From the IMG/VR virus record IMGVR_UViG_3300017760_000012, positions 1 to 43,666 of that record: a DNA stretch of 43,666 nucleotides; one strand, written 5' to 3'. Below, one piece after another: positions 1-43,666 of the stretch (its first letter is position 1; every line of letters begins with the position of its first letter). The notes under the pieces were generated by a model. It had not been told where the DNA came from and made no database searches. It was given only the letters and a program-made list of their open reading frames with translations. The position numbers were made by a program, and so were the translations under genes. Source of the stretch: a virus.

Positions 1-542
1 AATGGGAAACTCGTGATATGACTGATGAAGAATATGACGATGCATTTGACACATTTGATAAATGGTGCGACGAAGAACAAATCTATCATGGCGGATTCTC
101 AACATCATGGGTAGTACCAGATTTAAAATATTGGCCTCATCAAAACAATGTAAGGATTATGACTAATTGTTACTTTGATTCAAAAAATCTACCAAGAAAT
201 ATTGTATGGGATAAGTTACAAACTTCTCAAGATTTCCATGCTAATCTACAGCTGTTAACACAAGGATTTGCTAATAGAATTACAACAAGATATAGGGTTT
301 CTATATCGGCCACTAATGCAAAAGGAGGTTGTTCAGAATATAGAACAGTTGAATTAAGTAATCAAGTACACAGACAATTAGCTGAAATGTACCCAGATTA
401 CGTAGCATTAAAAACTAAAGTATTAGCAAATGGACCATGGAAAGGAGAAGAACGAGTTACTTGTTTTATTCAATGGTCAAAAGCTTATAAAGATGCAATT
501 AAAGCTAAAAACGCATCATCATTGGAGAATTTTTTAGGATGA
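1..542 (+). CDS. Hypothetical protein, 5' end probably outside window
   Basis: The reading frame is open to the left edge of the window: codons for W-E-T-R-D precede the first in-frame ATG at 18. The true start may therefore lie upstream, and from that ATG the product is 174 aa. The N-terminus is acidic (MTDEEYDDAFDTFDKWCDEE). No catalytic motif, signal peptide or membrane segment is visible and I do not recognise the family. Its stop overlaps the ATG of the methyltransferase gene, so the two are probably co-transcribed. Confidence 0.7.
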   Translation, partial: WETRDMTDEEYDDAFDTFDKWCDEEQIYHGGFSTSWVVPDLKYWPHQNNVRIMTNCYFDSKNLPRNIVWDKLQTSQDFHANLQLLTQGFANRITTRYRVSISATNAKGGCSEYRTVELSNQVHRQLAEMYPDYVALKTKVLANGPWKGEERVTCFIQWSKAYKDAIKAKNASSLENFLG

Positions 543-1747
543 AACACGCAGGTATAGTACCACTAATTGGTGGTGAAATTTTGGCATCAGCAGATGCTTA
601 TGGAACAGACCCAGAATATTTAATGACATATTCTGGATTTATGGCTAATGAAACGCACCTTTTAAATTATTATAAGGAACAAGGGAAGGATATTCCATAT
701 CATATTTTAGATGAAACTTCTGAAAAAATGGAAAATGTGGACATTGTCTCTTCAGTTTGTCCATGTGCTGGATTAAGTACTTACCATAACTCACATGGTG
801 AACAGAACGAAAACAACCAGTGGATGGAAAAATCATCTGAATACGTTTTAAAGGAAGTTAAACCAAAGGTATTATGGGGAGAGAATGCTCCAGGATTATC
901 TGGAAAGATTGGTAAATTTATGAGAGAAAAGCTCTATAAAATTGGCCAAGATAATGGTTATAACTTTTCGATTTATTTAACTAAAAGTTTACAGCATGGT
1001 AATCCACAATATCGTAAAAGAACATTCTTTTTCTTTTGGAAGAAAGATGAATTTAACGATAGGATCCCATTGTTTAACTATTATAATAAAGAAAGACCAT
1101 TGATTCAAGATCTAATTAAAGGTGTTAACACTAACTTTCAAACACAAGTTTTAAACCAAAAGACACCTTCGCAGGATGATCCATATTATAAGTATACCCT
1201 AGAAGTTGAATCTAAATGTACTCATGCTGAATTTGTTGAAAGGCATTCCCATGAAGAAAAATCTATTAATGTAGAATCTAGGTTAATGAAACTAGGTCAT
1301 GATCATCTTAAACTTGCTGAATGGATGGATCAATATCCTCAGTTTGAAAGAGAAGCTGCAAAGGCTAGACGTAAAGCAGGTAAGATTGCTTCAGGCGGTG
1401 GAATTATGCTTAGAGGTACAATTATTCCAATCAATTATATTGGAGCATTTGTAGTACATTTACCTAAGGTTATTGCTCATCCAACTGAAGATAGATACTT
1501 AAATGTTGCTGAAGGTAAAGCTATTATGGGATTACCCTTAGATATGGAAGTACTAGATGTAGAAAAGAACTACAATCATATTTGCCAAAATGTTCCATTT
1601 GCAACAGCAAGGGATATGGCAGTAGAAGTTAAAGCAGTATTAGAAGGTAAAAGAGATAGTGTTGAAACAAGTTACTTATTTCAAAACAATTTAAACAGAA
1701 GTTATGATTATAAAAGAGAAGAAAATAGTTTGGAGGCATTTTTATGA
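539..1747 (+). CDS. C5 cytosine DNA methyltransferase-like protein
   Basis: The 402-aa product resembles C5 cytosine-specific DNA methyltransferases, which transfer a methyl group from S-adenosylmethionine to cytosine. Residues 70-80 read VSSVCPCAGLS, matching motif IV with its Pro-Cys catalytic pair (Cys76). ENAPG at 115-119 matches the motif VI ENV position, and QYRKR at 157-161 matches motif VIII (QxRxR). The N-terminal SAM-binding motif I is poorly conserved. The middle (about 200-300) is variable, as expected for a target-recognition region. No restriction endonuclease lies next to it, so self-protection or genome marking is more likely than restriction-modification. The start at 539 overlaps the preceding stop and has a purine-rich upstream stretch. 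Confidence 0.8.
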   Translation: MKHAGIVPLIGGEILASADAYGTDPEYLMTYSGFMANETHLLNYYKEQGKDIPYHILDETSEKMENVDIVSSVCPCAGLSTYHNSHGEQNENNQWMEKSSEYVLKEVKPKVLWGENAPGLSGKIGKFMREKLYKIGQDNGYNFSIYLTKSLQHGNPQYRKRTFFFFWKKDEFNDRIPLFNYYNKERPLIQDLIKGVNTNFQTQVLNQKTPSQDDPYYKYTLEVESKCTHAEFVERHSHEEKSINVESRLMKLGHDHLKLAEWMDQYPQFEREAAKARRKAGKIASGGGIMLRGTIIPINYIGAFVVHLPKVIAHPTEDRYLNVAEGKAIMGLPLDMEVLDVEKNYNHICQNVPFATARDMAVEVKAVLEGKRDSVETSYLFQNNLNRSYDYKREENSLEAFL

Positions 1748-2538
1748 TGAGAATATTATTAACAGGAAGCAAAAGTGGACCAAGGAAGGGTTTTATTGGA
1801 AGCAGATTTGCTAAAAAGTATGGTGATCAATATGAGATTGTAGAGTACACTGCAGATATTAGAAATGCAGAAGGTATTATTGTAAGCGATTTTGATTTCG
1901 TAATACACCTTGCAGCTTTGGCTGGAGTTCGAAGATCACATGAAATTCCACAAGAATATTGGAAAACTAATGTAGAAGCATCTAAGTATATTTTTGAAGC
2001 ATGCGAAAAGGCTAATGTTCCAATCATATATGCTTCATCATCAAGTGTTTATGAATGGTGGTTATCACCTTATGCTGCTACAAAATATGCTATGGAAGCT
2101 ATAGCACCTAAGAATTCTATTGGATTAAGATTCCATACGGTGTATGGTCCTGATAGCAGAGAAGATATGTTATACGATGCGCTTTTAAGAAAAGATCCAA
2201 AGTTAACATACCTAACTAATCACACTAGAGATTGGACTCATGTTGATGACGTATGCAGTGCAATAGATATTTGCATAACATACTTTGATATGATAGTTCA
2301 CAATAAAGCAATTGATGTCGGTAATGGTAAACCTGTTACAGTAAAAGAAATGGCTGATAAAGTTTGGCCAGAGAATAATTTACCACTAAAAGAAGTTACT
2401 GGTGAACGACAAGATACATGTGCTGATCCAACAATTTTAACTAAATTTGGTTGGGTTGCAAACCACCATGTATTAGAAGATGATTATAAAACGCAAACAA
2501 TGAAACAATTAGACTTAAACTGGGATGGTAATATATAA
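1744..2538 (+). CDS. NAD-dependent epimerase/dehydratase (UDP-glucuronate epimerase-like)
   Basis: This is an extended short-chain dehydrogenase/reductase of 264 aa that probably epimerises or dehydrates a nucleotide sugar. The NAD-binding glycine motif is TGSKSGPRKGFIGS at residues 7-20, with extra residues between the usual TG and GFIG. LAALAGVRRS (56-65) resembles UDP-glucuronate 4-epimerases. The catalytic set is the ASSSSV serines and Y110-A-A-T-K114 (YxxxK). It is shorter than the usual 310-340 aa. The stop at 2538 overlaps the next gene, a UDP-glucose dehydrogenase-like protein. Together they could make UDP-glucuronate and then UDP-galacturonate, but the exact substrate is inference. 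Confidence 0.8.
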   Translation: MMRILLTGSKSGPRKGFIGSRFAKKYGDQYEIVEYTADIRNAEGIIVSDFDFVIHLAALAGVRRSHEIPQEYWKTNVEASKYIFEACEKANVPIIYASSSSVYEWWLSPYAATKYAMEAIAPKNSIGLRFHTVYGPDSREDMLYDALLRKDPKLTYLTNHTRDWTHVDDVCSAIDICITYFDMIVHNKAIDVGNGKPVTVKEMADKVWPENNLPLKEVTGERQDTCADPTILTKFGWVANHHVLEDDYKTQTMKQLDLNWDGNI

Positions 2539-3392
2539 TGAGATTAGCAATTATAGGGCATGGTTTTGTAGGTAAAGCAGTTGATTATGGATTTAGTAAT
2601 CAGCAAGTAGAAAAAAGAATTTTAGATCCAAAGTATGCTCATACTGATAATGATCAATACAAATTAAAAGATTGGAAACCTGATTTAATTTTCGTGTGTG
2701 TTCCTACACCTATGGGCGATGATGGTAATATCAATAGCAGTATTTTAAAATCTGTAATGGATAATCTTGATGAATGCTTAAAGGAAACACTAATTGTTAT
2801 TAAATCAACTGTTACACCAAATGTAATAGCTGAATACAAATTTTGGAATAACGTTGTGTATAATCCAGAATTTTTAACAGAAAAGTCTGCATGTGAACAA
2901 TTTGTAAATCCTGAGTTTCATATCTTTGGTGGAGACATATATAATACTAAAAGGTTAGAAGAATTCTACGAAAAATATAGTTTATGTACACCATGCCCAT
3001 CTTATCATATGAACCATGAAGAAGCTTCTTTGGTTAAATACACAATCAATTCATTCCTAGCAACTAAGATTACATTCTTTAATCAGCTCTACGATCTATG
3101 TAGAACTAACGGCGATGTCAATTTCAATACTATTATTAAAGCAGTTGGTGCTGATAATAGAATTGCACCTTCGCATACTAAGGTTCCAGGATTTGATGGA
3201 AAGCAAGGATACGGTGGTGCATGTTTTCCTAAAGATACTTTGGCTTTTGCAAAGTTCAGCGATGAGCTTTCTCTTTTGGCCAAAGCAATTGAGATAAACA
3301 ATACGTATAGATCTCAATATGAAAGAGACGAAAGAGAAAAAGAACAAAATATTCAATTTAACCATGTACAATTAAACCAAAATATGGTATAA
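2538..3392 (+). CDS. UDP-glucose/GDP-mannose dehydrogenase-like, lacking C-terminal domain
   Basis: The N-terminal Rossmann motif is IIGHGFVGKAV (residues 5-15), followed by VCVPTP (53-58). The central helix carries NSFLATKITFFNQ (171-183) with the family lysine. The catalytic-cysteine loop is GYGGACFPKDT, with Cys229. These are the NAD-binding and central domains of UDP-glucose 6-dehydrogenases, which oxidise UDP-glucose to UDP-glucuronate. At 284 aa it lacks the C-terminal UDP-binding domain present in the usual 390-450 aa enzymes, and it ends in a charged, low-complexity tail. That tail overlaps the promoter at 3365-3393. Activity may differ from the canonical enzyme. It follows the epimerase gene with a TAATG overlap. 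Confidence 0.8.
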   Translation: MRLAIIGHGFVGKAVDYGFSNQQVEKRILDPKYAHTDNDQYKLKDWKPDLIFVCVPTPMGDDGNINSSILKSVMDNLDECLKETLIVIKSTVTPNVIAEYKFWNNVVYNPEFLTEKSACEQFVNPEFHIFGGDIYNTKRLEEFYEKYSLCTPCPSYHMNHEEASLVKYTINSFLATKITFFNQLYDLCRTNGDVNFNTIIKAVGADNRIAPSHTKVPGFDGKQGYGGACFPKDTLAFAKFSDELSLLAKAIEINNTYRSQYERDEREKEQNIQFNHVQLNQNMV

Positions 3393-3393
3393 T
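3365..3393 (+). promoter_or_regulatory. Sigma70-type extended -10 promoter (TGTACA-N17-TATAAT)
   Basis: The -35 is TGTACA at 3365-3370 and the -10 is TATAAT at 3388-3393, with a 17-nt spacer ending in TGG. It lies in the 3' end of the dehydrogenase gene and would start transcription of S21, uvsX and gp41 near 3400. The same arrangement occurs five more times in the window. Confidence 0.8.
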
Positions 3394-3417
3394 AGACTAT
3401 ATTAAACAAGGAGAACT

Positions 3418-3678
3418 ATGCCAAGTGTAGATTTAAGACCTCGTAAGAGGCACCCAAAAGATAAAAGGCCAGCATCAGAAATGCCATTTGATGTTGCTCT
3501 TAGAAAATTCAGAAAGGCAGTTGAAAGAGCTGGAACTCTTCAAGATGTAAGACGAAAAGAGTTTTACGAAAAACCAACAGCCAAAAAGAAAAGGAAAAAA
3601 GCAGAAGCTTTAGCCAGATGGCGCAAAAAAGAACGCTCAATGCAATTAAGACCTGAACGTGGTCGAGGAGGAAAATAA
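3418..3678 (+). CDS. rpsU: Phage-encoded ribosomal protein S21 (bS21)
   Basis: This 86-aa basic protein matches bacterial ribosomal protein bS21, the small-subunit protein near the anti-Shine-Dalgarno region that helps translation initiation. The core [20 protein letters not shown] and the following [11 protein letters not shown] agree closely with the bacterial family. The first 20 or so residues ([17 protein letters not shown]) form an extra basic extension, and the C-terminus is rich in Arg and Lys. AAGGAG lies just upstream of the ATG at 3418. It is the first gene after the promoter at 3365-3393, so it is probably made early with UvsX. A role in biasing host ribosomes toward phage mRNAs is inference. 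Confidence 0.92.
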
Positions 3679-4745
3679 TGGGCATAATGGATAAACTTAA
3701 AAAGAACTCTAGAATTAAAGGTACAGATACTCTAGAAAAATCAATATACTTTGGTGAAAAGGATATAGTTTCAACTAGTGTACCAATGATAAACGTCGCA
3801 CTTTCAGGAGATGTCGATGGTGGTTTATCATCTGGTCTAACAGTTTTAGCAGGTCCAAGTAAACATTTTAAAACCTCGTTTGCGTTATTGATGGCTGGAG
3901 CATATATGAAAGAACATGAAGATGCAGTTATGCTATTTTATGATTCTGAATTTGGTTCACCACAATCTTACTTTGAATCCTTTGGAATTGATGTTTCAAG
4001 GGTATTACACACACCAATCACAGACGTAGAGCAACTAAAGTTTGATTTAGTTAACCAATTAGATACGATTGAAAGAGATGATAAAGTTATTGTCGTAATC
4101 GATTCTATTGGTAACCTAGCTTCTAAGAAAGAATTAGAAGATGCATTAAACGAAAAATCAGTTGCTGATATGTCAAGAGCTAAAGCACTAAAGGGATTAT
4201 TCAGAATGGTCACTCCTTATCTGACTATGAAGAATATCCCTTTACTTGCTGTTAATCATACATACCAAGAAATTGGATTGTTTCCTAAAGCAGTTGTATC
4301 AGGTGGTACTGGAATCTACTATTCAGCTGATAACATTTGGATTATTGGTAGAAGGCAGAACAAAAAAGGATCCGAAGTTAAAGGATATGACTTTGTTGTT
4401 AATGTTGAAAAATCAAGGTTTGTAAAAGAAAAATCTAAGATTCCAATTAGTGTAACATGGGAAGGTGGTATTTCAGAATACAGTGGCTTACTCGATGTAG
4501 CTCTAGCTGGAAATTATGTTGCTAAACCAAGCAATGGTTGGTACTGTAGAGTTGATAGAGAAACAGGTGAGTTGTTAGATCCAAAGGTAAGAGAAAAAGA
4601 TACTCTTGATCAAGAATTTTGGACTCCAATTTTTGAAGGAACTGATTTTAAGAAATTTATTAAAGGCCATTATCAAATAGGCCAGAAGCCATTAATTGCA
4701 ATGGACGAAGATTTCACTGTACTTTCAGAGGAAGATGATGTATAA
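3678..4745 (+). CDS. uvsX: UvsX RecA-like recombinase
   Basis: The 355-aa protein is a RecA-family strand-exchange ATPase like T4 UvsX, used in recombination-dependent replication and repair. Walker A is GPSKHFKTS at residues 59-67. VIVVIDSIGNLAS (about 138-150) is the Walker B region. The segment around AVNHTYQEIG and VVSGGTGIYYSA matches the L1/L2 part of T4-like UvsX. The acidic C-terminus (MDEDFTVLSEEDDV) is typical. It overlaps the S21 stop by 1 nt and the next gene by 8 nt. It is followed closely by the gp41 helicase gene, as in other T4-like phages. Confidence 0.95.
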   Translation: MGIMDKLKKNSRIKGTDTLEKSIYFGEKDIVSTSVPMINVALSGDVDGGLSSGLTVLAGPSKHFKTSFALLMAGAYMKEHEDAVMLFYDSEFGSPQSYFESFGIDVSRVLHTPITDVEQLKFDLVNQLDTIERDDKVIVVIDSIGNLASKKELEDALNEKSVADMSRAKALKGLFRMVTPYLTMKNIPLLAVNHTYQEIGLFPKAVVSGGTGIYYSADNIWIIGRRQNKKGSEVKGYDFVVNVEKSRFVKEKSKIPISVTWEGGISEYSGLLDVALAGNYVAKPSNGWYCRVDRETGELLDPKVREKDTLDQEFWTPIFEGTDFKKFIKGHYQIGQKPLIAMDEDFTVLSEEDDV

Positions 4746-5079
4746 TATATCAGATAGCGATTTTACATTAGTAGAAAATCCTGAATCAGATTTCTACGGA
4801 GTAAAGCTTTTAACCGGAAAGTACAAAGACGTTACAGTTGTTTATGGAAAGGTTTCAATAAAAGAAGATGAAGCACTTGATATTGGAACCTTAGAGTTTA
4901 CTTGGACCTGTATTGATCCAGCTGAATTTAATGATAAAGAACTTAATAAAAACGAAGAGTTTAACAATCATTTAGGCGACGTACTTACATATATTATATC
5001 TGATTCATTGGAAAAAAAGAAGGGACAAATTGGACATATCAACGCAAATACCGACACACGTACTCAATCATCTACTTAA
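4738..5079 (+). CDS. Conserved-looking hypothetical protein between uvsX and gp41
   Basis: The product is 113 aa (ATG at 4738; an ATG one codon earlier at 4735 is also possible) with AGAGGAAG upstream. It overlaps the uvsX stop and runs 50 nt into the helicase gene. No known motif is seen. The sequence is acidic with short beta-like stretches (YGVKLLTGKYKDVTVVYGKV). Its place between the recombinase and the replicative helicase suggests a replication or recombination accessory role, which is inference only. Confidence 0.75.
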   Translation: MYNISDSDFTLVENPESDFYGVKLLTGKYKDVTVVYGKVSIKEDEALDIGTLEFTWTCIDPAEFNDKELNKNEEFNNHLGDVLTYIISDSLEKKKGQIGHINANTDTRTQSST

Positions 5080-6418
5080 TGATGAGTCATTCTGCCGTAG
5101 GGTAATACCATTTTTAAAGAAGGAATATTTTGAAGGCGAACATCGAGTAGTATTTGATCTTATAGTAGATTTTGTAAGTACACACAATAAACTACCTACA
5201 AGTAAAATATTGGAAATTGAATTAACTGGTGTGCAAGCACCAGATGATTTACTTAATAGATCATCACACTTAATCACAGAAATTAAAGAAAGATCTGACA
5301 TTGAAACAGAATGGCTAATTAAAGAGTCAGAAAAGTGGTGTCAAGAAAAAGCAATCTATGGTGCAATCATGGATTCTATTCAAATCATCGATGGTAAAAA
5401 GCCAGAGTTACAAGCAGGTGCAATACCTGATATTTTATCTCAAGCATTAGGCGTATCATTCGATCAAGATATTGGCCACGATTATATTGATAATTCAGAA
5501 GAGCGTTATGATTTCTATAACAAAGTCGAAGAGCGTATACCATTTGATTTAGATTACTTTAATAAAATTACCAAAGGTGGTTTACCAAAGAAAAGTTTAA
5601 ACATATGTCTTGCTGGTACTGGTGTAGGTAAATCACTCTTTATGTGTCACTGTTCAGCTGCAAATATTTCTGAAGGAAAGAACGTATTGTACATTACAAT
5701 GGAAATGGCTGAAGAAAGAATTGCTGAAAGGGTCGATGCTAATTTAATGAATTTTCCAATAGAACAATTGGATACTTTACCACAGAATGTATTTAATCAA
5801 AAGATTGAAAAGATTGCAAAGGGACATGTTGGTAAATTAATTGTAAAGGAATATCCCACAGGTGCAGCTCATGTTGGCCATTTTAGAGCATTATTAAACG
5901 AATTAAAGCTTAAAAAGAACTTTAGTCCCGATATAATCTATATTGATTATTTGAATATTTGTGCCTCTTCTCGTATGAAAGGCCTTGGTGGAAACATAAA
6001 TACTTATTCATACATTAAAGCAATTGCTGAAGAGCTGAGAGGCTTAGCAGTAGAGTTTAATGTACCAATCGTGAGTGCGACTCAAACCACGAGATCTGGC
6101 TTCAGTAATACTGATGTTGGATTAGAAGATACTTCGGAATCGTTTGGTCTACCGGCAACGGCTGATTTAATGTTTGCGTTAATATCTACAGAGGAGCTTG
6201 AAGAGTTAGGACAAATACTCGTTAAGCAATTGAAAAATCGTTATAATGATCCAACAAAGTATAAACGCTTTGTTATTGGGGTCGATAGATCTCGTATGAA
6301 ACTTTATGACGTAGAAGAGGAAGCACAAACTGATATTATGTCAGATATGGTTCCTGATAAACCAATAAACAAATTCGGAGAATCTGAAGGCAAGGATTTT
6401 TCAGAGTTTAAAATATAG
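5030..6418 (+). CDS. 41: Replicative DNA helicase, T4 gp41/DnaB-like
   Basis: The 462-aa protein is a DnaB-type hexameric replicative helicase like T4 gp41. The N-terminal domain starts VLNHLLNDESFCRRVIPFLK, as in gp41 and DnaB N-domains. The linker is followed by the RecA-like core with Walker A AGTGVGKS at residues 195-202 and NVLYITMEMAEERIAER. IIYIDYLNIC is the Walker B strand, and PIVSATQTTRSG is the helicase H3 motif. The chosen start is TTG at 5030. AAGAAGGGA lies about 7 nt upstream, and no in-frame ATG precedes the conserved N-terminus. It overlaps the preceding gene by 50 nt. Confidence 0.93.
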   Translation: MDISTQIPTHVLNHLLNDESFCRRVIPFLKKEYFEGEHRVVFDLIVDFVSTHNKLPTSKILEIELTGVQAPDDLLNRSSHLITEIKERSDIETEWLIKESEKWCQEKAIYGAIMDSIQIIDGKKPELQAGAIPDILSQALGVSFDQDIGHDYIDNSEERYDFYNKVEERIPFDLDYFNKITKGGLPKKSLNICLAGTGVGKSLFMCHCSAANISEGKNVLYITMEMAEERIAERVDANLMNFPIEQLDTLPQNVFNQKIEKIAKGHVGKLIVKEYPTGAAHVGHFRALLNELKLKKNFSPDIIYIDYLNICASSRMKGLGGNINTYSYIKAIAEELRGLAVEFNVPIVSATQTTRSGFSNTDVGLEDTSESFGLPATADLMFALISTEELEELGQILVKQLKNRYNDPTKYKRFVIGVDRSRMKLYDVEEEAQTDIMSDMVPDKPINKFGESEGKDFSEFKI

Positions 6419-6428
6419 AGGAAAATAT

Positions 6429-6605
6429 ATGTTAAATACAATTAAAACTTACGTAAGTGCAAGACTTGGGGAAAGAACTACTTGGGACGGAACTACACTA
6501 TGTGTTGTTTGTGGATCAGTAATCCTATTCGGCGGAGTTGCTAAATTACTAGCATGGGCTGGATTTGCATGGGGTGTATATACTTTAGTTAAGAAAGAAT
6601 CTTAA
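6429..6605 (+). CDS. Small membrane protein (58 aa)
   Basis: This short ORF begins MLNTIKTYVSARLGERTTWD and contains a hydrophobic stretch from about residue 23 to 54 (VVCGSVILFGGVAKLLAWAG) that could cross the membrane once or twice. It ends in KKES. AGAGGAAA is upstream of the ATG, and it fits exactly between the helicase and thyX genes. Similar 'RLGE..TW.G' small membrane proteins are, from memory, common in marine phages. The function is unknown. Confidence 0.7.
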   Translation: MLNTIKTYVSARLGERTTWDGTTLCVVCGSVILFGGVAKLLAWAGFAWGVYTLVKKES

Positions 6606-6616
6606 GGAAATAAAAC

Positions 6617-7279
6617 ATGAACGTGAGTCTTATATCATATTCGCAACCCTCAGAGGACCTCGCCCCGACAACGGGCGAGGATCTTCTTCAATTAGTTTCA
6701 TACTGTGCTCGAGTGTCCAATCCTGGAAACCAAACAAGTCATGAAACATCAGAAAAACTTGTTAAGTATTTAATTAAAAATCAACATTGGTCTCCATTAG
6801 AAATGGTATCAGTTTGTATGGAAATTAATACTACACGAGATATCGCACGACAAATTTTAAGACACAGATCTTTTTCATTCCAAGAATTTTCTCAAAGGTA
6901 TGCTGATCCCACTAAGGATTTAGAATTTACCACCAGAGAAGCTAGGATGCAAGATACTAAAAATAGACAGAATTCTATTGAATTAAACCAAGAAGATTCT
7001 ATTAATTATGTTTGGGAATCGTACCAAGAAGTAATAATCGAAAGGTGCAGACAAGCATATGATTGGGCTATTGAAGCTGGTATTGCAAAAGAGCAGGCCA
7101 GAGCAGTATTACCAGAAGGATTAACTATGAGTAGGATGTACGTTAATGGTACTCTTAGATCATGGATTCACTATATTCAATTGAGGTCAGCACACGGCAC
7201 TCAAAAAGAACATATAGAGATTGCTAAAATTTGTGGTGAAGTTATATCAAAAGTGTTCCCTTATAACGAAATAGTATAA
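6617..7279 (+). CDS. thyX: Flavin-dependent thymidylate synthase ThyX
   Basis: The 220-aa protein has the ThyX signature RHRSFSFQEFSQRY (residues 82-95, RHRxxSxxExSxRY). ThyX makes dTMP from dUMP using FAD, NADPH and methylenetetrahydrofolate. The C-terminal region (ARAVLPEGLTMSRMYVNGTL and the helix after it) also matches. The length is normal. It supplies dTMP for the AT-rich phage genome, alongside the ribonucleotide reductase encoded later. Codons 14-22 form a GC-rich hairpin in the DNA (see 6658-6680) that is unlike the rest of the gene. Confidence 0.95.
   Translation: MNVSLISYSQPSEDLAPTTGEDLLQLVSYCARVSNPGNQTSHETSEKLVKYLIKNQHWSPLEMVSVCMEINTTRDIARQILRHRSFSFQEFSQRYADPTKDLEFTTREARMQDTKNRQNSIELNQEDSINYVWESYQEVIIERCRQAYDWAIEAGIAKEQARAVLPEGLTMSRMYVNGTLRSWIHYIQLRSAHGTQKEHIEIAKICGEVISKVFPYNEIV
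6658..6680 (+). repeat. GC-rich 8-bp inverted repeat inside thyX
   Basis: CCTCGCCC at 6658-6665 and GGGCGAGG at 6673-6680 are perfect reverse complements around a 7-nt loop (CGACAAC). After one A-A mismatch the pairing continues weakly. It lies about 40 nt into thyX and is far richer in GC than its surroundings. It could form an mRNA hairpin near the start of translation. No poly-U run follows, so it is not a typical terminator. Confidence 0.7.
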
Positions 7280-7285
7280 AGATAT

Positions 7286-7318
7286 ACTCTTCGGAGTGAT
7301 ACTTAGGCTAATTATTTT
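7286..7318 (+). terminator. Possible weak terminator after thyX
   Basis: ACTC-TTCG-GAGT (7286-7297) forms a short stem with a stable TTCG tetraloop, and a T-rich stretch ending in ATTATTTT lies at 7311-7318. The stem is short and the T run is not directly adjacent, so this is tentative. It lies between the thyX stop and the next promoter. Confidence 0.3.
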
Positions 7319-7325
7319 GCAAATA

Positions 7326-7346
7326 AATGCAGAAAACCCTGTACAA
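7326..7346 (+). repeat. 21-nt repeat upstream of and including a -35 box (copy 1)
   Basis: Identical to 31149-31169. It contains GCAGAAAACCC and the TGTACA -35 of the promoter at 7340. It may be an activator or UP-like site. Confidence 0.85.
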
Positions 7347-7368
7347 TTGTGTCTGGTCCTGGTATAAT
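7340..7368 (+). promoter_or_regulatory. Sigma70-type extended -10 promoter (TGTACA-N17-TATAAT)
   Basis: TGTACA at 7340-7345 and TATAAT at 7363-7368 have a 17-nt spacer ending in TGG. Transcription should begin near 7375 and read the block of small unknown genes. A 21-nt stretch including the -35 (7326-7346) is repeated exactly at 31149-31169, upstream of another promoter of this family. Confidence 0.8.
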
Positions 7369-7399
7369 ATACTTATATTAAATGATAAGGAATCAAATT

Positions 7400-7744
7400 A
7401 TGAAGAACAAATTTCACGAACAGAACGTTAGCGAACTAGCTAGTTACCTAACTAAGATTAAAGCTGACTATCACAGATATCAAGATAGATGTCTTGACGG
7501 CGATGACAGAATCAAAGATCAAATGTTCGATGAATTTTGTGAAGGCTTATCTTACACAGTAGGAAGAAACTATATTAAAATTAGTGCTGGGCATTCAACC
7601 CATTCATTCATTGTGGCTAAACCTACTAAAGGATTTAAAGAAGGTGATATATTAATGGCTAAATCATGGAAAGCACCGGCCACAAACTTCGCAAGAGGAA
7701 ATATCTTCGAAGATTATACAATCAGATGGACAGGAGCGGTATAA
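7400..7744 (+). CDS. Hypothetical protein (114 aa)
   Basis: The first gene after the promoter at 7340-7368. I chose ATG 7400 over ATG 7382. AAGGA lies about 9 nt upstream of 7400, and the predicted mRNA start (about 7375) leaves almost no leader for the earlier ATG. The product begins MKNKFHEQNVSELASYLTKI and is predicted soluble, with mixed helix then beta-rich sequence. No recognised domain. Its stop overlaps the next ATG (TAATG). Confidence 0.65.
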   Translation: MKNKFHEQNVSELASYLTKIKADYHRYQDRCLDGDDRIKDQMFDEFCEGLSYTVGRNYIKISAGHSTHSFIVAKPTKGFKEGDILMAKSWKAPATNFARGNIFEDYTIRWTGAV

Positions 7745-7935
7745 TGAATTTAGAACAATCAATCAAACTATTAGCTGAACAAGCAATCGTAGACGGAAAG
7801 CAAGTACTTACAGAAGATCAGATAAGATCTATGGTAGGTGCACCAACGCTGGAAGAATCAATAAAATGTGTATGCGGAAAGGATTTATCGGAAAACGGTG
7901 ATGACTGCTATGATCACATGACGCACGGAGTATAA
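7744..7935 (+). CDS. Small hypothetical protein with CxC pair (63 aa)
   Basis: Starts at the ATG in the TAATG overlap. The product MNLEQSIKLLAEQAIVDGKQ continues to an ESIKCVCGKD segment and ends DDCYDHMTHGV. Cys-x-Cys plus a later Cys and His could bind a metal, but this is not a recognised zinc-finger family. It is co-transcribed with its neighbours. Confidence 0.6.
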   Translation: MNLEQSIKLLAEQAIVDGKQVLTEDQIRSMVGAPTLEESIKCVCGKDLSENGDDCYDHMTHGV

Positions 7936-7936
7936 T

Positions 7937-8254
7937 ATGAATAACAGTAACTCACACGTAATGACAGCATACACAGCCTCAGCTGGAGATATGCTAGAAC
8001 TTCAAACAGTTAGAAATACAATTAAAGCTATTAACAAAATGGCTAAAGAAACCGACAGGATGAATGAATATCGATTTAATAGTGGATGGTCATCAACGCC
8101 ACCTAGTAAATCAATTAGGTATAGAGTTAAGTGTCAAGGAAGAGGACCAAGAACAAAACACGCAATAGCTGATGGTAGACATCCTAGAGCGTATGATCAG
8201 TCTCTTCCACTAAGACACGCAGAAAGGATGGATGTTTATGTCTACAAAGTATAA
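7937..8254 (+). CDS. Hypothetical basic protein (105 aa)
   Basis: Begins one base after the previous stop. The first half is helical (TVRNTIKAINKMAKETDRM). The second half is basic and rich in Arg, His and Pro (YRVKCQGRGPRTKHAIADGR). No known motif, signal or membrane segment. The basic charge would fit nucleic-acid binding, which is inference. Its 3' end overlaps the next gene by 23 nt. Confidence 0.6.
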   Translation: MNNSNSHVMTAYTASAGDMLELQTVRNTIKAINKMAKETDRMNEYRFNSGWSSTPPSKSIRYRVKCQGRGPRTKHAIADGRHPRAYDQSLPLRHAERMDVYVYKV

Positions 8255-8465
8255 GGCTTTAAAAGAAATAACTAATTGGGATGACGTAGGATATAAAGTT
8301 CCTAATCATACATATATCTTAAACGAACATGGCCAATGTGTTGGCTTTAAAGCTACTGGAACTAAAAAATATACTCAATTTAAATCACCTATGAAACAAT
8401 TTTCAAAGTCTCGTAGAAAGTTTATTGAGCTCAAACCAGTAGAAAAGTACATGAGGACTGGATAA
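8232..8465 (+). CDS. Hypothetical protein (77 aa)
   Basis: ATG at 8232, preceded by AAAGGA; a second ATG two codons later (8238) is also possible. The product contains YKALKEITNWDDVGYKVPNH and a basic C-terminal half (SPMKQFSKSRRKFIELKP). The function is unknown. It overlaps both neighbours, by 23 nt upstream and by the TAATG junction downstream. Confidence 0.6.
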   Translation: MFMSTKYKALKEITNWDDVGYKVPNHTYILNEHGQCVGFKATGTKKYTQFKSPMKQFSKSRRKFIELKPVEKYMRTG

Positions 8466-8611
8466 TGGATAGTTGGAAAGTAGTAGCAGTTGATGAACAT
8501 AACGATTTAGTAGCAGAATATCTTTTTGCTATTAAAGAAGATGCAGTAATGTTCTATGAAGACATGACTAATAAAGGTTATGAATGTGTATGTTTTAGAG
8601 TTGATGTATAA
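8465..8611 (+). CDS. Small hypothetical protein (48 aa)
   Basis: A short ORF starting in the TAATG overlap with the previous gene and ending in another TAATG with the next. The product begins MDSWKVVAVDEHNDLVAEYL and ends YECVCFRVDV. The tight overlaps on both sides support it as a real gene. No family recognised. Confidence 0.6.
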   Translation: MDSWKVVAVDEHNDLVAEYLFAIKEDAVMFYEDMTNKGYECVCFRVDV

Positions 8612-8781
8612 TGGAAATATATTTCATACTTACATTTGTTATACTTGGAGTAGGATACACATCTTATAAGATTGGAGTACGTGAAGGCTCTGAACGAATG
8701 ATTGATAAACTTCATGAAATTGGTGTTATTACATACGACGAAAAGGGAAGAATTAAACCAAATCCATTTTTCGGCGACTAA
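8611..8781 (+). CDS. Small membrane-anchored protein (56 aa)
   Basis: The N-terminus MEIYFILTFVILGVGYTSYK is a single hydrophobic segment, probably a membrane anchor, followed by a charged cytoplasmic or periplasmic tail ending NPFFGD. It starts in a TAATG overlap. It is the last gene before the late promoter at 8787-8794. The function is unknown. Confidence 0.6.
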   Translation: MEIYFILTFVILGVGYTSYKIGVREGSERMIDKLHEIGVITYDEKGRIKPNPFFGD

Positions 8782-8786
8782 TAACT

Positions 8787-8794
8787 TATAAATA
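8787..8794 (+). promoter_or_regulatory. T4-type late promoter box TATAAATA
   Basis: An exact match to the T4 late promoter -10 box, 25 nt before the ATG at 8820. A GGAG ribosome site lies between them. It is placed to drive the long head-protein-like cluster that follows. Confidence 0.75.
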
Positions 8795-8819
8795 GAATTG
8801 TATTTATACAGGAGAGTTT

Positions 8820-10208
8820 ATGAAGAAGTTCATACATAGTTTTAAAGATGGATTTACTGAAATTAAAGAAGGCGTTGCCTTAGATAAAAATGAGCTACAG
8901 AAACCAAATAGTAATACTGGTGAAGCTAGAATAGATATTCTTAGAAAGCTTATTAAAAATCGTGATCCACTTCAATTAAAAAAAGGCGGTACAGCAATTG
9001 TAACCGATATTGAAGACGCTCTCCAAAAATTAAACGCATTCGAGCAAGCACCATCAAACATTTCATTTGTTTTTGGCGATAAGATGATTCCATTATCTCA
9101 ACTTAAAAAGTCAGAGGTATTTGGTGGAGGAGTTTCTGGGGCAGGGTCTGGTACTAAAGATACTGCTAGGAATGAATCCCATCAAGCTGTAATGTGCCAA
9201 GCAATGCTTGACCATGGGTTACAGGCTGAAGAATTTTTTACTCATGATATTCTTAAAGCAGCATACGGAAAAGTAAAAGTAGATGTCGATCTAAAAACTA
9301 TACTTTCCTCGCCAGATGCTTGGGTATCATCATCATACAACATTGCAAAAATGCTAGTTAAGGAAGGTTATATTAATAAAAGTATGACATTCCATAGAGG
9401 CGATGCTAAGATGATTAAAATATATGCACTTAAAAATCAAGCATATAAGAATAATGGATTTAAACCTTTAAAGGACGATAAATGGAACCCAGGCGATATG
9501 TGGGCGTTATCAACAGATTTTAACGTTGATAAAGAATTACCAACATCATCAGTTGGAGCTTTAAATAAAGCAATATTAAAACATTTTAATGATAGAAGAT
9601 TAGTTGGTATATCACTTAAAGGTCCAATGTTAAAGTTCCCTACACCATTAAAAGAATATAATAACGAATATCCACCTGACACAGATAACCATAAACTAAA
9701 AAAGGTTGCCTTAGAATCCAACAGAGGAAACTTTTGGTCATCAAAGAGTGCAACTATTGAGTACGATACAGGTGCATTAAACCTTAAGGATAACGCTAAT
9801 GGTGAAGCAGTAAAGGCTGAAATCAAAGGCAGTAAAGCAAGAGGCGGTGGATTATCATGGGGTGTTATTCAAGAATTTATAAAAAGAGAAACTGGTAAAA
9901 TAATTCCTGATCATGCTAAGGGTGTTAAAAAAATAGCACAGAAGATTAAAAAGGGTGATAAAAGATCTATTAAAATATTCTATACAATGTTTAAACACTT
10001 TTATCCAAACGTTACTGATAAAGAATTTTATGCAGAATTAGATCAAAAAGATTGGTTCTGGGTATCTGCTAAACTTGGTTCATTATACGTATGTTACTAT
10101 ATTGATACTAACACTGGAAGAAAAGCTAATGCCGTTGTAACGCAATTTGTAAATTACGCTGGATCTGCAACACTAGATTCAAGTACATACGTTAAATTAG
10201 GAAAATAG
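8820..10208 (+). CDS. Tagged hypothetical late protein, candidate internal head protein (462 aa)
   Basis: First gene of the late cluster. The N-terminus MKKFIHSFKDGFTEIKEG holds the SFK tag seen in the following proteins and an I-K-E/G site that fits the T4 prohead protease consensus (L/I-x-E). The rest is soluble and basic, with segments such as KDDKWNPGDMWALSTDF and AEIKGSKARGGGLSWG. I do not recognise an enzymatic family. Length and position suggest a large virion protein. GGAG lies upstream of the start. The next gene begins 1 nt after its stop. Confidence 0.75.
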   Translation: MKKFIHSFKDGFTEIKEGVALDKNELQKPNSNTGEARIDILRKLIKNRDPLQLKKGGTAIVTDIEDALQKLNAFEQAPSNISFVFGDKMIPLSQLKKSEVFGGGVSGAGSGTKDTARNESHQAVMCQAMLDHGLQAEEFFTHDILKAAYGKVKVDVDLKTILSSPDAWVSSSYNIAKMLVKEGYINKSMTFHRGDAKMIKIYALKNQAYKNNGFKPLKDDKWNPGDMWALSTDFNVDKELPTSSVGALNKAILKHFNDRRLVGISLKGPMLKFPTPLKEYNNEYPPDTDNHKLKKVALESNRGNFWSSKSATIEYDTGALNLKDNANGEAVKAEIKGSKARGGGLSWGVIQEFIKRETGKIIPDHAKGVKKIAQKIKKGDKRSIKIFYTMFKHFYPNVTDKEFYAELDQKDWFWVSAKLGSLYVCYYIDTNTGRKANAVVTQFVNYAGSATLDSSTYVKLGK

Positions 10209-10209
10209 A

Positions 10210-11451
10210 ATGAAATCATTTAAACAAAACTTATCCGAAGCCGCAGGTAAGAACACTCATATGACACATATTGAGGATCTTATTTTAGACGGTGGAGTTA
10301 AGGGAGCACGCCAAGCAATCCTTGCCCTAAGATCACTAAGGGATATGTTAAGCGGTAGCGCTAAATCAGCTGTAGACGTTACTGTTAAATGGGACGGTGC
10401 TCCCGCCGTATTTGCTGGAATTGATCCAGGAGATGGCCAGTTCTTTGTTGCTAAAAAAGGTATATTTAATGCAAATCCTAAAGTATATAAATCACATGCT
10501 GATATTGATGCTGATACTTCAGGTGATTTATCTACAAAATTAAAATTAGCCTATGACACTTTCAAAGATCTTGGAATAACTAATGTTATACAAGGTGATT
10601 TTATGTTTGATAAAGGCGATTTAAAAACAGAAAATATTGGTGGCGTAAAACATATAACGTTCCATCCAAATACAATTGTATATGCAGTACCTGTTGGTAG
10701 TCAACTTGCTAAAGATATTACATCTGCAAAAGTTGGAGTAGTATGGCATACGGTTTATACCGGTGCTACATTTGAAACAATGTCAGCTGAGTTTGGAAAG
10801 GAAATAGTACCTAAACTAAAGCCATCAAAAAATGTTTGGATGGTCGATGCAACACTTCCTGATATGTCAGGTACAGCAACATTTACAGCGAAGGAAACTG
10901 AACAAGTAACTTCTCATTTATCTCAAGCAGGTAAAACATTTAAACAAATATCAGGTTCTACATTAAAAGAAATAGAATCTAATAAGGAATTAAACCTTGT
11001 GATTAATACATTTAATAACACAAAGGTAAGAGCTAACGAAAGAATTAAAGATACTAAAAGACATGTAGCAGAATTAATTGTTTGGGTTAATAATAGATAC
11101 CAAAAAGAAATTGATAAAAGATCATCTCAAAAAGGTAAAGACGCTCAAATTAATAAAAGAGATGAATTATTAAAGTTTTTTAGTAAATCTAACCAAAAAA
11201 ACTTAGAAAAAGTGTTTAATTTACAGAATAATGTGGTGGATGCAAAATTAATTATTATAAATAAACTAAATGGTCTTAACAATATAGGAACGTTCCTTAA
11301 GACTAAAACCGGATTTAAAGCAACCAACCCAGAAGGTTTTGTTGCAATAGATCGTATGGAAGGTGGCGCGGTCAAGTTGGTTGACAGATTAGAATTTTCA
11401 ACCAATAACTTTGACCCAAATATTATAAAAGGCTGGCAGAATCCAGGCTAA
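10210..11451 (+). CDS. Nucleotidyltransferase/ligase-like protein with head tag
   Basis: The 413-aa protein starts MKSFKQNLSEAAGKN, a tag with an L-S-E/A cleavage-type site. It carries the ordered motifs of covalent nucleotidyltransferases (DNA/RNA ligases, capping enzymes). K60-W-D-G-A-P is motif I with the candidate AMP-accepting lysine. VIQGDFMFD is like motif III, PEGFVAID is like motif IV (EG), and AVKLVDR is like motif V (KL). The tail end (FDPNIIKGWQNPG) is unremarkable. It may join or adenylylate nucleic acid. If the tag acts in head targeting it would be injected with the DNA, which is inference. It is separated from its upstream neighbour by 1 nt. Confidence 0.75.
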   Translation: MKSFKQNLSEAAGKNTHMTHIEDLILDGGVKGARQAILALRSLRDMLSGSAKSAVDVTVKWDGAPAVFAGIDPGDGQFFVAKKGIFNANPKVYKSHADIDADTSGDLSTKLKLAYDTFKDLGITNVIQGDFMFDKGDLKTENIGGVKHITFHPNTIVYAVPVGSQLAKDITSAKVGVVWHTVYTGATFETMSAEFGKEIVPKLKPSKNVWMVDATLPDMSGTATFTAKETEQVTSHLSQAGKTFKQISGSTLKEIESNKELNLVINTFNNTKVRANERIKDTKRHVAELIVWVNNRYQKEIDKRSSQKGKDAQINKRDELLKFFSKSNQKNLEKVFNLQNNVVDAKLIIINKLNGLNNIGTFLKTKTGFKATNPEGFVAIDRMEGGAVKLVDRLEFSTNNFDPNIIKGWQNPG

Positions 11452-11472
11452 TGGGATACTTACCGAGGAAAT

Positions 11473-11859
11473 ATGGAAACTTTTAAAGAGTTCACATCAA
11501 AAAACGAAGCTTTGTCTATTGCTACTCGTAATAAGATGAAAGCTGCAGCTCGAAAAAACAAAGCTAAGATTATGCTTGGTAAAAAGAAAGCTGCCAAAAA
11601 ACTAGCCTCCCCTGAACAGCTTAAGAAACGAGCTGAAAAACAAGCCAAAAACCTAATAATTAAAAAGATTTTAAAGAACAAAACTAAAGCTGATTTAGGA
11701 TTTGCTCAAAGGGCTTCACTTGAAAAACAAGTAGCCAAAAAACAAGGTGCAATTAAAAAGATTGCTAAAAAACTGTTTCCTTCTGTTAAACAAGCAGATA
11801 GAGATAAGTTAAAAAAACAAAAAGCTGAACAATCAGTATTAGATAGAATGGGGAAGTGA
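11473..11859 (+). CDS. Lysine-rich basic protein with head tag
   Basis: This 128-aa protein is extremely rich in Lys and Ala (KKAAKKLASPEQLKKRAEKQ), like histone H1 tails or T4 internal proteins that sit with packaged DNA. It starts METFKEFTSKNEALS. The tag is clear, but the site (K-N-E/A) departs from L/I-x-E. GAGGAAAT precedes the ATG. It could condense DNA inside the head. No enzymatic motif. It overlaps the next gene by 4 nt. Confidence 0.75.
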   Translation: METFKEFTSKNEALSIATRNKMKAAARKNKAKIMLGKKKAAKKLASPEQLKKRAEKQAKNLIIKKILKNKTKADLGFAQRASLEKQVAKKQGAIKKIAKKLFPSVKQADRDKLKKQKAEQSVLDRMGK

Positions 11860-12812
11860 TGGAGATTAAGTCGTTTAAAAGTTATTTAGTAGAAGATACA
11901 AAGGATATTACCTTTGTGTTTGGTAGGTTTAATCCACCAACTACTGGACATGAATTACTATTTGATAAATTAAAGAAAGTATCAAAGGGTTCATATAGAA
12001 TTTACGCATCTCAATCGCAAGATGCAAATAAAAATCCATTTGATTTTAAAACAAAAGTTAAGATATTAAGAAAGATGTTTCCTAAACATGCACGAAGTGT
12101 TATGGCAGATAAGGGAATACGAACAGCTATGGACGTAGCAGTATCGTTATACGATCAAGGTTACACTAAAGTTTCTATGGTTGCAGGAGATGATCGAGTT
12201 AAAGAATTTGAAATACTGTTAAATAAATATAACGGCGTTGATGCAAGACATGGATTCTATCAATTTGAAGGTGGAATAAAAGTTATTTCAGCTGGACAAA
12301 GAGATCCAGATTCAGATGATGTATCTGGAATGTCAGCTTCTAAAATGAGAAAAGCAGCTAAGGACAACGATCTTAGTTCATTTTCTAAAGGTGTTCCATC
12401 AAGCTATAAGGATGTACAAGGCCTATTTAATATGTTACGAAAGGCTATGGGATTGAAAGAATCTAATAATTTTAGACAACATATTCAATTAGATCCAGTG
12501 TCAGAAACAAGAGAAGAATATATTGACGGAACTTTATTTGAGGTAGGAGATACAGTAACTGTAAAAGAAACAAATGAACAAGGTAGTATTAAAATGCTTG
12601 GTTCTAACTATGTTACTATTCAACTTGAATCTGGAACTAAAAGAGTATGGCTTGACGATATTGCACTAGCTGAAAACTGTGGCGGAGTTGGAGAAGACAA
12701 AGTTACACAAAAGTACGCAAAGGTAACACCAGGCGAAGAAGTTCCTAAGAAGAAAAAGAAGAAAAACGGAAAAAAACAATTATCATTTAGGGATTTTAAA
12801 GATGAACTTTAA
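11856..12812 (+). CDS. Cytidylyltransferase-like (NMNAT-type) nucleotidyltransferase with head tag
   Basis: Starts M-M-E-I-K-S-F-K-S-Y-L-V-E-D (ATG 11856 or 11859), with an L-V-E/D site. The catalytic domain follows at once: TFVFGRFNPPTTGHELL carries the nucleotidyltransferase (T/H)xGH motif, and SGMSASKMRKA (about residues 167-177) is the ISxTxxR-like motif. These enzymes transfer a nucleotidyl group to a phosphorylated substrate, for example NMN to NAD. The substrate here cannot be read. A small SH3/KOW-like segment (LFEVGDTVTVKETNEQGSIK) and a Lys-rich tail follow. The C-terminus LSFRDFKDEL echoes the tag. It overlaps both neighbours. Confidence 0.8.
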   Translation: MMEIKSFKSYLVEDTKDITFVFGRFNPPTTGHELLFDKLKKVSKGSYRIYASQSQDANKNPFDFKTKVKILRKMFPKHARSVMADKGIRTAMDVAVSLYDQGYTKVSMVAGDDRVKEFEILLNKYNGVDARHGFYQFEGGIKVISAGQRDPDSDDVSGMSASKMRKAAKDNDLSSFSKGVPSSYKDVQGLFNMLRKAMGLKESNNFRQHIQLDPVSETREEYIDGTLFEVGDTVTVKETNEQGSIKMLGSNYVTIQLESGTKRVWLDDIALAENCGGVGEDKVTQKYAKVTPGEEVPKKKKKKNGKKQLSFRDFKDEL

Positions 12813-13098
12813 ACAATTAAGATCTAAATTATTAGAAGGAACGATGGAATTCGGTATATTTTCTGATAACCCAGATGAGGCTGAAAAGATTGCACAGCAA
12901 CTTGTAATGTTCATGAGAAAAAGCAAGGATATAGTAGTAGGAGACGATAAATCACAAGCCTATTTAGATACTATTGCAGGGTTTATTTACGATGATGAAC
13001 TGTTAGACGATTTACATCCAGAAACTGGAAAGGTTGGTAAGGATGCAAACGATATTGTCGTAGCAAGATTAAAACAATTAGGAGTTAATATACACTAA
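12802..13098 (+). CDS. Tagged hypothetical late protein (98 aa)
   Basis: N-terminus MNFKQLRSKLLEGTMEFG: an F-K tag with an L-L-E/G site matching the prohead-protease consensus. The rest is acidic and helical (NPDEAEKIAQQLVMFMRKSK). It overlaps the nucleotidyltransferase by 11 nt and the next ATG by 1 nt. No family recognised. Confidence 0.7.
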   Translation: MNFKQLRSKLLEGTMEFGIFSDNPDEAEKIAQQLVMFMRKSKDIVVGDDKSQAYLDTIAGFIYDDELLDDLHPETGKVGKDANDIVVARLKQLGVNIH

Positions 13099-13123
13099 TG
13101 AAAACATTTAAAGAATTAAGAGA
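13097..13123 (+). repeat. 27-nt direct repeat encoding the head tag (copy 1)
   Basis: Identical to 13840-13866, the start of another tagged gene. It encodes M-K-T-F-K-E-L-R. A shorter match (18 nt) begins at 14363. This suggests duplication or exchange of the tag-coding DNA. Confidence 0.85.
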
Positions 13124-13370
13124 TAAGCTAGTAAAGGAAATATCTCCAGCTTTAGCTACTAGATACAGAGATAAAGCTTTAAAGGATAGACAAAAATTAC
13201 CAGGAGCTTCTGATTTAGGAATTTCTAGTAGAGATGCTCGTAAAGTAAAAAACAGAATTAAAGGTAGTAATAGAGCTTTAGATAGAGCTTATGGAAGAGG
13301 CGCTAGTTCAAGGCCTAAAGGTCAAAACGCAAAATACTACGATAGAGACTTTAAAGGAACAAAAAAATAA
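13098..13370 (+). CDS. Tagged basic hypothetical protein (90 aa)
   Basis: Begins MKTFKELRDKLVKEIS. The 5' coding DNA (13097-13123) is identical over 27 nt to the start of the gene at 13841. The rest is very basic and Gly/Arg/Ser-rich (RDARKVKNRIKGSNRALDRA), suggesting nucleic-acid contact. The family is not recognised. It starts in a TAATG overlap. Confidence 0.7.
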   Translation: MKTFKELRDKLVKEISPALATRYRDKALKDRQKLPGASDLGISSRDARKVKNRIKGSNRALDRAYGRGASSRPKGQNAKYYDRDFKGTKK

Positions 13371-13371
13371 A

Positions 13372-13839
13372 ATGAAAGATTTTAAAGCATTTTTTAATGA
13401 AGCTGAAGATAAAGATATTGGCGATCGTAAAGGAAGTCAACCTAAAGCTTATTATGCTAAGGATGCTAAAGGCGATGAAATGGCTAAGTCTACTAAGCAA
13501 AAGAGAGCAGCTCATTTTAAGAAAAAATCTAGTAAGCCAGCTCCAGGCGATAAATCTGCAGAAACAAAACCTTCACAGCATACTAAGAAATTTAAAGATA
13601 TGTTTGGTGAAGCTTCAGCACCTGACAAAGCACTTAAAGATAAAGCAGATAAGTCTGGAATGCCATTAGGTATATTAAGGCAAGTATTTAATAGAGGAGT
13701 TGCAGCTTGGAAAACAGGACACAGACCTGGAACAACTGCAGTACAATGGGGATTAGCAAGAGTTAATTCATTCGTAACAAAATCCAGTGGAACCTGGGGT
13801 AAAGCCGATGCCGATTTGGCTAAAAAAGTAAGAGGATAA
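13372..13839 (+). CDS. Tagged protein with DUF5824-like domain and a second internal tag
   Basis: The start is ATG 13372, directly after the previous stop, which begins the tag MKDFKAFFNEAED (site F-N-E/A). A lysine-rich linker leads to a second tag-like stretch, KKFKDMFGEASAP (about residues 76-88), with a G-E/A site. The C-terminal domain LGILRQVFNRGVAAWKTGHR and the following RPGTTAVQWGLARVNSF are a conserved phage domain that I recall as DUF5824, function unknown. The two tags suggest two processing events that would release the C-terminal domain; this is inference. Length 155 aa. Confidence 0.75.
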   Translation: MKDFKAFFNEAEDKDIGDRKGSQPKAYYAKDAKGDEMAKSTKQKRAAHFKKKSSKPAPGDKSAETKPSQHTKKFKDMFGEASAPDKALKDKADKSGMPLGILRQVFNRGVAAWKTGHRPGTTAVQWGLARVNSFVTKSSGTWGKADADLAKKVRG

Positions 13840-13866
13840 AATGAAAACATTTAAAGAATTAAGAGA
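13840..13866 (+). repeat. 27-nt direct repeat encoding the head tag (copy 2)
   Basis: Identical to 13097-13123. It lies at the start of the gene at 13841. Confidence 0.85.
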
Positions 13867-14128
13867 AAATAGTCAACTCAATGAAAAGGGGTGGGCACCT
13901 GAATCTCCTGAAGCATTTGCTAAAACTATGAAAGATAAAAAACTCCAAAAGGATATCGCAAAGTTTTTTGATACCGACAGACATGAATTTATGTCAGTAA
14001 AGGACGCAGAAAAGAAATTTCCTTACATGATAAAATACATGAAGAATTCTGAGTTTTTAAAAATAAACAAACAAAAGCTAACTGATAAAAATTTAATGAC
14101 GGTTGCTATAACAATGTCAGACGATTAA
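13841..14128 (+). CDS. Tagged hypothetical late protein (95 aa)
   Basis: Begins MKTFKELRENSQLNEKGWAP, with an L-N-E/K site. The remaining residues are charged and helical (FDTDRHEFMSVKDAEKKFPY). No recognised motif. Intergenic gaps of 1 nt on both sides support co-translation. Confidence 0.7.
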   Translation: MKTFKELRENSQLNEKGWAPESPEAFAKTMKDKKLQKDIAKFFDTDRHEFMSVKDAEKKFPYMIKYMKNSEFLKINKQKLTDKNLMTVAITMSDD

Positions 14129-14129
14129 T

Positions 14130-14366
14130 ATGAAAACTTTTAAGGAACAATCTAATCTTGACGAAGCACCATTAGTGATGTCCGATATGGATATGATTGA
14201 TACGTTGTTTAATAAAATAAAAAATGATATGCTGAAAGCCAAAAGAAAAAACCAAGGTGAAAAAAACTGGCCAGCGTTACAACAACTAGCAAAAATGGCT
14301 GGATATGGTATTACTAAAGCTGGCCAAGCTAAAGATAAATCATTTAGGTACGATCTTAAAAAATGA
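14130..14366 (+). CDS. Tagged hypothetical late protein (78 aa)
   Basis: Begins MKTFKEQSNLDEAPLVMSD, with an L-D-E/A site that fits the protease consensus well. After that come acidic then basic helices (MDMIDTLFNKIKNDMLKAKR). No known family. It overlaps the next ATG by 4 nt (ATGA). Confidence 0.7.
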   Translation: MKTFKEQSNLDEAPLVMSDMDMIDTLFNKIKNDMLKAKRKNQGEKNWPALQQLAKMAGYGITKAGQAKDKSFRYDLKK

Positions 14367-14593
14367 AAACATTTAAAGAGCTTAGAGAAAAGAAAAGCGA
14401 ATCCTGGGAAGCAGGATATAAAAGAAGAGTCGTAAAAACAACTAAGCCTGAGCACAAAGAAAAAGGTTATGAGTGGAGAATTAAAGGTAAAGAAAAAGAC
14501 CATTTATCTATTAAGTTATATAAGACTAAACCATCACAATCAGAATTTAATAAGCAAATGAAAAGAGTTGCAGGTCATGAGTTCGGTGGATAG
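14363..14593 (+). CDS. Tagged basic hypothetical protein (76 aa)
   Basis: Begins MKTFKELREKKSESWEAG, with L-R-E/K. The body is basic and beta-like (YKRRVVKTTKPEHKEKGYEW). No known family. It overlaps the upstream gene by 4 nt and the downstream kinase gene by 17 nt. Confidence 0.65.
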   Translation: MKTFKELREKKSESWEAGYKRRVVKTTKPEHKEKGYEWRIKGKEKDHLSIKLYKTKPSQSEFNKQMKRVAGHEFGG

Positions 14594-15254
14594 TTTTAAA
14601 GAACATTATAATATTATGGAAGGTATTAATGATCCTTCTATTTTTAAAGCAGTATTCCTAGCAGGTGGTCCAGGTTCTGGAAAATCATTTGTTGTAGGTA
14701 AAACATCATTAGCATCATTAGGGTTTAAAATTATAAACTCAGATACTAATTATGAAAATTCTCTTAAAAAGGCTGGGCTTACAATGGACGCAGAAGATAT
14801 ATTTTCTGCACAAGGGCAAGCATTAAGAGACAAAGCTAAGGCTATTACTGGTAAACAGTTAACCCTAGCTTTAAAGGGAAGATTAGGAGTAGTTATAGAT
14901 GGAACTGGTAAAGATTACGCTAAAATAAAAGATAATGTTGATCAGTTTAGAGCTGTAGGATATGCTGTACATATGATATTTGTTAATACTGATTTAGAAA
15001 CTGCATTAGCACGAAATAAAAGCAGAGATAGAGTATTACCAGATGAGCATGTAGAAAAAATGTGGAAATCAGTACAGAAAAACATTGGTAAATTCCAAGG
15101 GCTTTTTCGTAATAGAATGACAGTAATAGATAACTCAACAGATGCAGATATTAACACATCTACTTTAGAAGCTTATAAGGATATACAACAGTGGGCTAAG
15201 AAACCACCAGAAAATTCATTAGCAGTTAAGTGGATAAAAGGACAAAAAAAATGA
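14577..15254 (+). CDS. P-loop kinase (zeta-toxin/polynucleotide-kinase-like) with head tag
   Basis: The start is ATG 14577. A GTG at 14586 would give an N-terminus beginning with D-S-F-K-E-H, closer to the usual tag register. The tag VDSFKEHYNIMEG has an I-M-E/G site. Walker A is GGPGSGKS at residues 30-37, followed by KIINSDTNYENSLKKAG (nucleotide-binding Asp) and LGVVIDGTGKDYAKI (Walker B-like). ARNKSRDRVLP is a lid-like arginine segment. These features match AAA_33/zeta-toxin-type kinases that phosphorylate small molecules or nucleic-acid ends. The substrate is unknown. It overlaps the next gene by 4 nt. Confidence 0.8.
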   Translation: MSSVDSFKEHYNIMEGINDPSIFKAVFLAGGPGSGKSFVVGKTSLASLGFKIINSDTNYENSLKKAGLTMDAEDIFSAQGQALRDKAKAITGKQLTLALKGRLGVVIDGTGKDYAKIKDNVDQFRAVGYAVHMIFVNTDLETALARNKSRDRVLPDEHVEKMWKSVQKNIGKFQGLFRNRMTVIDNSTDADINTSTLEAYKDIQQWAKKPPENSLAVKWIKGQKK

Positions 15255-15703
15255 ATAAAGAAGAAGTAAAAATAAGAGATAAAATTGTATCATCATTTAA
15301 CAGTAAATGGAAATACAGAAAGGATAAAACTCAGTACGGTATGGCTGATGCATGGAAAATTATATATTCTGAAGATGCAGAAGGTAAATTCGTAGGAGAC
15401 TGTGAAGATTATTCTTTATCTATTCTTTATAGATTATGTGGTGAAAGCCATTTAAAAATGTGGTGGATGTTATTAACACACCAAGCCGGTATATGTTGTG
15501 TAGGACCAAGCAAATGGAAAATGTCCCATGCTGTTTTAAGATATAAAGGTGAATACGTTGATAATTGGACTAAGAAATTTGGTGGTAAAGCCGCTATCGA
15601 AAAAAATCATACCTTTCATATTTTTTACGGATATGGCTGGGCATATTTTACTGCTATTAAAATGATTATAAGTAAAGTAGTAAGAACTATTAAAGGAAAC
15701 TAA
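15251..15703 (+). CDS. Transglutaminase-like cysteine peptidase family protein
   Basis: ATG 15251 lies in an ATGA overlap with the kinase. The product, 150 aa, has a Cys-His-Asp arrangement typical of the bacterial transglutaminase-like/papain-like fold. C51 is in VGDCEDYSLSILYRL, H93 is in MSHAVLRY and D104 is in EYVDNW. A hydrophobic C-terminal stretch (FYGYGWAYFTAIKMII) may contact membrane. It lacks the head tag of its neighbours. The reaction could be proteolysis, amidase or cross-linking; the sequence does not decide between them. Confidence 0.7.
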   Translation: MNKEEVKIRDKIVSSFNSKWKYRKDKTQYGMADAWKIIYSEDAEGKFVGDCEDYSLSILYRLCGESHLKMWWMLLTHQAGICCVGPSKWKMSHAVLRYKGEYVDNWTKKFGGKAAIEKNHTFHIFYGYGWAYFTAIKMIISKVVRTIKGN

Positions 15704-15704
15704 A

Positions 15705-16454
15705 ATGAAACTATTTAAAGCAATTCGCGAAAACTACGCACAAGACCTAGATCTTGCCCAGAAAAATGTAGCAAGACTTTCTAAGAAAGAAACAGGTCAA
15801 GATCAAAAAGATTATCAAGCAGTAGCTCGAGCTCTTAATCAAGGCAACCTTGGTGCAGTTAAAAAGGTAATCAAAAGTATTTCAACAAAAGAAATTCAAG
15901 CTGATATATTAAATATACTTGTAGGTTATAACGACTTAATTGCTAAAATGTATCCTAAAGCAGTAGATAAAAACGGTAATCTTAAATCTGGCCTGAATGT
16001 AGATAAGCTGATTAAAGAAGAAACAGTTGAAGAAGGTAAGAAAATTCAAGACATAGTTCGTAAACACAAAAGAGAACTTCAGAAAGCACAAAAAAGTGGT
16101 AACCTAGAGCTATCTAAGAAAGCAGAAGACGAACTCAGTAATTGGGCAAGTTCCAGTGGTGAGATTCGTGGAGACGATGAAGACGAATTCATTGACTGGT
16201 TAGATAGTAACCTTGACGATTTAGTTAAAGGTAAAATTAAAGAAGACGTTAATGAAGCTAAACCACCGAAGATGAAAAGTTTATCAATATACGGTTCTGA
16301 AATTTCTGGTTTAAAGCGTTCTAATGGAAGTAAACTGAGTACATATACCGCTAAACCTGTAATAATTAAAGGTAAGTTAGGATTTAAAGTTACTGATGAT
16401 AGTGGTTCATTTGAAACACTTGACCTTAAAAAATTCGCGAAGATGTACGGATAA
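15705..16454 (+). CDS. Tagged hypothetical late protein (249 aa)
   Basis: Begins MKLFKAIRENYAQDLD, with an I-R-E/N site. Further [L/I]-x-E-like positions occur in the middle (KLIKEETVEEGKK), so it may be processed more than once. Central helices (VRKHKRELQKAQKSGNLELS) are charged. The C-terminal 60 residues look beta-rich (KPVIIKGKLGFKVTDDSGSF). No recognised family. It overlaps the next gene by 1 nt. Confidence 0.7.
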   Translation: MKLFKAIRENYAQDLDLAQKNVARLSKKETGQDQKDYQAVARALNQGNLGAVKKVIKSISTKEIQADILNILVGYNDLIAKMYPKAVDKNGNLKSGLNVDKLIKEETVEEGKKIQDIVRKHKRELQKAQKSGNLELSKKAEDELSNWASSSGEIRGDDEDEFIDWLDSNLDDLVKGKIKEDVNEAKPPKMKSLSIYGSEISGLKRSNGSKLSTYTAKPVIIKGKLGFKVTDDSGSFETLDLKKFAKMYG

Positions 16455-16822
16455 TGCATAAATTTTTAGAGCACATCGATGAAAGATTTGGACTATACGA
16501 AGGTAGGAATGTTCCATTAGAGCAACCTATGATCGAGGCTCCTGAGCCAGCACTTAATAAACCAAGCAGAAGCTCAGGCCCAAAGAAATATGTTGTATAT
16601 GTTAAGAATCCAAAAACTGGAAACGTAAAGAAAATTAATTTTGGCGACGAAAAGGGAGGTTTAACCTCTAAAATAAACGATAGAGATGCTGCAAGAAACT
16701 TTGCATCTCGTCATAACTGCGATACTAAAACGGATAAACTATCACCAGGATACTGGTCATGTAGATTACCAAAGTATGCAAAGGACTTGGGGCTTAAAGG
16801 TGGTGGAGACTATTTTTGGTAA
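16454..16822 (+). CDS. Tagged protein with conserved 'ARNFASRHNC..YWSCR' domain
   Basis: The N-terminus MHKFLEHIDERFGLYEGRN has an L-Y-E/G site. From about residue 44 the sequence KKYVVYVKNPKTGNVKKINF leads into FASRHNCDTKTDK and YWSCRLPKYA. This small domain with two conserved Cys recurs in many T4-like phages, often in virion-associated proteins (from memory). Its function is unknown. The 3' end overlaps the next gene by about 20 nt. Confidence 0.75.
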   Translation: MHKFLEHIDERFGLYEGRNVPLEQPMIEAPEPALNKPSRSSGPKKYVVYVKNPKTGNVKKINFGDEKGGLTSKINDRDAARNFASRHNCDTKTDKLSPGYWSCRLPKYAKDLGLKGGGDYFW

Positions 16823-17090
16823 TCCATATATCGATAGTGTATTAAACAGTACTACTATCGAAAGATCGTTCTTCTTAGATAAAGAAGATGCAGAATATGT
16901 TTGGCACTCAGATAAAGAGTTAAGAGAAGTAGAAGTATTAAACGGTGAAGGATGGCAATTTCAATACGAAAATTGTTTACCTTGGCTGATAGAAAAGGGA
17001 ATGGTATTTTATATACCATTAGGAGAAAGACACAGACTAATAAAAGGTAAAACTACCTTACATTGTAGGATTATAAAACATGCCAAATAG
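16803..17090 (+). CDS. Small cupin-like protein (about 95 aa)
   Basis: The likely start is a GTG at 16803 (or 16800) after TAAAGG, giving METIFGNPYIDSVLNSTTIE. The body has a cupin pattern: VWHSDKELREVEVLNGEGWQ is the first motif with His, and GMVFYIPLGERHRL is the second motif with His. Cupins are small beta-barrels that often bind a metal. No substrate can be inferred. No in-frame ATG gives a better start without overlapping most of the previous gene. Confidence 0.6.
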   Translation: METIFGNPYIDSVLNSTTIERSFFLDKEDAEYVWHSDKELREVEVLNGEGWQFQYENCLPWLIEKGMVFYIPLGERHRLIKGKTTLHCRIIKHAK

Positions 17091-17388
17091 CAACACCGCA
17101 TCTCAACAAAGAGCTGAAGCTGCTTTAAGACTAGATAGAATAGAAGAAAAAATTGATAGAATGTCTGAAGCAATTATTGCACTTGCTAGAGCTGAAGAAA
17201 AGATTCAAACACTTACGTCATTTTCTAAACAGCAATCAGAGCAGATTGTTTTACTTATAAATAGAATAGACAAAGTGGAAAGCATCGTAGTAAACAATGC
17301 AAATACAATTAATATAATTAATAAAATATTTTGGATAGTAATGGCTGCAGCTGCAACCACTATTACCGGAATGTTAATAATGCAATAA
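17080..17388 (+). CDS. Coiled-coil protein with C-terminal membrane anchor (102 aa)
   Basis: The N-terminal and central parts form a heptad-like coiled coil (LDRIEEKIDRMSEAIIALAR). A C-terminal hydrophobic helix follows (IFWIVMAAAATTITGMLIM). This resembles XhlA-type phage membrane proteins that cooperate with holins, but it could also be a virion or injection protein given its place in the head cluster. No head tag is present. It overlaps the cupin gene by 11 nt. Confidence 0.65.
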   Translation: MPNSNTASQQRAEAALRLDRIEEKIDRMSEAIIALARAEEKIQTLTSFSKQQSEQIVLLINRIDKVESIVVNNANTINIINKIFWIVMAAAATTITGMLIMQ

Positions 17389-17401
17389 AATAGGAGAAAA
17401 T

Positions 17402-18655
17402 ATGAAATTGCAAGATAAAGAAACTCTAAGCGTTGCAGCAGCAGTCCAGAACGTATTAGAAGGTAAAAAGCCTGCAGTTAAGGAAGAACCAAAGTATCCA
17501 CATGCGATGTATCATCCTGAAACTGGCAAAGAAGAAACTGCGAAAAACGAAGAAGAGCATAAAGCTTTATCTGCTAAGGGTTATACACATGAGAAGAACG
17601 AATCTCCTGAAGAGCCAAAAGCACGAGGCGAAAAAGATTTTAAAGCTAAACATGTAGTTAAGAAATCTGGTGCAAAATCTGATGGTTCAGTAGTAAAAGA
17701 AGATGTTGACGCACTTCATGAAGAAGCTATTGAAATGGATAAAGAACTTTCTGAAGGTTTTTCTCCATCTCAAGTTAAAGCTGCTATCAAAATTGCTTCT
17801 AAAATGGGCGGTAATATGACAGGTGCTGTTAAAAAAATCGAAGCCATGAAAAAAGGTCTTTCTGATGAAAAGGAAGTTAAGGATGCATTACGCTTAGCTA
17901 ACGAAGGAACAATGTCAGAAGAAGAAAAATCTGCAAAGCAAAAGAAGTACCAAGCTTTCTTTGATAAAGCACTTAAAAAGTTTGGTGTTAAATCACCTGC
18001 TGAACTCGAAGGCGACAAGAAAAAAGAATTCTTCGATTATATCGATAAGAATTATGAAGCTGACGATGAAGAAGATGAAATCGTATCAGAAGGTAAGGTT
18101 ACAGTTGATGTTGACTGGATTGGCGATACCAAAGTAACTAAAGATGCTGAAAAGAAATTTAAAGTAAAAATTAAAGTAGATACCAGAAAAGGTACTGCTG
18201 ATGTAACTGGTGATCATAAGCAAGTTGTTAAAATGTTAATGGATCCAGACGTATACGGATTAGATAAAGGTGACATTGAAGACATGTTCCCAGGCCTTAT
18301 GAAAGGTAAATTAGAATCTGTCCAAGAAGATGTTAGAGATATGAAAAACTATGATGATAGAAATCGTAGAGGCTTCGAAGCTAGAGCAAGTATTGAAGTA
18401 GTTAAAGGTAATAGCTCTAATAAATTTGATGATGACTTTGGATTTAATAAAGCTGAAATGACAGTTATGGATAAAGTAATTAGTAAAATTAAGAAAATGC
18501 ATGTAACTAGCTTTGATGGTGGTTCATCTGGCCCTGCATCTTTAGAATTTTACGGTGATGAAGCTGCTTTAACTAAGTTTCTTGCTGATAGAAATGTACA
18601 AAAGATTGTTAAAAAATATAAGGCTAAGGTATACGGACCGACTTTAAACAAATAA
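17402..18655 (+). CDS. Large acidic head-cluster protein with multiple protease-type sites (417 aa)
   Basis: The N-terminus runs MKLQDKETLSVAAAVQNVLE/G. The protein contains a motif of the type HAMYHPETGKEETAKNEEEH, then GYTHEKNE, which I recall from marine phage virion proteins. Several E/G junctions fit prohead-protease cleavage: KELSE/GFSPS, LANE/GTM and EIVSE/GKV. It could be a polyprotein of internal head peptides. The C-terminal 100 residues look folded (ASIEVVKGNSSNKFDDDFGF). TAGGAGAAAAT gives a strong ribosome site. It is the last gene before the late promoter at 18661. Confidence 0.75.
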   Translation: MKLQDKETLSVAAAVQNVLEGKKPAVKEEPKYPHAMYHPETGKEETAKNEEEHKALSAKGYTHEKNESPEEPKARGEKDFKAKHVVKKSGAKSDGSVVKEDVDALHEEAIEMDKELSEGFSPSQVKAAIKIASKMGGNMTGAVKKIEAMKKGLSDEKEVKDALRLANEGTMSEEEKSAKQKKYQAFFDKALKKFGVKSPAELEGDKKKEFFDYIDKNYEADDEEDEIVSEGKVTVDVDWIGDTKVTKDAEKKFKVKIKVDTRKGTADVTGDHKQVVKMLMDPDVYGLDKGDIEDMFPGLMKGKLESVQEDVRDMKNYDDRNRRGFEARASIEVVKGNSSNKFDDDFGFNKAEMTVMDKVISKIKKMHVTSFDGGSSGPASLEFYGDEAALTKFLADRNVQKIVKKYKAKVYGPTLNK

Positions 18656-18660
18656 TTGAT

Positions 18661-18668
18661 TATAAATA
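18661..18668 (+). promoter_or_regulatory. T4-type late promoter box TATAAATA
   Basis: An exact TATAAATA. In T4 the start site is about 6 nt after this box, which would be 18674, the A of an ATGATG pair. The mRNA would then have almost no leader. Confidence 0.75.
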
Positions 18669-18676
18669 ACTATATG

Positions 18677-19045
18677 ATGAAATTATTTGATAAACTAACT
18701 AGTAGGAATTTTAAGCTATTTGCTGCTAACCATTATAATAACCCTGAATGTATTTCGGTGGATGAATTTATAGAGGATGTAAGTAGATTTAAATACTTAA
18801 AAAGATTATTAAAGAGGTATGAGCAATCAGGTGATTTACAGGAGAGATTAATCCTAAATCACCTGATTGTAATATACAATGTGTTTGGCATTGAAGCTGC
18901 TGATAGAATGGTTTGGTTCAAAGTGAACGAAGCACACTATCCAGCATTGAAAACCTTTTTAGTATTTTTGCATTTTATAAAAGAAAACGATAAGGTAGAA
19001 ATACCTATGGACACTAATATAGTGGAAAGGTTAAGAAATATATGA
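18677..19045 (+). CDS. Conserved phage protein (DUF7207-like), possibly leaderless
   Basis: The start is ATG 18677 (or the adjacent ATG 18674), placed by the late promoter box just upstream. An in-frame TTG at 18656 lies before the promoter and is unlikely. The product, 122 aa, has FKYLKRLLKRYEQSGDLQER and then NHLIVIYNVFG, a pattern I associate with a conserved T4-like phage family (DUF7207). The function is unknown. The coding region contains a 15-bp perfect inverted repeat. It has no head tag cleavage site. Confidence 0.75.
   Translation: MKLFDKLTSRNFKLFAANHYNNPECISVDEFIEDVSRFKYLKRLLKRYEQSGDLQERLILNHLIVIYNVFGIEAADRMVWFKVNEAHYPALKTFLVFLHFIKENDKVEIPMDTNIVERLRNI
18824..18869 (+). repeat. 15-bp perfect inverted repeat inside a coding region
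   Basis: The left arm at 18824-18838 (CAATCAGGTGATTTA) is the exact reverse complement of the right arm at 18855-18869. The arms are separated by a 16-nt loop that contains the palindrome GATTAATC. RNA folded here would have a long, stable stem. It lies inside the gene at 18677 and encodes EQSGDLQERLILNHLI. Confidence 0.85.
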
Positions 19046-19656
19046 GAACTGTATTAAATAAACGAAACGAAATAAACGAAGGTTTATTGTCTCGTGGTGC
19101 AGATATGGTTTATGCTATTAGATTTCTTAAACTTTTAGTAACGCCATTTAAAAAGACAGAAGCTTTTAAACAAGGCCTTGTTGACGAAAATGGATATAGA
19201 ACAGAAATACCAATTGAAACTAATGATCAAAGATCAGCATTTACAATATTTCATAGATTGGTATTTAATGTTAAGAAATTAATGGCTAAGGTTCCATTTG
19301 GTAAAACCAGATTAGCATCTTATGCCGCAGCTTTATTCCTTGTTAAAGAACATACTGGAATATCAAGTGAAAGATTAAAAAGTATATTAATAGAATCTGG
19401 AGAAACGGATTTAGATACTATTAATGAAAGTGCTTGGTTTGAGAATAATAATAAACTAAATAAAGGCACTTATATATTAGTTAACGATATAGCATCACCA
19501 GATACTGCTGAGTTTATCGCTAAAAAGAACACAAAGGTAATAGTATCAGAAGTGACAGAACCAGCTGATACACTATTCAATATAAATATATACAAGGTTA
19601 AACACTTAAATACCAAACAATTTGTATATGTAACAAATATGGATATAAAAAGATGA
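19042..19656 (+). CDS. Tagged conserved phage hypothetical protein (204 aa)
   Basis: N-terminus MRTVLNKRNEINEGLLSRG, with an I-N-E/G site like those of the upstream cluster. The centre contains FHRLVFNVKKLMAKVPFGKT and RLASYAAALFLVKE, a pattern I recall from other T4-like marine phages as an uncharacterised conserved protein. No catalytic motif is evident. It overlaps the previous gene and the next by 4 nt each. Confidence 0.7.
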   Translation: MRTVLNKRNEINEGLLSRGADMVYAIRFLKLLVTPFKKTEAFKQGLVDENGYRTEIPIETNDQRSAFTIFHRLVFNVKKLMAKVPFGKTRLASYAAALFLVKEHTGISSERLKSILIESGETDLDTINESAWFENNNKLNKGTYILVNDIASPDTAEFIAKKNTKVIVSEVTEPADTLFNINIYKVKHLNTKQFVYVTNMDIKR

Positions 19657-19874
19657 AATATAAAAGTTTTAAACAATGGGAAGATGCTGCTGCTAATTCC
19701 GTAGCAAGTGGCGGAGTCGATATGGCTCCAAACGCTATGGGTAAAAAAGCACTTCTAAAAAGAAAGAAAAAATCTGAAGGTAAATACGACGGCCGTACCA
19801 GAGAAGGTAGAAAATTCGTAGAAAGAATGTTAGCAAAGAGGTTGGCCAGAGAAGCTAAAAAAATAGAGAAATAA
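19653..19874 (+). CDS. Small basic tagged protein (73 aa)
   Basis: Begins MKYKSFKQWEDAAANSVASG. The SFK part of the tag is present, but there is no clear L/I-x-E site. GGVDMAPNAMGKKALLKRKK and DGRTREGRKFVERM follow, giving a basic helical protein. The 'GGVDMAP' and 'DGRTRE' segments recur in marine T4-like phages (memory only). Probably a virion or DNA-associated protein; the function is unknown. Confidence 0.7.
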   Translation: MKYKSFKQWEDAAANSVASGGVDMAPNAMGKKALLKRKKKSEGKYDGRTREGRKFVERMLAKRLAREAKKIEK

Positions 19875-19878
19875 TATT

Positions 19879-20271
19879 ATGTCGAAAATTTTGATGGGAA
19901 TTATAGGAGCTATGGGACTTATAGGGTTTATGTATTATAATTTCTCTGTAGTACCTATGAAGACTAAACTAGAAGAACAATCCAAAGTAATTATAGCACA
20001 AGACCTAAGAGACCAAGAACAAAAGGCTACAATCGAAGCCATTCAAAATAATCTTCAAAAAACTTCACAAGAGTTAACAGGATTACAAGTTAGAAATCAA
20101 GCATACGAAACAGAAATGAATGAGTATATGGATATATTCAGACGTCATAATCTGTCTAAATTGGCTAGTGCCAAACCTGGTATGATTGAGAAAAGAGCAA
20201 ACACTAGAACAAAGGAGGCATTCGATGCGATTGAAGCAGATAGTCAGCGTATTAGCACTCTTAACGATTAG
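19879..20271 (+). CDS. Inner-membrane spanin-like protein (Rz-type)
   Basis: The N-terminal hydrophobic segment ILMGIIGAMGLIGFMYYN is followed by a long charged coiled coil (QSKVIIAQDLRDQEQKATIE and after) of about 80 residues. This is the layout of i-spanins, which sit in the inner membrane and join an outer-membrane lipoprotein to fuse the two membranes at lysis. The next gene starts inside its 3' end and encodes a lipoprotein, as in Rz/Rz1 pairs. A general coiled-coil membrane protein is the alternative. Confidence 0.65.
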   Translation: MSKILMGIIGAMGLIGFMYYNFSVVPMKTKLEEQSKVIIAQDLRDQEQKATIEAIQNNLQKTSQELTGLQVRNQAYETEMNEYMDIFRRHNLSKLASAKPGMIEKRANTRTKEAFDAIEADSQRISTLND

Positions 20272-20719
20272 TGGTTGTTCACTACTTCAACAAGCCCCAA
20301 GGGAAGTTGAAATAATAACAAAACCAGTTCAGATAGATATTGTTCAGCCAGTAATGCCTAGAGCAATAGACTTAAAAGAACCTAAATGGTATGTAGTTTC
20401 AGATACCAAGATAATAGAAAATTGTCTAAAAGATCCTGAAACTAAAAAATCAAACTGTAAATTAGGTAGAGAAGATTTATACCCAGAAGGATATACATAC
20501 CTTGATAAATTTATAGATGATATAAAGAAAAACCATGGCGGTGATATTGTATTTGTTGCTATGACTGTTGATGATTATGAGTTAATGTCTTATAATACTC
20601 AAGAAATAAGAAGATATATTAATCAGCTCGGTGAGGTGATAGTTTACTATAGAAATGTAACAATAGGTGATGAAGATGCTGGAGCAGTGGAAATTAAAGT
20701 GGAGAAAGAAAATGAGTAG
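20225..20719 (+). CDS. Outer-membrane lipoprotein, candidate o-spanin
   Basis: The start is ATG 20225, 5 nt or so after AAAGGAGG, giving a lipoprotein signal MRLKQIVSVLALLTISGC with a lipobox L-T-I-S-G-C at Cys18. The mature part begins SLLQQAPREVEIITKPVQID, proline-rich like o-spanins, but is longer (about 146 aa) and includes a folded C-terminal part (YTYLDKFIDDIKKNHGGDIV). It overlaps the i-spanin-like gene by 47 nt in another frame. The extra domain could carry a different function. Confidence 0.7.
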   Translation: MRLKQIVSVLALLTISGCSLLQQAPREVEIITKPVQIDIVQPVMPRAIDLKEPKWYVVSDTKIIENCLKDPETKKSNCKLGREDLYPEGYTYLDKFIDDIKKNHGGDIVFVAMTVDDYELMSYNTQEIRRYINQLGEVIVYYRNVTIGDEDAGAVEIKVEKENE

Positions 20720-21464
20720 AATGAAAGATGATATGACGGTATGGGAAAGAGCAGAGATAGCAGCCAAGCTATCAGCAATTGCTTATATGAACCCCAAACC
20801 AGCAGAAACCGCATGTAAGAAATTAGGTTTTTCTTCAGGTAAACTAATCAGTAATGGCGGTGCAGAAGTACTTATTGCTAAAGACCGTAATGACCTATGG
20901 TTTGCATTCAGAGGAACAGAACCATCTAAACTAAATGATGTTATGGCCGATTTAAAAATTGTTAAAAATACTGCTAAAGCTGGTGGTAAAGTACATGGCG
21001 GATTTCAACAAGAAGTTGACGATGTATGGATGGAAATCGTAAAAGAATTAGAGCATAATGATCAATTAAAAGTAAGAAAAGATGTATATATTACTGGTCA
21101 TAGCTTAGGTGCTGCAATGGCCACAATTAGTGCTACGCGTTATCAGCCTGAAGAACTCTTCACCTTTGGATCACCAAGGGTAGGTGGTAAACACTTTATT
21201 AAAAATATTAAATGTCCACATTACAGATTTATGAATAATAACGATATCGTATGTAGAATTCCACCAGCATGGTTAGGATTTAGACATCATGGCGAGATGA
21301 TTTATTTTAATAGATTTGGAGATAAGCAACTTAAGCCAACATGGACAGATTTCTTTTATGGAATTGGTCAGTCATGGAAAAGATTTAAATTCTTTGATGG
21401 CGTAGTAGACCATGGAATGCCAAACTATGTTAAAGCAATTAAAAAGCTTTCAAAGGAAAAGTAA
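20712..21464 (+). CDS. Class 3 lipase-like alpha/beta hydrolase
   Basis: The start is ATG 20712, after GGAGAAAGAAA. The 250-aa product has the lipase box G-H-S131-L-G in VYITGHSLGAAMATISA. LWFAFRGTEPSKLND supplies the oxyanion-side strand. The probable Asp is D178 in NNNDIVCRIPP and the His is H234 in VDHGMPNYV. These match fungal-type class 3 lipases, which hydrolyse ester bonds of lipids. No signal peptide is seen, so it would act in the cytoplasm or after membrane disruption. It directly follows the spanin genes, which suggests a role in membrane breakdown at lysis. It could also act on host lipids for another purpose. Confidence 0.85.
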   Translation: MSRMKDDMTVWERAEIAAKLSAIAYMNPKPAETACKKLGFSSGKLISNGGAEVLIAKDRNDLWFAFRGTEPSKLNDVMADLKIVKNTAKAGGKVHGGFQQEVDDVWMEIVKELEHNDQLKVRKDVYITGHSLGAAMATISATRYQPEELFTFGSPRVGGKHFIKNIKCPHYRFMNNNDIVCRIPPAWLGFRHHGEMIYFNRFGDKQLKPTWTDFFYGIGQSWKRFKFFDGVVDHGMPNYVKAIKKLSKEK

Positions 21465-21790
21465 TGTATTTTTTACTAATATTATCACTTAAATCCATTT
21501 TAAGTTCTATTATAGGTTCTTCATTCTATAACTGGTTCCAAGGAACAAAAGGTGGTATATGGTTCCAAAAACAAGTCGATAGATTTATGGCACATGTCGC
21601 AGATAAATACGATTTAGAATTAGCAAAAAAGGATGCTAAATTTAGAAAACAATATCCACTTATAGCTGAAAGGCTTGATTATGTAGAAAGCGTTGCACAT
21701 TGCAAATGCGGTATTGAAGAGTTCGACGGTTATAAACCTCTTATATCTCGAATTGAAGAAATTGAAAGAAGACTCAAAATAAAAAAATAA
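21464..21790 (+). CDS. Small membrane-associated protein (108 aa)
   Basis: Starts in the TAATG overlap with the lipase. The N-terminus MYFLLILSLKSILSSIIGSS is hydrophobic. The rest is charged and helical (RKQYPLIAERLDYVESVAHC), with a Cys-x-Cys (CKCGIEE). It could be a holin-like or lysis-accessory protein because of its place, but no family is recognised. The nrd promoter follows directly. Confidence 0.6.
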   Translation: MYFLLILSLKSILSSIIGSSFYNWFQGTKGGIWFQKQVDRFMAHVADKYDLELAKKDAKFRKQYPLIAERLDYVESVAHCKCGIEEFDGYKPLISRIEEIERRLKIKK

Positions 21791-21800
21791 CACAAACCAG

Positions 21801-21829
21801 TGTACATTTGTTGAGTTTTATGGTATAAT
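21801..21829 (+). promoter_or_regulatory. Sigma70-type extended -10 promoter (TGTACA-N17-TATAAT)
   Basis: TGTACA at 21801-21806 and TATAAT at 21824-21829, with a 17-nt spacer ending TATGG. Transcription would begin near 21836 and read nrdA, nrdB, the membrane protein, glutaredoxin and the zinc-ribbon gene. Confidence 0.8.
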
Positions 21830-21853
21830 AGATATATTAAATGAAACACAAAT

Positions 21854-24178
21854 ATGAACGGGATAAACATTATGGATATAAATGTCACTAAGAGGGACGG
21901 CTCTCTCCAAAGCTTTGATTTAGAAAAAGTACATAAGGTACTAGAGTGGGCTGTAGAAGATATTTCAGGAGTATCACAATCTGAAATAGAACTAAAATCT
22001 AATATTCAATTGTATGATAAGATACCTGCATACGATATACACGAACTACTCATTAAGAGTGCATCTGAATTAATCTCTGAGCATACGCCGAATTATCAAT
22101 TTGTAGCGGCTCGATTAATCAATTATAAATTACGAAAAGAAGTTTATGGTCAGTATGAACCATGGTCTCTTGCGCGCATCATCATTGAAAATATTTCACG
22201 TGGAGTATACGATGGTGGGATTATGCAAAGTTATACTCGTGATGAAATAGATCAGTTAGATTCATACATAAAACATGATAGAGATGATCTATTTACATAT
22301 GCTGGAATGGAACAGTTCCGTGGTAAATACCTAGTACAAGATAGAAAAGAAAAGGTTTATTACGAAACACCGCAAATGCTGTATATGATGGTTGCAGCAA
22401 CTCTATTCTCAAACTACTCAAAAGAAACTCGAATGAAATTCGTGAAGGATTATTATGATGCAATTAGTCAATTTTATATATCACTCCCTACTCCGATTAT
22501 GGCAGGAGTACGTACTCCAACCCGTCAGTTTTCAAGTTGTGTGCTTATCGAATCTGGTGATAGTCTCGATTCTATTAATGCTACTGCAACCTCCATTGTA
22601 AAATATATAAGTAAGAAAGCAGGTATTGGAATCGGTGCTGGCTCTATTAGAGCTAACGGTGCTAAAGTAGGTGATGGTTCAGTTGTTCATACTGGACTTA
22701 TTCCATTCTTAAAATATTTTCAATCGGCAGTTAAATCATGCTCTCAAGGCGGTGTTCGTGGTGGTGCAGCAACTGTATATCTACCAATATGGCACTATGA
22801 ATTTGAGGACTTAGTAGTACTTAAAAATAATAAAGGAACTGAAGAAGGTCGTGTAAGACACATGGATTATGCGTTCCAATTAAATAAGTTAATGTATGAA
22901 AGACTATTAACAGGTGGTAATATAACGTTCTTTGATCCTAACGATGTTCCAGGATTGTATGAATCGTTCTTTGATGACCAAGAAAAATTTAAAGAGTTAT
23001 ACGAAAAATACGAAAGAGCATATTCTGTACGTAAAAAATCTTTACCAGCACTCGAAGTATTTCAACAGCTATTAACTGAAAGAAAAGATACTGGAAGAAT
23101 TTATGTAATGAATGTTGACCATGCAAATGATCATGGTGCATTTAAACCAGATAGAGCACCAATTAGAATGAGTAATTTATGCTGTGAAATTGATTTACCG
23201 ACAAAGCCATTGGAATCATATGATGACGATGAAGGTGAAATTTCACTATGCACATTATCAGCAATTAATTGGGGTTTAATTAACCATCCTGGCGAATTTA
23301 AAAAGTACTGTGAATTAGCAGTAAGAGGTTTAGATGAATTATTGGATTATCAAGCATATCCAATTCCAGCTGCAGAAAAATCTACAATGGCTCGAAGACC
23401 ATTAGGTATTGGTATTATAAACCTAGCTTATTTCTTAGCAAAAAGAGGATTAAAATACGATGAATCGGCATTTAAGGTTGTAGATGAATATGCTGAATCT
23501 TGGTCGTATTATCTTATTAGAGCTTCATCAAAACTAGCCAGAGAAAAAGGTAAAATATCTGCAATTGATGACACAAAATACGGCTCTGGAGTACTTCCAA
23601 TTGATACATATAAAGGTGCAGTAGATAATTTAATAGAGCATAAAGAACGCGTACCTTGGAAGCAATTAAGAACTCACTTAAAGGAACATGGTATTAGAAA
23701 CAGTACTCTCATGGCATTAATGCCAGCCGAAACATCTGCACAGATTAGTAATAGCACTAATGGTATTGAACCACCTAGAGCACTCGTATCTTATAAACAA
23801 TCTAAGGACGGTGTATTAGCTCAGGTTGTTCCAGGATACCACCATTTAAAAAATAAATATGATTTATTGTGGGATCAAGAAGGAACCGATGGATATCTCA
23901 AGATATGCGCAATCCTTCAAAAGTATATTGATCAGGGTATTAGTGTTAATACTTCTTACAATCCAGAAAAGTTTGAAGACAATAAAATTCCTATGTCATT
24001 AATGATACAGGACCTTGTTAATGCATACAAATTTGGATTAAAACAACTCTACTATTTTAACACTCATGATGGTGCAGGAGAAATGAAAGACGATGACCAT
24101 CACCCATACGATAGTGGAACAACTGAAACCCAGTCAGTAATTATTGACGATGACGATTGCGAAAGCTGTAAAATATAA
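21854..24178 (+). CDS. nrdA: Class Ia ribonucleotide reductase, large subunit
   Basis: The 774-aa protein is NrdA, which reduces ribonucleotides to deoxyribonucleotides. The N-terminal ATP-cone begins INVTKRDGSLQSFDLEKVHK. Active-site cysteines appear in TRQFSSCVLIESGDS (Cys229) and SNLCCEIDLP (about 442-443). The C-terminal redox pair is in DDDDCESCKI. An ATG at 21872 (M-D-I-N-V-T) is a possible alternative start; neither has a strong ribosome site. NrdB, a small membrane protein and glutaredoxin follow, so the whole dNTP-making unit is in one operon. Confidence 0.95.
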   Translation: MNGINIMDINVTKRDGSLQSFDLEKVHKVLEWAVEDISGVSQSEIELKSNIQLYDKIPAYDIHELLIKSASELISEHTPNYQFVAARLINYKLRKEVYGQYEPWSLARIIIENISRGVYDGGIMQSYTRDEIDQLDSYIKHDRDDLFTYAGMEQFRGKYLVQDRKEKVYYETPQMLYMMVAATLFSNYSKETRMKFVKDYYDAISQFYISLPTPIMAGVRTPTRQFSSCVLIESGDSLDSINATATSIVKYISKKAGIGIGAGSIRANGAKVGDGSVVHTGLIPFLKYFQSAVKSCSQGGVRGGAATVYLPIWHYEFEDLVVLKNNKGTEEGRVRHMDYAFQLNKLMYERLLTGGNITFFDPNDVPGLYESFFDDQEKFKELYEKYERAYSVRKKSLPALEVFQQLLTERKDTGRIYVMNVDHANDHGAFKPDRAPIRMSNLCCEIDLPTKPLESYDDDEGEISLCTLSAINWGLINHPGEFKKYCELAVRGLDELLDYQAYPIPAAEKSTMARRPLGIGIINLAYFLAKRGLKYDESAFKVVDEYAESWSYYLIRASSKLAREKGKISAIDDTKYGSGVLPIDTYKGAVDNLIEHKERVPWKQLRTHLKEHGIRNSTLMALMPAETSAQISNSTNGIEPPRALVSYKQSKDGVLAQVVPGYHHLKNKYDLLWDQEGTDGYLKICAILQKYIDQGISVNTSYNPEKFEDNKIPMSLMIQDLVNAYKFGLKQLYYFNTHDGAGEMKDDDHHPYDSGTTETQSVIIDDDDCESCKI

Positions 24179-24189
24179 AGGATATATAA

Positions 24190-25263
24190 ATGGCAATACT
24201 GAAAAAAAATAAAAAATCTCATTTAGCAAAAAACATGTTTTTAGATGAAGCAGTAGATATACAAAGATTCGACGTTTTAAAATATCCACAAATAGATAAA
24301 ATTACAGAAAAACAACTTGGATTCTTTTGGAGGCCCGAAGAGGTAGATATTTCAAAAGATAAAAAGGATTTTGAAGGATTAACTGAACACGAAAAACACA
24401 TTTTTACAAGTAATCTTAAAAGACAAATTCTTTTAGATTCTGTTCAAGGTAGAGCACCAAACCTAGCATTTTTACCAATTGCAAGTTTACCAGAAATTGA
24501 AAACTGGATTGAAACTTGGAGCTTCTTTGAAACAATCCATAGTAGATCATATACACATATTATACGAAATGTTTATGCGGATCCTTCATTGGTTTTTGAT
24601 AGTATGCTTAATGTTAAAGAAATATTGGATTGTGGTAACGATATCGCTAAGTATTATGACGATTTAATCGATTGTAATGCAGGTCCAACAAATAAACTTG
24701 ACCATAAAAGAGCACTATATATGTGCTTAATGTCAGCTAATGCTTTAGAAGGCATTAGGTTTTATGTGTCATTTGCATGTTCTTGGGCATTTGCCGAACT
24801 TAAAAAAATGGAAGGTAATGCAAAGATCATTAAGTTTATCGCTAGAGACGAAAATACACATTTGGCAGGTACAACAGTTTTAATTAAAAATCTATTAAAA
24901 GAAGATAAAGATTATATTAAAATTGCGAAGGAAATGGAAGAAGATGTAATTAAATTATTTACTAATGTTATTGAACAAGAAAAACAATGGGCACATTACC
25001 TATTTAGAGATGGCTCTATGATTGGTCTTAACGAAAATATTTTAGGTAATTATATTGAATGGATTGGTTGTAAGAGAATGAGAGCATTAGGTTTAACATG
25101 CCCTTACACTGTTCCTAAAATAAACCCATTACCATGGACTGAGAAATGGATTGGTGGTGGAAACGTACAAGTAGCTCCACAGGAAACCGAAATTAGTTCA
25201 TATGTAACTGGTGGTGTTAAACAAGATGTTGATCAAAAGGCATTATCAGGATTGAGCCTATGA
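24190..25263 (+). CDS. nrdB: Class Ia ribonucleotide reductase, small subunit
   Basis: The 357-aa protein matches NrdB, which holds the diiron-tyrosyl radical used by NrdA. Metal-ligand helices are seen in ENWIETWSFFETIHSRSYTH (ExxH) and KFIARDENTHLAGT (ExxH). The usual R2 length and the following helical segments agree. AAAGGATATATAA precedes the ATG. Its stop overlaps the next start. The C-terminal tail has DVDQKALSGLSL, which would dock to NrdA. Confidence 0.95.
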   Translation: MAILKKNKKSHLAKNMFLDEAVDIQRFDVLKYPQIDKITEKQLGFFWRPEEVDISKDKKDFEGLTEHEKHIFTSNLKRQILLDSVQGRAPNLAFLPIASLPEIENWIETWSFFETIHSRSYTHIIRNVYADPSLVFDSMLNVKEILDCGNDIAKYYDDLIDCNAGPTNKLDHKRALYMCLMSANALEGIRFYVSFACSWAFAELKKMEGNAKIIKFIARDENTHLAGTTVLIKNLLKEDKDYIKIAKEMEEDVIKLFTNVIEQEKQWAHYLFRDGSMIGLNENILGNYIEWIGCKRMRALGLTCPYTVPKINPLPWTEKWIGGGNVQVAPQETEISSYVTGGVKQDVDQKALSGLSL

Positions 25264-25454
25264 TGCATATACCATGGTTTACAAGACCTGAAAAAGTTTT
25301 ACAAGTAGTAAACTTAGCACCAAGTGAATCTTGGATAGAAAAATTAACAGAAATACATCCTATGAAACAAATCTTCTGGGCATCAATAATTCAATTTATT
25401 GTGTTCGGTTTTATGTTATTTTCATTTTGGATGATTAACGGAGTAGTAAATTGA
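25260..25454 (+). CDS. Small single-pass membrane protein between nrdB and grx (64 aa)
   Basis: Starts at ATG 25260 or 25263, overlapping the nrdB stop. The N-terminus MMHIPWFTRPEKVLQVVNLA precedes a hydrophobic helix (FWASIIQFIVFGFMLFSFWM). It overlaps the glutaredoxin start by 4 nt. I do not recognise a family. Its fixed place in a dNTP operon suggests it may tether the pathway to the membrane, which is speculation. Confidence 0.65.
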   Translation: MMHIPWFTRPEKVLQVVNLAPSESWIEKLTEIHPMKQIFWASIIQFIVFGFMLFSFWMINGVVN

Positions 25455-25684
25455 ATATAGAAATTTGGGGTAAAGAGCCATGCCCATTTTGCACAATGGC
25501 AAAAAATTTATGTGAATCTAAAGGATTAGAATTTACGTATAAACACTACGGAATAGATTTTAGTAGAAACGAAATGTTAGATACATTTCCAGCTGCAAGA
25601 ACATTTCCTCAAATTATTGTTAACGAAGAAAAAATTGGTGGGTATGATAACTTAAAGGCTCTGTTAGAATGTCAACCACAATAA
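25451..25684 (+). CDS. Glutaredoxin
   Basis: The 77-aa protein is a glutaredoxin with C-P-F-C at residues 11-14 (KEPCPFCTMAKNLCESKG), the cis-Pro TFPQIIV and IGGYDNLKALL. It probably reduces NrdA in the same operon. The start codon is TTG at 25451, overlapping the previous stop; no ATG lies near the conserved N-terminus MNIEIWGKEPC. Confidence 0.9.
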   Translation: MNIEIWGKEPCPFCTMAKNLCESKGLEFTYKHYGIDFSRNEMLDTFPAARTFPQIIVNEEKIGGYDNLKALLECQPQ

Positions 25685-25839
25685 TAGAATGTAGTATTTG
25701 TTTTCATGCTTCTGAAATTTATTATGAAATTGATGAAGACGACAACCCAGACCTACTACCAAAGCATTGTCCATTTTGTGGTTATAAAGAACCAGAAGAA
25801 GACGATGAAGAAGATTGGGACGATATAGACGATACATAA
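25669..25839 (+). CDS. Small zinc-ribbon protein with acidic tail (56 aa)
   Basis: A short ORF overlapping the end of glutaredoxin by 16 nt. Two Cys pairs, ECSICFHASE and KHCPFCGYKE, form a zinc ribbon. The C-terminal 17 residues are almost all acidic (EPEEDDEEDWDDIDDT). Such proteins can bind nucleic acid or protein, but no role can be assigned. It ends just before the GIY-YIG gene. Confidence 0.7.
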   Translation: MSTTIIECSICFHASEIYYEIDEDDNPDLLPKHCPFCGYKEPEEDDEEDWDDIDDT

Positions 25840-25842
25840 ATA
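25835..25842 (+). promoter_or_regulatory. Late promoter-like box CATAAATA
   Basis: CATAAATA differs from the T4 late box only in the first base and fits a looser NATAAATA form. It ends 5 nt before the ATG at 25848, the same spacing as the TATAAATA box at 32775. The predicted start site would be the A of the ATG. Confidence 0.45.
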
Positions 25843-25847
25843 TAATT

Positions 25848-26270
25848 ATGGAATGGTTATATGAAGGTAAAGTGTTTGTCCCACCAGAGAACTTTAGTTC
25901 TGATGATTACTATGGTTTCGTTTATGAAATAACAAATCGTTGTAATGGAAAAAAGTATATAGGAAAGAAGTTTTTCTGGAGTCAGAAAACATTACCTAAA
26001 ACAAAAAGTAGAAAACGTAGAAAGAAAATATTAATAGAATCTGATTGGAGAAAGTATTTTGGATCGAATAAAATTTTATGTGAAGAAGTTAAAACTCAAG
26101 GCGAAGATATTTTCTATAGAAATATATTATATCTATGCAAAACTAAGGGTGAATGTGCTTACCTGGAAGCGAAAGAACAATTTGATAAAGAAGTACTAAT
26201 GAGCGATACATATTATAATGGTATTATAAATGTAAGACTTGGCGGAAATGCAGTAAAAGGGCTAAAATAA
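25848..26270 (+). CDS. GIY-YIG endonuclease
   Basis: The start is ATG 25848; an earlier in-frame start at 25815 would lie inside the previous gene. The product, 140 aa, has the GIY-YIG core as GFVYEITNRCNGKKYIGKK, where GFVYEI and KYIG are the two signature strands. It continues with a basic helix (KTKSRKRRKKILIESDWRKY) and a late glutamate in AYLEAKEQF. These nucleases cut DNA and many are mobile (homing) in phages, often near nrd genes. A host-DNA degradation role is the alternative. No DNA-binding tail domain is seen. Confidence 0.75.
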   Translation: MEWLYEGKVFVPPENFSSDDYYGFVYEITNRCNGKKYIGKKFFWSQKTLPKTKSRKRRKKILIESDWRKYFGSNKILCEEVKTQGEDIFYRNILYLCKTKGECAYLEAKEQFDKEVLMSDTYYNGIINVRLGGNAVKGLK

Positions 26271-26273
26271 CAC

Positions 26274-26302
26274 TGTACAATTAATGGAATATATGGTATA
26301 AT
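26274..26302 (+). promoter_or_regulatory. Sigma70-type extended -10 promoter (TGTACA-N17-TATAAT)
   Basis: TGTACA at 26274-26279 and TATAAT at 26297-26302, spacer 17 nt ending TATGG. The predicted start site at about 26309 coincides with the ATG of the next gene. Confidence 0.8.
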
Positions 26303-26308
26303 AACACT

Positions 26309-26707
26309 ATGAAAGCAGAAAAAAGTAATGTAATTCAGTTTCCAACAGAACGTAGAAAAGCTGAAGTAGAAGAAGAAAGAATGGACATCATGCTTCAAAA
26401 CGAAGATGATGCTATTAATGTCTCACATTATATAATGGATCTAATACAATCAGCATTAGATGAATTATCAGTAGAATATCCAGATCTTAACATTGATATG
26501 GCAGATACTGATGACGTTAACTATAAAGATTTTATGGTTATTCTAAATATGCTGGTTAGTTTATTTTTCAGAAGAGCTGGAATGGATCATATCTTACACG
26601 AAGATTTAGAGTCATCCTATGAAAAATTAGCTGCTTTAGTTGCTTTCAGACTAGAGGATTACCAATTAACAGTAGAGGACATTGACGACGAAGATGATAT
26701 TACTTGA
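26309..26707 (+). CDS. Acidic 'VIQFP' hypothetical protein, possibly leaderless (132 aa)
   Basis: The ATG begins only 7 nt after the -10 box, so the mRNA may start at the ATG. The start is supported by the N-terminal MKAEKSNVIQFPTERRKAEV, since 'N-V-[IV]-Q-F-P' N-termini occur in many small bacterial and phage proteins. The rest is acidic and helical (NVSHYIMDLIQSALDELSVE), with a strongly acidic C-terminus. It overlaps the exonuclease start by 14 nt. The function is unknown. Confidence 0.7.
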   Translation: MKAEKSNVIQFPTERRKAEVEEERMDIMLQNEDDAINVSHYIMDLIQSALDELSVEYPDLNIDMADTDDVNYKDFMVILNMLVSLFFRRAGMDHILHEDLESSYEKLAALVAFRLEDYQLTVEDIDDEDDIT

Positions 26708-27554
26708 TTATAGCCAAATCGCACTATCAAATATTATAGTGCAAAAACTAAATGATGAAAAAATGATTAGACATATGATACTAAACAGTATTAGAATGTA
26801 TAATAAAAAATACCGAGCAGAATACGGACAAATGGTTATTTGTGCTGATGGTATGAATACCTGGAGAAAAAGTTTTTTTCCAGAATATAAAGCTCATAGA
26901 AAAAAGAAGAGAGCAGAAACTGATTCAACTATGGATTGGAATGAAGTATTTAGAATTTTAAATTTAGTTAGAGAAGAACTTAAAGATAATTTTCCATATA
27001 AAGTAGTACATATGGAAGGTGCAGAAGCTGATGATATTATTGGTGCTTTAGTACAAAATACTCAAGAGTTTGGCAATCATGAACCAGTAATGATTATATC
27101 TTCTGATAAAGATTTTATACAATTACACAAATATTCAAATGTGAAACAGTTTTCACCAATTCAAAAGAAAGCTGTTTCAGATAAAAATCCTAGGACATAT
27201 TGTTTTGAACATATATGTCGTGGCGACAAGGGCGATGGTATACCAAATATACTATCGCCTGATAACTCTTTTGTTGATGAAATTAGGCAATCGCCAATGA
27301 CGCAAAAGAAAATAGCTTATTGGTTAGAAAACTCCGATAAGTTACAGGAAGTGATGACAACTGAGGAATTCAGAAATTACCAAAGGAATAAGAAACTTAT
27401 TGATTTGGAAGAAATCCCGGTTGATCTATCTCAAACTATTATAAATAATTTTGTAGAGCAAAAGCCAGCTATGCGAATGAAAGTTTTAAACTATCTAATT
27501 AAAAACAGATTGAAGAATCTGGTTGAATGTGCGGAGGAATTTTACAATGGCTAA
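26694..27554 (+). CDS. rnh: T4 RNase H-like 5'-3' exonuclease
   Basis: The start is ATG 26694 (MILLDYSQIALSN); an in-frame TTG at 26682 is possible. The 286-aa protein matches T4 RNase H, a FEN/5' nuclease that removes RNA primers on the lagging strand. Metal-binding acidic residues are in MILLDYS, VICADGMNTWRKSFFPEYKA, MEGAEADDIIGAL, ISSDKDFIQLH and RGDKGDGIPN. NVKQFSPIQKK matches the T4 protein closely. It works with gp41, encoded elsewhere in the window. Confidence 0.88.
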   Translation: MILLDYSQIALSNIIVQKLNDEKMIRHMILNSIRMYNKKYRAEYGQMVICADGMNTWRKSFFPEYKAHRKKKRAETDSTMDWNEVFRILNLVREELKDNFPYKVVHMEGAEADDIIGALVQNTQEFGNHEPVMIISSDKDFIQLHKYSNVKQFSPIQKKAVSDKNPRTYCFEHICRGDKGDGIPNILSPDNSFVDEIRQSPMTQKKIAYWLENSDKLQEVMTTEEFRNYQRNKKLIDLEEIPVDLSQTIINNFVEQKPAMRMKVLNYLIKNRLKNLVECAEEFYNG

Positions 27555-28020
27555 TTTATTAATCTCTGAGGTATTAGCTAATACCGGTAAAAAAAGAGGA
27601 AAAGCTGAGAAGCAAAAATATCTAAAAGACAACTATTCAGTTGCCTTAATTACAGTACTTAAAGGAGCTTGGGATCCCATTGTAGAATGGAATCTTCCTG
27701 AGGGTGTGCCACCTTACACAAAGGACGATGCACCTATAGGACATAGTTCTAGTAATCTGCATTTAGAGCAGAAAAGATTACCTTACTTTGTTAAAGGTCA
27801 TCCCTTAGCAAAGGGATTACCAAACAGTAAGGTAGAAAAAATGTTTATCGACATGTTAGAATCAGTACATCCTGACGAAGCCGATATTCTTATTGCAATG
27901 AAGGACAAGGCGTTCACCGGTAAATTCGGTGGTGTTACTAAAAAAATGGTAGCAGAAGTTTGGCCTGACCTATTTAGTGATATGGTGTTAGATGACGCTA
28001 TTATTGATAAAGCAATCTAA
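27547..28020 (+). CDS. Conserved phage protein of unknown function (157 aa)
   Basis: The start is ATG 27547, just after GGAGGAATTTTACA; earlier in-frame starts lie deep in the exonuclease gene. It begins MANLLISEVLANTGKKRGKA, with a basic stretch. A helical C-terminal half (MFIDMLESVHPDEADILIAM) follows. I recall a T4-like phage family of this type (DUF6433) but cannot confirm it. It overlaps the exonuclease by 8 nt, suggesting a replication-linked role. Confidence 0.7.
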   Translation: MANLLISEVLANTGKKRGKAEKQKYLKDNYSVALITVLKGAWDPIVEWNLPEGVPPYTKDDAPIGHSSSNLHLEQKRLPYFVKGHPLAKGLPNSKVEKMFIDMLESVHPDEADILIAMKDKAFTGKFGGVTKKMVAEVWPDLFSDMVLDDAIIDKAI

Positions 28021-28097
28021 TTAAAATTAACTTAACAGGAGAACCCAATACCTATATTATGTTTTTTTAAATTTTAACTAACCAACAAGGAGAATCC

Positions 28098-28262
28098 ATG
28101 CACGAGATTCATCGATTGAGGCGAGATATCATTGAAACTAAACATTATAGAATGAGATTAATTAAAAAAGGCAAAGAAGTTCTGGCATATAAAATGGCTA
28201 AAAAAGTATTATATATGGAAAAGAATCTTCAAGACCTTGAACAGGTATATATGGGGAGGTAA
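28098..28262 (+). CDS. Small basic helical protein (54 aa)
   Basis: A short ORF preceded by AACAAGGAGAATCC, a strong ribosome site. The product MHEIHRLRRDIIETKHYRMR and the following LIKKGKEVLAYKMAKK are basic and helical. The 77 nt between the previous gene and this one contain only an AT-rich stretch with a TTTTTTT run and a second AGGAGAA. The terminator at 28270 follows its stop by 8 nt. Confidence 0.6.
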   Translation: MHEIHRLRRDIIETKHYRMRLIKKGKEVLAYKMAKKVLYMEKNLQDLEQVYMGR

Positions 28263-28269
28263 CCATGGG

Positions 28270-28297
28270 GTTAACCTCACTCGTGGGGTTAACTTTT
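28270..28297 (+). terminator. Rho-independent terminator
   Basis: GTTAACCTCA at 28270-28279 pairs with TGGGGTTAAC at 28284-28293 (one G-T wobble) around a CTCG loop, followed by TTTT at 28294-28297. It separates the exonuclease unit from the promoter that begins 13 nt later. Confidence 0.85.
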
Positions 28298-28309
28298 ACT
28301 AAAAACATG

Positions 28310-28338
28310 TGTACATGTGCAGTAAAGTATGGTATAAT
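28310..28338 (+). promoter_or_regulatory. Sigma70-type extended -10 promoter (TGTACA-N17-TATAAT)
   Basis: TGTACA at 28310-28315 and TATAAT at 28333-28338, spacer 17 nt ending TATGG. It starts the block from 28366 to about 31150, right after the terminator. Confidence 0.8.
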
Positions 28339-28365
28339 GGTATTATATTACAAACAGGTTATATT

Positions 28366-28920
28366 ATGAATATATTTATCTTAAATGATGATCCAGTGAA
28401 AGCAGCACAAGACCAGTGCGATAAACATGTGGTGAAAATGATTGTAGAATCAGCTCAAATGCTTTCTACAGTACATCGTATGCTTGATGGCGTAATGGAA
28501 CGTAGGCCATCAAAGTCTGGTTCCATGTTACAATACTTTAAACTCAATGACGAAAGAGAAGACATTCTATATAAAGCATGTCATTTTAATCATCCATCTA
28601 CCGTATGGACTAGAGAATCAGTGCATAATTACAAATGGCATTATGAACATTTTGTAGCCTTATGTGATGAGTATACATACAGATATGGTAAAATACATGC
28701 GACAGATACAAAGCTCAGAGGTGAGTTATATGACACACCAGATAATATTCCTCAAATACCAATGACACCGTTTAAATTAGCAATGGCTTCATTTCCGGAA
28801 TGTATATCAGAATGTCCAATTACGTCATATCGTAAATTTTACGAAACAAAACAACATAGGTTCAACATGGCTTGGACTAAACGAGAAGTACCGGAGTGGT
28901 TTAATTATGCCAATGTATGA
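28366..28920 (+). CDS. Conserved phage protein, 'CDKHVVKM' family (184 aa)
   Basis: The start is ATG 28366; the earlier in-frame ATG at 28309 precedes the promoter and cannot be used. It begins MNIFILNDDPVKAAQDQCDK then HVVKMIVESAQMLSTVHRML. This pattern recurs in T4-like marine phages as an uncharacterised protein. Conserved His and Cys (CDKH, KACHFNHPSTVW) suggest a metal or nucleic-acid site. The function is unknown. It overlaps the next gene by 14 nt. Confidence 0.75.
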   Translation: MNIFILNDDPVKAAQDQCDKHVVKMIVESAQMLSTVHRMLDGVMERRPSKSGSMLQYFKLNDEREDILYKACHFNHPSTVWTRESVHNYKWHYEHFVALCDEYTYRYGKIHATDTKLRGELYDTPDNIPQIPMTPFKLAMASFPECISECPITSYRKFYETKQHRFNMAWTKREVPEWFNYANV

Positions 28921-29149
28921 TTTTAAAAATTTAGAAACTGGTGAAGTAGAAACTAAAATGATGTCAATTGCTGACATGCAAGAATATGTTAAGGATCCAA
29001 ATATTCAGCAGGTTATATCTCCATCTCATATAGGTTATGAAGGAAATAAATCTATATTAACAAGAGCTGGAGGTGGTTGGAAAGAAGTTCAAGATAGAAT
29101 TAAAAGTGGATTACCACCACAGGATAGGGATAAAATTAAAACGCAATGA
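28907..29149 (+). CDS. FmdB-like small protein lacking zinc cysteines (80 aa)
   Basis: Begins MPMYDFKNLETGEVETKMMS. The start resembles FmdB-type zinc-ribbon regulators (MPxYDF), but the two Cys pairs are absent. KSILTRAGGGWKEVQDRIKS follows. Probably a phage family derived from such proteins; the function is unknown. It overlaps phoH by 4 nt. Confidence 0.65.
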   Translation: MPMYDFKNLETGEVETKMMSIADMQEYVKDPNIQQVISPSHIGYEGNKSILTRAGGGWKEVQDRIKSGLPPQDRDKIKTQ

Positions 29150-29829
29150 ATAAGAAGCCATCAAAACTTAGAATTGAGCATTTAGCTAAATTAGAACCAC
29201 TAACAGAAAACCAAAAACTAGCATTTGATTCATTTGCTTCTGGTAATCATATGTGCTTAGATGGTTCAGCAGGTACAGGTAAAACTTTTATATCACTATA
29301 TCTTGCACTAGAAGCTGTCTTAAAGAAAGAATACAGTAAGGTTATTATTGTTCGTTCTGCAGTTCCTACAAGGGATATGGGATTTCTACCAGGAACACAA
29401 GAAGAAAAAGAAGATGCATACACTGCACCTTATAAAGCTATTGTTAATGATTTATTTCAAGATAACGATGGATGGTCCAAAATGGTCCAAAATAAAAATA
29501 TAGAGTTTCTTACAACTTCGTTTATAAGAGGATTAACTATTAAGAATGCAATTGTAATAGTTGATGAATCTCAAAACTGTAATTACCATGAGCTATGTTC
29601 AGTAATCACAAGGTTAGGTGAAGACTGCCGATTTATAATGTCAGGTGATTATTACCAATCCGATTTTACAAGAAATGGTGATAAAGACGGAATTAAAGAA
29701 TTTATTAACATTATTCAAAACATGAAATATTTTGATCATATCGAATTTTCATGGGAAGATATCGTACGAAGTGGATTCGTAAGAGACTTTATTATGACAA
29801 AGGAATTATATGAAAATGGGAAACTTTAA
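29146..29829 (+). CDS. phoH: PhoH-like ATPase
   Basis: The 227-aa protein is a PhoH-family P-loop ATPase. Walker A is GSAGTGKT at residues 40-47. VIIVRSAVPTRDMGFLPGT is the family signature, AIVIVDESQNCNYHEL is Walker B, and RFIMSGDYYQSD matches the sensor segment. phoH is common in marine phages, and its role during infection is not settled (phosphate stress or RNA metabolism have been proposed). It overlaps both neighbours. Confidence 0.92.
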   Translation: MNKKPSKLRIEHLAKLEPLTENQKLAFDSFASGNHMCLDGSAGTGKTFISLYLALEAVLKKEYSKVIIVRSAVPTRDMGFLPGTQEEKEDAYTAPYKAIVNDLFQDNDGWSKMVQNKNIEFLTTSFIRGLTIKNAIVIVDESQNCNYHELCSVITRLGEDCRFIMSGDYYQSDFTRNGDKDGIKEFINIIQNMKYFDHIEFSWEDIVRSGFVRDFIMTKELYENGKL

Positions 29830-30493
29830 ACATGAACCAATTGATCTTGGCTATACAGACCTTACTGCACAATCTACTGGCTCTGGGCGAGAATACGCCG
29901 ATCCTGATAATAATCGCTATCCTAGTGTTACAACAGTACTTTCAATATTAAGCGAAGATCATATTCGTGCTTGGAGAGCTCGTGTTGGTGAAGAAGAAGC
30001 CAATAGGATATCACGAAGAGCTTCTACAAGAGGCACAAAAGTACATGCTGTACTAGAGAAATACGTAGATAACGATAAAGATTATTTAGATGGTGCAAAT
30101 CCAATTGTTACTTCTAATTTTCTTGAAGTTAAAAAGATTTTAGATGAAAGGCTAAGCTTGGTTTATGCACAAGAAGCAGCACTATATTCTAAACACTTAG
30201 GATTGGCTGGAAGGGTCGATTGTGTTGGTGTATGGGATGGTAAAAATTCTATTATAGATTATAAAACAGCAGCCAAACATAAACGAAAAGAATGGTGTGA
30301 AAACTATTTTATTCAAGAAACTGCATATGCTATTATGTGGGAAGAAAGAACAGGAATGCCAATCACTCAATTGGTAACTGTAATCGCAGGAGACGAAGGC
30401 GCACAAGTTTTTGTTGAACATCGCGATAATTGGAGCAATAAGTTATTAGAGACAATTGCTGAATACAAAAAACGTAAGATTTTCGGGAGATAA
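29810..30493 (+). CDS. PD-(D/E)XK nuclease, RecB/MGME1-like
   Basis: The 227-aa protein begins at ATG 29810 (or 29816). It contains TRGTKVHAVLEKYV (conserved His79), E122 in AQEAALYS, and GLAGRVDCVGVWDGKNSIID-Y-K with D137, D150 and K152. This is the PD-(D/E)XK core of RecB-like exonucleases such as MGME1 and Cas4. A later QETAYAIMW motif (QxxxY) also fits. It probably degrades or trims single-stranded DNA in phage replication or host-DNA breakdown. It overlaps phoH by 20 nt. Confidence 0.85.
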   Translation: MKMGNFKHEPIDLGYTDLTAQSTGSGREYADPDNNRYPSVTTVLSILSEDHIRAWRARVGEEEANRISRRASTRGTKVHAVLEKYVDNDKDYLDGANPIVTSNFLEVKKILDERLSLVYAQEAALYSKHLGLAGRVDCVGVWDGKNSIIDYKTAAKHKRKEWCENYFIQETAYAIMWEERTGMPITQLVTVIAGDEGAQVFVEHRDNWSNKLLETIAEYKKRKIFGR

Positions 30494-30494
30494 T

Positions 30495-30704
30495 ATGAAA
30501 AACTTTAGAGATCAGATGGTAAAAACATCGATGGAATACATGCAAGCTCAGGCTGCAAAACATAAGATGAATGCAGATATTATTTTAAGCAATCAAGTAT
30601 CAGTTGGTGAACATTCAGACCAAATGGAAACACTTGAAAAAGAGCTTGGTTTAATGGCTGAATACATCGACAAATACGAAGTTTTGGAAAACTATTTTAA
30701 ATAA
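30495..30704 (+). CDS. Small helical protein (69 aa)
   Basis: The start is ATG 30495, after CGGGAGATAAT; an earlier in-frame start lies in the nuclease gene. It begins MKNFRDQMVKTSMEYMQAQA and is helical throughout, ending in an acidic coil. It has an M-K-N-F start but no L/I-x-E site and is away from the late cluster, so I do not count it as tagged. The family is unknown. Confidence 0.65.
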   Translation: MKNFRDQMVKTSMEYMQAQAAKHKMNADIILSNQVSVGEHSDQMETLEKELGLMAEYIDKYEVLENYFK

Positions 30705-31150
30705 TGTTAAAGTGGTTACAAAATTATGAATCAAAGGGCCACGTAGGTATTACATGTGGTGCCTTTGATTTACTTCATGCAGGACACATTACAATGTTGG
30801 CTGAAGCTAAAAATGAATGCGATTATTTAGTAGTAGCATTACAGTGTGATCCTACACTTGATAGACCAGAAAAAAACAAACCTGTTCAATCCATAGTTGA
30901 ACGTCAATTACAAGTTGCTGCAGTTAGGTATGTAGACGATGTAATTATCTATAATACAGAAGAAGAGTTAAAAGATATATTTCTATCACTTCCAATCGAT
31001 GTAAGAATTATTGGATCTGATTACCTGAATAAAGACTTTACAGGTAAAAATATATGTGAAGAAAGAAACATTCGTATAGTTTATAACACTAGAGATCACT
31101 CTTTTTCTTCTACGTCCTTACGTGAAAGGATCAAAAAACAAGAGAAATAA
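30704..31150 (+). CDS. Glycerol-3-phosphate cytidylyltransferase-like (TagD-type)
   Basis: The 148-aa protein has GAFDLLHAGHITML, with H25-A-G-H28 (HxGH), and RDHSFSSTSLRERI (ISTTxLRxRI-like) at the end. RIIGSDYLNKDFTG is the substrate loop. These match TagD/GCT-type cytidylyltransferases, which make CDP-glycerol or a related CDP compound. The substrate could differ. It begins in a TAATG overlap. A HAD phosphatase-like gene follows after a promoter. Confidence 0.88.
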   Translation: MLKWLQNYESKGHVGITCGAFDLLHAGHITMLAEAKNECDYLVVALQCDPTLDRPEKNKPVQSIVERQLQVAAVRYVDDVIIYNTEEELKDIFLSLPIDVRIIGSDYLNKDFTGKNICEERNIRIVYNTRDHSFSSTSLRERIKKQEK

Positions 31151-31169
31151 TGCAGAAAACCCTGTACAA
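31149..31169 (+). repeat. 21-nt repeat upstream of and including a -35 box (copy 2)
   Basis: Identical to 7326-7346. It includes the TGTACA -35 of the promoter at 31163. Confidence 0.85.
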
Positions 31170-31191
31170 ATATGTATAATAATGGTATAAT
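31163..31191 (+). promoter_or_regulatory. Sigma70-type extended -10 promoter (TGTACA-N17-TATAAT)
   Basis: TGTACA at 31163-31168 and TATAAT at 31186-31191, spacer 17 nt ending AATGG. The 21 nt at 31149-31169 are identical to 7326-7346. A further TATAAT lies in the spacer (31175-31180). Confidence 0.8.
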
Positions 31192-31220
31192 ATACATATT
31201 AAATAAACAAATAAAGAAAG

Positions 31221-31811
31221 ATGAAAACGATGAAAGAAAATATAATTTTAGTAGATTGCGATGGAGTACTATGTGATTGGGAATACTCATTTACGCAGTG
31301 GATGAACCATAAGGGTTATCCAACAAGTGATTACACACAATACAATGTTGCTAAAAGATTTAATTTAACACCAGAGTTTAGTAAAAAGTGTGTTCAAGAA
31401 TTTAATGAATCAGCAGCAATTGCTTTTTTACCACCTTTAAGAGATGCTGTTTATTACATGAAAAGACTTAATATGTTACATGGTTATAGATTCCATTGTA
31501 TTACATCTTTAAGTGATAATAAATACGCTCAAAGATTAAGAACTCAAAATCTTGAATTACTTTTTGGTAAAGAGTTATTCGACGATTACATTTATCTACC
31601 TTGTGGTGCTGATAAAGATAAAGAGCTTAAAAGGTATGAAGGTACAGAATGCTTTTGGGTAGAAGACAAAGTAGAGAATGCAGAAGTTGGAAAGGGATTT
31701 GGTCTTAATTCAATTCTTGTAGCTCATGAACATAACGCTTATTATGAAGGAGATATTCCAAGGTATTGGAAGTGGAAAGACATATATAAGCATATAACTG
31801 GAGAAGTATAA
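31221..31811 (+). CDS. HAD-superfamily phosphatase, 5'-nucleotidase-like
   Basis: The 196-aa protein (ATG 31221, or 31230) begins with the HAD motif I IILVDCDGVLCDWEYSF, where the first Asp is the nucleophile. HCITSLSDN is motif II-like, and CFWVEDKVENAEVGKGFG is motif IV-like. It resembles deoxyribonucleotidases and phage HAD proteins that dephosphorylate nucleotides. The substrate is not shown. It is the first gene after the promoter at 31163. Confidence 0.75.
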   Translation: MKTMKENIILVDCDGVLCDWEYSFTQWMNHKGYPTSDYTQYNVAKRFNLTPEFSKKCVQEFNESAAIAFLPPLRDAVYYMKRLNMLHGYRFHCITSLSDNKYAQRLRTQNLELLFGKELFDDYIYLPCGADKDKELKRYEGTECFWVEDKVENAEVGKGFGLNSILVAHEHNAYYEGDIPRYWKWKDIYKHITGEV

Positions 31812-31978
31812 TGCCAATAAAATTTAAAGAATCAGTGAAGAATAGAGATGGATCAGTCCAAAACTTTTACATGAAATCAACCCCACTTGCGGAATTGAAA
31901 GAAGCGTTAGATAGACAACATACGCCTAATAAGAAGAAACAAAAAATACGCAATGAGTTGGTTAGGCGCGGTGCTTAA
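31811..31978 (+). CDS. Small basic hypothetical protein (55 aa)
   Basis: Starts at ATG 31811 in the TAATG overlap with the HAD gene. It begins MPIKFKESVKNRDGSVQNFY and ends KIRNELVRRGA. A conserved-looking small T4-like phage protein of unknown role (from memory). It overlaps the next gene by 26 nt. Confidence 0.65.
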   Translation: MPIKFKESVKNRDGSVQNFYMKSTPLAELKEALDRQHTPNKKKQKIRNELVRRGA

Positions 31979-32135
31979 ATATCTGTGGAAGATATGGGCT
32001 AAATCCCTGGGTGGGAAAGCAAGTAAAAATGATGATCGCCAAAACGATCATGTAGCGATTGCAAGGACAATAATTATCTTAATTTATATTATAACAAATT
32101 TGGTTATTATTTCTGGTGTGATACGTCATTGGTAA
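31953..32135 (+). CDS. Small membrane protein (60 aa)
   Basis: Begins MSWLGAVLKYLWKIWAKSLG, a likely amphipathic helix, followed by a polar stretch and a hydrophobic helix TIIILIYIITNLVIISGVI. No strong ribosome site is seen, so translation may be coupled to the previous gene. The function is unknown. Confidence 0.6.
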   Translation: MSWLGAVLKYLWKIWAKSLGGKASKNDDRQNDHVAIARTIIILIYIITNLVIISGVIRHW

Positions 32136-32136
32136 T

Positions 32137-32208
32137 ATGGCAGAATTTTCTGACTACCTTGTGCATCCTTCCAGATTTCATCATCCTGTGAAATTTCTTC
32201 CAGTATAA
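32137..32208 (+). CDS. Possible tiny protein (23 aa)
   Basis: ATG 32137 begins MAEFSDYLVHPSRFHHPVKF, immediately after the previous stop (TAATATG). It fits the local reading pattern but is very short and has no other support. Confidence 0.3.
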   Translation: MAEFSDYLVHPSRFHHPVKFLPV

Positions 32209-32236
32209 TTTAATCATATAACTATTTATAAGACTT

Positions 32237-32383
32237 ATGGCAACGAAAAACGAAATAACAGGCGACTCTATTAAAAGTAAGGGTCCAAGTAAAGCATATT
32301 CTGATAACTGGGAAGCTATCTTTGGTAAAAAGAAGAAAGACAAAAAGAAAGATCAGGATAAAAAAGAGGTGCAGCGCCCTTAG
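32237..32383 (+). CDS. Small lysine-rich protein ending inside a tRNA gene (48 aa)
   Basis: ATG 32237 gives MATKNEITGDSIKSKGPSKA and then a Lys/Asp-rich tail. The stop TAG at 32381-32383 lies within the tRNA-Arg that begins at 32374, so the two overlap by 10 nt. A TATTTATA at 32223-32230 lies 6 nt before the ATG, where other genes have a late box, but it is two bases off the consensus. Confidence 0.6.
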   Translation: MATKNEITGDSIKSKGPSKAYSDNWEAIFGKKKKDKKKDQDKKEVQRP

Positions 32384-32450
32384 CTCAGCTGGATAGAGCA
32401 ACAGCCTTCTAAGCTGTGGGTCCCAGGTTCGAATCCTGGAGGGTGCGCCA
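32374..32450 (+). tRNA. tRNA-Arg (UCU)
   Basis: 77 nt fold as a tRNA. The acceptor GCGCCCT pairs with AGGGTGC, the D arm is GCTC/GAGC, and the anticodon stem ACAGC/GCTGT has the loop CTTCTAA with anticodon TCT. The T arm is CCAGG-TTCGAAT-CCTGG, and CCA is encoded. It reads AGA, the arginine codon used most in these genes. The CDS at 32237 ends inside it. Confidence 0.95.
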
Positions 32451-32509
32451 AAAATATATACTTAAATGTATATTAGAATATATAATTATTAACTAAAAAG
32501 GAAAGTGAA

Positions 32510-32767
32510 ATGAGTAGTATTATTATACCATCGTCGGATGCAGACAAAAAACGTATCAGAGAAGCAATGCAAGAGATTAGTAACTCTTATATTAGAATGG
32601 AAAGTGAAAGGGCTTTTGTAAAAGAAGCTATTGAGGCATTGGAAGACGATGTTGAAATCCCAAAGAAAATTCTAAGGAAGATGTCAAAGGCTTTTCATAA
32701 GCAAAATATATCTGAAATTGTTACAGAAGTTGAGGATATTGAGGCATTAATGGAAGCTACTAAGTAA
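32510..32767 (+). CDS. dsbA: DsbA-like double-stranded DNA binding protein
   Basis: The 85-aa protein has RKMSKAFHKQNISEIVTEVE near its C-terminus, similar to T4 DsbA (RLLALYHKDN...). DsbA is a small dsDNA-binding protein linked to late transcription. The N-terminal half is helical and charged. AAAAAGGAAAG precedes the ATG. The assignment rests on this partial match and on its place between the tRNA and late-promoter genes. Confidence 0.6.
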   Translation: MSSIIIPSSDADKKRIREAMQEISNSYIRMESERAFVKEAIEALEDDVEIPKKILRKMSKAFHKQNISEIVTEVEDIEALMEATK

Positions 32768-32774
32768 GAAATCT

Positions 32775-32782
32775 TATAAATA
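32775..32782 (+). promoter_or_regulatory. T4-type late promoter box TATAAATA
   Basis: An exact box ending 5 nt before the ATG at 32788. The predicted start site is the A of that ATG, so the RimK-fusion mRNA may be leaderless. Confidence 0.7.
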
Positions 32783-32787
32783 GTAGT

Positions 32788-34212
32788 ATGATTAATTTTA
32801 ATGGCTACATCACGGAAGAGATAGAAAAACGAGGAGTCACGGAAGTTGCTATATTGGCACTAGATGCTGATGAAGGAACTGCCGCTGACATAATCTCTAA
32901 TGTTTGTGAGTTTAACGATGTTAAATGCACACTTATACACACCAACAAAGCATTCCTAGCGGATAGCGATGTAGAACTAAGGAAGGTTGAGATACATAAT
33001 ATTGATGGTGAAGGTAAACTTATATCTTTAGACATTGATAATACTATCATCTTTGTTAGGGCTGGTGCTGTAGGAACCTTAGTAGGGCAGGCATTAGTAT
33101 CATCATTACAGACAGCTGGGTTCTTTTTAATAAATGATTTAGAATCTATGTTATTATGTAATAATAAAATGGCAACAAGTATTGCACTACAAAGAAACAA
33201 TGTGCAGATACCTAAAACAGCCATTTTAAACAATGAAGAATCTATTGATTTAGCTGTAAAAAGCGTTGGTGGTAAATATCCATTAATCATAAAAACACTT
33301 ACAGGAACACAAGGTATTGGTGTATCTAAGGTAGAATCATATGATTCGTTAATCTCAGTATGCCAATCTTTATGGAAGTTTGAAGCACAGTTGTTATTAC
33401 AAGAATATTTAGAAATGAAATCTGATATTAGAACACTTGTAATAAATGGCCATATTATGGCATCAGCTGAAAGAAAACAAACTAAAAAATCTAAAGACTT
33501 TAGAAAAAATGTTCATAGGGGTGCGGAAGCAATTCCATATAAACTATCTGAAGAGGAAGTAGAAGTAATACTAAATGCTGCTCGAGCAACTGGCGCATAT
33601 TATTGTGGAGTTGATCATACAGTAGTTAATGGTGAAATATATGTTGTTGAAGTAAACGGTTCGCCTGGTGCTAAATCACACTTTATGGGTTATGATTTAG
33701 AAACTAATAAACCTACTAAACCTTTAACTGCTGAGAAAGCAATCGATTTAATGATTAAACATATATTAGAACCATACAATAGAAAAACTTGGTTTAGACA
33801 AGAAGCTGGATATATAGAAACAGTTCATATTGAAGGTTATAAACTACCGATTAGAGCTAAATTTGATACAGGTAATGGAACAGACGCTTCCATGTTACAT
33901 GTTGATAAAGTAGAAGTAAAGAATAATAAAGTTTATTGGGAAAAGAATGGTCAAAAATTCGTTAACAAATACCTTGGTAAATCAGTAGGTGTTAGAGGTC
34001 CTAATAATAAAATTGAAAGAGCTAAGGTAGAACTTACAGTTAAATTTAATGGTAGATCATATAATGCATTTATTGGTTTAACTGTAGAAGACTCAGCAAG
34101 TGAAATGTTAGTTAATAGAGAATTAATGACACTTATGAGAATAGCAATTAATCCAAGCTTAAGGTTTGGTATTAGTGATTGGACAAGAAAGAACGATGAA
34201 ACTGACGTTTAA
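32788..34212 (+). CDS. RimK-like ATP-grasp ligase fused to RimB-like aspartic protease domain
   Basis: 474 aa. An N-terminal region leads to an ATP-grasp domain (about 120-320): YPLIIKTLTGTQGIGVSKVE is the nucleotide-binding loop, LLLQEYLEMKSDIRTLVING is the central strand, and YVVEVNGSPGAKSHFMG is the Mg-binding end. It resembles RimK, which ligates glutamate to ribosomal protein S6. From about 335 a second domain, YKLPIRAKFDTGNGTDAS (D360-T-G), matches the retropepsin-like PF05618 'ATP-dependent zinc protease' family found beside RimK. A possible tag, MINFNGYITEEIEK with I-T-E/E, is at the N-terminus. It overlaps the next small gene by 17 nt. Confidence 0.85.
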   Translation: MINFNGYITEEIEKRGVTEVAILALDADEGTAADIISNVCEFNDVKCTLIHTNKAFLADSDVELRKVEIHNIDGEGKLISLDIDNTIIFVRAGAVGTLVGQALVSSLQTAGFFLINDLESMLLCNNKMATSIALQRNNVQIPKTAILNNEESIDLAVKSVGGKYPLIIKTLTGTQGIGVSKVESYDSLISVCQSLWKFEAQLLLQEYLEMKSDIRTLVINGHIMASAERKQTKKSKDFRKNVHRGAEAIPYKLSEEEVEVILNAARATGAYYCGVDHTVVNGEIYVVEVNGSPGAKSHFMGYDLETNKPTKPLTAEKAIDLMIKHILEPYNRKTWFRQEAGYIETVHIEGYKLPIRAKFDTGNGTDASMLHVDKVEVKNNKVYWEKNGQKFVNKYLGKSVGVRGPNNKIERAKVELTVKFNGRSYNAFIGLTVEDSASEMLVNRELMTLMRIAINPSLRFGISDWTRKNDETDV

Positions 34213-34336
34213 TAATAGAAATATAAAAGTTAGGAAGATAGTTCCAGTGCATGCTTTGACCAAAATCCAGGAAGATAAAACTAAGAAAATTCCTAGGAAA
34301 GAGAAGCATAAGCATATAAATAGTTACGAGGTATAA
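34196..34336 (+). CDS. Small basic protein (46 aa)
   Basis: ATG 34196 lies inside the end of the RimK-fusion gene, after AAGAAAG. The product MKLTFNNRNIKVRKIVPVHA and the KTKKIPRKEKHKHINS tail are very basic. The late box at 34315 lies in its 3' end. Plausible but weakly supported. Confidence 0.5.
   Translation: MKLTFNNRNIKVRKIVPVHALTKIQEDKTKKIPRKEKHKHINSYEV
34315..34322 (+). promoter_or_regulatory. T4-type late promoter box TATAAATA
   Basis: An exact box, 16 nt before the ATG at 34339, with ACGAGG in between as a ribosome site. It would drive the fibre-like genes. Confidence 0.7.
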
Positions 34337-34338
34337 AA

Positions 34339-34605
34339 ATGGCAGATATAAATTTAGATTTCGATTTTGGCTTTACAGCTGTTGATGAAAATGAATTAGA
34401 AGCAGTACAAAAAGTTACAACTGAGGCTTCTGATGCATCAGCTAGTTTACAAGAAACCGAAGAAAAACTAAATAAATTATATAACGCTATATTACCATTG
34501 TTAACAAATTTAAAGAAAAATCCTGAAAAGGAATATATTCTCTGGCCCAATCGAGTTGAGAAGATTGAGCAGTTTGAAGATTTAATTACGGGGATTATTA
34601 AGTAA
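34339..34605 (+). CDS. Conserved phage hypothetical protein (88 aa)
   Basis: Begins MADINLDFDFGFTAVDENEL, followed by helices (ASASLQETEEKLNKLYNAIL) and ILWPNRVEKIEQFEDLIT. This 'WPNRVEKIE' ending recurs in T4-like marine phages as an uncharacterised protein (memory only). The acidic N-terminus and late promoter suggest a late regulatory or structural role. It overlaps the next ATG by 1 nt. Confidence 0.7.
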   Translation: MADINLDFDFGFTAVDENELEAVQKVTTEASDASASLQETEEKLNKLYNAILPLLTNLKKNPEKEYILWPNRVEKIEQFEDLITGIIK

Positions 34606-35333
34606 TGCCAATACCAAGTTCAAATATATCTATGGCTGCAATTAATACTGAAGTTACTAGTGTTGATAGTCATTCATTAAAAACATTGTCCGATAATGCT
34701 ACATCTGGTTCTGATCCTAATGACGGCGCGCCGTATGGAATGTCAGAGTTTAGTGGTTATACACACGCTGTTCCATACCCAGCTGCTACATCAAGTCTTG
34801 TTCAGTTTGCAAGTGCTAGTGGTACTAGTTTGACAAGTTATAAGTTTAGCACAGGTAGCAGTATTCCACCAAATGCTGCTGCTCCTAAAGCTGGATTTAC
34901 CGTTAGAGTATTTACTAATGCGTATGGATCATATTACTATGTAAAAGAAGCTTATAGTTCGTCAATTAGTCAATACCGTAAAAATTCTACAAATAACACG
35001 TTAACTACCACAGAGAAATTAATGTCTTATAACTCGAATACAATAAGTCAAATTAGTCATATTAAAATAAACTTTACTGCTTCTTTGCTCGCATCAGGGC
35101 CAAGCGGGTTTTTATCAAATGGATCTACTGGCTGGATAGCAACTTCTGGATCAAGCTTTTCGCATTCAGCTACGTTATATGTTCAAGCAGCTGCAGAATG
35201 TTATAATACATCTATAAGAGAAGCAACTGGAAATGTTCAAATCTACCTTAGAGGTAGTGGTTTTCAAGATACTTTAGTTGCAGAGCACGATTATAGTGCA
35301 GAAGCACAAGCAACAGCAACGGCTTGTTTATAA
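34605..35333 (+). CDS. Fibre-like structural protein, paralogue 1 (242 aa)
   Basis: Begins MPIPSSNISMAAINTEVTSV and has the phrase PYGMSEFSGYTHAVPYPAA, typical of small Ser/Thr/Gly-rich marine phage fibre or baseplate-associated proteins. The rest is beta-rich, and the end reads EHDYSAEAQATATACL. The following gene has the same architecture and a similar C-terminus, so they are tandem relatives. It probably forms part of a receptor-binding or decoration structure; the exact role is unknown. Confidence 0.65.
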   Translation: MPIPSSNISMAAINTEVTSVDSHSLKTLSDNATSGSDPNDGAPYGMSEFSGYTHAVPYPAATSSLVQFASASGTSLTSYKFSTGSSIPPNAAAPKAGFTVRVFTNAYGSYYYVKEAYSSSISQYRKNSTNNTLTTTEKLMSYNSNTISQISHIKINFTASLLASGPSGFLSNGSTGWIATSGSSFSHSATLYVQAAAECYNTSIREATGNVQIYLRGSGFQDTLVAEHDYSAEAQATATACL

Positions 35334-35343
35334 GGGATAATAT

Positions 35344-36111
35344 ATGGCATTAACAACATCAGGAGCAATAGATTTAAACGCCATCCACGTTGAAGCGGGT
35401 GGAACTAGTGGTACATCAGTATCTATTAACGATGCTGATATTCGTGGATTAACTCCGGGCTCGGGTTATACAATACCTACAGGTTCTGGAACTGCAATTG
35501 AATTCGGTGATTTCTACGGCGCATCATCATTGTCTACAATGACTACTACTAACTATATGCGACAAGCATCTAGTGGTACTACAAATTTTGCTGGTTATTC
35601 AAATCACAGCCAGTCAGGCGGTATTGTATTTGGTGCGGGTGGGGGTTTTTATGTAAGATTAAGAAGAGCCGATCCTTATGTTTATTTAGAAATAAAAGAA
35701 ATGTCCAGCTCCTATGGTTCAAATTGGTATAATACAAGCGGAACTGTTAGTGGATTGAGTACGACTTTTGTGAGCATGGGAAGATTTAATTTAACAGGCG
35801 TTACTTCCATTGCATTAGACTGGACTACTCCTACTGTAAGTGGTAGTTTTGCATCGGCAACAGTTGTTGGAAATACAGCAAGTGGAGGAACTTATGCTGC
35901 CTCGGATAACTCGTTTCAAACTGTAAGTAATAACCAATCAGTAGGATTGCAATTTAAAATAATGGTATCCGCTGAATGCTACTCAAGTCATGTTGCGAAT
36001 GCTTATACATTTATTACTGCAAGAGCTAGAAAGTCTGGATATGCTGATGGCGCCTTAGGTAGTTATTTATTAAGAACACGTGGTCAAGCCACATCTACCG
36101 CTTGTTTCTAA
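35344..36111 (+). CDS. Fibre-like structural protein, paralogue 2 (255 aa)
   Basis: Begins MALTTSGAIDLNAIHVEAGG and SVSINDADIRGLTPGSGYTI, then AIEFGDFYGASS, the recurrent 'S.N.DxR......FGDFYGA' start of many marine phage fibre-like proteins. It ends YLLRTRGQATSTACF, close to the previous protein's ATATACL-like end. It is rich in Gly, Ser and Thr and beta-like throughout. It is separated from paralogue 1 by 10 nt. Confidence 0.7.
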   Translation: MALTTSGAIDLNAIHVEAGGTSGTSVSINDADIRGLTPGSGYTIPTGSGTAIEFGDFYGASSLSTMTTTNYMRQASSGTTNFAGYSNHSQSGGIVFGAGGGFYVRLRRADPYVYLEIKEMSSSYGSNWYNTSGTVSGLSTTFVSMGRFNLTGVTSIALDWTTPTVSGSFASATVVGNTASGGTYAASDNSFQTVSNNQSVGLQFKIMVSAECYSSHVANAYTFITARARKSGYADGALGSYLLRTRGQATSTACF

Positions 36112-36123
36112 GGAGAATTTAAA

Positions 36124-36441
36124 ATGATAACATCTACATATACAGTTGAAAGAAATGAAGCGGGTGAAAGCACTTCTATTACGTGGAATTTTAAAAAATA
36201 TTCCACAAGTACTATAGAGGTTCAAAGCCATGTTGTAGATGCTGATGGAAATACCGAAGAGTTTGAGGTATCAGTAGTTAATGAAAACGATCTAATCGAT
36301 ACATATACAAAAGTTTATAGTATACCTGAAGATCAAAGAACAACAGCAACACATGAAGAGCCACATGTTCATGAAAATGAAATGGCATTTCAAACTGCAT
36401 ACCAAACTTGGTGTGTATCTGCTGAATTAGAATATATTTAA
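36124..36441 (+). CDS. Hypothetical structural protein, paralogue A (105 aa)
   Basis: Beta-rich start (MITSTYTVERNEAGESTSIT) and a C-terminal HVHENEMAFQTAYQTW segment that resembles HPHNAENELAYLALFNKWW in the next protein. The pair looks like an old duplication. AAGGAGAATTTAAA precedes the ATG. The function is unknown; the fibre-gene context suggests a virion or chaperone role. Confidence 0.65.
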   Translation: MITSTYTVERNEAGESTSITWNFKKYSTSTIEVQSHVVDADGNTEEFEVSVVNENDLIDTYTKVYSIPEDQRTTATHEEPHVHENEMAFQTAYQTWCVSAELEYI

Positions 36442-36452
36442 AGGAAAATAAT

Positions 36453-36815
36453 ATGACTATACACATACATGTAAAAACAGACGTTGTAAGAGATGAATCT
36501 GATGTAACAAAATCAATTAATGTTACACTAGAAAAACATTCTGATACGAGTGAAATAAATGGCACATATATAAATGATGACGGAGATGAAAAATCTCATA
36601 CATATCACGGTTATGTTGAAGATACTCTTCTTGCTACAAAGTCAATGGTGTTTACTATACCAGATGACGAACAGACAGATGTGCTTGTAGGTACCCATCC
36701 TCATAATGCTGAAAATGAATTAGCATACCTAGCGCTATTTAATAAATGGTGGGCTGGATTTAAAAGCTCAGATGAATTCCAAACAAAGCATTTGGAATTA
36801 GTAACAGGAGAATAA
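36453..36815 (+). CDS. Hypothetical structural protein, paralogue B (120 aa)
   Basis: Begins MTIHIHVKTDVVRDESDVTK and shares with paralogue A the order of a beta-rich half, a D-D-E-Q/E-D-Q-R turn after a F-T-I-P/Y-S-I-P strand, and the H-x-H-x-x-E-x-E helix. AAGGAAAATAAT precedes the ATG. The lysozyme gene follows after 1 nt. Confidence 0.65.
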   Translation: MTIHIHVKTDVVRDESDVTKSINVTLEKHSDTSEINGTYINDDGDEKSHTYHGYVEDTLLATKSMVFTIPDDEQTDVLVGTHPHNAENELAYLALFNKWWAGFKSSDEFQTKHLELVTGE

Positions 36816-36816
36816 A

Positions 36817-37293
36817 ATGTTTGCATTTATGAATAAAGAAGAAAAAACGGTAATTGACGTAAATCAATTAAGAGAACAATTAATTATAGACGAGGGACAG
36901 GTAAATGAAATTTATCATGATCACCTCGGTTATGCTACATTTGGCATTGGACACTTGGTACTTGAAGGAGACCCAGAACATGGGTTGGAGGTCGGTACTG
37001 CAGTGGCAGAGGATAGAGTCATTGAATGTTTTGCCAAGGATGTAGAAACAGTAATCGAGGATTGTAAAAAATTACACGACGGGTGGGATGGATATCCACA
37101 AGAAGTGAAACAAGTCATTGCGAACATGATGTTCAACATGGGACTTACGCGCTTAAGTAAATTTAAAAAACACAACGCAGCGCTGCAATGTGGTGATTGG
37201 CCGGTGGCGGCTATTGAAGGGAGAGATTCAAGATGGTACAAGCAAGTAACGAACAGAGCAGAACGACTTATGGGAAGACTAGAGGCCCTTTAA
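36817..37293 (+). CDS. e: T4-type lysozyme (GH24 muramidase)
   Basis: 158 aa. LIIDEGQVNEIYHDHLGYAT carries the catalytic triad of T4 lysozyme: E26, D35 and T41, with the same spacing (9 and 6) as E11, D20 and T26 in T4. FGIGHLVLEG and MMFNMGLTRLSKFKKHNAAL follow as in the family. It cleaves peptidoglycan. No signal peptide, so either a holin releases it or it is virion-borne. The small membrane proteins at 38043 and 38346 are holin candidates. It overlaps the next ORF by 61 nt. Confidence 0.92.
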   Translation: MFAFMNKEEKTVIDVNQLREQLIIDEGQVNEIYHDHLGYATFGIGHLVLEGDPEHGLEVGTAVAEDRVIECFAKDVETVIEDCKKLHDGWDGYPQEVKQVIANMMFNMGLTRLSKFKKHNAALQCGDWPVAAIEGRDSRWYKQVTNRAERLMGRLEAL

Positions 37294-37424
37294 AGGTCGA
37301 ATCTAGTATTCCGCAAGATAAACAAGAAAGTAAAGGTTGGTATTGGTGTCATGAAAAGCAAGGTCTTTTTAGATACTCAGACTGGCATAAATCAATAAAT
37401 GAACTTAATTTAATAAGTTTATAA
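37233..37424 (+). CDS. Small hypothetical protein overlapping the lysozyme gene (63 aa)
   Basis: ATG 37233 lies inside the lysozyme gene after AGGGAG. The product MVQASNEQSRTTYGKTRGPL ends with KGWYWCHEKQGLFRYSDWHK, which does not look like random translation. Most of it extends beyond the lysozyme stop. The 61-nt overlap is long for this genome, so confidence is moderate. Confidence 0.5.
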   Translation: MVQASNEQSRTTYGKTRGPLKVESSIPQDKQESKGWYWCHEKQGLFRYSDWHKSINELNLISL

Positions 37425-37436
37425 TAGGAGAAAGAA

Positions 37437-37688
37437 ATGGCAAGCACAATTAAACTTTTAGGGTCTCAGACCACTTTGGCTTCGGCCACTACAGTAGGAG
37501 AAGCGACGGTCGTTAGAGTATTAGCAACTTCAGCTGGAACTATAACTCAAAAAGCAGCAGCTGGTGGCGCCGTCTTAGGTACTATTCAGATGTTAGCTAA
37601 TACAGAAATTGTATTGGCCAAAGCACCTGCTAATACTTTAGAAGGTGGTGCAGGGTTCAAAGTAGTTAAAATCGCTTACAGCAATTAA
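37437..37688 (+). CDS. Small structural-type protein (83 aa)
   Basis: Begins MASTIKLLGSQTTLASATTV and is Ala/Gly/Thr-rich with alternating beta-like strands. Similar small proteins in marine phages are virion components (memory only). ATAGGAGAAAGAA gives a strong ribosome site. Confidence 0.65.
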   Translation: MASTIKLLGSQTTLASATTVGEATVVRVLATSAGTITQKAAAGGAVLGTIQMLANTEIVLAKAPANTLEGGAGFKVVKIAYSN

Positions 37689-37699
37689 GTTAATGCCTG

Positions 37700-38017
37700 A
37701 TGATAGATATAACCGAGATAGCGCATGAAAAACTCGTCGAAAAGACGCGCGAGGCTGGTAACAATATTATCAGAATTGGGCTACTTCCTGCTGGTTGCAA
37801 CGGTTGGAAATACCAGTTTGTATTTGTTACTGACAGCGATGCAGACGACCACATAATAGATTATGGCGATTATATCTTAGTTGTTGAAACAGGCCAGCTT
37901 CATAACTTTATGAATATGACCCTTGATTATCAAACCGAGGGTCTAAATTCACAATTCAAATTTTTAAATCCAAATGAGGTCGCGTCCTGCGGCTGTGGAC
38001 AATCAATATCGTTCTAA
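37700..38017 (+). CDS. Iron-sulfur carrier, IscA/HesB-like
   Basis: 105 aa with the A-type carrier signature: RIGLLPAGCNGWKYQFVF (Cys33) and a C-terminal ASCGCGQSI (Cys97, Cys99). These three cysteines bind an iron-sulfur cluster in IscA, SufA and ErpA proteins. NPNEVASCGCG matches the usual 'NPxAxxxCGCGxSF' end. It may support host iron-sulfur enzymes during infection or serve a phage enzyme. It is the last gene before the curli-like locus. Confidence 0.9.
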   Translation: MIDITEIAHEKLVEKTREAGNNIIRIGLLPAGCNGWKYQFVFVTDSDADDHIIDYGDYILVVETGQLHNFMNMTLDYQTEGLNSQFKFLNPNEVASCGCGQSISF

Positions 38018-38028
38018 ACACTTAATCT

Positions 38029-38036
38029 TATAAATA
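38029..38036 (+). promoter_or_regulatory. T4-type late promoter box TATAAATA
   Basis: An exact box ending 6 nt before the ATG at 38043, just upstream of the whole curli-like locus. The predicted start site is within 1 nt of the ATG. Confidence 0.75.
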
Positions 38037-38042
38037 GATTAT

Positions 38043-38339
38043 ATGGAAGATTTGTTTACTTTAATTAAAGATGTAGGAGTGCCTATTGCGGCTGCAATAT
38101 CATGCGGTGTCTTTGTATTTATTGTAATTAAACAAATATTTAGCGGTGTTTTAGATCAAATAAACACACTAACTATATTTACCAAATCTTTAGAAAACAG
38201 AGCTAGATCTATGAATAATGAAATTATTAAGGTTGATTTATTAGTGTCTAGTGCTTTAGAATTAACCCCACCTATCGACCGAGTGGCCAGATCCGAAAAT
38301 TTTGTAGAGGATGGAAAAATCGATACAAGAAGAGACTAA
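38043..38339 (+). CDS. Small membrane protein with coiled coil, first of a pair (98 aa)
   Basis: N-terminal hydrophobic helix (VPIAAAISCGVFVFIVIKQI) then a helical, coiled-coil-like stretch (LDQINTLTIFTKSLENRARS) and a polar tail. The next gene has the same plan, so the two are probably paralogues. The layout fits a holin or a membrane part of the curli-like secretion system; the sequence does not decide. The late box lies 6 nt before the ATG. Confidence 0.65.
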   Translation: MEDLFTLIKDVGVPIAAAISCGVFVFIVIKQIFSGVLDQINTLTIFTKSLENRARSMNNEIIKVDLLVSSALELTPPIDRVARSENFVEDGKIDTRRD

Positions 38340-38345
38340 CGTATT

Positions 38346-38612
38346 ATGGACATAGCTGGATTAATTATAGAATTCGGATTTGAAACAGTAGCGTTAGTAG
38401 GACTTGGTTATTTTGTGTTTTATGTATGGCAATTTGTTTCTAATGATTTAGAGCCAAAGCTTGAGGAAATGCATTTTGGTTTAATACGTTTAATAGACCA
38501 AGTTAGAATGCTTGATCAAGATATGATTAGATTACAAGAAAAGGTTAAAGTAGTACTAGAGTATAGAGAAAGACAGAAATTATTAGATATGGAAAAGAAA
38601 AATGAAGATTAG
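38346..38612 (+). CDS. Small membrane protein with coiled coil, second of a pair (88 aa)
   Basis: Begins MDIAGLIIEFGFETVALVGL with a hydrophobic helix continuing to YFVFYVWQF, then a helical coil (LIRLIDQVRMLDQDMIRLQE). It parallels the previous protein. It overlaps the csgF-like gene by 11 nt, which ties the pair to that operon. Confidence 0.65.
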   Translation: MDIAGLIIEFGFETVALVGLGYFVFYVWQFVSNDLEPKLEEMHFGLIRLIDQVRMLDQDMIRLQEKVKVVLEYRERQKLLDMEKKNED

Positions 38613-39084
38613 AAATATAGCATTAATAGGAATGGTAATATCATTTCCAGTATTTGCTGATGAAATTAAATTTGGATTTAAAAATCCATCGTTCAGTGGA
38701 GCTGGAACAGGAGCACATTATTTAACAATTGAGAACCAAGAACATTCTCGTAAAAAAGCAATTGAAGATGCTTTAGAGGCTGCAAGAAAAGCAGCAGAAA
38801 GAGAAGCTGAAAACTCTACAATGGCCAAGTTTATACGAAATTTGGAGAGTAGAATATACTCTCAGATGTCAAAACAATTAGTTGAATCTATGTTTAGTAA
38901 TGATGGATCGGTGAGATTTGGTTCATTTACATTGGAAGGTAATGTTGTTACATACGAAGTTTTAACAAATGAGGATGGATCTGAATATATTAAAATGACT
39001 ATTGTAGATTCAGATGGAACTACAACCGTTATTGAAATACCAGTAGGAACTGGTAATTTTGGGCAAGATCCGGATGTCGGTTAA
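38602..39084 (+). CDS. csgF: CsgF-like curli assembly protein
   Basis: 160 aa. Signal peptide MKIRNIALIGMVISFPVFA, then a mature N-terminus DEIKFGFKNPSFSGAGTGAH matching CsgF (T-F-x-F-x-N-P-x-F-G-G). In E. coli this N-terminal segment inserts into the CsgG pore and couples curlin secretion to nucleation. The middle is an alanine- and glutamate-rich helix (ALEAARKAAEREAENS), and the C-terminal half is beta-like (VTYEVLTNEDGSEYIKMTIV). It overlaps the csgG-like gene by 11 nt. The CsgF N-terminal match is the strongest evidence. Confidence 0.85.
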   Translation: MKIRNIALIGMVISFPVFADEIKFGFKNPSFSGAGTGAHYLTIENQEHSRKKAIEDALEAARKAAEREAENSTMAKFIRNLESRIYSQMSKQLVESMFSNDGSVRFGSFTLEGNVVTYEVLTNEDGSEYIKMTIVDSDGTTTVIEIPVGTGNFGQDPDVG

Positions 39085-40033
39085 GTATATATTAATATTA
39101 TTGCTACTTAGTGGATGTGCTTCGGTGCCGCAGTGGAGCCCAAATCCACAAGATTGTAATGATTTAGAAGGAAAATACGATCAAGGTTTTAATAGACATC
39201 TGCAGATGGGTATACAGAAAACCATGGCTAGAAAGTATATCTGTGTCGATGAACCAACGGCTGTTAGGTTACCAGCATATGTAGATTTATTAAATTTACC
39301 TCCAGCAAAGGATAAACCAGTTGTTGCCGTATATAAGTTTGAAGATAAAACAGGACAAAGAAAATCAGTAGATAATATAGCATCGTTTTCTACTGCAGTT
39401 ACCCAAGGTGGTACTGAATTATTAATAGATGCTCTCAAAACTGCAGGTGGCGGAACCTGGTTTAGAGTAGTAGAAAGACAAGGAATTGATAATCTAGTTC
39501 GGGAAAGACAAATAGTAAGGTCAACCCGAATAGATGTTGCTAAAGCCGAAGGGACTGAAGCACGAGGAGTTGGGCCTCTCTTATTCGCCGGAATGATTAT
39601 AGAGGGAGGTATTATTGGTTATGATGCTAATATGGAAACAGGTGGTCGCGGCGCACGAACACTTGGTATAGGTTTTAGCAAAATGTATCGTAAAGACGTT
39701 GTTACAGTTTCTATTAGAGCAGTATCTGTATTAACGGGTGAAGTTTTGTTAAACGTCCAAAGTAAGAAATCGGTATTATCTTACGGAAGTGGAGGCGACT
39801 TGTTCAGATTTATAGAACAAGGAACTCAACTTGTAGAATACGAGGACGGAGTGGGTAATAATGAGTCGGTTACATATGCAGTTAGAGCTGCTATTGAAGC
39901 TGCAGTTTTGGAATTAATCTACCAGGGGCATGACCGTAACTTCTGGGATATAAACGAGGGTCATAGACATCCACATCAACATGATGGGGTGAACGAAAGA
40001 CACTCAAATAACGAGGAAAACGAAAATGAATAA
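39074..40033 (+). CDS. csgG: CsgG-like curli secretion pore lipoprotein
   Basis: 319 aa from ATG 39074. Lipoprotein signal MSVKYILILLLLSGCAS with lipobox Cys15. The mature protein matches CsgG, the outer-membrane nonameric channel of type VIII secretion: VVAVYKFEDKTGQRK, FSTAVTQGGTELLIDALK, WFRVVERQGIDNLVRERQIV, MIIEGGIIGYDANMETGG and SIRAVSVLTGEVLLNVQS are all CsgG-like in order. An acidic/His-rich tail (HRHPHQHDGVNERHSNNEEN) replaces the usual C-terminus. No periplasmic gatekeeper CsgE is found nearby. It overlaps both neighbours. Confidence 0.93.
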   Translation: MSVKYILILLLLSGCASVPQWSPNPQDCNDLEGKYDQGFNRHLQMGIQKTMARKYICVDEPTAVRLPAYVDLLNLPPAKDKPVVAVYKFEDKTGQRKSVDNIASFSTAVTQGGTELLIDALKTAGGGTWFRVVERQGIDNLVRERQIVRSTRIDVAKAEGTEARGVGPLLFAGMIIEGGIIGYDANMETGGRGARTLGIGFSKMYRKDVVTVSIRAVSVLTGEVLLNVQSKKSVLSYGSGGDLFRFIEQGTQLVEYEDGVGNNESVTYAVRAAIEAAVLELIYQGHDRNFWDINEGHRHPHQHDGVNERHSNNEENENE

Positions 40034-40766
40034 ACTTTTAAGTATAGTTGTCTTAGGATTATTATCAACATCGTTTGTTTATGCTGCAGCTACTGATGAT
40101 AACGAAATTAGAATAGATCAAACTGGTGACACTTTAATCTTATATATCGATCAAGTAGGTTTTGGTAACAAAATAGGACTCACCGATTACTCTGGAAGTC
40201 CTGCAGATATGACAATAGTAGGTTCGAGCTTAACATTTGATATTGATCAAATTGGTAATCAGAATTTAATCTACGGCCCTTTGAAGCTAGACTCATCTTC
40301 TTTAACATTCAATTTAACTGGAGATTCAAATAAGGTAGATTGGGATATAGGTACAACAGGTAGTTCTGATACTACTAATTATGCATTTGCTGTTACTGGA
40401 GATAGTAATACATTTGATATAGACCAAGGTAAAGTTGGAGCAAGTGCTGAAAGATTAGATGCTGATTTGGTATTAATTGGTAACTCAAACATATTTGATA
40501 TAGACTTTGAAACTGATGATATAACTTGGGACTTTGAGATTACTGGAGACGGTAATAATGTTAATACATTACAGAAAGATGGAGCACAAAAAATAACACT
40601 TGAATTAGTAGGTGATAGTGCAGATATTGATATTAATCAATTATCAGGTACATGTGCTGCTAGTGGCGGAGGTTGTGCAACTCCTAATGCAATTATAAAT
40701 TTAGATATTACATCAGACAATGCTAAGATTCAGATCAACCAGAAAGATTCTGGTAGCGACTCTTAG
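40026..40766 (+). CDS. Curlin-like (CsgA/CsgB-type) repeat protein, first
   Basis: 246 aa. Signal peptide MNKLLSIVVLGLLSTSFVYA, then degenerate curlin-type repeats: NEIRIDQTGDTLILYIDQVG, FDIDQIGNQN, TGDSNKVDWDI, TGDSNTFDIDQ, IGNSNIFDIDF, TGDGNNVNTLQ, VGDSADIDINQ and ITSDNAKIQINQ. Alternating hydrophobic residues with Q and N at repeat ends are the curlin pattern for beta-helix amyloid. A C-x5-GGGC type pair (TCAASGGGCATPN) lies near the end. It is probably exported through CsgG. It overlaps csgG by 8 nt and the FecR gene by 47 nt. Confidence 0.8.
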   Translation: MNKLLSIVVLGLLSTSFVYAAATDDNEIRIDQTGDTLILYIDQVGFGNKIGLTDYSGSPADMTIVGSSLTFDIDQIGNQNLIYGPLKLDSSSLTFNLTGDSNKVDWDIGTTGSSDTTNYAFAVTGDSNTFDIDQGKVGASAERLDADLVLIGNSNIFDIDFETDDITWDFEITGDGNNVNTLQKDGAQKITLELVGDSADIDINQLSGTCAASGGGCATPNAIINLDITSDNAKIQINQKDSGSDS

Positions 40767-41829
40767 TTTACTATTCATCACTGGAATCACTTATGCTGAT
40801 TCCATTGGTGACATAGTAGAGTCAACTGGCATTGGCCAGATTGTTCGTAATAATGAACAAATAGTAGTAGCTAATGCATTAGCAATAGAGTTAAATGATG
40901 AAGCAAAAACTGGTAACGGAAGAATGCTTATTGAGTTTTTAGATAAGGCTCAATTATCTTTAAAGGAACATTCTGAAGTACTAATAGACGAAATATATTA
41001 TGACCCTGATCCTTCACTCTCAAAAATGAGTATGAAGTTTACAATGGGAACAGCAAGATTCGCATCTGGAAGATTAGGATTAGTGAATAAAGCCAATATT
41101 GATATCAAGACTCCTACGGCCTCAATTGCCGTACGGGGAACCGATTTTACAACAACAGTAGATGAGTTAGGTAGAAGCCTAATCATATTACTACCAGATG
41201 AGAATGGTGACCCATCTGGTGAGATAGTAGTTTCTAATGAAGGCGGAGTAGTTACATTAAACGAAGCATATGCCGCAACAATGGTATCATCATTAGATTC
41301 ATCACCAACACAGTCAATTGTAGTGAATGGTATCACACCTGCACTAATTGACAATATGTTTATTGTATCACCTCCACCGGCAGTCGCTGAAAGAATACAA
41401 GAAGAAATGGCCGATGAGGCGAACGAAGACCAAGGGCTATTAGATATAGATTTTTTAGAGTTTACAGAGTTAGAAGAAGATGAGTTAGAAGAAGATGAAC
41501 TTGAAGATTTTACCGAACTGGATATTGATGAATTAAGTGTTGATTTTTTAGTAGATGTATTAAACGTTATAGATAATTCGGATGTTCTAAATACAATAGG
41601 TGAATTTAATGTCAAAGGTGCAAGTAAAGGATTTAATATTAAATCCCAATGGAATGTTTTTTTACAAGATGGCGATTTAGTATTGTATAGAAGCGTTAAT
41701 GGTGTTATAAGTGTTAAAATAGGTGCAGCTGGTAATTTTGCATTAGAAGCTATAACTCCAACTTGGGATGGACTAATAACTGGAAACGAGGGTGATGATA
41801 TCCTCATTTATATAAATCAGGTGAATTAA
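40720..41829 (+). CDS. FecR-domain secreted protein
   Basis: 369 aa. Basic N-terminus then signal peptide (MLRFRSTRKILVATLSLLFI...TYA). The FecR domain follows: DSIGDIVESTGIGQIVRNNE, ELNDEAKTGNGRMLIEFLD, LKEHSEVLIDEIYY, ARFASGRLG and NIDIKTPTASIAVRGTDFTT, the order of the FecR family of periplasmic sensors. After it comes a proline-containing linker, a strongly acidic stretch (ELEEDELEEDELEDFTELD) and a C-terminal beta-like part. It lies between the two curlin-like genes. A sensor, scaffold or surface role is possible. Confidence 0.85.
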   Translation: MLRFRSTRKILVATLSLLFITGITYADSIGDIVESTGIGQIVRNNEQIVVANALAIELNDEAKTGNGRMLIEFLDKAQLSLKEHSEVLIDEIYYDPDPSLSKMSMKFTMGTARFASGRLGLVNKANIDIKTPTASIAVRGTDFTTTVDELGRSLIILLPDENGDPSGEIVVSNEGGVVTLNEAYAATMVSSLDSSPTQSIVVNGITPALIDNMFIVSPPPAVAERIQEEMADEANEDQGLLDIDFLEFTELEEDELEEDELEDFTELDIDELSVDFLVDVLNVIDNSDVLNTIGEFNVKGASKGFNIKSQWNVFLQDGDLVLYRSVNGVISVKIGAAGNFALEAITPTWDGLITGNEGDDILIYINQVN

Positions 41830-42531
41830 ATGAAAGAATTAATATTTATTTTAGGTATGTTATTATTGCCAGCGATGTGTTTTGCAGATGATAATATTAT
41901 TACTATGGAACAAACAGGTGATAATTTTGAGTTAACAATTGATCAAATTGGTTATAATAATGTAATCCAGCGATGGAGAACAAACGATACTGGTATTTTC
42001 GGAGCAAACAATAAAGTAACAATAAGGCAACAACATAATAAAGGCGGTTCATCAGATCAAAACGTAATCGAAATAAGACAAGTTGTTGGAGCAGGAAATA
42101 ATTTGGCATTAGGCCAAGGATATCATGTTTCACCATCAGGAAGTTTTTCAATCGATAATGATGAGTACGGAGATACTTTTGCACATATTAATGTGACAGG
42201 AGACAATAATAATATAGCAATGGCACAAAGAACAAATGGTAGTTCTTCAGGCCATGAGTACTGGTTACATGTTGAAGGTGATGATAATGATATACATACT
42301 GTTCAAAGAGAAGGTGGAAGTCAGTTTATTAATTTAGATATTTTCAACGATAGTAATGAGGTTAGTCTTATTCAGAAGAATAGTGGCGATCATTATATGA
42401 GCGTTGTATTAGGTGGTTCTGACCCTACTGCAATTTCTGTAATGCAAAGTGGTTCGAATAATAACTCATATAGTATTACAAATTATTGTTATACTCCAGG
42501 CGGATGTAATGTATCGGTATTACAGCAATAA
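41830..42531 (+). CDS. Curlin-like (CsgA/CsgB-type) repeat protein, second
   Basis: 233 aa. Signal peptide MKELIFILGMLLLPAMCFA, then repeats such as NIITMEQTGDNFELTIDQIG, NNKVTIRQQHN, NVIEIRQVVGAGNNLALGQ, VTGDNNNIAMAQ, VEGDDNDIHTVQREG, FNDSNEVSLIQKN and VMQSGSNNNSYSI. The Q-G-x-N type spacing is closer to true curlins than the first protein. The end holds NYCYTPGGCNVSVLQQ, a Cys pair with GGC as in the first. It begins directly at the FecR stop. Confidence 0.8.
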   Translation: MKELIFILGMLLLPAMCFADDNIITMEQTGDNFELTIDQIGYNNVIQRWRTNDTGIFGANNKVTIRQQHNKGGSSDQNVIEIRQVVGAGNNLALGQGYHVSPSGSFSIDNDEYGDTFAHINVTGDNNNIAMAQRTNGSSSGHEYWLHVEGDDNDIHTVQREGGSQFINLDIFNDSNEVSLIQKNSGDHYMSVVLGGSDPTAISVMQSGSNNNSYSITNYCYTPGGCNVSVLQQ

Positions 42532-42603
42532 TCGTCTTAGATTTGTTTGGTATAAGTATGGATTTCCAAATACCCATAAAGGCACATATATAGATATATA
42601 CGT

Positions 42604-42879
42604 ATGAAAATAGAATGCCCAGAAGAATATTACGAATGTCTTACCGAAGAAGAGTATGATGAAATATTAAGACTCTTTGAAGAAAATGAAATATCGGTTC
42701 CAGATTCAATACAAACAGAAAGCATAAGTGATGCACAAGCAGTTGCAGATTTTACATGGCAAGTATTATTTTTATCTCCATGGGAATTAGCATATATCGC
42801 ATTACCTATGTCAGTTTTGGCCTTCTATGGTCTATCCATTTATGCAATATTTAAATGGGTTCAAAGAAAATTTAGCTAA
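42604..42879 (+). CDS. Acidic membrane protein (91 aa)
   Basis: Begins MKIECPEEYYECLTEEEYDE, strongly acidic, with a hydrophobic C-terminal helix LAYIALPMSVLAFYGLSIYA and a basic end. It is probably anchored in the inner membrane. It follows 72 nt with no clear gene; that stretch has only a weak TATAAG with no matching -35. Its stop overlaps the CHASE2 gene start. Confidence 0.65.
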   Translation: MKIECPEEYYECLTEEEYDEILRLFEENEISVPDSIQTESISDAQAVADFTWQVLFLSPWELAYIALPMSVLAFYGLSIYAIFKWVQRKFS

Positions 42880-43666
42880 TGAAATACTTAACATCAATAT
42901 GGACAACTATAATACTATCGCTTATTCTTATAACTATAAGATTAATAGACCCTAGCCCTGTTCAGCAGTTAAGATTAAACACTTTTGATCAATATATCTC
43001 TACAATTCCAGAAAAGAAATCAGATATAGTTCTACTGAATATAGGAGAAGAATCCTTAGGTCTATTAGGACAATACCCATTCCCTCGTCAAACCTATGCA
43101 CAATTAATATCTGATCTAAGAAACGCTAATGCTGGCTTAATTGGATTTACACTAATGTTTCCAGAGGCTGATAGATTTGGTGGAGACGAGGTGTTTGCTT
43201 CTTGGGTAAACGATAATGGTATTATATTATCTCAAGATGCAGATGAAAGAGGAAGAAGCACTAAAGCACCTTATGTAGGTTCAGCAACATTTGGTACAGG
43301 TGATCCATTAGATTGGGCTATAAGATATAAAGGGTTGGTTACAAATATAACTGAAATAGAACAAGGTGCATGGGGTACTGGATTAATAAATGGCATGCCA
43401 GAAGTTGATGGATTAGTGCGTAGAATACCTCTATTAAGTCAAATTAATAAAGAACTATACCCATCGTTTGCACTAGAACTTCTTAGAGTATCTAATGAAC
43501 GATTATCTTATACGGTAAAGGTTAACGAAGTGGGTATAGAAGAAATAATTATTAGGCCATTTAGAATTACTACAGATCCTAATGGGTCATTCTGGATTAA
43601 CCATAATTATACCTTTACGGAAATAGAGGTCGGGACCAAGCTGCCTGATCTTCAGGGCCGAACAGT
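42879..43666 (+). CDS. CHASE2-domain sensor protein, 3' end beyond window
   Basis: Open to the right edge. The start is ATG 42879, in an overlap with the previous stop. A membrane helix (SIWTTIILSLILITIRLIDP) is followed by LRLNTFDQYISTIPEKKSDI, VLLNIGEESLGLLGQYPFPR and GLINGMPEVDGLVRRIPLLS, which match CHASE2, an extracytoplasmic sensor domain often fused to adenylate cyclases or kinases. Whether an effector domain follows is not visible. Its neighbour, a FecR protein, is a usual partner of CHASE2 proteins in bacteria. Confidence 0.85.
   Translation, partial: MKYLTSIWTTIILSLILITIRLIDPSPVQQLRLNTFDQYISTIPEKKSDIVLLNIGEESLGLLGQYPFPRQTYAQLISDLRNANAGLIGFTLMFPEADRFGGDEVFASWVNDNGIILSQDADERGRSTKAPYVGSATFGTGDPLDWAIRYKGLVTNITEIEQGAWGTGLINGMPEVDGLVRRIPLLSQINKELYPSFALELLRVSNERLSYTVKVNEVGIEEIIIRPFRITTDPNGSFWINHNYTFTEIEVGTKLPDLQGRT

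Follow-up and report, generated by a model that had tools for sequence, protein, structure and literature searches.

The stretch of DNA analysed here (the window: 43,666 nucleotides, IMG/VR virus record IMGVR_UViG_3300017760_000012) belongs to a marine T4-like virus with a row of about 14 tagged genes, by which ready-made enzymes would probably be delivered to the bacterial host; the injection is inferred, and virion data for this phage are lacking. The array, located at positions 8820-19874, is very likely (probability of about 0.85) a cargo locus for head-packaged tagged proteins, and can be considered a large, enzyme-rich variant of the T4 internal proteins, packaging and cleavage being well supported but unmeasured. 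The evidence shown consists of the tag itself, its T4 spacing, a site conserved ahead of conserved protein cores, a late promoter box, a close relative's protease gene, and the published presence of tagged homologues in virions.

The tagged array and its genomic setting

An M-x(1-5)-F-[KQ] start was found in 12 of the 20 ORFs called in 8820-19874, as compared to 3 of the 60 in the rest of the window (p=6.7e-7 by Fisher's test), and shuffling of the array N-termini produced a mean of 1.2 matches, with a maximum of 5 in 2000 shuffles. The addition by eye of MKKFIH (8820) and MHKFLE (16454) brings the tag-like count to 14, and the claim of an earlier note, made from sequence alone, that at least 14 proteins begin with M-K-T-F-K-E-like residues was thus upheld, the ORFs and N-termini being as quoted there. 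The remaining six array ORFs (15251, 16800, 17080, 17402, 18674 and 19042) are without an F-K-type start. The relevant features are as follows, a slash marking the predicted cleavage site.

8787..8794, + strand: late promoter box of T4 type, TATAAATA, located 25 nt upstream of the first gene with a tag
8820..10208, + strand: 462 aa, tag MKKFIHSFKDGFTEIKE/G, no function assigned, relatives in cyanophages
10210..11451, + strand: DUF6267, ligase-like nucleotidyltransferase, 413 aa, tag MKSFKQNLSE/A, PF19782 345 bits
11473..11859, + strand: very basic protein, 128 aa, start METFKEFTSKNE/A (off-consensus site), 24 homologues
11859..12812, + strand: NMNAT/cytidylyltransferase-like, 317 aa, tag MEIKSFKSYLVE/D, phrog_395 8.7e-73, homologues found in virions
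12802..13098, + strand: 98 aa, tag MNFKQLRSKLLE/G
13098..13370, + strand: 90 aa, MKTFKELRDKLVKE/I, absent from G001
13372..13839, + strand: 155 aa, tag MKDFKAFFNE/A, body resembling the C-terminal part of relatives' NTase
13841..14128, + strand: 95 aa, MKTFKELRENSQLNE/K
14130..14366, + strand: 78 aa, MKTFKEQSNLDE/A
14363..14593, + strand: 76 aa, MKTFKELRE/K
14577..15254, + strand: P-loop kinase (AAA_33 / Zeta-toxin / PNK-like), 225 aa, tag MSSVDSFKEHYNIME/G
15705..16454, + strand: 249 aa, MKLFKAIRE/NYAQDLDL
16454..16822, + strand: 122 aa, MHKFLEHIDE/R or GLYE/G
17402..18655, + strand: 417 aa, without F-K start, NVLE/G ending at residue 20
19042..19656, + strand: 204 aa, EINE/G, without F, matching phrog_2086, which T4 gp61.1 also matches
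19653..19874, + strand: 73 aa, MKYKSFKQWEDAAANS, FK start without LxE site
32788..34212, + strand: RimK-like ATP-grasp enzyme outside the array, 474 aa, exact T4-register tag MINFNGYITE/E, PF08443 115.8 bits

The ligase-like, NMNAT-like and kinase members of the enzyme kit proposed in the earlier note were recovered by profile matches, their roles remaining inferred; its description of the basic protein as DNA-binding is likewise an inference. The KxDG motif of the DUF6267 protein (K60-W-D-G63) is invariant across 27 sequences, and its VIA-align list is headed by RNA ligases, although this support is weak (Z at most 6.6, with unrelated helical rows mixed in at Z 5.6-6.0); a Foldseek search of the PDB returned no match with E<=0.001 for this protein or for that encoded at 8820. 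The latter has a pLDDT below 50 for residues 1-17 of its structure model, and a PARP-like reading of it was not used, the weak PARP rows not recurring in VIA-align at a Z of at least 2. The NMNAT-like protein scores 20.4 bits against Pfam CTP_transf_like, slightly below the cut-off of 21, and the kinase matches AAA_33 (45.8 bits), Zeta_toxin (44.4 bits) and the polynucleotide kinase family phrog_505 (8.6e-9, query 14568-15254), while PADLOC, run on six proteins, gave a single weak match, to this kinase. The 24 homologues of the 11473 protein present an M-[KE]-[ST]-F-K-E start in 11 of 14 distinct N-termini shown, those of the 17402 protein a V[LV]EG in 13 of 14, and in the RimK-like tag residue 10 is E at each of the 25 loci with a readable start (27 fetched). 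Since 13098..13370 is missing in G001, a close 137-kb relative of the window phage, it probably represents a recent gain or loss. Homology of the 19042 protein with T4 gp61.2 was not supported by BLASTP, the sole T4 link being gp61.1 via phrog_2086, and no alignment was obtained between the 18674 protein and T4 61.4.

The description of the array as a late cluster requires correction, in that its neighbours are a DnaB-type helicase on one side and ribonucleotide reductase genes on the other, yet it starts behind a late-type promoter box. Of 35 first-gene homologues, 34 have the sequence NATAAATA in the 100 nt preceding them, versus 117 of 1230 ORFs. Over the whole window TATAAATA is not enriched (11 versus 10.2 expected), and the box is informative solely through where it stands, in front of the array's first gene; late expression is inferred from this placement alone, in the absence of expression data. 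In G001 an FK start is present in 9 of 19 ORFs at the array end versus 7 of 147 elsewhere (p=3e-6). Of the checks proposed in the earlier note, those that could be run gave favourable results; in particular, the tag is concentrated in the array in both the window and G001, with the RimK-like gene at 32788 as an additional case outside it.

Spacing and conservation of the predicted cleavage site

In T4, targeting depends on residues 4 and 7, and processing on residues 8 and 10 (PMC9026906), and the spacing F-x2-[Y/F]-[L/I]-x-E seen here agrees with that of residues 4, 7, 8 and 10 in T4's capsid-targeting sequence. Only four array proteins (10210, 11859, 13372 and 16454) keep this spacing exactly by a broader pattern, and three by a narrower one; outside the array 32788 also keeps it, and the rest of the tagged set has a looser form. 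The predicted sites in the array fall at residues 9-20. Taken alone, [LI]xE in residues 5-20 is a weak signal (11/20 array versus 15/58 plus-strand ORFs, p=0.019), [LI]xE[AG] being clearer (7/20 versus 2/58, p=7e-4), and two FK-type proteins (11473 and 19653) have no [LIVFM]xE in residues 5-24. The eight sites quoted in the earlier note are all present, but EINE/G (19042) belongs to an ORF without an F-K-type start, and several array proteins have no clean site.

The T4-spaced pattern M-x(1-5)-[FY]-x2-[FYHNWLQI]-[LIVMF]-x-E matches 3 of 275 called ORFs in T4, namely 61.1 and two IP genes. In 80 related contigs it matches 123 of 1404 ORFs, as compared to a mean of 5.3 and a maximum of 10 in shuffles. 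When nine genomes were pooled, it was present in 17 of 157 ORFs of a hand-set slot as compared to 13 of 1752 outside (p=7e-12). HTVC008M has no match to the broader or narrower T4-spaced pattern, S-PM2 has none within its slot, and DLP6, S-SM1, Syn9 and T4 singly fail to beat shuffles, of which 79, 137, 114 and 75 of 1000, respectively, reach the count. An initial loose regex, which allowed alternative starts, was dropped because signal and background were inseparable (window 11 matches versus 6.3 shuffled; HTVC008M 14 versus 20), and a second, just two- to fourfold or so over shuffles, was replaced by the T4-spaced pattern. It should be stated that the tag patterns were composed after viewing the window and some relatives, and that the shuffles do not correct for relatedness among sequences.

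Among the DUF6267, NTase, kinase and RimK proteins, 113 of the 115 distinct N-termini contain [LIVMF]xE, as compared to a mean of 56 and a maximum of 70 in shuffles, and 93 of the 115 rows from these four unrelated families have F/Y/L/W exactly six residues before the site E (mean 9, maximum 18). The logo of these 93 rows, which were selected for that position, shows F at -6 in 77, Y/F at -3 in 81 and L/I at -2 in 90. The site is conserved in these families while the tag varies, with the reservation that shuffles ignore relatedness. The 115 rows include only proteins whose core matches a fixed pattern within residues 1-90, a filter which leaves out the DUF6267 proteins of S-PM2 (untagged) and Syn9, as well as the NTases of S-SM1 and Syn9, whose core lies at residue 85; RimK rows comprise the first 16 residues only, and in a few rows the sole triplet lies very early (HTVC008M NTase, residues 4-6). 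Where the same domains are located inside larger proteins, a junction site is present in 17 of the 19 distinct internal cases, as compared to a mean of 5 and a maximum of 12 in shuffles; at N-terminal position a site is present in 17 of 17.

A gp21-type (S77) prohead protease is encoded in the close relatives G001 and G002 and was present in five of five named relatives searched; none was seen in the window fragment itself. The G001 gp23 carries FQLNE/TAAN, a similar kind of site to those of the array, and G001 gp21 carries ECYTE/A, which resembles it; both comparisons were made by eye, and cleavage is unmeasured.

Virion proteomes of relatives and rival explanations

Published virion mass spectrometry has detected tagged NMNAT-like homologues, 35-42% identical to the window's protein, in four cyanophages: S-SM1 (MKKFSAFLNE/A), S-SZBM1 (MRFRQFIIE/A), S-SCSM1 (MKSFLQFLKE/A) and S-CREM2 (MKNFSSFLTE/A). 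The T4-like capsid targeting and head packaging proposed earlier are supported by these homologues and by the T4 register; no mature N-terminus has been measured, and injection with the DNA remains inferred. S-CREM2 virions also contain a tagged SAM hydrolase (MKDFDSFLEE), kinase (MKRFDAFLTE), ORF13 (MKDLHSFLTE) and ORF136 (MQTFSMFFSE), while ORF12 has the motif at residues 19-25 only; the link between tag and detection is modest in this phage (4/50 detected versus 2/169 others, p=0.025). In S-SCSM1, the virion flag is carried by 7 of 15 slot genes versus 1 of 146 other non-structural genes. The majority of these flagged slot proteins are without a recognisable tag, and other routes into the virion must therefore exist; an exactly tagged ORF (44215-44535) is not flagged. 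Untagged DUF6267 proteins are unlisted in three of these cyanophage virion proteomes, and the fused, untagged S-PM2 NTase is reported as not detected in virions. The relevant sections of the cyanophage proteome papers name no targeting signal, and no report of a capsid-targeting sequence in cyanophages or marine T4-like phages was recognised in the literature searched, by which absence from print is not shown.

Three rival explanations were considered. According to the first, these are ordinary late or middle nucleotide-metabolism genes acting in the infected cell, and their virion homologues are contamination. The array is located among replication genes, and the S-SCSM1 and S-CREM2 proteome authors raise the possibility that high expression carried such proteins along. 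Against this, NMNAT-like detection is repeated in four phages, nrdA, nrdB and primase beside the slot are unlisted for S-CREM2 virions and unflagged in S-SCSM1, in which the 7/15 versus 1/146 difference was seen, and the conserved site is left unexplained; we consider this rival very unlikely. The second, that the tagged proteins are prohead scaffold or core (gp67/gp68-like), cut up and lost rather than surviving as cargo, draws on the small size and charge of several array proteins and on the T4 core proteins gp22, gp67 and gp68, which gp21 chops into short fragments (PMC5694885). As a general account it is highly improbable, given the conserved cores downstream of the site in the ligase-like, NMNAT-like, kinase and RimK enzymes and the detection of NMNAT-like and kinase proteins in mature virions, but such a role is possible for some small array proteins. 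The third, that the common start has no role in packaging and stems from recently duplicated gene 5' ends or from a preference at translation initiation, is favoured by a 30-nt start repeat common to three genes (13097, 13840 and 14362; 87-97% identity), and has very little likelihood in view of the dissimilar DNA upstream of the MKTFKE genes (4-8 of 20), the differing DNA of other tags, the site retained in front of cores that are unrelated and also where domains are fused, and the tagged homologues in virions.

Proposed mechanism and relation to known systems

In the cargo-locus reading, a late promoter would drive small proteins and enzymes bearing a T4-type capsid-targeting sequence, a tag of 9-20 residues with an aromatic anchor followed by [L/I]-x-E. 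The tag would bind the prohead core, a gp21-type protease would cleave after the E, and the released proteins would remain in the head beside the DNA until their ejection into the infected host. It is inferred that the protease cuts at the predicted residue and that the proteins are ejected, and so is what the enzymes do in the host.

The T4 proteins IPI, IPII and IPIII share with this set a short N-terminal propeptide, aromatics at 4 and 7, L/I at 8, E at 10 and a gp21-type protease; MKTFKE also opens T4 ORF 73591-73878, which we take to be IPI. T4 has three IPs and Alt, whereas the window has about 14 tagged proteins in one array and a further one outside it; several of these are enzymes, and there are domains that occur both on their own and fused, with sites at the junctions. 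The NMNAT/cytidylyltransferase and kinases of cyanophage virions (T4-GC190; S-CREM2, S-SZBM1, S-SCSM1, S-SM1) include an NMNAT-like homologue that is detected in virions and bears a tag of the same type, but the window's tagged array is longer. In phiKZ-like giant phages (SPN3US) many ejection proteins are likewise packaged with DNA, and the prohead protease cuts after E, but several propeptides exceed 100 residues, only that of gp45 (20 residues) being of T4 length (PMC5694885); such long propeptides were not met in the array, with its predicted sites at residues 9-20. Polyvalent proteins of phages and conjugative elements, also multidomain and thought to accompany DNA, are single polypeptides of 2 to 15 domains (PMC5512222), unlike the short tagged units of the window, which are sometimes fused with protease-type junctions.

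A bolder reading, possible but no more than that, is that a kit for nucleic-acid repair and takeover, made in advance, is injected by the phage; it might comprise the tagged polynucleotide-kinase-like P-loop kinase, the RNA-ligase-like DUF6267, the NMNAT-like enzyme and the RimK-like ATP-grasp enzyme, their activities being inferred. By analogy with T4-injected Alt, the RimK-like enzyme may be modifying proteins of the host, for instance ribosomal protein S6, as early as the first minute. The array could then be a cassette system, in which a short tag DNA would turn any domain into cargo and fused cargo would be split by the protease at conserved junctions.

The cargo-locus reading offers a mechanism for the recurring NMNAT-like enzymes and kinases in cyanophage particles, a loose end of proteomics, and yields a sequence rule predicting cargo in common marine phages. 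For T4 it predicts that the uncharacterised gp61.1 is a small internal head protein, and it suggests that the T4-like phages of the sea may routinely deliver enzymes together with their DNA.

Tagged genes and their setting

The window, a virus record of 43.7 kb, contains genes that match those of marine T4-like phages. Its DUF6267 protein (10210-11451) has its best full-length matches in phage C48C1 (55%), Methylophilales phage Melnitz (49%) and Stenotrophomonas phage DLP6 (45%), the cyanophage and HTVC008M copies being more distant. A close IMG/VR relative, G001 (136.8 kb), possesses almost the same array and a RimK that is 99% identical to that of the window, contains five of seven window 40-mers exactly, and lacks the 13098 gene.

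Features of the array (window positions):
8820-19874: the array, with a UvsX/DnaB-type helicase pair on one side and genes for ribonucleotide reductase on the other
25 nt ahead of the first array gene: TATAAATA box, T4 late promoter

A comparable run of hypothetical genes follows a helicase in Melnitz, HTVC008M, S-PM2, Syn9, S-SM1, S-SZBM1 and S-SCSM1; the equivalent run is preceded by an exonuclease in C48C1 and by gp55 in S-CREM2.

A tag, being a short N-terminal stretch that resembles the T4 capsid-targeting sequence, is enriched in the array. The FK-type start, M-x(1-5)-F-[KQ], was observed in 12/20 array ORFs versus 3/60 elsewhere in the window (p=6.7e-7), a count never above 5 in shuffled array N-termini, and in 9/19 versus 7/147 ORFs of G001. 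The [LI]xE motif alone is a weak signal (11/20 array ORFs versus 15/58 others), [LI]xE[AG] a stronger one (7/20 versus 2/58). As two FK-type array proteins are without an [LI]xE-type site and six array proteins without an FK-type start, the array is mostly, not entirely, tagged. A 30-nt repeat (87-97% identity) spans the start codon and tag of the genes at 13097, 13840 and 14362, the DNA upstream of the repeat starts being dissimilar; tag DNA itself may perhaps have been copied from gene to gene.

The TATAAATA box is close to NATAAATA, the sequence reported for S-PM2 (PMC2984593). The latter is present within 100 nt upstream of 34/35 homologues of the first array gene, versus 117/1230 plus-strand ORFs of the same contigs; the sole exception, locus L085, matches only in part, and since the homologues share ancestry the 35 cases are not independent events. 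Three intergenic TATAAATA boxes (18661, 32775 and 38029) end just 5-6 nt ahead of the called start codon and, if used, would yield almost leaderless late transcripts. G001 encodes an S77 protease; its gp21 starts with MKLISEYTDSNIECYTE/A and its gp23 contains FQLNE/TAAN, both sites having been read by eye (here and below, a slash marks the predicted gp21-type protease cut).

Spacing and conservation of the predicted site

The T4 capsid-targeting sequence comprises the first 10 residues, with residues 4 and 7 being important to targeting, and residues 8 and 10 to processing (reviewed in PMC9026906). A T4-spaced pattern in which the tag position can shift, M-x(1-5)-[FY]-x2-[FYHNWLQI]-[LIVMF]-x-E, matches 3/275 called ORFs in T4, these being 61.1 and two IP genes (one of them annotated as ipIII). 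Within the window it matches 5/79 ORFs: four array members, plus the ORF for the RimK-like enzyme at 32788. In nine pooled genomes 17/157 ORFs match inside hand-set array-equivalent regions (slots) versus 13/1752 outside, while 80 related contigs yield 123/1404 ORFs (shuffle mean 5.3), the pattern occurring at only 23/4900 of their internal methionines. The pattern was devised after the window and several relatives had been seen; S-CREM2, S-SZBM1, S-SCSM1 and the RimK loci were obtained only after it was fixed. No strict match was found in HTVC008M and none in the S-PM2 slot, and counts for DLP6, S-SM1, Syn9 and T4 individually are not clearly above their own shuffles.

The uncharacterised T4 gene 61.1 (AF158101 18966-19130) specifies a product starting MKTFKEFIKE/D, with exact capsid-targeting spacing, and is located between gp61 and gp41, a position like that of the array. 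phrog_2086 matches both T4 gp61.1 and window 19042, but in different parts.

DUF6267, NTase, kinase and RimK are unrelated families, and in all four the predicted site is conserved while the tag, variable in length and sequence, is not; that it is a cleavage site is inferred from sequence alone. [LIVMF]xE is present in 113/115 distinct N-terminal stretches (shuffles: mean 56, maximum 70), and F/Y/L/W exactly 6 residues ahead of the E in 93/115 (mean 9, maximum 18), with Y or F at position -3 in 81 of these 93, although this was not a selection criterion. For RimK, the E is residue 10 in all 25 loci with a readable start, of 27 (L213-L239). The shuffles take no account of common descent, and untagged cyanophage DUF6267 copies were left out of the 115.

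Virion proteomes and fused proteins

The NTase, an NMNAT/cytidylyltransferase-like protein (11859-12812), shares 35-42% identity with four homologues found in virions. The putative citidylyltransferase T4-GC190 was found in purified S-SM1 virions (PMC3037559), its S-SM1 copy SSM1_190 starting MKKFSAFLNE/A; virion proteins also include S-SZBM1_140 (MRFRQFIIE/A; PMC9146016 Table 1), S-SCSM1_91 (MKSFLQFLKE/A; PMC9602691 and sequence record) and S-CREM2 ORF154 (MKNFSSFLTE/A; PMC10665884 Table 3). The last list also holds ORF6 (MKDFDSFLEE), ORF14 (MKRFDAFLTE), ORF13 (MKDLHSFLTE) and ORF136 (MQTFSMFFSE). Across the S-CREM2 genome the T4-spaced pattern matches 4/50 detected proteins versus 2/169 of the remaining ORFs (p=0.025); the comparison omits two of the 52 proteins on the list, which had no match among the called ORFs.

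Virion-protein flags in S-SCSM1 are attached to 7/15 slot genes versus 1/146 other non-structural genes; only one of these seven has a clear tag, and one ORF with an exact tag is not flagged. For S-SZBM1, 3/12 slot genes are in the virion table, one of them tagged. The DUF6267 proteins of S-SZBM1, S-SCSM1 and S-CREM2 are untagged and absent from the respective virion lists, and the S-PM2 NTase, fused without a tag behind half of DUF6267, was not detected in virions (PMC3037559). The proteome authors speculated that such proteins are borne by the virion, or carried over; the sections of these papers bearing on them name no targeting signal.

Several array units are internal domains of longer proteins in relatives. 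Where 12802, 14130, 14363 and 15705 (array proteins named by start coordinate) are internal, a junction xE site (hydrophobic, A or Y at -2; at most 4 residues from the domain, or 8 for 14363) is kept in 17/19 distinct cases (shuffles: mean 5, maximum 12), and when N-terminal they have a site in 17/17. Fusions of 14363 begin with their own [FY]-[KQSTNRE] tag in 8/9 distinct proteins. The 13372 protein resembles the C-terminal part of longer proteins, mostly NTase, in 43 distinct cases, and as a stand-alone gene has its own tag. Sites kept at junctions, together with tags on separate units, suggest that fused cargo may also be cut at junctions, the cutting step being inferred.

The DUF6267 of S-PM2 (AJ630128 103025-104804) is in two pieces; its second half is joined to the NTase, whose annotation reads merely cytitidyltransferase. 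The Cas9-like nuclease S-CREM2 ORF12 (OR473000 7704-10313), a virion protein by annotation, contains FASFMAE/A at residues 19-25; the head cargo of this phage may thus include a CRISPR-type nuclease.

Curli-type genes and possible cargo functions

Curli-type genes elsewhere in the window:
38602-42531: includes CsgF (Pfam, 54.5 bits; cut-off 25.8) and CsgG (176.9 bits)
40026-40766: curlin-type repeat protein, after CsgF/CsgG (20.0 bits, just below the 20.7-bit cut-off)
40720-41829: FecR-domain protein, next in order
41830-42531: protein with GDN-type repeats of similar appearance, no Pfam match

As pelagimyophages and Melnitz have csgF/G but not csgA/B (PMC9004378), and a curlin-type repeat is matched here just below the cut-off, this region may hold a fuller phage curli set.

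Among the putative cargo, DUF6267 (PF19782) has an invariant KWDGAP motif; RNA ligases top the VIA-align list for its structure model (mean pLDDT 74), at Z of at most 6.6 and interspersed with unrelated rows, a predicted likeness that is merely suggestive. NMNAT/cytidylyltransferase likeness of the NTase rests on sequence matches, its activity being inferred. The protein at 14577, a P-loop kinase, matches AAA_33, Zeta-toxin and polynucleotide-kinase types. The 8820 protein has relatives in cyanophages and no confident PDB match; tag residues are at pLDDT below 50 in both its model and that of DUF6267. In the RimK-like protein (32788-34212, outside the array) an ATP-grasp domain scores 115.8 bits, and the C-terminal part gives a below-threshold match (E 0.019) to PF05618, the RimB-type protease family; the protein is a possible injected ribosome modifier, both injection and activity being inferred.

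These individual functions are held with less confidence than tag-based packaging, which is itself inferred and considered likely (approximately 0.85), without direct data on cleavage and ejection. The array is best read as a counterpart of the T4 internal-protein system, larger and rich in enzymes.
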